A stretch of 42,691 nt of DNA from a virus, in the IMG/VR virus record IMGVR_UViG_3300017971_000441, positions 1 to 42,691 of that record, one strand, 5' to 3'. Of the stretch, positions 1 to 42,691 are shown one piece after another; the first letter of the stretch is position 1, and each line of letters opens with the position of its first letter. The notes under the pieces are model-generated. The model was given only the letters and a program-made list of their open reading frames with translations, searched no databases and was not told the DNA's origin. The position numbers and the translations under genes are program-made.

Positions 1-61
1 CAGATCCTGGTATCAATCGATGGACAAAACAGGGGGAAGCTACCCCACGAGGTAGGTTAAA

Positions 62-331
62 ATGAATAAAAGCGAAGTATTGCAGAGGGTTAAAGACAGA
101 GAATCAGAGGTCATGGAGACTATCGACGATCTAAAGGGCGACTATCTCGACTCAGATTGGGAATACGAATTCGATGATATCCATGAGGCCTATGAAGAGC
201 AGGGCCGTGGCCAGGCTGAATCACAGGCCGTGCAAGAGGCTGTCTACTTTGAGGATCCCGATATAAGCGACGATGATCTATGTTGGGTTATGGACGAGAT
301 CGCCAGCGAATGGTGTATATCCTATAATTAG
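62..331 (+). CDS. Small acidic protein of unknown function
   Basis: An 89-residue ORF rich in Asp and Glu, especially in the second half. It has no Cys, membrane segment or recognisable motif. The ATG follows a weak purine stretch (ACGAGGTAGG). It is the first of a run of small same-strand genes spaced by a few bases, so it is probably co-transcribed with them. Acidic small phage proteins are often host-protein binders or DNA mimics, but nothing here decides that. Not recognised. Confidence 0.7.
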   Translation: MNKSEVLQRVKDRESEVMETIDDLKGDYLDSDWEYEFDDIHEAYEEQGRGQAESQAVQEAVYFEDPDISDDDLCWVMDEIASEWCISYN

Positions 332-342
332 AGGGGGTTAGG

Positions 343-606
343 ATGAAATGCTCTATATGCGGTAGCGACCTGGTTTTTAATGGGTCTGCATACGTTCATG
401 GCGAGATCGGGCCAGGCGGGTGCTTAAAGATAGATGAACCAAAGGATCATCCTGCAGATCTGATCGACGATAGCGAGATGGTGACGATAACAAAGGAAGA
501 GTACGCCGCTCTCAAAAAGGACGTGAAGTTCCTATTGTGCCTCATGGCTGCCGGCGTCGATGAATGGGAAGGATATGAGATAGCCAGGGAGATGCGTGGT
601 GAATAG
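343..606 (+). CDS. Small zinc-ribbon-like protein
   Basis: An 87-residue protein opening with a CxxC knuckle (MKCSICGSDL) and a further Cys near residue 28, then a charged helical tail. The N-terminal pattern (K-C-x-I-C-G-x-x-L) resembles that of the protein at 8281-8499, so the two may share an origin. The ATG is preceded by GAGGGGGTTAG, the G-run leader seen before many genes here. Zinc binding is inferred from the knuckle; the role is unknown. Confidence 0.7.
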   Translation: MKCSICGSDLVFNGSAYVHGEIGPGGCLKIDEPKDHPADLIDDSEMVTITKEEYAALKKDVKFLLCLMAAGVDEWEGYEIAREMRGE

Positions 607-781
607 CCTGGTCACCTGGTTTATGGATCCAGCCAACACCGAGATCATTGAGAATATACTTGTGCTTGGCCTTTTAGCTGTGGCCAGCTTTGCCGCATTA
701 TTCGCATGCGGTGTGCTCAGCGGGATAATAAAGATCCTGCTTAACCTGGACGCGAGGGTGAGACGCCTTGAAGAAAAATGA
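596..781 (+). CDS. Small single-pass membrane protein
   Basis: A 61-residue protein starting at GTG inside the end of the preceding gene (11-base overlap, so translational coupling is likely). Residues about 16-46 form a hydrophobic segment rich in Leu, Ala and Val. A short basic/acidic tail ends in RVRRLEEK. The topology would suit an inner-membrane protein. A second GTG three bases downstream is an equally possible start. No family recognised; a small holin-like or membrane-signalling role is possible but unsupported. Confidence 0.6.
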   Translation: MVNSLVTWFMDPANTEIIENILVLGLLAVASFAALFACGVLSGIIKILLNLDARVRRLEEK

Positions 782-881
782 TCCGGAAAAAGATGCTGAG
801 GTTTTTATTGCCCTCGCAGCCATAGGGTTCGGGCTGCTTTATTTGTGGTGGTGTATCGAGCGGGTGGGTGCCCCATTCTAA
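768..881 (+). CDS. Putative 37-residue membrane peptide
   Basis: A short ORF that starts at TTG and overlaps the end of the previous gene by 14 bases. It encodes an N-terminal KKNDPEKD stretch, a hydrophobic segment (FIALAAIGFGLLYLWWC) and a short tail. There is no ATG and the Shine-Dalgarno (GAGGGTGAG) is modest. Support comes from the membrane-segment composition and the continuous gene packing. It may pair with the preceding membrane protein. It could be a chance ORF. Confidence 0.4.
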   Translation: MKKNDPEKDAEVFIALAAIGFGLLYLWWCIERVGAPF

Positions 882-887
882 GCAGAT

Positions 888-973
888 CTGTGTTATTATA
901 GTGGTCGAAATTAAGAGGGAATGAATATTCCTGTGTCATTATGGTGGTCGAAATGAAGAGGGAAGGAATTTTT
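888..973 (+). repeat. Imperfect tandem duplication, 43-base period
   Basis: The stretch 888-929 is repeated with few changes at 931-973. Both contain TGTGTYATTAT, then GTGGTCGAAAT, then AAGAGGGAA. The first copy supplies the ribosome site and ATG of an 11-codon leader ORF. The second supplies the start region of the 953-1159 gene. The tandem arrangement could be a repressor operator pair or simply a local duplication. Confidence 0.6.
921..956 (+). CDS. Possible 11-residue leader peptide
   Basis: ATG at 921 sits seven bases after AAGAGGG and opens a frame reading MNIPVSLWWSK. Its TGA (954-956) overlaps the ATG (953-955) of the next gene as ATGA. This arrangement would couple translation of the downstream gene to the leader. 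The two adjacent Trp codons recall attenuation leaders, but no terminator/antiterminator pair is seen. Small enough to be accidental. Confidence 0.3.
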   Translation: MNIPVSLWWSK

Positions 974-1159
974 GCACGAGCTACCCTGGCCGGCAATAGT
1001 CTGCCAGGCACCTTTGTCTTGAAGATCGAGGTATCAAATGGGTTTGTCTCTCATACTGGTGACATTCTGATAGATGAATCAGAGCTCGAGGATATGGCCA
1101 ATGTGGTCATTCCGGTCCTGGTCGAACAGGTCGTGCAAGACATTAAAAACATTATATAA
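953..1159 (+). CDS. Hypothetical protein
   Basis: A 68-residue protein (MKREGIFARATLAG...) with a beta-rich centre and a C-terminal helix (VVIPVLVEQVVQDIKNII). An in-frame ATG at 941 would add four residues (MVVE). I chose 953 because it overlaps the stop of the leader ORF and 941 lacks a ribosome site. No family recognised; the even hydrophobic pattern suggests a small folded cytoplasmic protein. Confidence 0.6.
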   Translation: MKREGIFARATLAGNSLPGTFVLKIEVSNGFVSHTGDILIDESELEDMANVVIPVLVEQVVQDIKNII

Positions 1160-1171
1160 CAGGGGGTTATC

Positions 1172-1582
1172 ATGAGTGTAGAGAATGCTCAGGACCAGTT
1201 TGTAGACGATCGTGAGGCAGCGCAGGCACCTTTGGGTGATGCTATCCTGCCGAAATCATTAGATTTTAAACGGCTCGAGTTCAAGAAGGGGCTCAATTTT
1301 ACCGTCCGTATTGGTGACAGATGGGCAAAGCCTGGGCTATTGGGCAAGGTCCTGCCGATGAATGACGACGACGAACAGCAAATCGGGAATGCGGTCATTA
1401 CCCATGTCATGGTGTGCAGCCTGGCCGATATCCCGAAGTTCATCTTTACAAAGCATCATGACGGGATCTGCGCTAATCCGATCGTCCTGATGGACGTCCT
1501 GCGCGGGATCTATGGCCAGGAAGTTTCCGGTGCCAGCGTCGCGGTCGTCATAGGCTTCGAGCCTGTATTGGACGGCTCATAA
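1172..1582 (+). CDS. ASCH/PUA-like domain protein (tentative)
   Basis: A 136-residue protein. After an acidic N-terminus, residues about 30-130 carry FTVRIGDRWAKPG, then IGNAVITHVMVCSLADIP, a KHHDGIC stretch and a C-terminal LRGIYG...VAVVIGFE. This order (RxGxRW, then G-x-A-x-V, then the Y-G and final strand) resembles ASCH-type PUA-like folds found in phage proteins, which are thought to bind RNA or modified nucleotides. That assignment is from memory of the family, not a search. The ATG follows CAGGGGGTTATC. It lies immediately upstream of the RNA ligase rtcB, so an RNA-related role fits the context. Confidence 0.55.
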   Translation: MSVENAQDQFVDDREAAQAPLGDAILPKSLDFKRLEFKKGLNFTVRIGDRWAKPGLLGKVLPMNDDDEQQIGNAVITHVMVCSLADIPKFIFTKHHDGICANPIVLMDVLRGIYGQEVSGASVAVVIGFEPVLDGS

Positions 1583-1593
1583 CATCTGGACAA

Positions 1594-1665
1594 GGTTGTA
1601 CCCCGTGTCGCACAGGGACGGGGGCAGCCTGGGGCGGTCAGGGATCCAGACCTGGCTACCCAATC
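1594..1665 (+). ncRNA. Structured leader between the ASCH-like gene and rtcB
   Basis: The 103-base gap before rtcB can fold as a three-way junction. The outer stem is GGTTG (1594-1598) with CAATC (1661-1665). A perfect hairpin is CCCCGT (1601-1606) with ACGGGG (1618-1623). A second arm is AGCC (1626-1629) with GGCT (1654-1657). An alternative CTGGA (1586-1590) with TCCAG (1645-1649) competes with the outer stem. It ends about ten bases before the rtcB ribosome site. Confidence 0.4.
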
Positions 1666-1685
1666 ATTTAACGAGAGGGGGAGGC

Positions 1686-2855
1686 GTGGCTATTGAACTG
1701 ATTACCACGGAAGATGCTATCGACTTTGCAGGTGGCCGCCTGGAATTAACGCTGCCATGGGAAGATATAGAGGACCCTGCGAAGGATCAGATCGTGAATG
1801 CCCTTATGTATCCACGGCAGGATCCAGGCAGATATGCTGCAGATCGGTACATTGTTAAGCGCCTGGCTATCATGCGAGACGTGCATGCCGGCTATGATCT
1901 ACCGATAGGATCTGTAGCATTATTGGACGGTTATATTTGGCCAGGGGCTGTGGGTTATGACATTGGATGCGGTATGTGCCATGTGAATACTGGCATAACC
2001 TATGGCGAGCTCGGGACCACCAGGACGGATATCAAGAAGAGAGTATTATCAATGATTCCGGTGGGTTTCGACTCAAGAAAGACTAAATCCAATGGATTCG
2101 AGCGGTTTAGGAATGCCAGTAAATACAAAGCCTTAGCCGATGCGGTCAATATGAAGGCAGCCTGGCAGGTCGGTACTCTCGGTGGTGGCAATCATTTCCT
2201 CGAGTACGGTATCAGCCAGCGCACAGAAGAGGTTGGCGTTACCATTCATTCAGGATCACGGAAGTCTGGATATAATATCGGTGACTTCTATATGCGTATG
2301 TCCGGTGGGCCGATACCTCTTGAGTCTGAGCTCGGCCAGCAATACCTGGCAGATATGAATTGGGCTCTCAGCTTTGCCCTTCGCAACCGAGAGCTCATGA
2401 TGAAGAAAGCCCTCAAGGCCTTAGGGCTCCAGTCTGGCCAGGTCCGCAGGCTAATGATGGATATGGTGAATGAGAACCATAACCATGCGACGGTTACCGA
2501 TGATGGGGTTATCCATCGTAAAGGCGCTACGCCGGCTTCAAAGGGGGATATAGGCATCATACCAGCGAATATGCGGGATGGTGTTTGGATCACAGAGGGG
2601 CTTGGCAATAAAGAGTGTCTCGAGTCAGCGCCTCACGGATGCGGCCGTACCATGTCGCGCACCAGGGCCAAAAAAACAATCGACATGGCAGACCATTCAA
2701 AGTCAATGGATGGTATAATGGTTTCTCAGCCAGTCGAGAAGCTGCTCGATGAATCGGCCTATGCATATAAGGACATAGGATATGTATTGAGCGGTTCGTC
2801 TAAACTGATTAGAATTATTGATAATTTTCGGCCGATACTGGTCGTTAAAGGATAA
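1686..2855 (+). CDS. rtcB: RtcB-family RNA-splicing/repair ligase
   Basis: A 389-residue RtcB ligase. This family joins RNA 2',3'-cyclic phosphate or 3'-phosphate ends to 5'-OH ends using GTP and Mn2+. All landmark motifs are present: DIGCGM with metal-binding Cys95, GTLGGGNHF with His170, HSGSR with His188, ENHN, HRKGAT with His277, and PHGCGR with His317, the expected guanylylated His. The PGNMR-type loop reads PANMR. I chose GTG at 1686, after GAGAGGGGGAGG; the frame is open back to a TTG at 1596, but that extension has no ribosome site and no family similarity. The tRNA array about 1 kb downstream suggests repair of cleaved tRNAs (inference). Confidence 0.9.
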   Translation: MAIELITTEDAIDFAGGRLELTLPWEDIEDPAKDQIVNALMYPRQDPGRYAADRYIVKRLAIMRDVHAGYDLPIGSVALLDGYIWPGAVGYDIGCGMCHVNTGITYGELGTTRTDIKKRVLSMIPVGFDSRKTKSNGFERFRNASKYKALADAVNMKAAWQVGTLGGGNHFLEYGISQRTEEVGVTIHSGSRKSGYNIGDFYMRMSGGPIPLESELGQQYLADMNWALSFALRNRELMMKKALKALGLQSGQVRRLMMDMVNENHNHATVTDDGVIHRKGATPASKGDIGIIPANMRDGVWITEGLGNKECLESAPHGCGRTMSRTRAKKTIDMADHSKSMDGIMVSQPVEKLLDESAYAYKDIGYVLSGSSKLIRIIDNFRPILVVKG

Positions 2856-2856
2856 A

Positions 2857-2945
2857 ACCTGAACTGCAGCAGGTCTGGTAACACCCGAGGGTAAGGTGGT
2901 CCACAGCTTTGGCCGGCTGTGGTCGCTGAGCTCTCGGGCTACCAG
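2857..2945 (+). ncRNA. Multi-helix RNA between rtcB and the next gene
   Basis: Four helices fit this 89-base stretch without conflict: ACCTG (2857-2861) with CAGGT (2870-2874), CTGGTA (2875-2880) with TACCAG (2940-2945), CCCGAG (2884-2889) with CTCGGG (2933-2938), and CCACAGC (2901-2907) with GCTGTGG (2916-2922). No U-run follows, so it is not a simple terminator. It stops about five bases before the ribosome site of the 2968 gene. It shares TGAACTGCAG with the leader at 5246-5255. Confidence 0.5.
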
Positions 2946-2967
2946 TTTCATTTGAGAGGGGGTTCAT

Positions 2968-3267
2968 ATGGAGAAATGTGAACAGGGTAAGCCGATAAAA
3001 TATTTAGGTGATCGCCCTTTGGACGTCAGAGGTATTGAGGCAGAGATGACGGCCTTTGACTGTTTAATGCGTGGCAAATGTAATCATCAGCGCACGGCTG
3101 AAGACCAGCACAGGAATGATACTCAGATCCTGAGGGTGTTCCAGGGCCCATGTTGCAAGGTTCGGGTGGATATTGTGTCTGTTAATGCGACGGATAATAT
3201 CCTGCATACACGGTGCCCACGGTGCGGTAAACGGTACAATATATCGGTCGTTTGGGAGGACAGCTAA
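2968..3267 (+). CDS. Zinc-ribbon protein
   Basis: A 99-residue protein with Cys at residue 4, C-x-H around residue 38, a CC pair near residue 60 and a clear C-terminal CPRCGKRY knuckle. The C-terminal half (KVRVDIVSVNATDNILHTRCPRCGKRYNISVVW) looks like a beta-hairpin zinc ribbon. The ATG follows GAGAGGGGGTTCAT. Its stop overlaps the next start as TAATG. Zinc-ribbon phage proteins often bind nucleic acid or RNA polymerase; no specific role can be shown. Confidence 0.65.
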   Translation: MEKCEQGKPIKYLGDRPLDVRGIEAEMTAFDCLMRGKCNHQRTAEDQHRNDTQILRVFQGPCCKVRVDIVSVNATDNILHTRCPRCGKRYNISVVWEDS

Positions 3268-3578
3268 TGGGCTTCGTTCCTAAGGATTACAGATACTTAG
3301 ACGATGGTGATCGGATCCTGTTTATCAAGAAAGAGACGGGCAAATGCGTTTTTTTCGTTACAAAACAGATGCTTAGCCTGGCGTCGGAGCATATGGTCGA
3401 CCACAGCCTGGCGAAACAGGACTTCCATACTAACCCTTTAACCCTGGCCTATTATGTTCTGCACAAGGGATTGTGTGAGGAAGATGATCGGCCGGCGCGA
3501 GATCCAGAAGAGAAGCTGAAAATAAGCATATGGTATGACCATGCGGAAATCCCGTGGCCATACAAGGTTGATGCTTAG
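3267..3578 (+). CDS. Hypothetical protein
   Basis: A 103-residue protein (MGFVPKDYRYLDDG...). It has a beta-rich N-terminal half (DRILFIKKETGKCVFFVTKQML), a His-containing middle and an acidic C-terminal half. The ATG at 3267 overlaps the previous stop and follows GGGAGGA. An upstream in-frame TTG at 3252 would lie within the ribosome site and is less likely. No family recognised. Confidence 0.65.
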   Translation: MGFVPKDYRYLDDGDRILFIKKETGKCVFFVTKQMLSLASEHMVDHSLAKQDFHTNPLTLAYYVLHKGLCEEDDRPARDPEEKLKISIWYDHAEIPWPYKVDA

Positions 3579-3795
3579 GGAGATAAAAGGGGGCAAGATC
3601 CCTAAATGCAAGCACCCTTATCCATGGGATCATCTTGACGGACAATGGTATAGGTGCTTTAAATGCAAGGCGATATTCTCAAATCAGCCATGGCGACCGG
3701 CCAAAATGGAAGAGGAGGAAGAGTACGCAGGAAGGAAGCAGGCCATAATCCCTACGCAGATATCCGGAACGGCCTGGCCTTTTGAGGATGAATGA
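3571..3795 (+). CDS. Small zinc-ribbon protein next to the tRNA array
   Basis: A 74-residue protein starting at ATG 3571 inside the end of the previous gene. It carries CKHPYPWDHLDGQWYRCFKC, a C-x-H...C-x-x-C zinc-binding pattern, followed by an EEEEE stretch and a hydrophilic tail. The frame is open further upstream to ATG 3535, but that would overlap the previous gene by 44 bases. The TGA (3793-3795) abuts the first base of the first tRNA, so this gene and the array are probably transcribed together. Confidence 0.6.
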   Translation: MLREIKGGKIPKCKHPYPWDHLDGQWYRCFKCKAIFSNQPWRPAKMEEEEEYAGRKQAIIPTQISGTAWPFEDE

Positions 3796-3873
3796 TGCGG
3801 AGTGGCGCAGCCAGGTAAGCGCGTCGGCCTCATAAGCCGAAGGTCATGGGTTCAAATCCCATCTCCGCTACCA
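3796..3873 (+). tRNA. tRNA with CAT anticodon (Met or Ile2)
   Basis: Full cloverleaf with encoded CCA: acceptor TGCGGAG/CTCCGCT with a T-T mismatch at 1-72, D-stem GCGC/GCGC, anticodon arm TCGGC-CTCATAA-GCCGA, T-arm ATGGG-TTCAAAT-CCCAT. The anticodon stem lacks the three G-C pairs of initiators and 11-24 is C-G, so an elongator Met or lysidine-modified Ile tRNA is favoured despite the open terminal pair. Confidence 0.9.
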
Positions 3874-3874
3874 T

Positions 3875-3949
3875 AGGCGCTCATGTTCCAAGGTGGCGAC
3901 GAGGGCTCCAAACCCTTGTGGGCGGGTTCAATTCCTGCAGCGTCTGCCA
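3875..3949 (+). tRNA. tRNA-Trp(CCA)
   Basis: Acceptor AGGCGCT/AGCGTCT, anticodon arm GAGGG-CTCCAAA-CCCTT, T-arm GCGGG-TTCAATT-CCTGC, discriminator G and encoded CCA. Position 8 is C instead of the usual T and only GTT/GAC pairs in the D-stem. The next tRNA starts at the following base, so 3' processing must cut exactly there. Confidence 0.88.
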
Positions 3950-4025
3950 GGCCGATTAGCTCAGTTGGGAGAGCACTCGACCGATAATCGAGCGGTCCCT
4001 GGTTCAAGCCCAGGATCGGCCACCA
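3950..4025 (+). tRNA. tRNA-Ile(GAT) with C33
   Basis: Perfect acceptor GGCCGAT/ATCGGCC and normal D- and T-arms (CCTGG-TTCAAGC-CCAGG), with encoded CCA. The anticodon arm CTCGA-CCGATAA-TCGAG places C at position 33, which is T in almost all tRNAs. Confidence 0.88.
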
Positions 4026-4132
4026 CATTTTAGGATGCCATTCGGCAACCTTAGAGGGCACAGGGCGATCGAGTCACCCTGGATCGGGTTGCAGTCCATC
4101 CAGAAGGTGATAAGATCAATCGAGTGTCAAGA
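4026..4132 (+). other. Inter-tRNA segment without a recognised gene
   Basis: These 107 bases separate tRNA-Ile from the Cys-like sequence. I find no TTCRA T-loop. Possible hairpins are CAGGG (4061-4065) with CCCTG, and CTGGAT (4079-4084) with ATCCAG, whose loop contains TTGCAG. A 66-codon ORF from 4035 runs through here into tRNA-Tyr and is not credible. ATCGAGT occurs twice, about 50 bases apart. It may be one or more decayed tRNAs or another structured RNA. Confidence 0.4.
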
Positions 4133-4208
4133 GCGGGGAAACCGTGGAGGCTTGAAGGATCTGCAAATCCTTATGATAGCCAGCGAAACCGGCCACCTGC
4201 TCGCACCA
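4133..4208 (+). tRNA. Degenerate tRNA-Cys(GCA)-like sequence
   Basis: It has exactly 76 bases and a correctly placed CCA (4206-4208) with discriminator A. The acceptor GCGGGGA/TGCTCGC pairs 6 of 7 (one G-G). The anticodon arm AAGGA/TCCTT encloses TCTGCAAA, an eight-base loop containing GCA. The D region is short (13 bases) and the T-arm lacks TTCRA; only GCC...GGC pairs around AGCGAAACC. It is either a decayed tRNA-Cys or a highly divergent functional one; an automatic scan may miss it. Confidence 0.35.
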
Positions 4209-4213
4209 TTTGT

Positions 4214-4299
4214 TGGTAGGTATGCAAGAGGCTAAAGCAGGCTGACTGTAAATCAGCCCTCTCCGGAGTTCGGGGGTTCAAATCCCTCCCTGCCAACCA
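4214..4299 (+). tRNA. tRNA-Tyr(GTA)
   Basis: Class II tRNA with acceptor TGGTAGG/CCTGCCA, anticodon arm GCTGA-CTGTAAA-TCAGC, a long variable region, T-loop TTCAAAT, discriminator A and encoded CCA. Confidence 0.93.
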
Positions 4300-4300
4300 T

Positions 4301-4378
4301 AGACGTTTAGCTCAGTCTGGTCAGAGCGCCGGCCTGTCACGCCGGAGGGCGCGGGTTCAAATCCCGTAACGTCTGCCA
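4301..4378 (+). tRNA. tRNA-Asp(GTC)
   Basis: Canonical cloverleaf: acceptor AGACGTT/AACGTCT, D-stem GCTC/GAGC, anticodon arm CCGGC-CTGTCAC-GCCGG, T-arm GCGGG-TTCAAAT-CCCGT, discriminator G, encoded CCA. It starts one base after tRNA-Tyr. Confidence 0.95.
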
Positions 4379-4379
4379 G

Positions 4380-4450
4380 GCCCGATTGGTCTGAGATCTA
4401 ACATGGTTTGTACCCATGGAAGGTGGGTTTGATTCCTACATCGGGCTCCA
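4380..4450 (+). tRNA. tRNA-Thr(TGT), shortened D-arm
   Basis: Only 71 bases. Acceptor GCCCGAT/ATCGGGC and anticodon arm CATGG-TTTGTAC-CCATG are perfect, with discriminator T and encoded CCA. Fifteen bases separate the acceptor from the anticodon stem instead of about 19-20, so the D-arm is cut down. The T-loop reads TTTGATT with T in place of the invariant C56. Confidence 0.78.
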
Positions 4451-4455
4451 CAATT

Positions 4456-4531
4456 TGGCGTGTAGCAAAGTTGGCAATGCACCGGCCTGTTAAGCCGGAT
4501 ATCGTAGGTTCAAGTCCTACCGCGCCAGCCA
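4456..4531 (+). tRNA. tRNA-Asn(GTT)
   Basis: Acceptor TGGCGTG/CGCGCCA, D-stem GCA/TGC, anticodon arm CCGGC-CTGTTAA-GCCGG, T-loop TTCAAGT, discriminator G and encoded CCA. Confidence 0.94.
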
Positions 4532-4536
4532 GTAAT

Positions 4537-4615
4537 GTTCCTGTGGGCCAAAATGGTAAAGGCCACGAGACTTTCAATCTCGAGATCGTGAGTTCAATTC
4601 TCACCAGGAACACCA
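4537..4615 (+). tRNA. tRNA-Glu(TTC)
   Basis: Acceptor GTTCCTG/CAGGAAC, D-stem GGCC/GGCC, anticodon arm CGAGA-CTTTCAA-TCTCG, T-arm GTGAG-TTCAATT-CTCAC, encoded CCA. Confidence 0.94.
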
Positions 4616-4623
4616 GTAATATT

Positions 4624-4699
4624 AGAGGGTTAGCTCAACTGGCAGAGCATCGGCCTTTGACGCCGATTGTTAATGGTTCAAATCCATTACCCTCTTCCA
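4624..4699 (+). tRNA. tRNA-Gln(TTG)
   Basis: Acceptor AGAGGGT/ACCCTCT, D-stem GCTC/GAGC, anticodon arm TCGGC-CTTTGAC-GCCGA, T-arm AATGG-TTCAAAT-CCATT, discriminator T, encoded CCA. Confidence 0.94.
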
Positions 4700-4700
4700 A

Positions 4701-4783
4701 GGAGGGTGCCGTCAAGGGACAAATCGGGCTTGAACCCCGTGGTGCGGTTAAACGTAGGTGTTCGATTCATCCACCCTCTGCCA
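4701..4783 (+). tRNA. tRNA-Ser(TGA), short D-arm
   Basis: Class II tRNA: acceptor GGAGGGT/ACCCTCT, anticodon loop CTTGAAC between GGG and CCC with a T-T closing mismatch in the outer stem, long variable region, T-loop TTCGATT, encoded CCA. Only 16 bases lie between the acceptor and anticodon stems and the D-stem is three pairs (GTC/GAC). Confidence 0.8.
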
Positions 4784-4800
4784 ACATTTATAGTAATTAC

Positions 4801-4887
4801 AGCGGGTTGAGGAGAGTGGTAATCCAGCCGGTTGCTAACCGGTGGCGTTAATAGCGTCCAGGTTTTCGAATCACCTACCCGCTGCCA
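4801..4887 (+). tRNA. tRNA-Ser(GCT)
   Basis: Class II tRNA: acceptor AGCGGGT/ACCCGCT, D-stem GGA/TCC, anticodon arm GCCGG-TTGCTAA-CCGGT, long variable arm (GGCGTTAATAGCGTC), T-loop TTCGAAT with a mismatched closing pair, discriminator G, encoded CCA. Confidence 0.92.
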
Positions 4888-4890
4888 TGT

Positions 4891-4967
4891 GCGGGATTAG
4901 CCGAATTGGAATAGGCAACGGTCTTAGAAACCGTAATTTGCTGGTTCAAGTCCAGCATCCCGTACCA
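4891..4967 (+). tRNA. tRNA-Leu(TAG), class I variable loop
   Basis: Acceptor GCGGGAT/ATCCCGT (G-T first pair), D-stem GCC/GGC, anticodon arm ACGGT-CTTAGAA-ACCGT, T-arm GCTGG-TTCAAGT-CCAGC, encoded CCA. TAG reads CUA (Leu). The variable region is only about five bases (AATTT), whereas bacterial tRNA-Leu normally has a long variable arm. Confidence 0.88.
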
Positions 4968-4968
4968 T

Positions 4969-5047
4969 CGTGGAGTGGTCCAGTCTGGCTTAGGACGGGT
5001 GGTTTGGAACCATCAGATCGCAGGTTCAAATCCTGCCTCCGCGACCA
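4969..5047 (+). tRNA. tRNA-Pro(TGG)
   Basis: Acceptor CGTGGAG/CTCCGCG, D-stem GTCC/GGAC, anticodon arm GGTGG-TTTGGAA-CCATC, T-arm GCAGG-TTCAAAT-CCTGC, discriminator A, encoded CCA. Confidence 0.94.
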
Positions 5048-5055
5048 GCATTTAT

Positions 5056-5131
5056 GGTGGCCTCGTGGCTGTGGCGCAAGCCAGCGATACTGTGAATATC
5101 GTGAAAGAGTTCAAATCTCAGGGTCACCCCA
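5056..5131 (+). tRNA. tRNA-His(GTG)
   Basis: Acceptor GTGGCCT/GGGTCAC with an encoded extra G-1 (5056) opposite C73 (5128), the hallmark of bacterial tRNA-His. D-stem GGCT/AGCC, anticodon arm CGATA-CTGTGAA-TATCG, T-loop TTCAAAT, CCA encoded. It is the last tRNA of the array. Confidence 0.93.
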
Positions 5132-5193
5132 CAATTTATATGTTGTTTTTTGATCGATTTGGTACAAGAAATGTGTTGTTTTTATACAAAACT

Positions 5194-5229
5194 TTGCACC
5201 ATTCCATACAAAACTGTGGTATTATGGTT
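5194..5229 (+). promoter_or_regulatory. Promoter-like element, shared with 42339-42374
   Basis: TTGCACCATTCC, nine unshared bases, then TGTGGTATTATGGTT. The second half holds an extended -10 (TG-G-TATTAT); TTGCAC is 20 bases upstream of TATTAT. AT-rich DNA precedes it. ATACAAAACT occurs at 5184-5193 and 5206-5215 (22-base period), a possible operator pair. A start near 5232 would give a leader of about 147 bases for the nuclease gene. Confidence 0.6.
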
Positions 5230-5254
5230 TTAACATTTAGAGGGTGAACTGCAG

Positions 5255-5358
5255 TCAGGCGTACATGAGCCGCCTGAATAACTTGAAACCAGCGGATATA
5301 GGCATAGACAATCTCAGCCTCATGGCTTAATCTGTGAGATCGAAGAGCTTAATCCGCT
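5255..5358 (+). ncRNA. Structured leader of the 5379 nuclease gene
   Basis: Perfect hairpin TCAGGCG (5255-5261) with CGCCTGA (5271-5277). A long-range stem AGCGGAT (5291-5297) with ATCCGCT (5352-5358) encloses a nested arm ATCTCA (5311-5316) with TGAGAT (5335-5340). It ends eight bases before the GAAGGAG ribosome site. It shares TGAACTGCAG with the element after rtcB. No known riboswitch or hammerhead core could be matched. Confidence 0.45.
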
Positions 5359-5378
5359 AACATTTGAAGGAGATCAAA

Positions 5379-5978
5379 ATGACCTGGGAAAGAGTAGCAT
5401 CACCCAAAAGATTCAAGAGGTTAGTCTGGAACGAAGAGATCGAAGAGCAGGCCGTAGCAATGGCCATGGACAAGATGGCCGGAGTCAGCGGTGATAGGCG
5501 TACAAATCAGTTTGGTTATGCAGAGACAGAGAAGGCAATGCAGCGCCATTTAATGGGCCCAAGGGGTGAGTTGATGTTCAAGTCAACTTACAAACTGCCG
5601 GATTCGGTGTTTCACGATACCGGCGATTACGACTTTATGCTCGGTAAAGTACGGACTGAGATAAAGACGGCTACCGTTCACCAGTATCCTCAGATGCATT
5701 GGGATTGCCTGGTGAGCTCGTGTTGGGATGATAGGCCTCATAAGCAGCGGTGCCAGGCATACGTCTTTCAGAAGGTGTTTATGCCTAAAGATCGCAGCAC
5801 AGTACATGACGCCTGGGCTGTAGGATGGATTGGATCAGAGGAATTTTGGAGTCGCGCACAGAAGCTATCTAAGGGTACGAAGCGTCAGTACGGTGAGATT
5901 AAGGATGCGAATGCATATATGATCCCGATCTCAGCGCTTTACGACATGAAGTACATAAAAGGATGGCTTATGCAATGA
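5379..5978 (+). CDS. PD-(D/E)XK-type nuclease
   Basis: A 199-residue protein. GPRGELMF (Glu64), then GDYDFMLG (Asp83 and Asp85), then RTEIKTA (Glu94-x-Lys96) and a following strand (DCLVSSCW) match the alpha-beta-beta-beta core of PD-(D/E)XK endonucleases, which cut DNA with Mg2+. ATG at 5379 follows GAAGGAGATCAAA; the TTG at 5364 lies within that ribosome site. It is the first gene after the tRNA array and has its own promoter-like element and structured leader. The role could be host DNA degradation, recombination or packaging; the sequence does not decide. Confidence 0.65.
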   Translation: MTWERVASPKRFKRLVWNEEIEEQAVAMAMDKMAGVSGDRRTNQFGYAETEKAMQRHLMGPRGELMFKSTYKLPDSVFHDTGDYDFMLGKVRTEIKTATVHQYPQMHWDCLVSSCWDDRPHKQRCQAYVFQKVFMPKDRSTVHDAWAVGWIGSEEFWSRAQKLSKGTKRQYGEIKDANAYMIPISALYDMKYIKGWLMQ

Positions 5979-6259
5979 AGGTAAAAAGCGGACTCGTTCC
6001 GGACGTGAAGGCCAGGGACAGAGTCAAAAAGTTGATGGCAATGTATCTGCCGGATGGAATTTGTTGTCCGACGGTGTTTATCGGCTGTTACCCTAATTCA
6101 GATAAATATCTGATAAGACTTATGATTGTCGGGCCAGGGTGTAACCTGTTCATCGGAGACTCATATACGGAGGCAGAGCGCCTGGCCACAACAAGGTTTC
6201 TTAGGAAATGGTGCAGACAAGCCGCTGTCGAGATTGTTAATTATTACGATAGCTTATAG
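5975..6259 (+). CDS. Hypothetical protein
   Basis: A 94-residue protein whose ATG overlaps the previous TGA (ATGA). It has a basic N-terminal helix (KARDRVKKLMAMYL), a central beta region with scattered Cys, and a helix EAERLATTRFLRKWCRQAAVEIVNYY. An in-frame ATG at 5963 sits directly on the AAGGA ribosome site, so 5975 is preferred. Not recognised; translational coupling to the nuclease suggests partner function. Confidence 0.6.
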   Translation: MKVKSGLVPDVKARDRVKKLMAMYLPDGICCPTVFIGCYPNSDKYLIRLMIVGPGCNLFIGDSYTEAERLATTRFLRKWCRQAAVEIVNYYDSL

Positions 6260-6276
6260 CAGAAATTGGGGGGGGT

Positions 6277-6480
6277 ATGAGTTCGGATAGCGAAAAGTAT
6301 TACTATGTTATGAGCCGTGAATCTGGCCGCTATCTCGGGACTCGAGCGGACGGCTCTTTGTTTATGACACAGAGGCCGAGCCTTCGTAATGCGTATAGAG
6401 GTGGGGCTGAGCTCGATAAACGGATGAAGTTGAATCCGGATTTTGTACTGATAGAGGCAATGGATGCGTCATGGAAATAA
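6277..6480 (+). CDS. Hypothetical small protein
   Basis: A 67-residue protein (MSSDSEKYYYVMSRESGRYLGTR...) with beta-type sequence and a C-terminal ADASWK-like end. ATG follows a run of eight G (TTGGGGGGGG). The next gene's ATG lies inside its last codons. Not recognised. Confidence 0.65.
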   Translation: MSSDSEKYYYVMSRESGRYLGTRADGSLFMTQRPSLRNAYRGGAELDKRMKLNPDFVLIEAMDASWK

Positions 6481-6671
6481 AGCTACCACCAGTCGATATG
6501 CCGCCGACATGCCCATATTGCTTCAATGATATGGAGCCGAAAGTCTATATAATTCAGGGGGATGGGATCTACTTTGAGGTCATTCACGCCTGGAAATGCA
6601 GTTGTGAGGATACCCTAAGGATAGAGAATGATTGTAGAAACAAGCAAATTGCCGGAGATCAGGAGTCCTGA
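6471..6671 (+). CDS. Small zinc-ribbon protein preceding terminase
   Basis: A 66-residue protein with CPYC near residue 14 and CSC near residue 43, separated by a beta-hairpin (PKVYIIQGDGIYFEVIHAWK): a zinc-ribbon layout. It overlaps both neighbours (10 bases upstream, 44 bases with terL). The position just before the large terminase is where a small terminase subunit usually sits, but it is too small and lacks a helix-turn-helix, so I do not call it one. Confidence 0.6.
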   Translation: MEIKLPPVDMPPTCPYCFNDMEPKVYIIQGDGIYFEVIHAWKCSCEDTLRIENDCRNKQIAGDQES

Positions 6672-8256
6672 GTATTATACCGAGTTAAAACGGCAGCTTA
6701 AACTGGCAGGCATGCCACCGACCGAGATAGATGCATACATCGAGCTTCATAAAAAATTTGCATCTCAGCGGTGGCGAATAGATAATCTGTATCAGATAGT
6801 AGATGCCGATGGTAACCAGATCCCATTTCAAATGAACTACGCCCAAAAGCTACTATACCTTGGGATGTGGTACTGCAATATCATCCTTAAATCTCGCCAG
6901 CACGGTATCACCACCTTTATGTGTCTGTTATATTTGGATATCTGCATGTTCAACTCTAATACGCATGCGGCTATTATCGCCCATAACAAGGATGATGCCG
7001 AGGACTTTTTCCAAAAGAAGGTGAAGTTCGCCTACGATAACCTTCCGGAACAATTAAAAAATCAGATGGGTGGCAGCAAGATCTCGAGCAAACACCTGTC
7101 CTTTAAAAACGGATCCTCCATCAGGGTGACGACGTCTGGCCGGTCTGGTACCTACCAGTTGATCCATATCTCTGAGCTCGGGAAGATCTGCGCCAAGTAT
7201 CCCTTGAAAGCCCAGGAGGTTATCACCGGTACCCTAAATGCTATCCATGCCGGCAATATCGTGACGATCGAATCCACGGCAGAGGGGCGCGAGGGTAAAT
7301 ATTACGAGATGGTCAAGACCGCCAGAGCCTTAAAGGATATGAGGTCTAATCTCGGTAAGAAGCAGTACAAGTTTTTCTTTTTCGGGTGGCCAGAGAATGA
7401 TCTCAATCGACTCGAGCCGAGCGGGACAGCTACCCCTGATAGGTTGAAGGATTATTTCGAAGAGCTCGAGGTTAAGCACAGGATCCACCTGACAGAAGAG
7501 CAAAAGGCATGGTATGTCGAGACAGAGTCGACTCAGGGTGAGTTTATGTTTCAAGAGCACCCGTCGACTCCGGAAGAGGCCTTTTATAAATCTATGGAGG
7601 GTGCCTACTACCAGAAACAGATGCGAGCCGCCAGGAAGCAGGGCCGAATAGGTAGGGTCCCTGTCGTCGAGCACCTGCCGATAGACACATATTGGGATAT
7701 TGGGTATCATGATGAAACAGCGATCTGGTTCGCTCAGAACGTCGGCCGTGAGGTCCACCTGCTACATTATTACGAAAACTCTGGTGAGGGCTTCCCCCAT
7801 TACCGTGATTATGCGATAGAATGGGCTAAGGAGCACAAATCTCGGATAAGGCTATGGCAAGGCCCTCATGACTTGGCTCAGCACGTTTGGGCGCTGGATA
7901 AGAGCGTCTGGCAGCTATGTAAGGAAGCTGGCGTTGAATTCGATATTGGCCCTCGTGTATCAGAGACGATGCAGATTGAATCCGTCAGGCTATTCCTGCC
8001 GATCTGTTATTTTGATGAAGCCGGCTGTGAGCGGGGGATAGATTGCCTGGATTCCCTGCGTAAAGAATGGAATGATAAGCTCGGCTGCTTCAAAGAGAAG
8101 ATCCTGCATGATTGGGCCAGCCATGGTGCCTCAGCATTTAAAGAGCTCGCTTTGAAGGGAGACATTGCCGGCGCGGTCCCGCAGCCGCCACCGAAAGCCT
8201 CGCCGGAGCATGTAGAGAGACAGAAACAAATGGCAAGCCCTAAGGGATGGACATAA
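6628..8256 (+). CDS. terL: Terminase large subunit
   Basis: A 542-residue packaging motor. The ATPase domain has Walker A LKSRQHGITT (Lys88-Thr96), a classical terminase variant, and a Walker B-like strand ending in HISELG (Ser182-Glu183, where Asp-Glu is usual). The nuclease domain follows, with WDIGYHDET (Asp357) on an RNase H-fold first strand and later WQGPHD and conserved acidic positions. The C-terminus is Pro-rich and basic. ATG at 6628 lies inside the preceding gene after AAGGA. It cuts concatemers and pumps DNA through the portal encoded at 8529. No small subunit was identified. Confidence 0.88.
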   Translation: MIVETSKLPEIRSPEYYTELKRQLKLAGMPPTEIDAYIELHKKFASQRWRIDNLYQIVDADGNQIPFQMNYAQKLLYLGMWYCNIILKSRQHGITTFMCLLYLDICMFNSNTHAAIIAHNKDDAEDFFQKKVKFAYDNLPEQLKNQMGGSKISSKHLSFKNGSSIRVTTSGRSGTYQLIHISELGKICAKYPLKAQEVITGTLNAIHAGNIVTIESTAEGREGKYYEMVKTARALKDMRSNLGKKQYKFFFFGWPENDLNRLEPSGTATPDRLKDYFEELEVKHRIHLTEEQKAWYVETESTQGEFMFQEHPSTPEEAFYKSMEGAYYQKQMRAARKQGRIGRVPVVEHLPIDTYWDIGYHDETAIWFAQNVGREVHLLHYYENSGEGFPHYRDYAIEWAKEHKSRIRLWQGPHDLAQHVWALDKSVWQLCKEAGVEFDIGPRVSETMQIESVRLFLPICYFDEAGCERGIDCLDSLRKEWNDKLGCFKEKILHDWASHGASAFKELALKGDIAGAVPQPPPKASPEHVERQKQMASPKGWT

Positions 8257-8280
8257 ACCTTGACATGGAGTATATTCTGA

Positions 8281-8499
8281 ATGATTAAAAAAGGTTGGGC
8301 TCAATACGAGGCAGGAGACGATCATGAAATAAAATGTCGAATTTGCGGTGATAACCTGTCACCGTCTCAATTAGCATTGGACGCCATCGAGATATTCGGC
8401 GGCCGTGCATGGGATCCTTGTGGGTGTGGCAAGTCTGGAGCGATAGTCACCCAGGATAATCCACCTCTATTTTTATTTAAAGAAATCGGAGGGTTATGA
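8281..8499 (+). CDS. Small zinc-ribbon protein between terL and portal
   Basis: A 72-residue protein with CRICGDNL near residue 19 and PCGCGKSG near residue 47: two cysteine knuckles about 28 residues apart. Its first knuckle resembles that of the 343-606 protein. GGAG at 8269 could serve as ribosome site. The upstream TTGACATGGAG (8260) may double as a promoter -35. Role unknown. Confidence 0.65.
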   Translation: MIKKGWAQYEAGDDHEIKCRICGDNLSPSQLALDAIEIFGGRAWDPCGCGKSGAIVTQDNPPLFLFKEIGGL

Positions 8500-8505
8500 C
8501 GATAG

Positions 8506-8521
8506 CCCTCTAAGTCGAGGG
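8506..8521 (+). promoter_or_regulatory. Hairpin covering the portal ribosome site
   Basis: CCCTC (8506-8510) pairs with GAGGG (8517-8521) around TAAGTC. The 3' arm is the Shine-Dalgarno of the portal gene, so the fold could lower its translation unless ribosomes leaving the 8281 gene open it. Confidence 0.4.
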
Positions 8522-8528
8522 AGCATAT

Positions 8529-10610
8529 ATGCCTGCACCAGCGGTACAGCAATCCACCTATGGGGCTATTCCTGAACGGAATGGCCTCTTGCGGGTTTTA
8601 AACAATGACCAGCTTGACAAGATGGAGTCCGATAGGAAAAAGGCCGAGGAAATGCAGAATCGGCCAGAGATAATCGGCCTGGCCTCTCATATCAAGCAGC
8701 ATTGGGAATCCGCAAAAAATACCAAATGGTTCGTCGAAGAGCGCCTTTTAAAATGCATCCGGCAACGGAAGGGTAAGTATGATCCGGATGACCTGGCGCA
8801 TATCCGCAAGTTTGGTGGCTCTCAGATCTTCATGATGCTAACTAACGTCAAATGCAGGACTATCGAGGCCTGGATCAAAGACGTTATGCTGCCAGCGGGT
8901 GAGAAGCCATGGGGTATTTCCCCTTCACCAGTTCCAGACCTACCGGTTGAGCAGGAGATCCGTCTCACAAAGCGAGTACAGTCTGAGGTGGCTATGATCC
9001 TGCAGACCGTGCCAGCGGCAGAGATCACTCCGGATATGATTGATCAGCGCATGATGGATCTGCGGAATGATCTGCAGCGTGAAGACCGAGCCCTGGCCGC
9101 CCAGGAAGCCGAGCGTATCACAGATATCATCGAGGACGGCTTTAACGAGGGTGACTTCTACGGAGAGATTGCCAAGTTTATCAAGGACTTTGCAACGTAT
9201 CCGACCGCTTTTTTGAAAGGCCCCTTTATCCGTCGAAAGAAAGCCCTTAAATGGGAGGATGGTCCAGACGGAAAGCGTACCCCTAAGGTCGATTGGGTTT
9301 ACTACCGTTCATGGAAATGTGTGAGCCCATTCGATATGTACTTCGCAGCCGGTGCCAAAAATATCAATGATGGATATTCCCTGGAAAGGCAGAGGCTTAG
9401 AGAGAATGACCTTGTCAAAATGAAGGGTGTTCCAGGCTTTGATTCGGACGCCATTGACGAGGTCCTCACAGAGTACCGTGGTGGCATGCTGCAGGATTGG
9501 CTTTGGACAGACCAGGAAAGAGCCAATATTGAATTCAGGCCAAATGAGCAAGAGGATCCCCAGGCAGTTATCGAAACCCTCGAATATCATGGGGAAATCC
9601 CTGGCCACCTGCTTATTGATTGGGGGATGGATCCCAAAGAGATCGATAATCCGGCAGAGCCTGTGGCCTGTGTCTGCATGATGGTCGGCCGGCATGTGAT
9701 CATGGCCAGGCTGAATGATAATCCCCTTGGCGAGAAGCCTTATTATGGGGCTTCCTTTGACCAGTCGAATGACTCCATATGGGGTGTTGCGCCACCTGAG
9801 CACATGGAAGATTGCCAGCGGGTGTGCAATGCTACCGCTCGGGCCATGGTTAATAACCTGGCGATTGCCTCAGGCCCACAAGTTGAGATACATAAGGACC
9901 GAATGGATCCAGGCGACAACCTCGAAGAGCTCTATCCCTGGAAGATCTGGAAAACCAAATCGGATCCTATGGGTAAGAATAACAAGGCGATACATTTCTA
10001 TCAGCCGAATGCGCTGACGGATATGCTGATGAAGGTTTACCAGTATTTCTTTAACCAGGCCGGCGAACAATTAGGTGTGCCGGCGTATGAATCCGGTGTT
10101 GGCGGGGCGGCCTCAGGTGCCGGTCAGACCGCGCACGGGTTGTCCATGTTAATGTCTGCGGCCTCCAAGATCATGAAGGATGCCATTGTCGCTATTGACC
10201 AGAATGTGATCAAGCCGATTGTCAAATCGATGTGGACACATATCTTGCTATTCGATGATATCGATGCGCGGGGTGATATTGAGGTCATGGCCAGGGCCAG
10301 CGAATATCTGATCCAGGCTGAGCAACTGCAGGCACGTCGGGCTGAATTCCTCGCTCTAACTAATAATGACGTCGACATGGCTATCATCGGTTACGGTGGA
10401 AGGGCCAAGGTGCTCCGAGAGAATGTTAAGGCCCTGAAAATGCAGGAAGAAATCATTCCAGAAGATAAGGATCTCGAGATGATGCTGCAGCAAAATATGA
10501 TGCAGGCTCAGATGGGGATGCCTATGGGTGGAGGTGGTGGTGCAATGCCTCTACGGGACGGTGGAGAAAATAAATTAATGCCGCCTCTTGAACGGATGGC
10601 GAGATTATAA
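8529..10610 (+). CDS. Portal protein (large, short-tailed phage type)
   Basis: A 693-residue protein. The N-terminal half is helical with an early block FGGSQIFMMLTNVKCRTIEAWIKDVMLP typical of large podovirus portals. The central wing includes an acidic helix and WVYYRSWKCVSPFDMYF. The stem/crown part has AMVNNLAIASGPQVEI and VGGAASGAGQTAHGLSMLMSAASKIMK, followed by a Gln/Met/Gly-rich tail ending in a GGGGG stretch. A dodecamer would form the DNA channel at the head vertex, docking terminase and the adaptor. Length and order (terL, portal, scaffold, coat) match the P22/T7-like plan. Confidence 0.85.
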   Translation: MPAPAVQQSTYGAIPERNGLLRVLNNDQLDKMESDRKKAEEMQNRPEIIGLASHIKQHWESAKNTKWFVEERLLKCIRQRKGKYDPDDLAHIRKFGGSQIFMMLTNVKCRTIEAWIKDVMLPAGEKPWGISPSPVPDLPVEQEIRLTKRVQSEVAMILQTVPAAEITPDMIDQRMMDLRNDLQREDRALAAQEAERITDIIEDGFNEGDFYGEIAKFIKDFATYPTAFLKGPFIRRKKALKWEDGPDGKRTPKVDWVYYRSWKCVSPFDMYFAAGAKNINDGYSLERQRLRENDLVKMKGVPGFDSDAIDEVLTEYRGGMLQDWLWTDQERANIEFRPNEQEDPQAVIETLEYHGEIPGHLLIDWGMDPKEIDNPAEPVACVCMMVGRHVIMARLNDNPLGEKPYYGASFDQSNDSIWGVAPPEHMEDCQRVCNATARAMVNNLAIASGPQVEIHKDRMDPGDNLEELYPWKIWKTKSDPMGKNNKAIHFYQPNALTDMLMKVYQYFFNQAGEQLGVPAYESGVGGAASGAGQTAHGLSMLMSAASKIMKDAIVAIDQNVIKPIVKSMWTHILLFDDIDARGDIEVMARASEYLIQAEQLQARRAEFLALTNNDVDMAIIGYGGRAKVLRENVKALKMQEEIIPEDKDLEMMLQQNMMQAQMGMPMGGGGGAMPLRDGGENKLMPPLERMARL

Positions 10611-10620
10611 GGAGGTCCAG

Positions 10621-10836
10621 ATGGACACAAGTACCGGAAATTATGCGAAAGATGGGCAAAAGTCCACAGAGATGCCGGATATGGGCGGCGACGTGAAATC
10701 CAGAGTTAGGCGTCGGAATAAAAAGATGAAGAGCCAGGCCGGAGATACTGGCGACCAAAAGAAAGGTGCCGGATACGTTAGCAAGAGCGCCAAGAAAAAG
10801 TATATGGGCCAGCTTGACGAGGCCGGTAGAATCTAA
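10621..10836 (+). CDS. Small basic protein
   Basis: A 71-residue, lysine/arginine-rich hydrophilic protein (VKSRVRRRNKKMKSQ...VSKSAKKKYMGQ). ATG at 10621 follows an ideal AAGGAGGT; the frame is open back to 10588 within the portal gene. It may bind DNA or the acidic inside of the capsid; not recognised. Confidence 0.65.
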   Translation: MDTSTGNYAKDGQKSTEMPDMGGDVKSRVRRRNKKMKSQAGDTGDQKKGAGYVSKSAKKKYMGQLDEAGRI

Positions 10837-10857
10837 ATAAAATCGGGGGGGGTTGTA

Positions 10858-11133
10858 ATGGTACCAGGCTTCAATGAGGTAGAGGGCCGTGAGGTTGGAT
10901 ACGGTGCTCGCATGGGTGAGACGGGGATCGTCGGCTTTAGCAAGTTCGTCGATCGAGCATATGATGTGTTAAAAGAGGGGCTTGTGGACGACGGGAATGA
11001 ATTTAAACGTGGTATCGCATTCGCCTTTAAGCATATCAAAACTTTGCTCGACAACTCACCACAGACCTACACAAATATAGATGATTTGGAAGTCCTGCGA
11101 CAAAAGGCTGCGGGACAGTCATTAGTTGATTAA
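10858..11133 (+). CDS. Hypothetical protein
   Basis: A 91-residue protein with two helical segments (GFSKFVDRAYDVLKEGLVDD and FKRGIAFAFKHIKTLLDN). The ATG follows a run of eight G (GGGGGGGGTTGTA). It lies between the portal and fibre-type genes. Not recognised. Confidence 0.65.
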   Translation: MVPGFNEVEGREVGYGARMGETGIVGFSKFVDRAYDVLKEGLVDDGNEFKRGIAFAFKHIKTLLDNSPQTYTNIDDLEVLRQKAAGQSLVD

Positions 11134-11163
11134 TTAATAATCTTAGGGGGTTGGGAGGTAATA

Positions 11164-11721
11164 ATGGGTTTTAGAGAAGACGTCAAATTAGGTATCACCA
11201 GGGTTAGCCGGCTGTTTCTCGGTGACGATAATGGCCAGCTTGGTGAAGAGGTAACAGATACGCTGACCGATCTCGGTACAAATCTGGTTAGCACAGCGGC
11301 CGAGATCGATGCGGTTGTGTCCGGTGGTGGGGGCCCGAGCCTCGAAGTCCCGATTATCACCGATGAACGCTTGTCCGGTGGTATTTACGAATTTGAATTC
11401 CTTTGTGTCAACGGGCTGATCGGTATTTTGCAGCCTGGTATTTGTACACTCAGGGTATCGGCATTCGATCTTATCACGTCCATCAGAGCGACGGCGCTGG
11501 AGCAGTCATTGGGCGATTTTCAGTACGCTGTCCTTCTTAACGGTGACGGTCCTCCGGTTTTTGTGACCGATCCGACACAAGCGGTCCTTGATATCCCTAT
11601 CCCTGCCGGCACAACTCAGATCGATGTATGGGTCCAGGGCCCATCCGGAAATAGCTATCCGGTAGTTGCGACCTACGTTCTTAATCAGGATAATACGATC
11701 GCGCCTTGCGACGTGCCTTAA
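11164..11721 (+). CDS. Virion protein with RLFLG N-terminal module
   Basis: A 185-residue protein. Residues 1-27 (MGFRED...RLFLGDDNGQLG) match the N-terminus of the next gene's product. A helix (DTLTDLGTNLVSTAAEIDAVV), a glycine hinge (SGGGG) and a beta-rich C-terminal domain of about 120 residues follow. The shared N-terminus suggests both proteins attach to the same virion site; the C-terminal domain would then be the exposed part. Fibre, decoration or adhesin function is inferred. Confidence 0.6.
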   Translation: MGFREDVKLGITRVSRLFLGDDNGQLGEEVTDTLTDLGTNLVSTAAEIDAVVSGGGGPSLEVPIITDERLSGGIYEFEFLCVNGLIGILQPGICTLRVSAFDLITSIRATALEQSLGDFQYAVLLNGDGPPVFVTDPTQAVLDIPIPAGTTQIDVWVQGPSGNSYPVVATYVLNQDNTIAPCDVP

Positions 11722-11732
11722 TCCGCTAACAT

Positions 11733-11766
11733 GGGGCCAATGGCGAGTGCCGGCGGCCCTTTGATT
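11733..11766 (+). terminator. Terminator-like hairpin
   Basis: GGGCC (11734-11738) pairs with GGCCC (11755-11759), with an inner GGC/GCC (11742-11744 with 11749-11751), followed by TTTGATTAATT. The T-run is short, so termination may be partial. Confidence 0.4.
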
Positions 11767-11804
11767 AATTAAGTCGGGGGGTTGGTGGCGAAAAGGAGTA
11801 AGTT

Positions 11805-13193
11805 ATGTCTTGGAGAGAAGATGCTTTTTTCAAAGATACCCATATCATACGCCTGTTTCTCGGTGAGGGCATAGGGGATCTCGGCGTCCTGGTTGTAGCG
11901 TCCGCAGAGGATTTGAATATCCTGGCAGATGCCGCAGTTAATGGATATATCGAATATGACATAAAGGGTGATATCCTGGCCGAAAACGATACCGTGGTAT
12001 TTCAGCATGGTACCGACGGCGCGGACGCCCTTGCAATCGCTGATCTAAGGGGTGATGTTCAATCTGCAGATGGCACGGTTGTATTGGATCATGGGACGGA
12101 TGGAACGGATGCGTTCATAACGGCAGACGTTATGGCCGAGGACGGATCCCCTATCGTATTATCTGGAGCCGATCAAACCCTGAGCGAAATTACTGCCGGT
12201 ATTATTCAGATAGTCGGTGGTGGATATTTCATAGGGGATATCCAGGGGGGAATTCTGGCTGGCGACGAAACCGCAGTTCTCGGTAATGGTACTGACGGGA
12301 CCGACGCATGGTTCACGGGTGATGTCCGTGCTCAGAATGGCTCAGAAATCCTCGTATCCGGCTCAAGCCAGGGTACGTCATACCTTCGTTCTTTGTGGCA
12401 AACGATAGACGGGTCAGATATTGTTGCAAGTCCAGGTGCCGGATCTCTCGGTACCGGATGGTCCAAGATAAACTTGGCAGCCCATGACGGCACAATCGTT
12501 CTCGATGTTGGCACCGACGTAACCGACGGATGGTTCAAGGGTCAGATTCGCGCAGAGGACGGATCTGTAATGTTCGAGCCTGGAACCGACGGGACCGATG
12601 CTGTTATGATCGGAGAGATCCATTCCGAAGCTGGCTCTGTTCCTGTTTTTTGGAATGGTACTGATGGCACAGACGCCTGGTTCAAGGGAGATATCTTATC
12701 CGAGAATGGGTTAGTTATATTGACGAGCGGGACGACTCCGGTAACATCTTCGCTTGATGTGAATACGGTGACAGCGGAGGTTATGGAGATTGGATCTCAA
12801 AACTCCGCTTATGATGGAAAGATAATTAGGAAGCAAAGTATCGCCCTCACCGGAATTGCGGCTTTTGCATCTTTGTCGATCGGAGTAGCTGTTCCGGCAG
12901 GTTCTCGGTTGATAGGGGTTCAAATGAGAGTGGACTCTGCGCTCGCAGGTGGCGATACATGGGATGCCGAATGGAATGATGGTGGCACAATACAGTCGAT
13001 AGCCACAAATCAGGCCGTCGCAAAAAATACAAAGGTGAATAAATTTTTTGATCCAAACGCTAATTCGCCTTTAACTGGAGCCGTGACCAATATCGTTTTA
13101 ACGAAAAATGGTGGTGGTGTTTTTACGGCTCAGGGTCAAATATCAGCCATAGCATATTTTGAAGAATTTGAGGATATGGTTGACGCAGCATAG
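11805..13193 (+). CDS. GTDGTD-repeat fibre-like protein
   Basis: A 462-residue protein. Residues 1-27 (MSWRED...RLFLGEGIGDLG) share the module of the preceding protein. Residues about 54-312 hold roughly nine copies, some degenerate, of a 25-28-residue repeat with consensus G-D-I-x-A-E-D-G-S-x-V-L-x-x-G-T-D-G-T-D-A-W-F-K. Residues about 315-460 form a beta-rich C-terminal domain without repeats. The design (anchor, repetitive shaft, globular head) is that of trimeric fibres or spikes. The long TAA-to-ATG gap carries GGGGGGTT plus a second ribosome site AAGGAG. Placement before the scaffold, away from the tail genes, is unusual. Confidence 0.65.
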   Translation: MSWREDAFFKDTHIIRLFLGEGIGDLGVLVVASAEDLNILADAAVNGYIEYDIKGDILAENDTVVFQHGTDGADALAIADLRGDVQSADGTVVLDHGTDGTDAFITADVMAEDGSPIVLSGADQTLSEITAGIIQIVGGGYFIGDIQGGILAGDETAVLGNGTDGTDAWFTGDVRAQNGSEILVSGSSQGTSYLRSLWQTIDGSDIVASPGAGSLGTGWSKINLAAHDGTIVLDVGTDVTDGWFKGQIRAEDGSVMFEPGTDGTDAVMIGEIHSEAGSVPVFWNGTDGTDAWFKGDILSENGLVILTSGTTPVTSSLDVNTVTAEVMEIGSQNSAYDGKIIRKQSIALTGIAAFASLSIGVAVPAGSRLIGVQMRVDSALAGGDTWDAEWNDGGTIQSIATNQAVAKNTKVNKFFDPNANSPLTGAVTNIVLTKNGGGVFTAQGQISAIAYFEEFEDMVDAA

Positions 13194-13239
13194 GTTGTCG
13201 TTTATTTTTCATAAAAACCAATAAATTAGGGGGGTTACA

Positions 13240-13476
13240 ATGTCTGAAAATCAGCCAGAAATTAGTCCGGAAATGTTGAATGAGCTCAAAGCTCGCAGGT
13301 GCCTGGAGGAAGTCCAAGGGATCCTTAAAAAGCATGGTTGTGTTTTGATTCCCACGATATCCTTTATTGGTGATCAGCAAAAACCTGGCCTGGTCTGCCG
13401 CCATATCCCGAAGCCAGAGGGAAACAATAGTTCCCAAAAGGAAACTATAATTCCTAATGACGGGGAGGCCGGCTAA
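13240..13476 (+). CDS. Hypothetical protein
   Basis: A 78-residue protein with a helical N-terminal half (MLNELKARRCLEEVQGILKKHG), a short beta pair and a polar tail. ATG follows TTAGGGGGGTTACA. Its stop overlaps the next ATG (TAATG). Not recognised. Confidence 0.65.
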   Translation: MSENQPEISPEMLNELKARRCLEEVQGILKKHGCVLIPTISFIGDQQKPGLVCRHIPKPEGNNSSQKETIIPNDGEAG

Positions 13477-13871
13477 TGGGCGACCGGTTAGAGGACCTCA
13501 AATCGAGGGACGTCGACAACTTCATGAGCCTGCAGCTTGACCGGTACCTTGACAAGTCTCGGTCAGTCCTGGTGGCCATGCAAGGCCAGATGCTACGCAT
13601 GGCCCTCAGGAAATGCACCGGAGTTGATATCGAGGAAACCATGTCCAAATTCCAGGCCAATGGCCTTACGGCTGAACATGCTGGCCAGGAGTGGCAAGAG
13701 ATCCTCGCTGTGAATGGGGTTGTCATAGAGTCCAAGGCCAACGCCGAGGATGATACCAGAAATGGTACATACCTCTATAAAAACGGGGAGATAGTCCTGT
13801 TCATGGGCCAGATCTACGTTAATGATATCGCTCGCAGGTATGAGTTTTATTCAAATGGATCTCTATATTAG
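13476..13871 (+). CDS. Hypothetical protein
   Basis: A 131-residue protein: an acidic/basic helix, a Met-rich helix (AMQGQMLRMALRKCTGVD), then a beta-hairpin with YLYKNGEIVLFMGQIYVND. Coupled to the gene before it by TAATG. Not recognised; position suggests a virion or assembly role. Confidence 0.65.
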   Translation: MGDRLEDLKSRDVDNFMSLQLDRYLDKSRSVLVAMQGQMLRMALRKCTGVDIEETMSKFQANGLTAEHAGQEWQEILAVNGVVIESKANAEDDTRNGTYLYKNGEIVLFMGQIYVNDIARRYEFYSNGSLY

Positions 13872-14019
13872 CAAAGAGCAGGATAATGCTTACGGAGCTT
13901 TCGCCGTGCCAGAATTGCTACTCGATCCATACCGTGGATGGGGTTATTTCTTAATGTCGGCCCAAAATCCTCGCTTTGAGGAAGCAGAAGAGTTACCTAC
14001 GACTCATAAGCGGTCGTAA
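13855..14019 (+). CDS. Putative small protein, start uncertain
   Basis: A 54-residue reading (MDLYISKEQDNAYGAF...) overlapping the end of the previous gene by 17 bases. In-frame ATGs also exist at 13840 and 13822; none has a convincing ribosome site. The composition is protein-like and it fills the space up to the next promoter, but it may be spurious. Confidence 0.4.
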   Translation: MDLYISKEQDNAYGAFAVPELLLDPYRGWGYFLMSAQNPRFEEAEELPTTHKRS

Positions 14020-14035
14020 TAAAAGGAAATATCGC

Positions 14036-14063
14036 TTGACACGGCGTATGTAATGTATAAGGT
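14036..14063 (+). promoter_or_regulatory. Sigma70-like promoter for scaffold/coat genes
   Basis: A perfect -35 (TTGACA, 14036-14041) and TAAGGT (14058-14063) at 16 bases; TATAAG overlaps at a too-short 14-base spacing. It lies in a 212-base gap after the small genes and before the structured scaffold leader. Similar TTGACAYGG-x-GTAT strings occur at 8260 and 23900. Confidence 0.5.
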
Positions 14064-14079
14064 AGTTGCAAGGGGGGTC

Positions 14080-14214
14080 AACCAAAATCCGTACAGCGGA
14101 TCTCTTTAAGTTCAAGTTGTTGAATTTATTGTAAATTTGGTTGGGCTATCTCCCTCAACCTTGATCGGAATACCATATGGCTCCGGTCAAAGACTTTGAA
14201 TACCGCATATGCGG
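14080..14214 (+). ncRNA. Structured leader of the scaffold gene
   Basis: A three-way junction: AACCAAA (14080-14086) with TTTGGTT (14136-14142), enclosing ATCCG/CGGAT (14087-14091 with 14097-14101) and TTCAA/TTGAA (14111-14115 with 14120-14124). Then comes a nine-pair hairpin TTGATCGGA (14161-14169) with TCCGGTCAA (14182-14190) and the palindrome CCGCATATGCGG (14203-14214). GGTTG (14139-14143) can instead pair with CAACC (14156-14160), opening the junction. The AGGAGG ribosome site at 14221 is left free. Confidence 0.5.
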
Positions 14215-14231
14215 CTCAAAAGGAGGACAAA

Positions 14232-15362
14232 ATGCCCAAAAAGAAAGCAAGTCATGAGCCCGAAATTCCCTCTGCCGTTTCCAAACAGGAAGAGGCAGCA
14301 AACGCTCTAATCGCAAAAGCCGCCGGCACCGAGCCCGAACCCGAGGTTGCGACGCCGGCCGATCCACCGGCTGAACCATTAAAGCCGACGCATCCGGATC
14401 CAGCCGACAATGTGCCGGATTCAGAGATCGATTTGAGCGTAACGGCCGATCCAGAAATTGGAGCCGAAGCCATACCGACTCCAGACATTCCGGCCACGGG
14501 GGGAGATTGGGAGCAAAAGTACAAGGTCCTGCAGGGTAAGTACAATCGAGAGATTTCCGATATGCGCGAGTCGCAGATCGCAATGCAGGGACAACTCAAC
14601 AACTCACAGAAGGTCATCGAGCGTCTCGAGGCCATTCTCGACCAGCAGACGAAGGCTCCGGCCGCGCCTGCTCCGGCTGCACCGGCAAACGATCTTGTTT
14701 CCAGCGCAACCTCGAAGATTGACCTCGATACCATGGACGGATACGGTGACGAAGTTATTCGCCTGGCGCAGGGATTTAACAGCCAGGCAGATCTGATCTC
14801 TCAGCTTTATGCGAAGCTCGAGAGTATTGGTCAGCCGGCAGGAGGAGCGGCACCTGATAATGAGTTTATGCAAAGATTTGAGACGGTTGAGCAGTTGACC
14901 GTTAAATCCGCAAAGGACAAATACTTTGACGAGCTCGCCGCCGCATTACCAAACTGGCAGACCATCAACCATGATCCGAAGTTTTTGGCATGGTGTGACC
15001 AGCCGGATCCAATGACCGGCTATCCTCGAATCCAGATATTGACTCAGAGTGCCAAGGCGCTCAATTCGCAAAGAGTCATAGCGGTTTTTAACCGATACCT
15101 GGCCGAGAGCGGGGCCCCACCAGCACAGAATAGCGCGGCAGAGCCTGCACAGGATCCCAAAGCGAACCTTTTGGTTCCGGATGCCACAGGCGCAGTCGGT
15201 GAGGAAACGGGGAATGCTGCAATGGATAAAACCAAGTATGCCACCCGTGAAGAGTTCAATACCGCTAAGAAGCGGTTTACGACTCAGAAAATTACCGAGG
15301 CCGAGTTCGATAAGGTAAGCAATCGTTTTCAAGCGGCAATCGCTGCAGGGTTAGTAACATAA
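14232..15362 (+). CDS. Capsid scaffolding protein
   Basis: A 376-residue protein directly before the coat gene. A basic start (MPKKK) is followed by about 90 Pro/Glu/Asp-rich residues, a long coiled-coil stretch (residues about 95-140: QKYKVLQGKYNREISDM...), an Ala/Pro linker, and helical C-terminal segments ending near residue 376. Low-complexity acidic plus coiled-coil composition and location are those of podovirus scaffolds, which guide coat assembly and leave before DNA entry. ATG at 14232 follows AGGAGGACAAA; the upstream in-frame ATG at 14196 lies within the leader hairpins. No protease motif is seen. Confidence 0.8.
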   Translation: MPKKKASHEPEIPSAVSKQEEAANALIAKAAGTEPEPEVATPADPPAEPLKPTHPDPADNVPDSEIDLSVTADPEIGAEAIPTPDIPATGGDWEQKYKVLQGKYNREISDMRESQIAMQGQLNNSQKVIERLEAILDQQTKAPAAPAPAAPANDLVSSATSKIDLDTMDGYGDEVIRLAQGFNSQADLISQLYAKLESIGQPAGGAAPDNEFMQRFETVEQLTVKSAKDKYFDELAAALPNWQTINHDPKFLAWCDQPDPMTGYPRIQILTQSAKALNSQRVIAVFNRYLAESGAPPAQNSAAEPAQDPKANLLVPDATGAVGEETGNAAMDKTKYATREEFNTAKKRFTTQKITEAEFDKVSNRFQAAIAAGLVT

Positions 15363-15428
15363 GGCTTGACCGGCCTTCTAATCCTCCAGTCAGACCGCAT
15401 AAATATTTAAAATCTTGGAGGAAATAAA

Positions 15429-16346
15429 ATGATTCCAGCCGCCCCTGGTACCCCGCAATACTCCGGTACTTTTATTCCGGAGATTTGGTCGGGCAAATTG
15501 CTCGTTAAGTTTTATGCCGCAACCGTAATCGCCGCCATCTCCAATACGGACTATGAAGGCGAGATCAAGGATAAAGGCGACAAAGTCATTATCCGCACGG
15601 TTCCGGATATCATCATCCGTGACTATAACAAAGGCCAGAGCCTGCAGATCCAACGGCCGGAAGCTCCGAATAAAGAGCTCCTGATCGACAAGGCCAAGTA
15701 TTTCAATATGATCTGCGACGATATCGACAAGCACCAAACCGATATCGCCCTGATGGATTCCTGGTCCAGAGATGCCGGTCAGCAAATGAAGATCGTCGTC
15801 GACCGTGAGTTTCTTGGCGACGTCTATGCCGATGCAGATCCCGCCAACCAAGGCGCGACGGCCGGCGCTGACTCTGCCTCTTTCGACCTTGGCGTAACCG
15901 GTGCTCCGGTAGCGATCACCAAGGCCAATATTCTGGACTTCATCGTGGACGTCGGTACTGTCCTCGACGAACAGAATATCCCTGAGGACTCCCGTTGGAT
16001 GGTACTGCCTCCGTGGATGTGCGGTATGATCCTCAAGTCCGATCTCAAGGATGCTTCCCTTGCCGGCGACGGCACCAGCATCCTGCGAAATGGCCGGATC
16101 GGTATGATCGATCGGTTCACCATCTACGCCAGCAACTTGCTGACCAGCGTTACCGATGGTGCCTTCCGAGCTTACCATCCAATGGCCGGTCATAAGAGCG
16201 CGATTTCATTCGCCGCCCAAATGACCAAAATGGAAAGCCTGCGAGCCGAAAGTACCTTTGGTACCCTGGTCCGTGGTCTGAACGTCTACGGCTACGAGGT
16301 TCTGAAACCAGAATCGCTGGTCGATATGTACGTCCGGAAGGGCTAA
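15429..16346 (+). CDS. Major capsid protein
   Basis: A 305-residue coat protein. The N-terminal arm (PQYSGTFIPEIWSGKLLVKFY) leads into a beta-rich core with GDKVIIRTVPDIIIRDY, then an A-domain-like block IPEDSRWMVLPPWMCGMILKSD and the closing strand RGLNVYGYEVLKPESLVDMYV. This pattern and the place after scaffold are those of HK97-fold coat proteins in short-tailed phages. ATG follows CTTGGAGGAAATAAA. Expected to be the most abundant virion protein. Confidence 0.88.
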   Translation: MIPAAPGTPQYSGTFIPEIWSGKLLVKFYAATVIAAISNTDYEGEIKDKGDKVIIRTVPDIIIRDYNKGQSLQIQRPEAPNKELLIDKAKYFNMICDDIDKHQTDIALMDSWSRDAGQQMKIVVDREFLGDVYADADPANQGATAGADSASFDLGVTGAPVAITKANILDFIVDVGTVLDEQNIPEDSRWMVLPPWMCGMILKSDLKDASLAGDGTSILRNGRIGMIDRFTIYASNLLTSVTDGAFRAYHPMAGHKSAISFAAQMTKMESLRAESTFGTLVRGLNVYGYEVLKPESLVDMYVRKG

Positions 16347-16353
16347 TCCGAGC

Positions 16354-16369
16354 TAATCCCGAGGGATTA
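16354..16369 (+). other. Hairpin just after the coat gene
   Basis: TAATCC (16354-16359) pairs with GGATTA (16364-16369) around CGAG, eight bases after the coat stop. No T-run follows, so an mRNA 3' stabilising or processing role is more likely than termination. Confidence 0.35.
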
Positions 16370-16386
16370 AATATCCCCCCCGTGGC

Positions 16387-16436
16387 CGGAGCCCTGATGG
16401 ACTAAGTCTTGACGGGCTCCGTGCCCAAACTAAAAT
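16387..16436 (+). promoter_or_regulatory. Hairpin overlapping a promoter-like site
   Basis: CGGAGCCC (16387-16394) pairs with GGGCTCCG (16414-16421). Overlapping its 3' arm is TTGACG (16409-16414), 16 bases from TAAAAT (16431-16436), a good sigma70 match. It could give extra transcripts of the 16461 gene. The two readings overlap and only one may be real. Confidence 0.35.
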
Positions 16437-16460
16437 TTTAAACCCTGGAGGTATTAAGAT

Positions 16461-17072
16461 ATGTCTACCTATGCATTCAAAGGCAGCGGTTATAACCATG
16501 CCTACGACGCCTTTGGCTTCCACGTTGAGCGCGTTACCCTCGATATGGCCAAAGTCCTTTCCGGCGAAACCAAGCTGGTCAATCCGGCTACAGGCCTCGA
16601 TGTGGTTCCGGCCTCTATCGAATCCGGCGATATTTATGAGATCTTTAACGTAAAGCGCGGCTTCATGATCATGTGCGCCGGCTTTATTGTCGACGACGCC
16701 TACGCCGGCACCGAGCCAGGGAATGTCCTGTCCCTCGGTGACAATGTCGATGATCTGATCGTCAAAAACGTCTCCGGAGACGCAACAGCGGATCCGGACT
16801 TTTTCGTTGACCAGGCAGATCTGCTTTTTGGCAAGATGTATTATTCCGGCTTTACAGGTCCAGCCGCATGCTCCCCCGTTAACTCCGGTCTTCCGTCGTA
16901 TTACATGGCGATTGGTAATACATCGATCGACCTGACATTCGAAAGCCTGGCCGAAACGGATGGTGCTCTTCTGGACGAAATGGTGCTGCAGCTTTTCATG
17001 CTCGGCTTCCATACCATGGACGGTGATATTGATGGGTTCGAGGACAACCTGGTACCCTTCATAATCCCGTAA
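16461..17072 (+). CDS. Putative head decoration or minor capsid protein
   Basis: A 203-residue protein immediately after the coat gene with a strong CTGGAGG ribosome site. It is Asp/Gly-rich and beta-type (VKRGFMIMCAGFIVDDAYAG...VLSLGDNVDDLIVK) and ends in a C-terminal strand pair. Decoration or head-fibre proteins often sit here, but no motif proves it. A strong terminator follows, closing the scaffold-coat transcription unit. Confidence 0.55.
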   Translation: MSTYAFKGSGYNHAYDAFGFHVERVTLDMAKVLSGETKLVNPATGLDVVPASIESGDIYEIFNVKRGFMIMCAGFIVDDAYAGTEPGNVLSLGDNVDDLIVKNVSGDATADPDFFVDQADLLFGKMYYSGFTGPAACSPVNSGLPSYYMAIGNTSIDLTFESLAETDGALLDEMVLQLFMLGFHTMDGDIDGFEDNLVPFIIP

Positions 17073-17098
17073 TCTGGTAAAATAATTATAACTCTATC

Positions 17099-17135
17099 AA
17101 GGGGTGGTGGCATAGCCGCCTCCCCTTTTTATTTT
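17099..17135 (+). terminator. Rho-independent terminator after the capsid unit
   Basis: AAGGGG-T-GGTGGC (17099-17111) pairs with GCCGCC-T-CCCCTT (17115-17127) around ATA: 12 pairs with one T-T mismatch, followed by TTTATTTT. It should end transcripts from the scaffold and coat genes. Confidence 0.88.
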
Positions 17136-17179
17136 CTGGTTTGCGAATAGCGAATACCTAATTAAAATGGGGGGTTATC

Positions 17180-17848
17180 ATGAAACAGAAAAAAGTTGTA
17201 AGGGCAAAATATCTTCTACAGACATTGCCGAATGGTGATGAAAGGGTGCACATCTGGACGGTCGGGCTCGCTCAGCGCGACGACATGACGCCCATGTCTC
17301 CAGCACAATATCAGAGGTGGCTGGACAAGGATCTTGAGAAGGGTGTTGCCGCTCGTGGTGGCAAGGTTGTTATGCGGGTTGACGAGGAAGAGCAGATAGA
17401 AGAGCAGGCCGCCGAAGATGAAGCCGCTCCGGATCTCGAGAAAAAGGTCGCCCAAACCGGCCTAATTAAGGACGACGGCGAGAGTGAGTTCCTCGAGGAT
17501 GGTGAGGAAAATCCAGAGGTTGCGGTTACCCAGGAAGACATTGCCGGCGAGATCGGTGTTGATGAAGATGGCTACCTGGAGGAGAATGATATCCTATCGG
17601 TTGTAGAGCCTGCCAAAGAGCAGACGGTCGTGTCGGATGCCATGAAAACCCAGGAGATGATCAAGGAAGACGAGATCAAAGAGCTCCATAAGTTTCGCAA
17701 AACCAATACCTTAGAGGCCTATATGCTGGAGAAATACAAGGTCAACCTGATACCAATGGATGATCTTCCAGAGCTCCGCGAACAGGCCATTGCCATGATT
17801 GACGAGCTTGCAAAACACGGCAAGCTGTTCATTCAGGCGAAGGGTTAA
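17180..17848 (+). CDS. Acidic virion-associated protein
   Basis: A 222-residue protein with a small N-terminal domain (KYLLQTLPNGDERVHIWTVGLAQRDD), a long Glu/Asp-rich middle (residues about 65-150) and a helical C-terminus (LREQAIAMIDELAKHGK). ATG follows AAAATGGGGGGTTATC. Its place between coat/decoration and the head-tail adaptor suggests a head-completion role; not recognised. Confidence 0.6.
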   Translation: MKQKKVVRAKYLLQTLPNGDERVHIWTVGLAQRDDMTPMSPAQYQRWLDKDLEKGVAARGGKVVMRVDEEEQIEEQAAEDEAAPDLEKKVAQTGLIKDDGESEFLEDGEENPEVAVTQEDIAGEIGVDEDGYLEENDILSVVEPAKEQTVVSDAMKTQEMIKEDEIKELHKFRKTNTLEAYMLEKYKVNLIPMDDLPELREQAIAMIDELAKHGKLFIQAKG

Positions 17849-17850
17849 TT

Positions 17851-18594
17851 ATGGCCAATATAGATTTCCTGACCGGTTGGCAGGATGAAGTTGCCAAATA
17901 TGTCAAGGGGATAGATAATACCAAATACCAGACGTTGCTTGAGGATGAAATACGAGACACCCTCAGGGATTTCTGTAAGCGTACTGCCTTATGGTGGTAT
18001 GATGTTTGGTTTGATGTTGTTGCTGATATCAACTATTATCCGCTTGACGGGCTATTCCCTGCAGATCCTGATCCGAATGCCGCAGATATCGTTATAATCG
18101 AGAGCGTTAAATTCAAGTCTGATGGAGAGGATCCTGATACATATCGGGACCTTCCACCGCTTCGAGCATGGGTTGAGAACGTGCCGGATAAGAATGCTGG
18201 GGGATGGCAATATTACACCGGAAACGAGCCCACAAACTTCTATTTTGACGAGCTCGATAATATTTTATTTTTGCACCCTACTCCAGAATTAGATTCCGCT
18301 CCGGATGGTATCGAGGCCAGGCTGATACTTATGCCGGCCCATACGGCCACCGAGTTACCTGATTTCTTTTGGAGGCAATACAAGAGAGCGATCGGTACCG
18401 GTATCGCTGGCAGTTTGATGCAACTCACAAATAAACCGTGGTCCGATGAAGAGCTCGGGAAGATCAAGGAAGCTGAATATGATTCGTGGGTTACCGAGGC
18501 AAAGAGTAAAAAGCAATCGGGCTATACCCGCAGAACTACTCAGGTTCAATTCCCGCATTACGGTGGATCGCGTGGAAGTTCCTGGGTGTTCTAA
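17851..18594 (+). CDS. Head-tail adaptor (connector) protein
   Basis: A 247-residue protein. An N-terminal helical part contains DEIRDTLRDFCKRTALWWYDVWFDVVADINYYPL, followed by a beta-rich centre (YFDELDNILFLHPTPE) and a C-terminal helix. The short helix, aromatic pair and xxYPL turn resemble the adaptor/tail-tubular-A family of podoviruses, which binds beneath the portal ring and carries the nozzle. It lies directly before the nozzle gene, whose ATG follows its TAA with no gap. Confidence 0.7.
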   Translation: MANIDFLTGWQDEVAKYVKGIDNTKYQTLLEDEIRDTLRDFCKRTALWWYDVWFDVVADINYYPLDGLFPADPDPNAADIVIIESVKFKSDGEDPDTYRDLPPLRAWVENVPDKNAGGWQYYTGNEPTNFYFDELDNILFLHPTPELDSAPDGIEARLILMPAHTATELPDFFWRQYKRAIGTGIAGSLMQLTNKPWSDEELGKIKEAEYDSWVTEAKSKKQSGYTRRTTQVQFPHYGGSRGSSWVF

Positions 18595-21500
18595 ATGGAT
18601 AAATTCAGAAAAGATCGATTTCAGGTAGGTGGCTATTCGCCTTTCCATGGTCGGACTGTCACCCGTAGGCCTGCCGCTCAACTTACCATAGGTGAGCTAA
18701 GCGTCTGTAATAACTTCCGAAATTACTACCCTGGCATAAGAAAACGTGGTGGTATGGAGGCCTTACATTCAGAGGCCTTTGATATTTATGAAGAGTCTAT
18801 GTGCGGGACCTGGATCCTTGGCAATGGGGGTCCAGCGCATTTCTCTGACGTCGTTTGGACAGCTTTCGCTGATAGCTGGACAGAGGCAAGAGATGGTGGT
18901 CCGTCAAGGATGTTTCTCGGTGATTCTACCCTTCCGGATGCTCCTATGGTTTCGGTGGATTATGGGTTCACCGCTCAAAATGCCAGGGCAATAATGATGT
19001 TCGATATATCCGGATTTGTCGGGACGACGATCACGGATGCCACCCTGAGGATCGAGACTGCCTTCGACGCTCCCGCCCTATTTGGTGGGCCTCCAAATTT
19101 TGATTACATGGATATCTGCCTGGTCGACGTTACCGCACAGGTGCCACCATTCTTTGAGATACCAGATATCTTCTATGATTTCACCTCGAATACCCTGATC
19201 TCCGATAATATCTTTACTCCATCCGGAGTCGTCGGTGCAGAGTATACTTTTACCTTTAATGCCGCAGGGTTACAGCATATTCAGGATGTTCTTAATGGGA
19301 TCTATGGACCTGGAACCATCATGGGGTTGATGATCAAAAACTATTCCTTTGATTATCTAAACACACCACCGGTACCCACAAATGTCGCATATTTGTATGC
19401 GCCGAGATTGGGCGCGGACGACAGCCCTCCTGCCTGTCATCCAGATATACCGCTGTTCACCGGATTCGCTTCTATTGATCGCTTCCCGATCTCAAACTGG
19501 CAGTTCACAAAGTCATGGGAAGAAGATCCTGACACGGCCGACTTCGAGCGCCACACCTTTGTCCAGCTTTCGGACGGCATTCTATTGAAGGCCACAAACG
19601 AGCCGCCTGTTTTCACCGCTGGTGTATTTGGCCCTCTGTTCTATGACTCCGGAGATATCATCCTGCAGCCGGCGAGCTATGCAGATATCGACGGCATTAT
19701 GATTTTTTCGGATGCAATATCTCAGCACCAGCTTTGGGCTGGAAACCGTCAAAAGATAAAAGGGGCGCATTACGACTCGCAAACTTATAATACAAATTTT
19801 GATGTATTATCAGGTGGTTCCGATATTTGGGAGTTTGTAGTCGGTAATGACAGTCTTGATTATCAGTTTGGAGGCCTGGCCTCTACAGATGTTGGTTTAA
19901 TGGTGTGCTGCCAAACACCTGCAGATATACTTAACTTTGTGATAACACAGGGAAATACTAACGCATCTCCGACAAGAGTTCTTTACTGGAGGGGATATCA
20001 GAGCGGTTGGGGTACGGCAACGATCGTGTCCGATACCACCCTCAACGGGTCTGACGGGCTCGCAGGGAGTGGATCTGTCACCTTTACCAAATCGACCGCA
20101 GAGGTGCCTGCGACATTCGCTGGTATCACCGGATATTGGTACAGGATCGTTCCGAATGGCTCAGCATGGAGCACAATTACGATTTCCAGTATCACCTATG
20201 GAAACCAGGAGTTTGTGTCCCTGGAGCACAATCTGTGGGACGGTATCTCGCGTATTCCGGCCGAGGTTCAAGTATATGACGCCTCAGACGATAAAACCTT
20301 TTTATACGCTGCAGGGTCTGTGGTATTGAATGAGCTCACGTCCTCAGATAGGATTTACATCGGTACAGCCGATAAGGTCCAGTTTTTTGAGTTTGATCCT
20401 GGTGAGCAGCCGAATGATAATGTTTCGAATACTGCCACGATTACTGCCGTGCGCGGGTGGAAAGGGGTTAGCTTTAGCTCAATATCCTTTAATGACGGGA
20501 GCTCAGGATTCTCTGAGAAGGGCCAGGTAACGCTATATGGATCTGAAACCCTGGTTGAAAAGCACAGGTTTAATGATTCAAATTTTGCGCTATACTGGTA
20601 TGAGATACAGTTCACCGGAGGTCCTCTATCTGAACAGGCTAATCTGTCAGTAACCTATGCCCCTGTAATGACTAATGTTTCTGAGGATTATGGTGCCATA
20701 GGAATATCTAATGCAGCGTTCAAAGATAGGGCTGCGTATTCCTTTAATCGGTTCCCGCATTACCTGTATGTCTCTTCGACTATCGGGCCAAATGTTTTGT
20801 CTGGTACAGATTTTGCAATCCTGAGAGCGGGTGATGGCCGGCCGAATAAGATCATATCCATGAAAAAATTTCATAATGAGCTCCTGGTCCACCAGCAAGA
20901 GAGAGGCATGGACGGTGGATGCACAACGATTTTCGAGGGTTACAGCCCATCTACATTCGGTCGACTTGTGTTATCCACCAGGGTCGGGGCCCTGAATGAA
21001 GACGCCGTCACGGTTATCGATGGTCCACAGGGATCTGTGATCAGGACGGATGAAACCGCTCAGACGCGAGCATACTGGATAAGCCGATACGGTATCTATC
21101 AAACCGATGGTCGTATTGTTACCAGGATATCTCAGGACATTCAGAATTACTTTGATCCACGATTTCCTGAGTGCCTCACAAAAGGCAAGGAGGGCCTCGC
21201 CTGGGCTGCATATGATAGCTCCTGTGAGGTTGTGCGATTCGGCATATGCTCCGGAGAGGGTGCCGAATTGCCGAATGTCTTCCCTGTTTATGATCTAACG
21301 ACCGGCGACTGGCTGTTTGATACCTTTGAAGACGATGCCAACGCTCCGACAACGGTTGGAGAAGTTGACGCCGGAAGCGGATCTTTGCCAGTAATTCAAA
21401 TGAATTACAGCAAGTCATGGGCCAGTCGTTTTAACTACGGCCTGAATGATAATGGTGACGCGATCGATGCGGTTGCCTACCTTGAAATGAATGCCGCTGC

Positions 21501-21780
21501 AGCGCTTCTGGATCTGCGAGAGGTCTGGATCCGTATGCTGGCAATCGAGGGTGCCGTATTAACCTTTGATATCCTTGAAGATTCTCGCACATATCCTGAC
21601 CACGAGGACGAGCTCGACATGAGCGCCGAGGAAACAGGCGACGATGTGAGGCGTCATAGATTGGTCGTGAACGCTACCCAGGAAACACACCTTACCCTGG
21701 TGTTTAGAAATAATGAGATTGATACGGATACCTGGTTATATGATTATTCTGTGGATCTCGGTGCGCTCGGGAAGAGATAA
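18595..21780 (+). CDS. Tail nozzle/tubular protein with inserted jelly-roll-like domain
   Basis: A 1061-residue protein. The N-terminus (QVGGYSPFHGRTVTRRPAAQLTIGELSVCNNFRNYYPGIRKRGG) is the start of podovirus nozzle (tubular B) beta-propellers, and the C-terminal part (RVGALNEDAVTVIDG...YWISRYGIYQTDGRI) returns to the propeller. Residues about 82-285 break in with FSDVVWTAFADSWTEAR...ARAIMMFDISGF...ITDATLRIET...LMIKNYSF, a pattern like DNRLRE-type jelly rolls of surface adhesins. Typical nozzle proteins are roughly 700-900 residues; the insertion explains much of the excess. The nozzle would close the DNA channel. Confidence 0.7.
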   Translation: MDKFRKDRFQVGGYSPFHGRTVTRRPAAQLTIGELSVCNNFRNYYPGIRKRGGMEALHSEAFDIYEESMCGTWILGNGGPAHFSDVVWTAFADSWTEARDGGPSRMFLGDSTLPDAPMVSVDYGFTAQNARAIMMFDISGFVGTTITDATLRIETAFDAPALFGGPPNFDYMDICLVDVTAQVPPFFEIPDIFYDFTSNTLISDNIFTPSGVVGAEYTFTFNAAGLQHIQDVLNGIYGPGTIMGLMIKNYSFDYLNTPPVPTNVAYLYAPRLGADDSPPACHPDIPLFTGFASIDRFPISNWQFTKSWEEDPDTADFERHTFVQLSDGILLKATNEPPVFTAGVFGPLFYDSGDIILQPASYADIDGIMIFSDAISQHQLWAGNRQKIKGAHYDSQTYNTNFDVLSGGSDIWEFVVGNDSLDYQFGGLASTDVGLMVCCQTPADILNFVITQGNTNASPTRVLYWRGYQSGWGTATIVSDTTLNGSDGLAGSGSVTFTKSTAEVPATFAGITGYWYRIVPNGSAWSTITISSITYGNQEFVSLEHNLWDGISRIPAEVQVYDASDDKTFLYAAGSVVLNELTSSDRIYIGTADKVQFFEFDPGEQPNDNVSNTATITAVRGWKGVSFSSISFNDGSSGFSEKGQVTLYGSETLVEKHRFNDSNFALYWYEIQFTGGPLSEQANLSVTYAPVMTNVSEDYGAIGISNAAFKDRAAYSFNRFPHYLYVSSTIGPNVLSGTDFAILRAGDGRPNKIISMKKFHNELLVHQQERGMDGGCTTIFEGYSPSTFGRLVLSTRVGALNEDAVTVIDGPQGSVIRTDETAQTRAYWISRYGIYQTDGRIVTRISQDIQNYFDPRFPECLTKGKEGLAWAAYDSSCEVVRFGICSGEGAELPNVFPVYDLTTGDWLFDTFEDDANAPTTVGEVDAGSGSLPVIQMNYSKSWASRFNYGLNDNGDAIDAVAYLEMNAAAALLDLREVWIRMLAIEGAVLTFDILEDSRTYPDHEDELDMSAEETGDDVRRHRLVVNATQETHLTLVFRNNEIDTDTWLYDYSVDLGALGKR

Positions 21781-23505
21781 ATGGCAATTCAAAAGGATTG
21801 GGAAAAACGGATGTACGTTCCGGCGACGGTATATCCGGAACAGGCTCGCCGGCCGTCGGCCAAAGAGAAATGGTCTGCCGTTACTACCCGTATACCAGAG
21901 CAGGCAGAATTTACGCCAGAGATCCCTACCGATGCAAGCAACTCCCTAAGCTCCGATCTTCTAAAGCAGTCTGAGCACAAAAAGCCTTACAAGTCAAAGG
22001 GTTACGAGCAGATGGAATATGAGCTCGAACCACCTCCAGGCTTCTCAGATATCCCTCCAGGTTGGGTGCCTCCACCAGGTGTGCCATGGCCGACGCCTAC
22101 CGGCGACGGTGTTATTGGTGGTGGGCTGCCTTTTATATTTGTCTTCGATATCGATCCTGTGGTCGTGACGCTCTCAACGGATCCTCAATGGTCTGCGGTG
22201 GGTGAGGTTTGCCCTGGAACGTGGACGCTTATCGACTTACAGCCGACACACCCCGTTGTACTTGTTGAACTTCCATTCGCTCCAAGCGGTACGCAGTTCC
22301 GGTACCCAGGATCAGGGAAAGATATCATCGAGGTTTTGATCCCTGGAAATATAGGATGGAATGGGCTGTTAAGGATTCGGGCATATATGGAGGCCGATAA
22401 TCCTGGCGGGGCCATTAACCCTGTGCCAGGTCTGTCTGAGGCAAATATAGATATCGCTTCATTCCAAGATGAAAGGTGCCCGAGCCAGTATTTCGATATT
22501 AAGATCAGCGTGAATACCGGTGCCGGTATATATGAGCGATCTTTTGTATGGGATATGTGGCGAGAGGAAATACCGACAGATATTCCAGATGGTATCGGCG
22601 GCACATTAACCCTGCCTGTGCTGGATGCATCTCTCGCGTACTGGCGCGGCCTGGTGCCGTCAATAGGGTCCAAGGATGTTACCATCGGCCGGAGTTGCTC
22701 TTTTAGTCAAGATGTGCTACCACCTTGTGACACGGGGCTTGATGGGATAGGTGACGATTATACCGATGTGATCTATTGGAGATGCGGTTTTACGCAGTTT
22801 TACGATAGCGCTGGATCCTGCGAGGTAATATGTTCATTCTGTAATACGACGCCGCCACCAATCCAACAAGGTGACTGCTTCACGACAATTACAAAGAGTT
22901 TTCCATTACTTACATCACCGTCTGCCCTTGGATCAGGTGAGTGGGCTTATGGCTTCACGTCCACAGAATACAACTACGAACAGGTATTTATGTATGAGAC
23001 GATCGAGGTTTTCTTCGAAGCCAATATAGAGGTCGGCGGGGCCTGTGTTGATACTGGTATCGTGCCGAGGTTGAGCCACAATATAAACTGGTATATCGAC
23101 GTCCAGGGGGATACCTTTGGGGCCGGCGCTGAGGCTCCGGATAGATTTATCTCCTTGATATCCGGAAACAACTTGACTCTCGCCTCAGACTATTATAATC
23201 CTGCTTTGGATGCTCCAGAAAATCCTGACTCGCTGATTCACCTCGTGGCATTCGATCATAAGGTAGAGGATATTGGTGGTGGAAATCCCGTGTTTTATGA
23301 AGAGTTTTACGCAGACCTTTTTTATGATCATACAGGATTTATTCATAATAATCAGTTGAATAGACCATTTGCCGATTCCAGAAAGGCTGCTTTTGAGGCA
23401 ATGGTCCAGCAAATTATAGATGATGCGAAGGTGGCGTTTCCAGCGTATACGCAGATAGCGCTTTCGTTCACCACGCAACTTCACCAGGGGGTATACAAAA
23501 TATGA
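21781..23505 (+). CDS. Tail-associated structural protein
   Basis: A 574-residue protein. The N-terminal about 75 residues are basic and polar; a Pro-rich linker follows (residues about 80-110), then beta-rich domains and a cysteine-containing middle (residues about 310-370, several Cys including CEVICSFC). The C-terminus has a helix (AAFEAMVQQIIDDAKVAF). ATG follows the nozzle stop directly. Possibly a tail spike or nozzle-associated protein; no enzymatic motif seen. Confidence 0.6.
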   Translation: MAIQKDWEKRMYVPATVYPEQARRPSAKEKWSAVTTRIPEQAEFTPEIPTDASNSLSSDLLKQSEHKKPYKSKGYEQMEYELEPPPGFSDIPPGWVPPPGVPWPTPTGDGVIGGGLPFIFVFDIDPVVVTLSTDPQWSAVGEVCPGTWTLIDLQPTHPVVLVELPFAPSGTQFRYPGSGKDIIEVLIPGNIGWNGLLRIRAYMEADNPGGAINPVPGLSEANIDIASFQDERCPSQYFDIKISVNTGAGIYERSFVWDMWREEIPTDIPDGIGGTLTLPVLDASLAYWRGLVPSIGSKDVTIGRSCSFSQDVLPPCDTGLDGIGDDYTDVIYWRCGFTQFYDSAGSCEVICSFCNTTPPPIQQGDCFTTITKSFPLLTSPSALGSGEWAYGFTSTEYNYEQVFMYETIEVFFEANIEVGGACVDTGIVPRLSHNINWYIDVQGDTFGAGAEAPDRFISLISGNNLTLASDYYNPALDAPENPDSLIHLVAFDHKVEDIGGGNPVFYEEFYADLFYDHTGFIHNNQLNRPFADSRKAAFEAMVQQIIDDAKVAFPAYTQIALSFTTQLHQGVYKI

Positions 23506-23897
23506 GGTGCACAGCCAGATTAAAGAGTTCACACAAATCCTGCAGGGAATCTATGTTATTGATATTAAACGATTTCTTTGAAGATATCGAAGAGCATGGA
23601 CTGCCTGCCGTGGAAGCTGCCGTTAAGAGCGTAAGACTCTCAGATGTGCAGCCGGCGAAGAGTTCTATCCATGTGCTACCAAATGGATCTTGTCCAGAAT
23701 GTGGCTATGGAGTAGCTGTATTTGAATTGAATAAAAATCCGAGGTACATGGTTGAGGGAAAGAATACCCTGATTGATTGCAATAACACCGATTGTGGGTG
23801 GGGATATTTTACAGAAGTCGGGATAAGGTCCATCATGACAGATATCAAAAGGGCTGAGGAAGCCGGAGAAGGCTTTGATTTTACACAGTATCAATGA
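23502..23897 (+). CDS. Zinc-finger-like protein
   Basis: A 131-residue protein starting in an ATGA overlap after GGGGGTATAC. It has CPECGYG near residue 64 and CNNTDCGW near residue 92: two knuckles about 28 residues apart separated by a beta strand. ATG 23553 (MLLILNDFFED) would be a shorter alternative. Zinc binding inferred. Confidence 0.6.
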   Translation: MRCTARLKSSHKSCRESMLLILNDFFEDIEEHGLPAVEAAVKSVRLSDVQPAKSSIHVLPNGSCPECGYGVAVFELNKNPRYMVEGKNTLIDCNNTDCGWGYFTEVGIRSIMTDIKRAEEAGEGFDFTQYQ

Positions 23898-23899
23898 TA

Positions 23900-23928
23900 T
23901 TGACATGGTGTATAAAATAGATTATTTT
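23900..23928 (+). promoter_or_regulatory. Sigma70-like promoter for internal-protein genes
   Basis: TTGACA (23900-23905), 17 bases, TATTTT (23923-23928), in AT-rich DNA between 23897 and the ATG at 23949. A TATAAAAT inside the spacer is not at promoter spacing. It would transcribe the three internal virion genes. Confidence 0.5.
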
Positions 23929-23948
23929 TAATATAAGCGAGGTGTTTC

Positions 23949-24857
23949 ATGAGAATAGAGCCAAGGTATTCGGCTGAAGGGGCGATACCCACACCTACAG
24001 GTGGTGGTGGTTCCGGAATGGTTACAAGACATGGTGGTGGTGGCACCGAGGAACAGGTGAATAGATCCCTACAGGCAATGTCAGACCGGTATAGAGCCGA
24101 TGCTGCAGGACTCGCTTTTATGCAGAGCAATCCTACTGCCGGCAATCAAGGGAGCGCCAAGACACAGGTGGTAATAACACCTTCGAATACGCAGAATAGG
24201 CAAGATTCTTACGGTAGGCCATGGGGTCAAATGACAGGCCCTCGCACCGTTAGCAAGAGTCGTGGTTATAGCGTTGGTGGTGGTGGTGGTGCCGGCGTTA
24301 TCCTCGATAAGCCCTTGGAAAAACCTGTATTCCAAACCACTCCATATCCTGATGTTCCATCCTATGTAGCGCCTGAGTATGCCCCTCCAGAAGAGGATGC
24401 CGGCTACGAGCGCGGCAAACGACAGGAGCTTGTAGGAAACCAGGCCGCTCAACTGCGCCAGGCTACCGCTGAGCAGATGCTGGCAAATAGATCTGCAGAC
24501 AATCCAGCAATGCGGAGACAACTGGCCAGGGAAACGGTTAAGGGTTATGGCCAGGCGCTTGGCCAGATTTATGATACATCTGCCAGGACAGCAATGCAGG
24601 CAGCCGGCCAGAAGCGCAGAGAAGATATGGCTATTTACAATGCGAAATATTCTGCCATGACTGACGAGGCTAAGACAAATTACATGAATGAAGTCAATGC
24701 CTTAGTACAGAATTGGATGCAAGATACCCAGGCCGCTCGAGATGATTATGCTCTCGACGTCGCAAATTATAAGGCACAGCCGCTGGCCCAAAGAGTTGGT
24801 CAAGAAACGCCGACTCCAAAGTACATGAGGGTAGGTTACGGCCTAAGATTAGTATAA
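23949..24857 (+). CDS. Putative internal virion protein
   Basis: A 302-residue protein: glycine-rich low-complexity N-terminal half (several GGGG runs), then a long Ala/Gln-rich helical region (residues about 155-270: AAQLRQATAEQMLANRS...). This composition matches small internal/ejection proteins of short-tailed phages, and it is the first of three genes ending with the giant internal protein. Ribosome site GCGAGGTG. Confidence 0.55.
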   Translation: MRIEPRYSAEGAIPTPTGGGGSGMVTRHGGGGTEEQVNRSLQAMSDRYRADAAGLAFMQSNPTAGNQGSAKTQVVITPSNTQNRQDSYGRPWGQMTGPRTVSKSRGYSVGGGGGAGVILDKPLEKPVFQTTPYPDVPSYVAPEYAPPEEDAGYERGKRQELVGNQAAQLRQATAEQMLANRSADNPAMRRQLARETVKGYGQALGQIYDTSARTAMQAAGQKRREDMAIYNAKYSAMTDEAKTNYMNEVNALVQNWMQDTQAARDDYALDVANYKAQPLAQRVGQETPTPKYMRVGYGLRLV

Positions 24858-24872
24858 AATCCGGAGGGTTAC

Positions 24873-25943
24873 ATGCCTCAAAATATTCCACAAAACAGAG
24901 CTATTTGGGACGAGACAGAGCCAGAAGCCGTCTTTAATCTTAATCAGGCCAAATCAATGGTCCCAAATGAACTGGCACTCGCCCACACTCCAGTCGCTAC
25001 CGATCCGACCATGGCCGGCACGGGTGGGGTTGTGCCTGGTCCAGATGCATTCGAAAAGCCGAAGTCCATAAAAGAGTATCTTGAGCTTGCACGGCAGGCT
25101 GGCCAAACCCCTACATTCACAGACGATCCTACTCGACAAATGGCAGGCATGCAGGGTGGTGAATATCAGCATGGAGCCTTTCAGGTAGACGATCGAACAC
25201 CGAGACTGCAGCGTGATGGACTTGCAGGTGCTCCAGCACAGCCGGCCGGTGGTGGTGTGAATATGAATAATCCGCTGGCAGATCCGCTTGTGGTTGCAAA
25301 AGAGGGTATTGCAAACAGTCTTGATGAAATTTGGGAGTCCGTTGCACCAGGAAAACCAAAGGCTTATGCCACACAGGGTGAATTGCAGGTGTTTCAAAAG
25401 CGGGTAAAGGAAAGACACGAGGCATTGATCAAGGCCGCCGACGACCGCTTTGACCGGTGGGAGAAGTTGACTAAAAAATTCTCACAAGAATCCGTTGCCG
25501 AAGCCATGAGGACCGGAGATGTTGGTAAGCTGGAGAGAATTAAGAAAGCCGCCAGCGAACCAGATAAGGCAAAAATTTGGGATGATATGGTTAAAGAGGC
25601 CAGAGACGACGCCGAGGATCAGGGCGAGGCTTTGGATCCAGCCGCCCTTATGGAAAGGGCCGCAGAGTATTACCGAGAATATATGAAAGGGCTCGATGAA
25701 GCGATCGGTGTTGCCAAAGAAAAACAGGCCATGGCATTACCGACAGGCTCAGTCGGTGGCCGGCAGGTTATGGCCGGTGGCGCAGTCGCTCCAGCCGGCG
25801 CAGCAATCCCTGGACCAGACGCCGCGCAGCCAAGTCCAGCGGAAATGCTCGAGTACGCAAGATCCCTGAAAAGGGCAAACCCAAAGATTTCTGACGCTGA
25901 AATAGCGCAGGGGCTTAGAGAAAGATTCCCAGGCCTAAGCTAA
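24873..25943 (+). CDS. Putative internal virion protein
   Basis: A 356-residue protein: disordered N-terminal 130 residues rich in Pro, Gly and Ala; a charged helical middle (residues about 150-290); an Ala/Gly linker; a C-terminal helical hairpin PSPAEMLEYARSLKRANPKISDAEIAQGLRERFPG. ATG follows CCGGAGGGTTAC. Probably packaged with its neighbours; function not recognised. Confidence 0.55.
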   Translation: MPQNIPQNRAIWDETEPEAVFNLNQAKSMVPNELALAHTPVATDPTMAGTGGVVPGPDAFEKPKSIKEYLELARQAGQTPTFTDDPTRQMAGMQGGEYQHGAFQVDDRTPRLQRDGLAGAPAQPAGGGVNMNNPLADPLVVAKEGIANSLDEIWESVAPGKPKAYATQGELQVFQKRVKERHEALIKAADDRFDRWEKLTKKFSQESVAEAMRTGDVGKLERIKKAASEPDKAKIWDDMVKEARDDAEDQGEALDPAALMERAAEYYREYMKGLDEAIGVAKEKQAMALPTGSVGGRQVMAGGAVAPAGAAIPGPDAAQPSPAEMLEYARSLKRANPKISDAEIAQGLRERFPGLS

Positions 25944-25960
25944 TCTAAGAAGGTTTATAA

Positions 25961-28900
25961 ATGTCTGATTTCTATGATAAATTTGTCGCAGACAATCTGC
26001 GAGACGATGATCCTGTAGCTCCACAATCTCCTACCGGAGCAATCCCTACACCAGAATCGCCAAGCGGTCCTGATGCCTATGACCAGTTCGTCGCTGACGT
26101 ATCGGACGATATCGAGGTGCCATGGATCCAGACAAAGCCGAGGCTTGAAAGGGCTATCGATGCTGGTCTATCCCAAATGCCGCTACCTATCCGTGCCGGC
26201 GTTAAGGCTGTAACTGGTGTTCGTCCTACCTCTGAGATTTACGGTGGCAAAGATCTAAAGAGCAGAGCTCAAAAGGCCTTCCTTCCAGAATCATTACAGG
26301 GGATTGAGGTAGAGGCTCCGACCATAGAAACCGTCAAGCAGATGGTTAGATCACCATTCTGGCTTGGCAAGGGTTTTATGGATATTGCCGGATATGATCC
26401 AAATAAGCCTGCCGCTATACCTACCGAGTCCGATAATGTATGGGATCAAATTCAAGACATGGCAGTCCGTGGTGCTGATGCATTCGCTGACATAAACTAT
26501 AAAGCCCTTGAAAAGATTACAGAATCTCCCAATCTAAAAAGCGATCTCGGATATGCATTGCGCCGAGAGGAAAAGAATAAGGCCGAGAACTACCTATCGA
26601 ATGTGGTAGGCCTCGCTCCGCAGATCCAGGCCCAGGCGCTGGCCCATCTTCAAGGTGGTAAGCTACTGTCCGGAGCCATGATGTTTGTCAATATAGCCGG
26701 TAACTCTTACGAGGAAAACCTTTCTAATGGGGCCTCTCCAAAAGAGGCCATGGCTGCCGCCTTAGCGAATGCCGGTATTCAGGCACCGATGGAGGCTCTG
26801 TCTTTTGGATGGATGCTAAGGGCCCCAGGTATTGGGTCCGGTATAAAGCGATTTATTGCTTCGAGGATTTTGGGTGCATTCACAGAAGGTGTAACTGAAA
26901 CCCTGCAAGGCGCTCCAGAAGAGGTCACGGGCACCTTGGCCATGCCGGATGAACGCAAGAAATTCCTTGAGGCCGATGTAAGGACTCAGGCAAAAATGCT
27001 TGCTGATATGGCATGGGAAGGTGTTAAGAAGGCGACTCCTGAGGGGCTCGCTGCCGCACCATACGGCCTACTGCTTGGGGGCGCTGACGCAAAACCAGAG
27101 AGCGCTAAGACCGAGAAGAGAGTCGGTAAATTCCGGAAAGCCTATGACATGCTCACCGGTAAGAGGGATGAAACTGGAGATCTTCAAAGGGTTACGTCTC
27201 CGAATGAAGCTGCCGAAATACTTGATCGTGGCATTAAAGAGGCTGCCGCTGAACAGGGTGCTATCCCTGAGCCAGGTGGTCCTCCACCGCTGCCGGCGAC
27301 TGAACCACCACCGCTACCAGTAACCGAGCCTATTATCCCGATTGAAGATATTGAGTTAGGTCCGCTCCGGACGCCAGATGAACGCCAAGGATATATAAGG
27401 GGCGTGGAGGGCGAACAGCAAACCGAAGCTGAAGCCAGGCAAGCTGAGATCGACCGGACCATGGGCGAAGAGACTGTCATCACCGAGCCGCCGCCGGCTA
27501 TCGAAGAGCCTATTGTATCTGCAGAAATGACTCCACAGGAAGAGGCGCAGGCAGTTATCGATGCCACTCCTGCGGACGTCGAGCAGGTCCCTGCAGACCG
27601 CGCCAAACGTGCGGCCAGGGAGCGCCAGAAAGAGATAGATAAACAGGCAAAGAAAAAGGAAGCCCCACAGGAAACCAGGGAGGAGATCATAGAGTCCCTT
27701 TTGGGTGAGGGTAAGAGCAGGCTCGAGGCCGAAGAGATCGCCAATACGATCATTGCCAGAGAAGGCAAAACAGAAAAAGCTAAAAAGCCTACGGCACCAA
27801 AAGCTAAAGAAAAAATCTCTCCACCAGGGAAAAGGAATTTTTTTCAGTTTCCGGATGGCACCACAATAATGGGAGCCACGTCCGGAGAGATTTACAATAA
27901 GGCCACCCCTGAGCAGCGGAAAATGATGGAAGAGGGTAAAGCCAGGGAGGGGTTTGTAAATGCATTCGGGAAAAAGGTTTTCCGCAATGCCACCACAGTA
28001 TCTGCCAAAGGACCTAAGAAGGTCACCACCGCGAAACAGCTTCATGAAGCAGCCGCCGAAACAGATCCAAACCCATCATACAAGGAAATAAAAGACGGCA
28101 CCTACAGAAAGGGGGAAGTCGAAATCCAGGGCCTTCCGATATCGATCGAGAACGCCAAAGGGTCCACCAGGAAAGAGAACGTGCCACCAGGCAAGAAACC
28201 TTCCTGGCGTGTCCGTATGAAAGCCGTATATGGTTTTTTTAAAACCGGCCGCAAGGCAAAAGACGGCGAGGGTGTTGATGTGTTCGTCGGTGACGACGTA
28301 ACCTCCGAGAATGTTTACATTATTGATCAGGCGAATGAGGACGGGACCTTTGATGAACCAAAGGTAATGCTTGGCTATAAGACCAGGAAGCAGGCTCAAA
28401 TGGCATACCGTGCTCATTACCCAAAGGGATTCGACTTTACTCAGATGCGGGTCACCAAAAAGTCCATGCCTGAATTTAAGGAATGGCTGCAAAAGGGTGA
28501 TCCTAAAAAGCCTCAAGCTGTAGAGGAAACTGTAAAGCCGCCGGTCAGGAAAACCCTGGCCAATATCAAAGAGCATTACATCAAAATGTCTCAGCGCTGG
28601 CCAGAGGATATGCAGCTTACCGAGGACGATTTTGATCTGATCAAACCAGAGAATGTCAATAATGGAGAGGCTATCGTCAGCTTCATGAAGACTGTTTTCG
28701 GCTTTGAGAATGTTGTGTTTTTTGAAACCGATAACGCATTCCTGAACAATACGAATGGCAATACAATCCGGATGCGGGACATAGATCGTGAGAACGGATT
28801 TATTTTTATCAATACCAGGAACGAAACTCCAGGCCTCCAGGTCGCCGGCCACGAGATGGGTCACGAGATAGAAAAAACAATGCCAAAGAAATACAAGGTG

Positions 28901-31900
28901 TTGAAGGCCCTGATGTGGAGGATGAGAAATGAAGGCGACTACACGAGATTCCGTAATCGCAAACTACCGTTTTACACTCGGCAGTTGGCCGCAAAGAAGG
29001 GTATTCCGGCAGATGAACTAAATCCTGCAGATATTGAAGACGCTGTATTCGACGAATACGTTCAAGAGTTTCTCGGATCATCCCTGTTCGATGAAAAGTT
29101 TTTGGGCGAGGTCATGAAAGAGGACCAAACCCTGTTCGAGAAAATCGTCGGCATGGTCAGCGAAGTTATTAAGAAAATGGGCGACGCTATCCTCGCTCAG
29201 CCAAATAAATTTGATCGTGTCTATTTTGACGATCTTGCTACCGCTCAAAAGCTCATGGCCACCATGGTGCGCCAGTATAACCAGTATCGCGCTGGTGAGT
29301 ATACTGCCGGCATGGGCGAATTTGATGTGTATGCAAGAGAAGTTTTGGATAGAATCAGAGCTCCGAAGCCAGAGGCAGATCTCATGGATTCACCCCTGGC
29401 GCAGAATATCGGTGCGGCTGGCCTACCAGTTGGAGCAGCCGGTAACCCTCAGATTTTATTCGATGTTAAAGAGCGCGGGTGGGATGTTGATTTTGAACAG
29501 GAAGAGTTCGGCGTTGTCAATAATCGGCTCAGCAAAGAGCTCGAGGCCTTTGAGGTTCTGTTTGGGCCTACCATGAAAGCCGTCGAAGTACCTGGAAAGT
29601 ATGTAAAAAATAAGAGGGAACTTACCAGGTCGATCACAACCTATGATTTACTGGATGAAATTTACAGGGTGATTGACGATGGCCAGGTTGCTACGTTGCT
29701 CGATAAAACCAAAACCATCGAAGAGATTGCTGATTCAAAAGGCCTAAAGGGTAAGGAGCGCAAACGGTTCCTTGATCATCTTCACAGCCTGCGGAACGGC
29801 AAGATGTACGATATTGAATCCAAGACACAAACCCTTGGAAATAATGGGAAAGCTGGTATGTCGGCAGACTTCTTACTGGCCACCTGCCACCCAACAACTC
29901 CGTGTAAAGAATGTTATGCGGCCGCTGCCATGATCAGAATGAGCGCCGTCAAAAAAGCGCTTAGGTCGACCATTCATGTTTTGACAGATCCTAAGGGATG
30001 GGCCAAGATTGTGGCTGCCGAGGTCATGAAAAAGAAAAAGACCGAGCTACCTTTTGTCCGTATGCTCGGATCCGGCGACCTGATCACAGACGAACAGGTT
30101 GAGGGTATGAATGAATTGGCCAAGCTGCTTGACCGGCCGATCCATATTTTCAGCCGGCACCATGATATGCTTAAAAAGTTGAAGTCTCAGCCTAATGCTC
30201 CGTTTATTAAAATGGGATCCATCGATGCCGATCTTTACAAATTCTACGGTCCTAAAAAGCTGGCCGAGAATATGAAGAAGCACGGTATAGCGAATGCCTG
30301 GTTAATGACAGACGCGAGCGAGATAAAGGCTATCGAGGCCCTGAATAAAAAGGGTGCCCTACAGCTTGTCCTGGCTGCCGATACAAAGCTGCATGATCAG
30401 CTTCCTGCAGAGCTCCGTAAAACCGGATGCCCATGCGACTCAGGCGAGCGCACATATTTCTATAGCTGCAAACAATGCGCCTTGTCAGAATCTGGCTGTT
30501 TCATGGCGTTTAGCGAATATGGGATCGATAAGGACGGAAAGCCATGGAAGATCATGGATCCGAAGGCACCGACCGACCTGACTCCGATCACAGCCTTTGT
30601 CGAGGGTAAGGAAAAATCCAAGTCCCTCGGTGAGGTTTATATCGGCCGCCTGCAGAAGTCTATCGATTTGATCAGGCTGAATATCAGGAAGTTCCTCGAG
30701 GCAGAATTCATCCGTGAGAATTTTGATCCGAATAAGAAAACTCTACCACCGTATGGGAAGCAGAAAAAAGGCAAACCGATGCCGGAGAAAAAGCCGGCTC
30801 AGCCTAAGATCGCAATCAAAAATCTCCATTACCCTGATGATGTGAAATACGTCGACAATGTCGATGCGGCGAATTCCTATATCGGAAACCTGCTCGGCAT
30901 GATCGAGGACGCTCGAAAATTCCAATCCTCCCTGCTACCTGGTGGTGAGATCCAAAATGAGATCCGCTACGAAGAGGGGAAAAAGATAGACGTCGAGCCA
31001 GACTTCGATGTTATCACAGATCCGGAGCGTATCCCGAAAAAGACCGTGAAGGCCTACAAGCTATTCACCCAAAAGGACGGTGAACTATATCCGCTTTTTG
31101 TAAAGGCGAATGAGACTGTGCCTATGGGTAAATGGCTGGCCGCCGACGTGGGCCCAATGGTCGGAGGTAAGGTTAAATCCAAGATAGGTCAACTGGCGTT
31201 CAGACCAGGATGGCATTCTGGAGACATGCCTGTCGCTACCCATATCGGAGGCAAGTCCGATAACCGGTTAAAGAAACCAAACTACCGACCGGATAACCAG
31301 GTATGGGCTGAGGTCGAGGTATCAAACGACGTTAATTGGCAGAAAGAAGCGAATAAGCGAGCATCCGTTACAAAACAGGGTAAGATCATCCCGAGAACGG
31401 CTCAGATCTCTGACCAGGTACCAGAGGGTGGCCATTACCGGTATAAGACAAATCCGAATATGACCGGAGAATGGTTGATCAGCGGTGAGATCAAAGTAAA
31501 CCGGATCCTTACCGATGAAGAGGTTAAGGAAATAAATGGTAAGCTCGGGGTTGCCGACCTCCCCCGTAAAGACGAAGCTGTCGTGGAGTTCAATGCAATA
31601 GAGCTTGGCGATACCATAGAAATAACAAAGGCGCAGGCAGATGAAATAGAAACCTTTTACGATTCACAGATCGAAGATGGAGCTATCTCCGTAACAAAGA
31701 AGGGTAGCAAGTATCTCCTGTCCGGTGAACTGGATAATCTCGCACAATATATAGCCGACGATTACCATCCTGAATATGGGATTGAAACGGTCAGCAAGCC
31801 CCTTATGCGGTCCATGAGATCGTTAGGCAAAAAGATCGAGAAGGCTGCCAAGGCACCTCAGGCTGAGGAACGGCCTGTGGTCGAAGACTTGATAACTAAG

Positions 31901-34900
31901 CCGCTCCGTGACTTTGCTGCAGATCTTAATGAAAAGATCCGAGACGGCGCGAATGAAATGAGGGAGAAGGTCGACGCCTACGACGGGTGGCAATTCGAAG
32001 CCGGCCAAAAGGTCAAGTCAAAACAGACCGGAAAAATGTACCGGATTACCGGCCGGCTATGGGATATGCGAAATGACCGTCCTCAGTATTTCTATGAATC
32101 CCTGGATGGTGACGAAAAGGGTACCTTTATAGGTGAGCGAGCTCACGAGAATATGATTCCGGTCGCTGGACCTATTGGGGTTGCGCCTATGCCAGAGTTT
32201 GACTTCATGCCAGAGGATGCTACGGTTATCGAGCGTGAAGCAATAGCGCAAGAGCTTTACCATCCGGTAAAGACTGCAATCGATAACAAGTTTGGATTTA
32301 CAGACAGGGCTACTGATACCTGGGAGGCCGCGCAAGATGATCTGCAGGATTTCATAGACGATGGTACCACAGAGTCGGACCTTCTTGACTCCATCATAGA
32401 TGATGCTGTCGACGGGTATAAAACCTTTTCCGAGTTTGTAGACTCCAGGCTCGAAGATATCGCTCCCATGACCTGGGATGCGACACGGGAGGACCGGCGC
32501 GAAATAGCTGATAAGGCCGAGCGGCTTATTATCAAAACGATAAACAGGGAGATCTTAAATCCTGAGCAAAGGGACGGTGCGTATGATACTGCCATGGATG
32601 AATTAAACGATTTTATCTATGACGACAATACGGACCTGTCTACCCTTGACGCGATAATGAAGGATTCCGGATACGATAGCTTTAAAGAATTTGTCGACGA
32701 AACCTGGTTTGATATGAATACCGTCGACGACGTTCCGATCATTCCTGGCTTTGATACCATGGAGCCGATTACTCAGGACGCCAAAGAGGTTATAGACGCC
32801 AAGATCGGCCGTACAGACCAGCCACTCAGGGAGAGAACCGCTAAGGCATGGAATTCATTCTGGAAAAATAAAGCCACGCTGGTGGTCGACAAGTTTGCTC
32901 CGGTTAAGAAGCATTTCGGAGAAGGCGTTGAGTACATGATGCACAGGGGTATTCCTGGTGCACCGACCTCGATGCTCGGACAGCTTCTGCATGGAAAGTT
33001 GAAATGGAATGCGGCCGGCGACGTTCTGACTGTCGACACAAAGGGTGAGGGTTTTATCCCATGGGTCAAGGGCCTTAAAAAAGATGGTGAGAAATTTTTT
33101 TACTGGCTGGTTGTCAAGAGGGCTGAGGCCCTGGAGAAAGAGGGCCGAGAGAAACTTCTCGGTAAATCAGATCGTGATAAGATCATGGCCTGGGTTGGCG
33201 ATCCAAAAGGGAATAAATCCTGGGATGAACTTAACAAAGAATTCCAAGCGTTTAATGATGCAATCCTCGATATCGCGCAAGAAGCCGGCCTTATAGATCC
33301 GGCCTCAAGAAAACTTTTTCAGCAGGAATTTTACATTCCGTTTTATCGTGTATTCGAGGATGAAGAGACTGCGATTGAGTTTGTAAAGAGCCCGAAGCAG
33401 GGATCCAAATTTCTTTCCGCGCAGATAAAACGGCTCAAAGGGTCCGAGAAAAAGATTGGCGATCCCTTTGAAAATATTATGAAAAACTGGAACCACCTTG
33501 TCGTCGAGAGTATTAAGAATAAATCTCGTGGTGATGCATTCCGGACTGCGGAGAGACTCGCCCTGCCGAGCGGGTACTACGGCCTTGACGAAGACGGTAA
33601 TGAAGTTGAGAAGCCCCTTGTCGAAGAGGTCCAATGGAAGGATACCGTTAGGTTTAAGGGGGTTGGCAAGGCCACCTTTATCGAGCAGAAAACGGGAGAG
33701 CCGGTCCTCGGGTTTAAGGATAAGGGTAAAACAAGGTTCTACCGAGTGAATGATCCGGAGCTTTTCGCAGCCATGAGCTTGATGCGGAATGTGACCGCTG
33801 ACAATATGCTCGTGAATGCTCTGAGATATCCGAAGCGGTGGTTGACCATGGGAGCCACCTTTGGGCCAGCTTTTAAGATGGCAAACTTCCTGCGGGATAC
33901 CCTGCATACCGGAATGATCTCGAATGACTTTATTCCATTCCTTGATTCGCTCCGTGGTGTTGGCAAGATCCTATTCAACGACAAAGAGTATGTCGAGTAT
34001 CTGGCCTCCGGCCACGCCTTTGCAGGATCATATGTAAGGGCCGATGATCCTAAGGCTGTGTCGAAGCACCTGAAAGGGGTTACTCAGAAACAGATGCGCG
34101 GTAAGGTATGGAACGTCGTGAGCTCACCATGGAGGCTATGGGAGGCGATCGGTGAGGCCTCTGAGAACGCCGCCAGGGTACAACTGTATAGCAACCTTAG
34201 GAAGAAAGGTAAAACGCAGCTTGAGGCTTCTTTCGCTGCTCGAGATATCATGGACTTTCAAATGTCTGGAACGTCCGATACCCTAAACTTTTTCACCTCG
34301 GTGGTGCCGTTCCTGAATGCCAGGATCCAGGGCCTCTATAAAATGGGCCGCGCTGCCAGGGAAAACCCCAAAGTATTCGCCGGCAAGACTCTTATCCTGG
34401 CCGCTATGTCCCTGGCCGCCTGGGCTGCGTATGCCGACGATGATCGATATAAAGAGCTCGAGGATTGGGAGAAATGGCAATACTATAATTTCTGGCTTGG
34501 AGATTGGCATATCCGGATCCCGAAGCCTTTTGAAACGGGTGTTATTGGATCTACTCTGTGGACAGCCACAGCCGATGCCGCTAAGGGGAATGAACCATGG
34601 ACATATGTGCTAAGGACTATCGGACATGCGGTGATGGACACATTCGCATTCAATCCGGTGCCTCAGGCCGCTATCCCTATCGTCGAACAGGTATTTAATA
34701 AAAGTATGTTCACCGGCAGGCCGATTGAAGGTCAGCGGATTTCCAAGTTATCTCCAGGGCTTAGGGCTGAACCGTGGACATCTGAGACTTTCAAGATGCT
34801 CGGTGAATTAATAGGTACGCCGCCAAAAAGAACAGAGTCCCTTGTCAAAGGATACTTTGCGACTTATGTTAATCTGGCCCTATTCTTTACAGATCCAGCA

Positions 34901-35314
34901 GCCAGATGGTTGATGGACTATCCGGAGCGTCCGACAAAACGGGTGGATGATTACCCGATGATAGGTCGATTTTTGAGGCAGGCCGACAATCCTCGTTACA
35001 CCAAGTATATTAGTAAGTTATACGACATTACGAGGCAAGCCGACCAGCTTTACGCAGACGTGAAGCACCTGAACGCGATCGGTGATTATGAGGCAGCCAG
35101 GGCGATCAAAGAAAAGCATCGTAAAAAGCTGTCCATGCGTAAGCGTTTCCATAAGGATCGCAGGAAGTTGACGGAGCTCAACCGTAAAATCAGGAAGGCT
35201 TGGCTAAGCGAAACTATGGACGGTGACGAGAAAAAAGCCAAGATCGATAAATGGACCGGACAGAAAAATGAGATCGTCCGTAGGGTTATGCAAATGTACG
35301 AAAATAAGAAATAA
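25961..35314 (+). CDS. Giant polyvalent (ejected) virion protein, 3117 residues
   Basis: Two short N-terminal repeats (DFYDKFVAD, DAYDQFVAD) and an amphipathic Ala-rich region lead to: an inorganic-pyrophosphatase-like phage domain (about 705-846); a metallopeptidase motif GHEMGHE (His964-His968); a Cys-rich gp88-like domain (about 1300-1515) with ATCHPTTPCKECY, RMLGSGDLIT and GCPCDSG...CKQC; an RPGWHSGDMP block (about 1690-1865); two acidic repeats (about 2110 and 2203); and an LPD38-like C-terminal region (from about 2315) with a hydrophobic segment near 2810-2826. Such polyvalent proteins are thought to enter the host with the DNA and counter defence. Domain names are from memory; the peptidase motif is directly visible. 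It fills 22 percent of the window. Confidence 0.82.
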   Translation: MSDFYDKFVADNLRDDDPVAPQSPTGAIPTPESPSGPDAYDQFVADVSDDIEVPWIQTKPRLERAIDAGLSQMPLPIRAGVKAVTGVRPTSEIYGGKDLKSRAQKAFLPESLQGIEVEAPTIETVKQMVRSPFWLGKGFMDIAGYDPNKPAAIPTESDNVWDQIQDMAVRGADAFADINYKALEKITESPNLKSDLGYALRREEKNKAENYLSNVVGLAPQIQAQALAHLQGGKLLSGAMMFVNIAGNSYEENLSNGASPKEAMAAALANAGIQAPMEALSFGWMLRAPGIGSGIKRFIASRILGAFTEGVTETLQGAPEEVTGTLAMPDERKKFLEADVRTQAKMLADMAWEGVKKATPEGLAAAPYGLLLGGADAKPESAKTEKRVGKFRKAYDMLTGKRDETGDLQRVTSPNEAAEILDRGIKEAAAEQGAIPEPGGPPPLPATEPPPLPVTEPIIPIEDIELGPLRTPDERQGYIRGVEGEQQTEAEARQAEIDRTMGEETVITEPPPAIEEPIVSAEMTPQEEAQAVIDATPADVEQVPADRAKRAARERQKEIDKQAKKKEAPQETREEIIESLLGEGKSRLEAEEIANTIIAREGKTEKAKKPTAPKAKEKISPPGKRNFFQFPDGTTIMGATSGEIYNKATPEQRKMMEEGKAREGFVNAFGKKVFRNATTVSAKGPKKVTTAKQLHEAAAETDPNPSYKEIKDGTYRKGEVEIQGLPISIENAKGSTRKENVPPGKKPSWRVRMKAVYGFFKTGRKAKDGEGVDVFVGDDVTSENVYIIDQANEDGTFDEPKVMLGYKTRKQAQMAYRAHYPKGFDFTQMRVTKKSMPEFKEWLQKGDPKKPQAVEETVKPPVRKTLANIKEHYIKMSQRWPEDMQLTEDDFDLIKPENVNNGEAIVSFMKTVFGFENVVFFETDNAFLNNTNGNTIRMRDIDRENGFIFINTRNETPGLQVAGHEMGHEIEKTMPKKYKVLKALMWRMRNEGDYTRFRNRKLPFYTRQLAAKKGIPADELNPADIEDAVFDEYVQEFLGSSLFDEKFLGEVMKEDQTLFEKIVGMVSEVIKKMGDAILAQPNKFDRVYFDDLATAQKLMATMVRQYNQYRAGEYTAGMGEFDVYAREVLDRIRAPKPEADLMDSPLAQNIGAAGLPVGAAGNPQILFDVKERGWDVDFEQEEFGVVNNRLSKELEAFEVLFGPTMKAVEVPGKYVKNKRELTRSITTYDLLDEIYRVIDDGQVATLLDKTKTIEEIADSKGLKGKERKRFLDHLHSLRNGKMYDIESKTQTLGNNGKAGMSADFLLATCHPTTPCKECYAAAAMIRMSAVKKALRSTIHVLTDPKGWAKIVAAEVMKKKKTELPFVRMLGSGDLITDEQVEGMNELAKLLDRPIHIFSRHHDMLKKLKSQPNAPFIKMGSIDADLYKFYGPKKLAENMKKHGIANAWLMTDASEIKAIEALNKKGALQLVLAADTKLHDQLPAELRKTGCPCDSGERTYFYSCKQCALSESGCFMAFSEYGIDKDGKPWKIMDPKAPTDLTPITAFVEGKEKSKSLGEVYIGRLQKSIDLIRLNIRKFLEAEFIRENFDPNKKTLPPYGKQKKGKPMPEKKPAQPKIAIKNLHYPDDVKYVDNVDAANSYIGNLLGMIEDARKFQSSLLPGGEIQNEIRYEEGKKIDVEPDFDVITDPERIPKKTVKAYKLFTQKDGELYPLFVKANETVPMGKWLAADVGPMVGGKVKSKIGQLAFRPGWHSGDMPVATHIGGKSDNRLKKPNYRPDNQVWAEVEVSNDVNWQKEANKRASVTKQGKIIPRTAQISDQVPEGGHYRYKTNPNMTGEWLISGEIKVNRILTDEEVKEINGKLGVADLPRKDEAVVEFNAIELGDTIEITKAQADEIETFYDSQIEDGAISVTKKGSKYLLSGELDNLAQYIADDYHPEYGIETVSKPLMRSMRSLGKKIEKAAKAPQAEERPVVEDLITKPLRDFAADLNEKIRDGANEMREKVDAYDGWQFEAGQKVKSKQTGKMYRITGRLWDMRNDRPQYFYESLDGDEKGTFIGERAHENMIPVAGPIGVAPMPEFDFMPEDATVIEREAIAQELYHPVKTAIDNKFGFTDRATDTWEAAQDDLQDFIDDGTTESDLLDSIIDDAVDGYKTFSEFVDSRLEDIAPMTWDATREDRREIADKAERLIIKTINREILNPEQRDGAYDTAMDELNDFIYDDNTDLSTLDAIMKDSGYDSFKEFVDETWFDMNTVDDVPIIPGFDTMEPITQDAKEVIDAKIGRTDQPLRERTAKAWNSFWKNKATLVVDKFAPVKKHFGEGVEYMMHRGIPGAPTSMLGQLLHGKLKWNAAGDVLTVDTKGEGFIPWVKGLKKDGEKFFYWLVVKRAEALEKEGREKLLGKSDRDKIMAWVGDPKGNKSWDELNKEFQAFNDAILDIAQEAGLIDPASRKLFQQEFYIPFYRVFEDEETAIEFVKSPKQGSKFLSAQIKRLKGSEKKIGDPFENIMKNWNHLVVESIKNKSRGDAFRTAERLALPSGYYGLDEDGNEVEKPLVEEVQWKDTVRFKGVGKATFIEQKTGEPVLGFKDKGKTRFYRVNDPELFAAMSLMRNVTADNMLVNALRYPKRWLTMGATFGPAFKMANFLRDTLHTGMISNDFIPFLDSLRGVGKILFNDKEYVEYLASGHAFAGSYVRADDPKAVSKHLKGVTQKQMRGKVWNVVSSPWRLWEAIGEASENAARVQLYSNLRKKGKTQLEASFAARDIMDFQMSGTSDTLNFFTSVVPFLNARIQGLYKMGRAARENPKVFAGKTLILAAMSLAAWAAYADDDRYKELEDWEKWQYYNFWLGDWHIRIPKPFETGVIGSTLWTATADAAKGNEPWTYVLRTIGHAVMDTFAFNPVPQAAIPIVEQVFNKSMFTGRPIEGQRISKLSPGLRAEPWTSETFKMLGELIGTPPKRTESLVKGYFATYVNLALFFTDPAARWLMDYPERPTKRVDDYPMIGRFLRQADNPRYTKYISKLYDITRQADQLYADVKHLNAIGDYEAARAIKEKHRKKLSMRKRFHKDRRKLTELNRKIRKAWLSETMDGDEKKAKIDKWTGQKNEIVRRVMQMYENKK

Positions 35315-35329
35315 ATTCAGGAGGTTATA

Positions 35330-35701
35330 ATGAGTACACCTACATCAGCAATACAGATTCTTGGTGACCAGGCTCTGCCGGCGCTCGGGACCGTCGAGTA
35401 TGTTATAGATCTTGAACGGTTCAATCTTGAAGGGGTTTTCTCCCTACAGATAAACGTCGTTAGCGTGGCCGCCGCGATTGATATTTCATATAAGCTGAGC
35501 AATATGGATAGAAATCCCGTCTTTGTGGACCAGGAAGCAGCCGGCGTAATCGCCACAGCTTTCACATCTGCGAGTGGGCCAGACTCGGATGGCAATGCCT
35601 TATTCGACGTCAATCCGAAAATATGCCGGAAGATTAAGTTTATCTTCGAGGAAACAGCCGATAGCCCTGCCGTGATTAATGCTTGGCTGGCCATGCAATA
35701 A
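35330..35701 (+). CDS. Small structural protein before the tail fibre
   Basis: A 123-residue beta-rich protein (LGTVEYVIDLERFNLEGVFSLQINVV...ISYKLSNMDRNPVFVD) with no motif. ATG follows CAGGAGGTTATA and the gene is 12 bases from the fibre gene. It may be a fibre-attachment or fibre-chaperone protein; inferred from position only. Confidence 0.55.
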   Translation: MSTPTSAIQILGDQALPALGTVEYVIDLERFNLEGVFSLQINVVSVAAAIDISYKLSNMDRNPVFVDQEAAGVIATAFTSASGPDSDGNALFDVNPKICRKIKFIFEETADSPAVINAWLAMQ

Positions 35702-35713
35702 GGAGGTACCACC

Positions 35714-37258
35714 ATGGGTGGATGGATAGGTAGATGGAATACCGAAGAGATTTTGCAGCAAATCGTCGATGATGCGATTGCCGCATTAGATCTTAGCAAG
35801 ATAGAGCAGCTTGACTCGAGCGTCGAGGTTATAGATACCGGCGCAGGTGGGGTTGTCAATGTGACTATCGATGGGAACGAGTGTTTCCGGTTTCTGCAGG
35901 ACTCAGGCTCCGGAGATATCCCGATGCTTCTCGGGACAAAGGACGACAACGGGTTTTACCTTGGTGCCGAGGTAGCTTTAGACACGAAATATCCGATCGC
36001 ATATCTTTTTACAGATGGCACGGCTTGTACGTTTGCTGTGCTTGATCCGACGAATTACGATCTTTCAGCCGCCCTTAACGCCAATCCTAACGGCGGGAAT
36101 GTTGCCGTTCATAGGGCTGGTGGCGCAGCGTCAGGAATAATGGACGGATCGGTTGCCGGAGAGTTAAAGATATCCGCTCTTATCAATGAAGAGCACATTA
36201 CCCTTAATGGCAACCAGGCCGGTGGTGGTGGCAGCGTAGTCATGGGGGATTTAGATCCGGACGGACCGGTCACTCTTTATAATGCTGGTGGCGCAGCCCT
36301 AAAAACCCTGAGGGACGTTGGTGATACGGATGGAGACGGTTTCGCCGCCATGTATGCTGGCCAGGAATTCCAGTTCTTCTATGATTCATTCTCGAGCAAC
36401 TTCAATATGGTCAACGATGCTGCCTCTGGAAATCTGACGATTACCCTCGAAAAAAATCTCGGTGGTGCGTCGGATGTTTTCAATGCCGATCCAGACTTTT
36501 CCGTACAGCTTGGCTATAATGGGACGTGGGTATTCAAAACCCTGACAGACGGCTTTGGCGTTCTGACCGATACAGGAAAGGTTTATCTCGGAGAGTCCCA
36601 GGACGCTTACCTGCAATATGACGGAACCGACATGATCATCCTTACAGATGCCGTCGCTCCATCAGATCTAAAAGTCGATTGCGGTACCGAAAAAACTCTC
36701 GAATTAGTTGAGCCTGTATACAAGGATTTGAACCTCGGTGCGGCTCAATTCTCTCAACCTTCATCCTCTCAGCCAGATACTGATTCATTCAGAGATGAAG
36801 GCGGCACCGATACAGGGATTGAGACGCTTGCATTCGCAGTCGGTGAAAAGGTCCATGCCGGATTTGAGATCCAGCATGATTATAAAAACGGTTCGGACTT
36901 TATTCCTCATGTCCATTTCCAGATAATTGCGGCTCCCACAGGGACCGATAATGTGAACTGGCAAATGGATTATGTAATCATGCGTGACGACGAAACGACC
37001 GACACAAAAACCGTGATCACCACGGGAGATACGGCCGTCGATACGCAGTATGAAAACTATCGAGCAGACTTTGCAGCGATAGATGGTAGCACGGCTGGAC
37101 CGAATGGAACGCCAGTACAAATAGGTGATCAGTTCTTTTTTACCCTGACAAGGATCGCGGCAGTAGGTGACGCCTTCGCAGGTGATGCATTAATTCAAAC
37201 AGCCGGTATCCATTACCAGGTTGATACCCTTGGGTCACGCCAGATAGGGACCAAATAA
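35714..37258 (+). CDS. Tail fibre / receptor-binding protein
   Basis: A 514-residue protein. A helical N-terminus (EEILQQIVDDAIAALDLSKIEQL) is followed by Gly/Asp-rich beta repeats (residues about 35-340). The C-terminal domain (about 345-514) runs VGEKVHAGFEIQHDYKNGSDFIPHVHFQI...VNWQMDYVIMRDD...FFFTLTRIA...IHYQVDTLGSRQI. This HVH...W...Y...R...GSRQ pattern is a widespread phage fibre C-terminal domain. Ribosome site AGGAGGTACCACC. Likely recognises the host surface. Confidence 0.75.
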   Translation: MGGWIGRWNTEEILQQIVDDAIAALDLSKIEQLDSSVEVIDTGAGGVVNVTIDGNECFRFLQDSGSGDIPMLLGTKDDNGFYLGAEVALDTKYPIAYLFTDGTACTFAVLDPTNYDLSAALNANPNGGNVAVHRAGGAASGIMDGSVAGELKISALINEEHITLNGNQAGGGGSVVMGDLDPDGPVTLYNAGGAALKTLRDVGDTDGDGFAAMYAGQEFQFFYDSFSSNFNMVNDAASGNLTITLEKNLGGASDVFNADPDFSVQLGYNGTWVFKTLTDGFGVLTDTGKVYLGESQDAYLQYDGTDMIILTDAVAPSDLKVDCGTEKTLELVEPVYKDLNLGAAQFSQPSSSQPDTDSFRDEGGTDTGIETLAFAVGEKVHAGFEIQHDYKNGSDFIPHVHFQIIAAPTGTDNVNWQMDYVIMRDDETTDTKTVITTGDTAVDTQYENYRADFAAIDGSTAGPNGTPVQIGDQFFFTLTRIAAVGDAFAGDALIQTAGIHYQVDTLGSRQIGTK

Positions 37259-37275
37259 ATCGGAGCGGAGGCGTA

Positions 37276-37578
37276 ATGGTTAATCAGATTCGAAAGCCCT
37301 TAGAAAAGCATAGCTGGTGGATAACAATAATAATCATGGGGTTTATGGGAGTCCTCAGCTTTTTAGGTGCCTGGCAATTTGAAAAAGTTGCTGAGTTTCC
37401 GGAGGTTTATATCACAAAGGAGGATAGCGCAAAACTCCATGAAAAAGAGGGGAATTCTATCCAGCGCGAGCTTGACAGAATACACACCAGGCAAGATTCT
37501 TTGGAGCGGAAAGTTGATGGCGTCGGAGATCAGGTAGGCGAGGTCAAGACGCTCTTGATACAGATGAATAATAAATAA
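37276..37578 (+). CDS. Membrane protein with coiled coil (lysis cassette)
   Basis: A 100-residue protein: short basic N-terminus, one transmembrane helix (WWITIIIMGFMGVLSFLGAW, residues about 14-33), then a coiled coil (LHEKEGNSIQRELDRIHTRQDSLERKVDGVGDQVGEV). This layout suits a holin accessory or inner-membrane spanin-like protein. It directly precedes the lysozyme. ATG follows GGAGCGGAGGCGTA. Confidence 0.6.
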   Translation: MVNQIRKPLEKHSWWITIIIMGFMGVLSFLGAWQFEKVAEFPEVYITKEDSAKLHEKEGNSIQRELDRIHTRQDSLERKVDGVGDQVGEVKTLLIQMNNK

Positions 37579-37600
37579 CCTATAAAATCGGGGGGTTGTG

Positions 37601-38023
37601 ATGAATCTCAAAAAGATTAAGCAGGACATTAAGCGTCACGAGGGATACCGTGACCACATCTATGTTGATACGGTAGGTGTGTTGACGGGTGGCTATGGCC
37701 ATGCATTCCATAAGGGATCCAAACTTCCGGATCATATTTGGGATGAAATTTTATCCTATGATATTTCCGAAAAGCTAAGGGATACCGAGTCCTTCCTGAG
37801 CGAGCATCAGATTGAATGGCTTGACGATCGCCGGCAGGAAGTTATCTTTAATATGATTTTTAATATGGGCTATAAGGGCCTGAATAAATTCAAAAAATTC
37901 ATAGCGGCCATGCAAGGTTCTGATTGGCGCAAGGCCTCCGCTGAGATGCTCGATAGTAGGTGGGCTAAGCAGGTAGGTTACCGTGCAATCGAATTGGCCG
38001 GCATAATGGAGAGGGGGAAATAA
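37601..38023 (+). CDS. T4-type lysozyme (GH24 endolysin)
   Basis: A 140-residue muramidase cutting the MurNAc-GlcNAc bond in peptidoglycan. The N-terminal catalytic stretch RHEGYRDHIYVDTVGVLTGGYGH gives the GH24 triad Glu14, Asp23, Thr29. A later FNMIFNMGYKGLNKFKKFIAAM matches the second helical lobe. No signal peptide, so export depends on the holin. ATG at 37601 (after GGGGGGTTGTG) is preferred over the GTG at 37598. Its TAA overlaps the holin ATG. Confidence 0.9.
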   Translation: MNLKKIKQDIKRHEGYRDHIYVDTVGVLTGGYGHAFHKGSKLPDHIWDEILSYDISEKLRDTESFLSEHQIEWLDDRRQEVIFNMIFNMGYKGLNKFKKFIAAMQGSDWRKASAEMLDSRWAKQVGYRAIELAGIMERGK

Positions 38024-38442
38024 TGGGCCTGATCAAGATCCTTGGCAGTTTAGTTGGTGGTGCCGGCGGCGGCCTGGTAGGTGGGGTTGCCGATGCGATC
38101 GACAAGTTTGTGGAGACTCCGGAAGAGAAGGCGGCTGCCGAGCTCCTGAGAATGAAGATGCTGCAGGAGCCAGACAAATGGCAAGTTGAGATCAATAAGA
38201 TCGAGGCAGGCCACCGCACAATCTTTGTCGCCGGCTGGCGACCGTTCATCGGTTGGATCTGCGGTCTGGCACTCGGGGCCCATTTCCTGGCCTTTCCATT
38301 ACTCGAGTGGGGATCCGCTTTGGTCGGGGATAAGATCCTGGCACCAGATCTCGATGCCGGCGTTATTGTCAGTTTAATCCTTGCCATGCTCGGCCTGGGT
38401 GCATCTCGTACCTACGAAAAGCTGCACGGCATTACAAAATAA
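38023..38442 (+). CDS. Holin, three-TM GTA-holin type
   Basis: A 139-residue protein: Gly-rich N-terminus (LVGGAGGGLVGGVADAIDKF), amphipathic linker (TPEEKAAAELLRMKML), then HRTIFVAGWRPFIGWICGLALGAHF, a second hydrophobic segment (FLAFPLLEW) and a third (AGVIVSLILAMLGLGASRTYEK). The GWRPFIGW signature is characteristic of the 3TM holin family of gene transfer agents and phages. It would open the inner membrane for the lysozyme. Coupled by TAATG. Confidence 0.85.
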   Translation: MGLIKILGSLVGGAGGGLVGGVADAIDKFVETPEEKAAAELLRMKMLQEPDKWQVEINKIEAGHRTIFVAGWRPFIGWICGLALGAHFLAFPLLEWGSALVGDKILAPDLDAGVIVSLILAMLGLGASRTYEKLHGITK

Positions 38443-38448
38443 ATGCGC

Positions 38449-38477
38449 GGGGGGCCAGCCACGGCCCCCATACTTTT
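38449..38477. terminator. Bidirectional terminator between convergent units
   Basis: GGGGGCC (38450-38456) pairs with GGCCCCC (38463-38469), then ATACTTTT on the plus side. On the minus side GCGCATTTATTTT follows. It separates the plus-strand late genes from the minus-strand recombination operon. Confidence 0.75.
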
Positions 38478-38487
38478 GACGTCATGG

Positions 38488-39144
38488 CTATCGGAAAAGC
38501 AGATTTACTATCCGCTTGTCTGTCAGATCAGCTATCGAATCTACCAGGATAATCCTGCCGCCGATTAGCATATCGGGGTGATATGATGCCTCGGGATCCA
38601 GTTTGTTAAGCCTGACAACTGGCACCTCGCAATTACGGATCGGAAAGTTATAATCTCGCACAGGCATGAATACCGTGAATCCCCTGCCTGCCATTTCAAC
38701 CGCTGTTTTCCGGCGATCGTCATAAAATACCGTGCAATCTTCCATATATAAAGGCTTATGCACAGCGTCGTCTACAAACGAGATCGTAAACGGTATGTGC
38801 GGGAATAGCCTGGCGAACACCTGGTGTGTATAGCCGGCAACATGGTGCGGCCTGCAGGTGACAACCTGTATTGGAACTCCGGTCTGTGCATAATACCATC
38901 CGAGAAATAGCTCGGCACCGTCCATGGGCTCAAACTCTTCGATGTGCGACATTGATCTGTATACGAGCCGCGAAGCCGCTTCATGGCTCACAGGTGAACC
39001 ATGCTGGTCAAGTAGCTCCCAATAAAAGCTACCATTATCGACGATCGTGAACCTCTTTGACTCCACCCATTTCCTGAAATAGGTGGCCCAATCCACCAGG
39101 GATCCATCGAAGTCAAACTTAATGTTCGGTTGCTTTCTCTTCAT
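38488..39144 (-). CDS. HAD-superfamily phosphatase
   Basis: A 218-residue protein. FDFDGSLVDW (Asp11, Asp13) is the HAD nucleophile motif; VVTCRPHH is motif II and FYDDRRKT the motif IV acidic pair. The layout fits small nucleotidase or phosphatase members. ATG at 39142-39144 follows GAGAGGAAAG; the frame is open 28 codons further but runs into the upstream gene. It is the last gene of the recombination operon. Nucleotide-pool or nucleic-acid-end dephosphorylation is inferred. Confidence 0.7.
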   Translation of the reverse strand: MKRKQPNIKFDFDGSLVDWATYFRKWVESKRFTIVDNGSFYWELLDQHGSPVSHEAASRLVYRSMSHIEEFEPMDGAELFLGWYYAQTGVPIQVVTCRPHHVAGYTHQVFARLFPHIPFTISFVDDAVHKPLYMEDCTVFYDDRRKTAVEMAGRGFTVFMPVRDYNFPIRNCEVPVVRLNKLDPEASYHPDMLIGGRIILVDSIADLTDKRIVNLLFR

Positions 39145-39406
39145 TTTTCGCTTTCCTCTCTGCCTTACGGAGCAAGGCATCATATCGGTTTTTATCTGCC
39201 ATTGATCCGGATAGCTGAGTCTTCCCACGCTGGTGAGTCTGTGTTTTCTTTACGGGTTTTTCCTCACCGGTTTCAGGATCCTTCTCCATCACATAGTAGG
39301 TGGAGTTAAACACCCGCCGGCCTTTTAGCCTGGCCTTGGTATCCTCATTCGCCTTTTTCCGGCGCTCCTTATAATCCTCGAAGGATTCATCTGGTCGTCG
39401 CTCCAT
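39119..39406 (-). CDS. Small highly charged protein
   Basis: A 95-residue protein almost wholly Lys, Arg, Glu and Asp (EDYKERRKKANEDTKARLKGRR...ALLRKAERKAKNEEKATEH), with only a short YYVME stretch between. It overlaps the RecT-like gene stop (TAATG) and the HAD start by 26 bases. Probably an unfolded nucleic-acid or protein binder; not recognised. Confidence 0.6.
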   Translation of the reverse strand: MERRPDESFEDYKERRKKANEDTKARLKGRRVFNSTYYVMEKDPETGEEKPVKKTQTHQRGKTQLSGSMADKNRYDALLRKAERKAKNEEKATEH

Positions 39407-41046
39407 TAATCTAACTCCTTTCCAGCGGACTTCTTTTTGGCGAGTAGCTCGACCACATCATCTACCCATATCCTGGCGGCGTTGTCGCTGGCTACCATTT
39501 GGCCGAAGCCATGTTTCTCCCGAATTTCTTCGCAGGTATTCGGGTATGTTTTTCGCAGGTGCAGGAGTCGGGTCCGGATCTTATCTTTCATCTTGCTTTC
39601 GATATCATCAAGGTCCGGACCTTTCTCCTGGGCTGTGCGGACGGGCTCAGTTTCTTGGGGCTCTTCATCTGCTTCCAGACCACCAGGGAAAGGTTTTTTA
39701 ATCAGGCGATCCCATTTGGCCACCAGCTTACCGTGAGACTCTTCTGATAAGGAGTCAACAATCTCAGGGTTATTGGTTACCCATTCCTCGAGATCGGCTG
39801 CAGACATATGGTTGAACAGCCGGATCTCTGCGGCCGGAGTCATTTTTGGCTCGGGCTCGACGACGGGATCCTCTTTGGCGACCTCTTCCTCGGCAGACTT
39901 TTCGAATTCTCGCTCTATCTCAGCGCCCTCTGAATCGGCTAACTCTTCGTCTGAAACCCTGCGGATCTCTTCGACGTAATCGCCAAAGGTCTTTTCGGCC
40001 TTCTCAATATGTTTTTCGATATAAACGACAACGTCTCCAGGTCTGAGATCCTGGCGCTCGCAAACTATATTGATCCAGTCGACGACATTTTTCAGACCAG
40101 AATTAAACTTGATACCGAGGTTCAATAGAGTTTCATTACCGGCCGCCCAATCCGGAGCCTTCCATCCGGTCCTGCCGGCGACGACATTGCCGGCTTCATC
40201 CTTCACAACGTCGGGCTCAGGGGCTTCCTCTTCCGGCTCGACCTCAGCCTCTACCACGGGCTCGGCTTTATAGGCCGCCATTAATTCCTTGGCATTGTCA
40301 CCGACATATTCAAGGAATGCTTTCGGATCGGCGTCGTTAGCCTCCATAGTTTTTATAAGGTATTGAAAAAACTCAGGTTCCATATCATCTTCTTCAAAGA
40401 TAAACTGGAGAGCCTCTTCAACCTTTTCATTAGACATGACTTCTGGCTCTGACGTATAGGATCCGTCGGCACCCTGGACCATATTAACGTCGTAATCCAT
40501 GGCTTCCTCGGCAACCTTCAAACCTTTCAGGGCACCAGGGAGAGCGTCACGGATAGCCCATGAGCGAGCTCGCATCTGCAGCATGCGCTTTGGATATTTT
40601 TTCCAAATATCCTTATTCCAGAGATCTGCGTTAATGGCATCACCAATTGAGAAATCCCTGACAACATCTTCACGGTCCTTGAGCTTGATGGTGCATACGG
40701 CCTTGAAATTCTTATTGATTTTGTCACCATCCCACATATCGCCGTCGAAGGTTTCAATACAATCGATGAACTCTTCGCAATTCTGGACCAGGCCGAGAGC
40801 AGCGTCACCCCATACTGATGGCATGCCGTTGATCACGGCTATGTTCTGCAGGGCTGCGGTGCGGTTCAGCCCGAGGGACAAACCCATATCCCAGGCGACG
40901 ATGACCTTTTCTGGAGAATTGACATAAGTCTTTGGAACCATTCCAGAGTTTGAGAATCTATTGGCCAGCCACCATAGGCCTTCAATGTCGCTCGGTGCGA
41001 TCTCACCCTTTTCGACCGGTATTGCCGGCAAGTTTTTGTCTGACAT
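39406..41046 (-). CDS. RecT-like single-strand annealing protein, long acidic C-terminus
   Basis: A 546-residue protein. Residues about 1-200 carry the RecT-type core: WWLANRFSNSGMVP, VIVAWDMGLSLGL, NIAVINGMPSVWGDAALGLVQ and PKRMLQMRARSWAIRDALPG. RecT proteins anneal single-stranded DNA made by a partner exonuclease, here at 41764-42336. Residues beyond 230 are a very acidic, partly helical extension (VEAEVEPEEEAPEPD and more); RecT is normally about 270 residues, so the tail doubles it. ATG follows AAAAGGAGTTAATT. Confidence 0.75.
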   Translation of the reverse strand: MSDKNLPAIPVEKGEIAPSDIEGLWWLANRFSNSGMVPKTYVNSPEKVIVAWDMGLSLGLNRTAALQNIAVINGMPSVWGDAALGLVQNCEEFIDCIETFDGDMWDGDKINKNFKAVCTIKLKDREDVVRDFSIGDAINADLWNKDIWKKYPKRMLQMRARSWAIRDALPGALKGLKVAEEAMDYDVNMVQGADGSYTSEPEVMSNEKVEEALQFIFEEDDMEPEFFQYLIKTMEANDADPKAFLEYVGDNAKELMAAYKAEPVVEAEVEPEEEAPEPDVVKDEAGNVVAGRTGWKAPDWAAGNETLLNLGIKFNSGLKNVVDWINIVCERQDLRPGDVVVYIEKHIEKAEKTFGDYVEEIRRVSDEELADSEGAEIEREFEKSAEEEVAKEDPVVEPEPKMTPAAEIRLFNHMSAADLEEWVTNNPEIVDSLSEESHGKLVAKWDRLIKKPFPGGLEADEEPQETEPVRTAQEKGPDLDDIESKMKDKIRTRLLHLRKTYPNTCEEIREKHGFGQMVASDNAARIWVDDVVELLAKKKSAGKELD

Positions 41047-41048
41047 AA

Positions 41049-41774
41049 TTAACTCCTTTTATTTGCGAAACTGGTTACGGGCACCTTAACAATCTCGATA
41101 CCCTTGATATCATTGCCTCGGCTTCCGGCCTTATATGCGGCGGCCAGGGCCTCTTCATTCAACTGCAGGTACTTTGGATCAACATCAGCCAGGGATCCGG
41201 TTAATTTAAACTCCGGTTTATATTTCAGGCCGGCAGATCCAGTCTCAGCCTGAACCCTTTTGACCGGTGCTGCGGCTGGCTGAGAGGCCACAGGCGGGGC
41301 GATCTTCTGTTTTGTGAGCTTGGCTGCGGCTTTGGCTGCCTCTTCCTCAGCAGCCCTGCGAGCGGCCTCTTCCAGGCGTTTTTTCTCGGCCTCTCTATGC
41401 AGTACCTTTGACAGCTTGATGCCCATGGTTTTCTCGACTTCTCTCAGCGCCTTAACGATTGGCATTAAGACGGAGTCGATCTCTTTACCATGGCGAAGGT
41501 ATGGCTCCTTATAGGCCTTCCGCTTTTTGTCGAATATAGTTGCCAGCTTCTTTGCTTGGGCTCCCCTCTCGGTGGCGTCGTCTTTATTCGCCGAGGTTGC
41601 CCGAAATGAATTAGCCTCTTCCTGCATGGCCTCGACTTTAAGCATGACGTTTTTCCCAAAAAGGGCCAGATTCTTGATCGAGAAATCCCTATCATCTACG
41701 ACAGCATCTGCCATTTTAGAGACGACCAGATCGTGCCTCTCTCGTTTTTTGGTTACGTTCAGATCAATATCCAT
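41049..41774 (-). CDS. Coiled-coil protein of the recombination operon
   Basis: A 241-residue protein: long helices (residues about 20-150), an Ala/Glu coiled coil (EAEKKRLEEAARRAAEEEAAKAA), a Pro-rich hinge and a C-terminal globular part ending YKAGSRGNDIKGIEIVKVPV. Such proteins commonly lie between the exonuclease and annealing genes in phages. ATG at 41774 follows TTGGAGGACAAT; the TTG at 41786 is within the ribosome site. It overlaps the exonuclease end by 11 bases. Confidence 0.65.
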   Translation of the reverse strand: MDIDLNVTKKRERHDLVVSKMADAVVDDRDFSIKNLALFGKNVMLKVEAMQEEANSFRATSANKDDATERGAQAKKLATIFDKKRKAYKEPYLRHGKEIDSVLMPIVKALREVEKTMGIKLSKVLHREAEKKRLEEAARRAAEEEAAKAAAKLTKQKIAPPVASQPAAAPVKRVQAETGSAGLKYKPEFKLTGSLADVDPKYLQLNEEALAAAYKAGSRGNDIKGIEIVKVPVTSFANKRS

Positions 41775-42336
41775 ATTGTCCTCCAAAAAAGTTGTGGTTT
41801 ACCAGGGCGTTACAGAATACCTGCCAATGAAATTCTGTTTGCTCCGGTTCAAAAATATCGACCAGCGGTGGCAGGTGTGGGTTATTGTTTTCACCCCTCA
41901 GCCGAGCCGTCGCGCACCGATCAATCGGTAGTCCAGTATTGGATTCGACCAGGTGTTTATATGAAGCCGTTTGTGGGCCCCAATACTTATGCCTGGCCTG
42001 CGAAGTTTTCCAGTCCCAAAGAATGATCCAGTTATTATAGGTTTCATCCATCTTGGCGACCAGATCCGGCTGGCCACAATAGCCGAGATCTTCATCAACG
42101 TACCGGACCTCAACGACAAAAACCTCCAAAATATGTGGCCTAAGCCTAAGAAATGATTCATAATATGTAGGCCAGCGGTCCTGTGGCATGACCGGTAATC
42201 CTAAGAGGTTTGCGCTACATTGGCCGTGCACCGCAGATCCGCGCTCTGAATGGATTGGCTTGAACCATTTTTTATCAATCCAATATTCAAGGATCTTGGT
42301 GGACGACGGGTAACCTGTGTCGTTTTTGTAAGGCAT
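41764..42336 (-). CDS. Cas4/RecB-type PD-(D/E)XK exonuclease
   Basis: A 190-residue nuclease: RGSAVHG (His37), YCGQPDLVA (Asp91), WDWKTS (Asp108-Trp-Lys110) and QTASY (Q-x-x-x-Y, residues 122-126) form the full RecB-family motif set. It would resect DNA ends for the RecT-like protein. The ATG (42334-42336) has no upstream ribosome site; the -10-like element ends seven bases before it, so translation from a leaderless mRNA is likely. Confidence 0.8.
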   Translation of the reverse strand: MPYKNDTGYPSSTKILEYWIDKKWFKPIHSERGSAVHGQCSANLLGLPVMPQDRWPTYYESFLRLRPHILEVFVVEVRYVDEDLGYCGQPDLVAKMDETYNNWIILWDWKTSQARHKYWGPQTASYKHLVESNTGLPIDRCATARLRGENNNPHLPPLVDIFEPEQTEFHWQVFCNALVNHNFFGGQYGY

Positions 42337-42338
42337 GG

Positions 42339-42374
42339 AACTATACTACCACAACTATGCCAGGAATGGTGCAA
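42339..42374 (-). promoter_or_regulatory. Promoter-like element of the recombination operon
   Basis: On the minus strand: TTGCACCATTCC, nine bases, then TGTGGTAGTATAGTT. It is the same as the element at 5194-5229 at 25 of the 27 conserved positions. Extended -10 TG-G-TAGTAT ends at 42343, predicting transcription start near 42336, the A of the exonuclease ATG. A/T-rich DNA lies upstream. Confidence 0.6.
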
Positions 42375-42394
42375 AAAAATATTTAAAAAAAATG

Positions 42395-42424
42395 TTGACA
42401 AAAAAATAAAAAAAATGCTAAAGT
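42395..42424 (+). promoter_or_regulatory. Plus-strand promoter for the right-end gene
   Basis: Perfect TTGACA (42395-42400), 18 bases of almost pure A/T, TAAAGT (42419-42424). Divergent from the minus-strand element and separated by 20 bases. The expected leader before the ATG at 42482 is about 50 bases. Confidence 0.6.
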
Positions 42425-42481
42425 TTATTTTCAGGTGACCGATACAGTTTGTAACGCAACAAAAAACCAACGGAGGGAAAA

Positions 42482-42691
42482 ATGAAATACATGAACAACA
42501 TCGGGACAGGCAATTCGAAGGTTAAGGTCATTTACGCATACGCTCTCAGGCTGAACAACACCATTATAGAAAAAAAGCCGATGCTTGAGTTCATGCGGCA
42601 GTACCAGAATGCATATCAACTAAAGGGTGCTACAGTTGAATTGTCAAACAGGAAATGTTCGAGGCGCCTGGGTACTGCCTGGCCGAGACAG
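42482..42691 (+). CDS. N-terminal part of an unrecognised protein
   Basis: Seventy codons (MKYMNNIGTGNSKVKVIYAYALRLNNTIIEKKPMLEF...) run open to the window end. ATG follows ACGGAGGG. A basic C-terminal stretch (RKCSRRLGTAWPRQ) is present so far. Divergent from the recombination operon, so it may be an early or regulatory gene, but the visible part shows no motif. Confidence 0.6.
   Translation, partial: MKYMNNIGTGNSKVKVIYAYALRLNNTIIEKKPMLEFMRQYQNAYQLKGATVELSNRKCSRRLGTAWPRQ

What the first reader, a model, noticed from the sequence alone, without database searches (positions are those of the whole stretch)
42334..42374. Duplicated 36-base promoter-like element, one copy predicting a leaderless exonuclease mRNA
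The minus-strand sequence at 42339-42374 and the plus-strand sequence at 5194-5229 share TTGCACCATTCC, an unconserved nine-base gap, and TGTGGTA-x-TAT-x-GTT. Both are followed by genes for PD-(D/E)XK nucleases. In the minus copy the extended -10 ends seven bases before the ATG and no ribosome site exists, so transcription should begin at the ATG itself. Shared elements with a variable centre suggest either a phage-specific early promoter or binding of a dimeric regulator.
Basis: partly seen in the sequence, partly recalled or inferred. Interest (0 to 1): 0.65.

Follow-up and report, generated by a model that had tools for sequence, protein, structure and literature searches.

The report
Phage promoter class, two leaderless transcripts
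The repeated element is one of at least eight copies, in two related uncultured phages, of a promoter type in which a fixed nine-base box replaces the normal "-35" signal and which in two cases ends right at a gene's start codon; next to it, running the other way, sits a promoter that looks made for the bacterium's flagellar sigma factor.

Summary
The shared core is TGCACCATT-N13-TGn-TAnnAT. It recurs in a complete relative (phage A, circular 59,886 bp, 75-80% identical in matched stretches): five sites score 29-36 bits, against 15.7 for the next site and at most 12.7 in simulated sequence. The window holds three sites (42339-, 5194+, and a weaker one at 869+), all orthologous to sites in A. 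The box-to-TAnnAT spacing is always 16 nt. No -35 hexamer lies in register, whereas the extended -10 (TGn) is invariant. This looks like a lineage-specific, activator-type promoter class, working like T4 MotA promoters but with a different box and spacing. Predicted +1 is the A of ATG for the exonuclease (both phages) and a NinB-like gene (phage A), so leaderless transcripts are predicted. Scans of viral contigs and about 85,000 prokaryote genomes gave only scattered hits elsewhere. The activator is unknown; phage A encodes one sigma-region-4-like protein and no sigma region 2. The same divergent intergenic region (42419-42445+) carries a second family matching the FliA/sigma28 consensus TAAAGTTT-N11-GCCGATAA: five in phage A (two perfect), one in the window, none in 664 kb of control DNA. 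Early genes therefore appear flagellar-sigma driven, perhaps the more surprising result.

The parts
42365..42373 (-). box TGCACCATT in place of the -35 element (class II promoter, exonuclease copy)
42343..42351 (-). extended -10: TGG then TAGTAT
42336..42336 (-). predicted transcription start = A of the exonuclease ATG (leaderless)
   Evidence: geometry; not measured
41764..42336 (-). PD-(D/E)XK-type exonuclease ORF, 190 aa
   Evidence: PHROG phrog_298 E=1.7e-16; 87% identical orthologue with the first 13 residues invariant
39406..41046 (-). RecT-like annealing protein ORF downstream on the same strand, probably the same operon
   Evidence: PHROG phrog_561 E=1.1e-28
5195..5203 (+). box TGCACCATT (class II promoter, terminase/structural operon copy)
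5217..5225 (+). extended -10: TGG then TATTAT; predicted start about 5232, leader about 147 nt
5379..5978 (+). first ORF after the leader, 199 aa, putative nuclease (D...ExK signature only)
6628..8256 (+). terminase large subunit downstream of the 5194 promoter
869..877 (+). box TGCCCCATT, third class II copy in the window
   Evidence: 25.2 bits leave-one-out; orthologous to phage A 41191(-)
891..899 (+). extended -10: TGT then TATTAT of the third copy
42419..42445 (+). divergent FliA/sigma28-type promoter TAAAGTTT-N11-ACCGATAC (14 of 16)
   Evidence: consensus from PMC2859248 and PMC7286023
42482..42691 (+). start of the divergent ORF (complete on contig G001; HELAH metalloprotease-like motif, family not tested)

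Best explanation
The element is a copy of a lineage-specific phage promoter class (class II) made of a host-type extended -10 (TGn-TAnnAT) and a fixed upstream box TGCACCATT that occupies about -37 to -29 and replaces the -35 hexamer. Shown by sequence: the class, its fixed spacing, its conservation at orthologous places in two phages, and its position ahead of the exonuclease/RecT genes, a NinB-like gene, a secreted-protein gene, a small-gene/RtcB cluster and the terminase/structural genes. Inferred: host RNA polymerase with its main sigma factor opens the extended -10, and a DNA-binding activator, most likely phage-encoded and bound to the box as an asymmetric (monomeric) site, supplies the missing -35 contact, so that the class switches on after the early genes. 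At the exonuclease and NinB-like genes transcription should start at the A of the ATG, giving leaderless mRNAs. Genes of the replication side carry a different family matching the flagellar sigma28 (FliA) consensus. A candidate activator is the single sigma-region-4-like protein of phage A; that assignment is only a lead.
For: Exact double occurrence. Complete relative: 123-bp terminal repeat, circular 59,886 bp. Five TGCACCATT in phage A, about 0.46 expected for a 9-mer at this length, all with TAnnAT at exactly +16; spacing histogram 7 of 8 perfect boxes at 16. PWM gap: 29.5-35.5 bits for five sites, next 15.7 (the reverse strand of one of them), simulated maxima 9.9-12.7; leave-one-out at least 21. 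Orthologous pairs keep box, spacing and -10 while flanks diverge. No -35 in register (at best 2 of 6 matches to TTGACA at spacers 16-18, by inspection). Only this phage group has more than one copy in viral contigs, and an accidental off-by-one-spacer pattern gave 49 scattered hits with no contig hit twice. Genome contigs gave 4 scattered hits. Leaderless: +1 falls on the ATG for exo and NinB-like, 4 nt before it for a third gene; exo coding from codon 1 (differences by codon position 26/14/79; the first non-synonymous change is codon 14; next in-frame start at codon 33-35). The phage has no sigma region 2 (control positive) and one region-4-like protein.
Against: No transcript data exist. Extended -10 promoters can work without any activator, so the box could be an operator or an unusual -35 for a host sigma. 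The NinB-like copy lies inside the end of the upstream gene and that gene could be translated by coupling. The effective sample is small: two related genomes, five independent loci. About 20-23% of longer ORFs also lack a clear Shine-Dalgarno by my simple test (50 of 65 and 29 of 36 have one), and phage A has a GTGA at 12 nt. In the window phage the 869 copy has one box mismatch and a tandem duplication.
Confidence: 0.66

Rival explanations
1. The box is the operator of a repressor or other regulator (possibly dimeric, using ACCAT...ATGGT) laid over an extended -10 promoter that the host polymerase can use alone.
For: ATGGT-like bases follow the hexamer in most copies (G31 5/8, G32 5/8, T33 7/8); the reverse strand of one site scores 15.7 bits.
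Against: The box is nearly invariant and asymmetric, the downstream half is loose; centres are 26 bp apart (about 2.5 turns); the class spans recombination, tRNA-region and structural modules rather than one switch region.
Confidence: 0.15
2. The whole element is the -35/-10 pair of a host alternative sigma factor or of a host lineage with an unusual main sigma, with no phage protein involved.
For: Fixed 16-nt spacing like a -35/-10 pair; the same phages appear to borrow another host sigma (FliA-like class).
Against: A TGCACCATT-N11-TGTGnTATnAT scan of 84,980 species found only 4 unrelated single hits, no more than chance would give; the hexamer is sigma70-like.
Confidence: 0.15
3. The two window copies are a chance or mobile duplication without promoter function.
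Against: Eight copies, fixed spacing, orthologous conservation and a clear score gap.
Confidence: 0.03

Closest known systems
T4 middle promoters (MotA box plus sigma70 -10, sigma appropriation)
   Same: A phage-specific box replaces the -35 element upstream of a host-type -10; TGn is present in about half of T4 middle promoters (PMC2988021) and in all copies here.
   Different: Box is TGCACCATT, not (w)(w)(w)TGCTTtA; it ends 16 nt before the hexamer instead of 12 +/- 1; MotA and AsiA homologues were not searched for specifically; unrelated phages.
FliA/sigma28 promoters (TAAAGTTT-N11-GCCGATAA)
   Same: The divergent neighbour at 42419-42445 and five sites in phage A match it, two of them 16 of 16.
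   Different: They lie in phage early/replication-side genes; class II itself does not match this consensus.
Leaderless '-10 next to the ORF' genes (e.g. Deinococcus-Thermus, PMC12340547)
   Same: A -10 element directly adjacent to the ORF and no ribosome site.
   Different: Here part of a phage promoter class with a distinct upstream box; the other class II genes have leaders from about 4 nt to 150 nt or more.

Membership tests
T4 MotA-dependent middle promoter | MotA box (w)(w)(w)TGCTTtA | tested here: not met
   Box is TGCACCATT in 7 of 8 copies; consensus from PMC2988021
T4 MotA-dependent middle promoter | Box 12 +/- 1 bp upstream of the -10 | tested here: not met
   Always 16 nt
T4 MotA-dependent middle promoter | sigma70-type -10, often with TGn, and no -35 | tested here: met
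   TGn-TAnnAT in all eight copies; no TTGACA in register
T4 MotA-dependent middle promoter | MotA and AsiA proteins | tested here: inconclusive
   No MotA or AsiA hit among the proteins scanned, but not every phage A protein was scanned and no dedicated model was run
sigma28/FliA promoter (site 42419-42445 and phage A family) | TAAAGTTT-N11-GCCGATAA | tested here: met
   5 sites in phage A (0, 0, 2, 2, 2 mismatches), 1 in the window (2 mismatches); 0 in 664 kb control
sigma28/FliA promoter (site 42419-42445 and phage A family) | Transcription requires FliA | not testable with these tools
   Host unknown; in three of the five phage A sites, and beside the 42419 site, a TTGACA allows an overlapping sigma70 reading
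Leaderless mRNA | -10 hexamer 6-7 nt before the start codon, no Shine-Dalgarno | tested here: met
   exo in both phages and NinB-like in phage A
Leaderless mRNA | 5' end mapped to the start codon | not testable with these tools
   Needs 5'-end mapping

The most novel reading that the evidence does not exclude
These phages run a two-step programme on borrowed polymerase: early genes from host flagellar-sigma (FliA) promoters, so that infection is tied to cells expressing flagella, then a second class in which a phage factor reading TGCACCATT (perhaps the lone sigma-region-4-like protein) redirects host polymerase, with leaderless messages for recombination genes.
Probability: 0.3. Interest if true: 0.8.

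Novelty: new variant of a known kind. Interest (0 to 1): 0.62.

Why it matters
It turns a two-copy curiosity into a defined, testable promoter class with exact predicted start sites, gives a conserved candidate for leaderless phage messages, and suggests a phage lineage whose first wave of transcription depends on the host's flagellar sigma factor, which would link infection directly to host motility. Searches of the open-access library found no report of sigma28-driven phage early genes, but that library is limited.

Tried and rejected
Rhizobium phage RHph_TM3_14A, ctYwJ313 and Methanosarcina virus MetMV (25-34% protein relatives) were fetched as possible comparators: the FliA-type pattern was absent or weak there, class II was not scanned in them. 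A portal-alignment search for more relatives used poor patterns and found none new. One viral-contig scan was run with the spacer one base too long; kept only as a control. AlphaFold models of the region-4-like protein (pLDDT 50) and of the 5379 protein (pLDDT 33) were too poor for fold searches. No structured RNA other than tRNAs by Rfam. A marginal site at window 2689 (17.6 bits, 6 of 9 in the box) has no counterpart in phage A's top list and was not counted. A phage RNA polymerase search found nothing, but its control did not ring either.

Full report
WHAT IS THERE. The pattern TTGCACCATTCC-N9-TGTGGTA-N-TAT-N-GTT is present exactly at window 5194-5229 (+) and 42339-42374 (-), with no other match at up to 3 mismatches and none in 100 shuffles. 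The window is a partial virus record of 42,691 bases carrying terminase, portal, tRNAs, RtcB, exonuclease and RecT genes.

RELATIVES. A scan of viral contigs for the core returned only IMGVR_UViG_3300028840_004913 (103,145 b). It contains the window (99.99%, positions 59,908-102,604, reversed) plus a second, 75-80% identical genome in its first 60 kb. That second genome is independently held as IMGVR_UViG_3300017963_000053, 60,009 b with a 123-bp terminal repeat, i.e. a complete circular phage of 59,886 bp ('phage A'); IMGVR_UViG_3300017971_000453 is a 41.8 kb piece of it. The 103-kb contig joins phage A and the window phage at an identical stretch of up to 144 bp and is probably an assembly chimera, so the early region of the window phage itself is not known.

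THE PROMOTER CLASS. In phage A the 9-mer TGCACCATT occurs five times (about 0.46 expected), always followed by TAnnAT after exactly 16 nt; in the 103-kb record 7 of 8 perfect box/hexamer pairs at any spacing of 10-39 fall at 16. Eight sites (five in A, three in the window phage including the weaker 869+) give a matrix in which all box positions but the fourth (A, once C), the T and G of TGn, and T, A, A, T of the hexamer are invariant. Five sites in A score 29.5-35.5 bits; the next is 15.7 and is the reverse strand of one of them; simulated genomes reach 9.9-12.7; leave-one-out scores are 21-36. The three window sites are orthologous to three in A, with the elements kept in diverged flanks. 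No TTGACA-like hexamer lies 16-18 nt from the -10, so the box stands where the -35 should be (about -37 to -29).

WHERE IT IS. In phage A the class precedes (1) exonuclease/RecT (560+), (2) a NinB-like gene (53578-; phrog_72, E=1.6e-4), (3) a secreted 334-aa protein (49353-), (4) a small gene followed by the RtcB and tRNA region (41191-), and (5) a 199-203 aa ORF with the terminase and structural genes (38408-). It is therefore not an early-only promoter.

LEADERLESS STARTS. With +1 placed 7 nt after the hexamer, the predicted start is the A of the ATG for exonuclease (both phages; the six intervening bases differ, AGTTCC versus GTTCAC, but their number does not) and for the NinB-like gene; the 41191 gene would have a 4-nt leader. 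The exonuclease ATG is the real start as far as sequence can tell: a stop codon (TAG, inside the -10) lies in frame just upstream in the window phage, residues 1-13 are invariant with synonymous changes from codon 3 on, differences fall 26/14/79 on codon positions, and the next in-frame start is at codon 33-35. Most longer ORFs in these phages have a Shine-Dalgarno (50 of 65, 29 of 36) by a simple test. The NinB-like copy overlaps the end of the upstream gene, so translational coupling cannot be excluded there.

LINEAGE-SPECIFIC. Exact scans for relaxed forms of the pattern in viral contigs find multiple copies only in these three records; single hits elsewhere appear mostly not to be promoters and those contigs show at most weak further matches, not a family. 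A scan with the spacer one base too long, made by mistake, gave 49 single hits and serves as a control. In 84,980 prokaryote genomes the pattern has 4 unrelated hits, no more than chance would give.

WHO READS IT. Phage A has no sigma region 2 (control positive) and one protein with a sigma region-4-like helix-turn-helix (46042-46680 of the 103-kb record, Sigma70_r4_2 E=6e-8; only such hit). An asymmetric 9-bp box at the -35 place is what such a domain could read, but nothing here tests that; the structure model was poor. By analogy with T4 middle promoters (PMC2988021) an activator is the best reading, with a different box and spacing, so it is not a MotA promoter.

A SECOND CLASS NEXT DOOR. 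The divergent side of the same intergenic region carries TAAAGTTT-N11-ACCGATAC at 42419-42445 (+). Phage A has five such sites, all on the minus strand, two of them 16 of 16 to the FliA/sigma28 consensus TAAAGTTT-N11-GCCGATAA (PMC2859248, PMC7286023), all with the two halves at one spacing, none in 664 kb of unrelated control loci, each 18-48 nt (from the predicted start) upstream of an ATG, most with an evident Shine-Dalgarno. They head genes of the replication side and the small genes upstream of it. A TTGACA inside or near several of them also allows a sigma70 reading. If FliA dependence is real, early transcription of this lineage depends on the host flagellar sigma factor; the open-access searches found no precedent, which is weak evidence of absence.

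CONFIDENCE (my own estimates). Promoter class real: about 0.93. Leaderless exonuclease message: about 0.8. Activator-dependent through the box: about 0.65; activator phage-encoded: about 0.55; the region-4-like protein is that activator: about 0.3. FliA-type family is sigma28-driven: about 0.55.

Noticed in passing
window 42419-42445 (+); phage A (G003) 56953-, 56402-, 54574-, 527-, 58964-: Promoter family matching the FliA/sigma28 consensus TAAAGTTT-N11-GCCGATAA, upstream of early/replication-side genes; two copies match 16 of 16, and there are none in 664 kb of control DNA.
   Followed up: partly
IMGVR_UViG_3300028840_004913 (103,145 b), around 59.9-60.0 kb: Contig appears to be two related phage genomes joined at an identical stretch of up to 144 bp; likely an assembly chimera.
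   Followed up: partly
window about 889-975 (+): Imperfect tandem duplication of about 43 bp covering the -10 and start region of the 869 promoter copy, absent from phage A.
   Followed up: partly
L017:6042-6680 (-), phage A early region: 212-aa protein with a sigma-region-4-like HTH, a possible second HTH near its C-terminus and a Cys-rich N-terminus; no relatives in the phage collection.
   Followed up: partly
window 42567: Window lacks 6 bp (in frame) present in the 103-kb record, in a T-rich tract of the divergent metalloprotease-like ORF.
   Followed up: no
window 3796-5047 and 1596-2855: Eleven tRNA genes and an RtcB RNA ligase gene just upstream of the structural operon promoter; phage A has a smaller set (five tRNAs).
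   Followed up: no
window 25961-35314 (+): 3117-aa protein with minor-head/DarB-like and other domains (PHROGs), probably injected or virion-associated.
   Followed up: no
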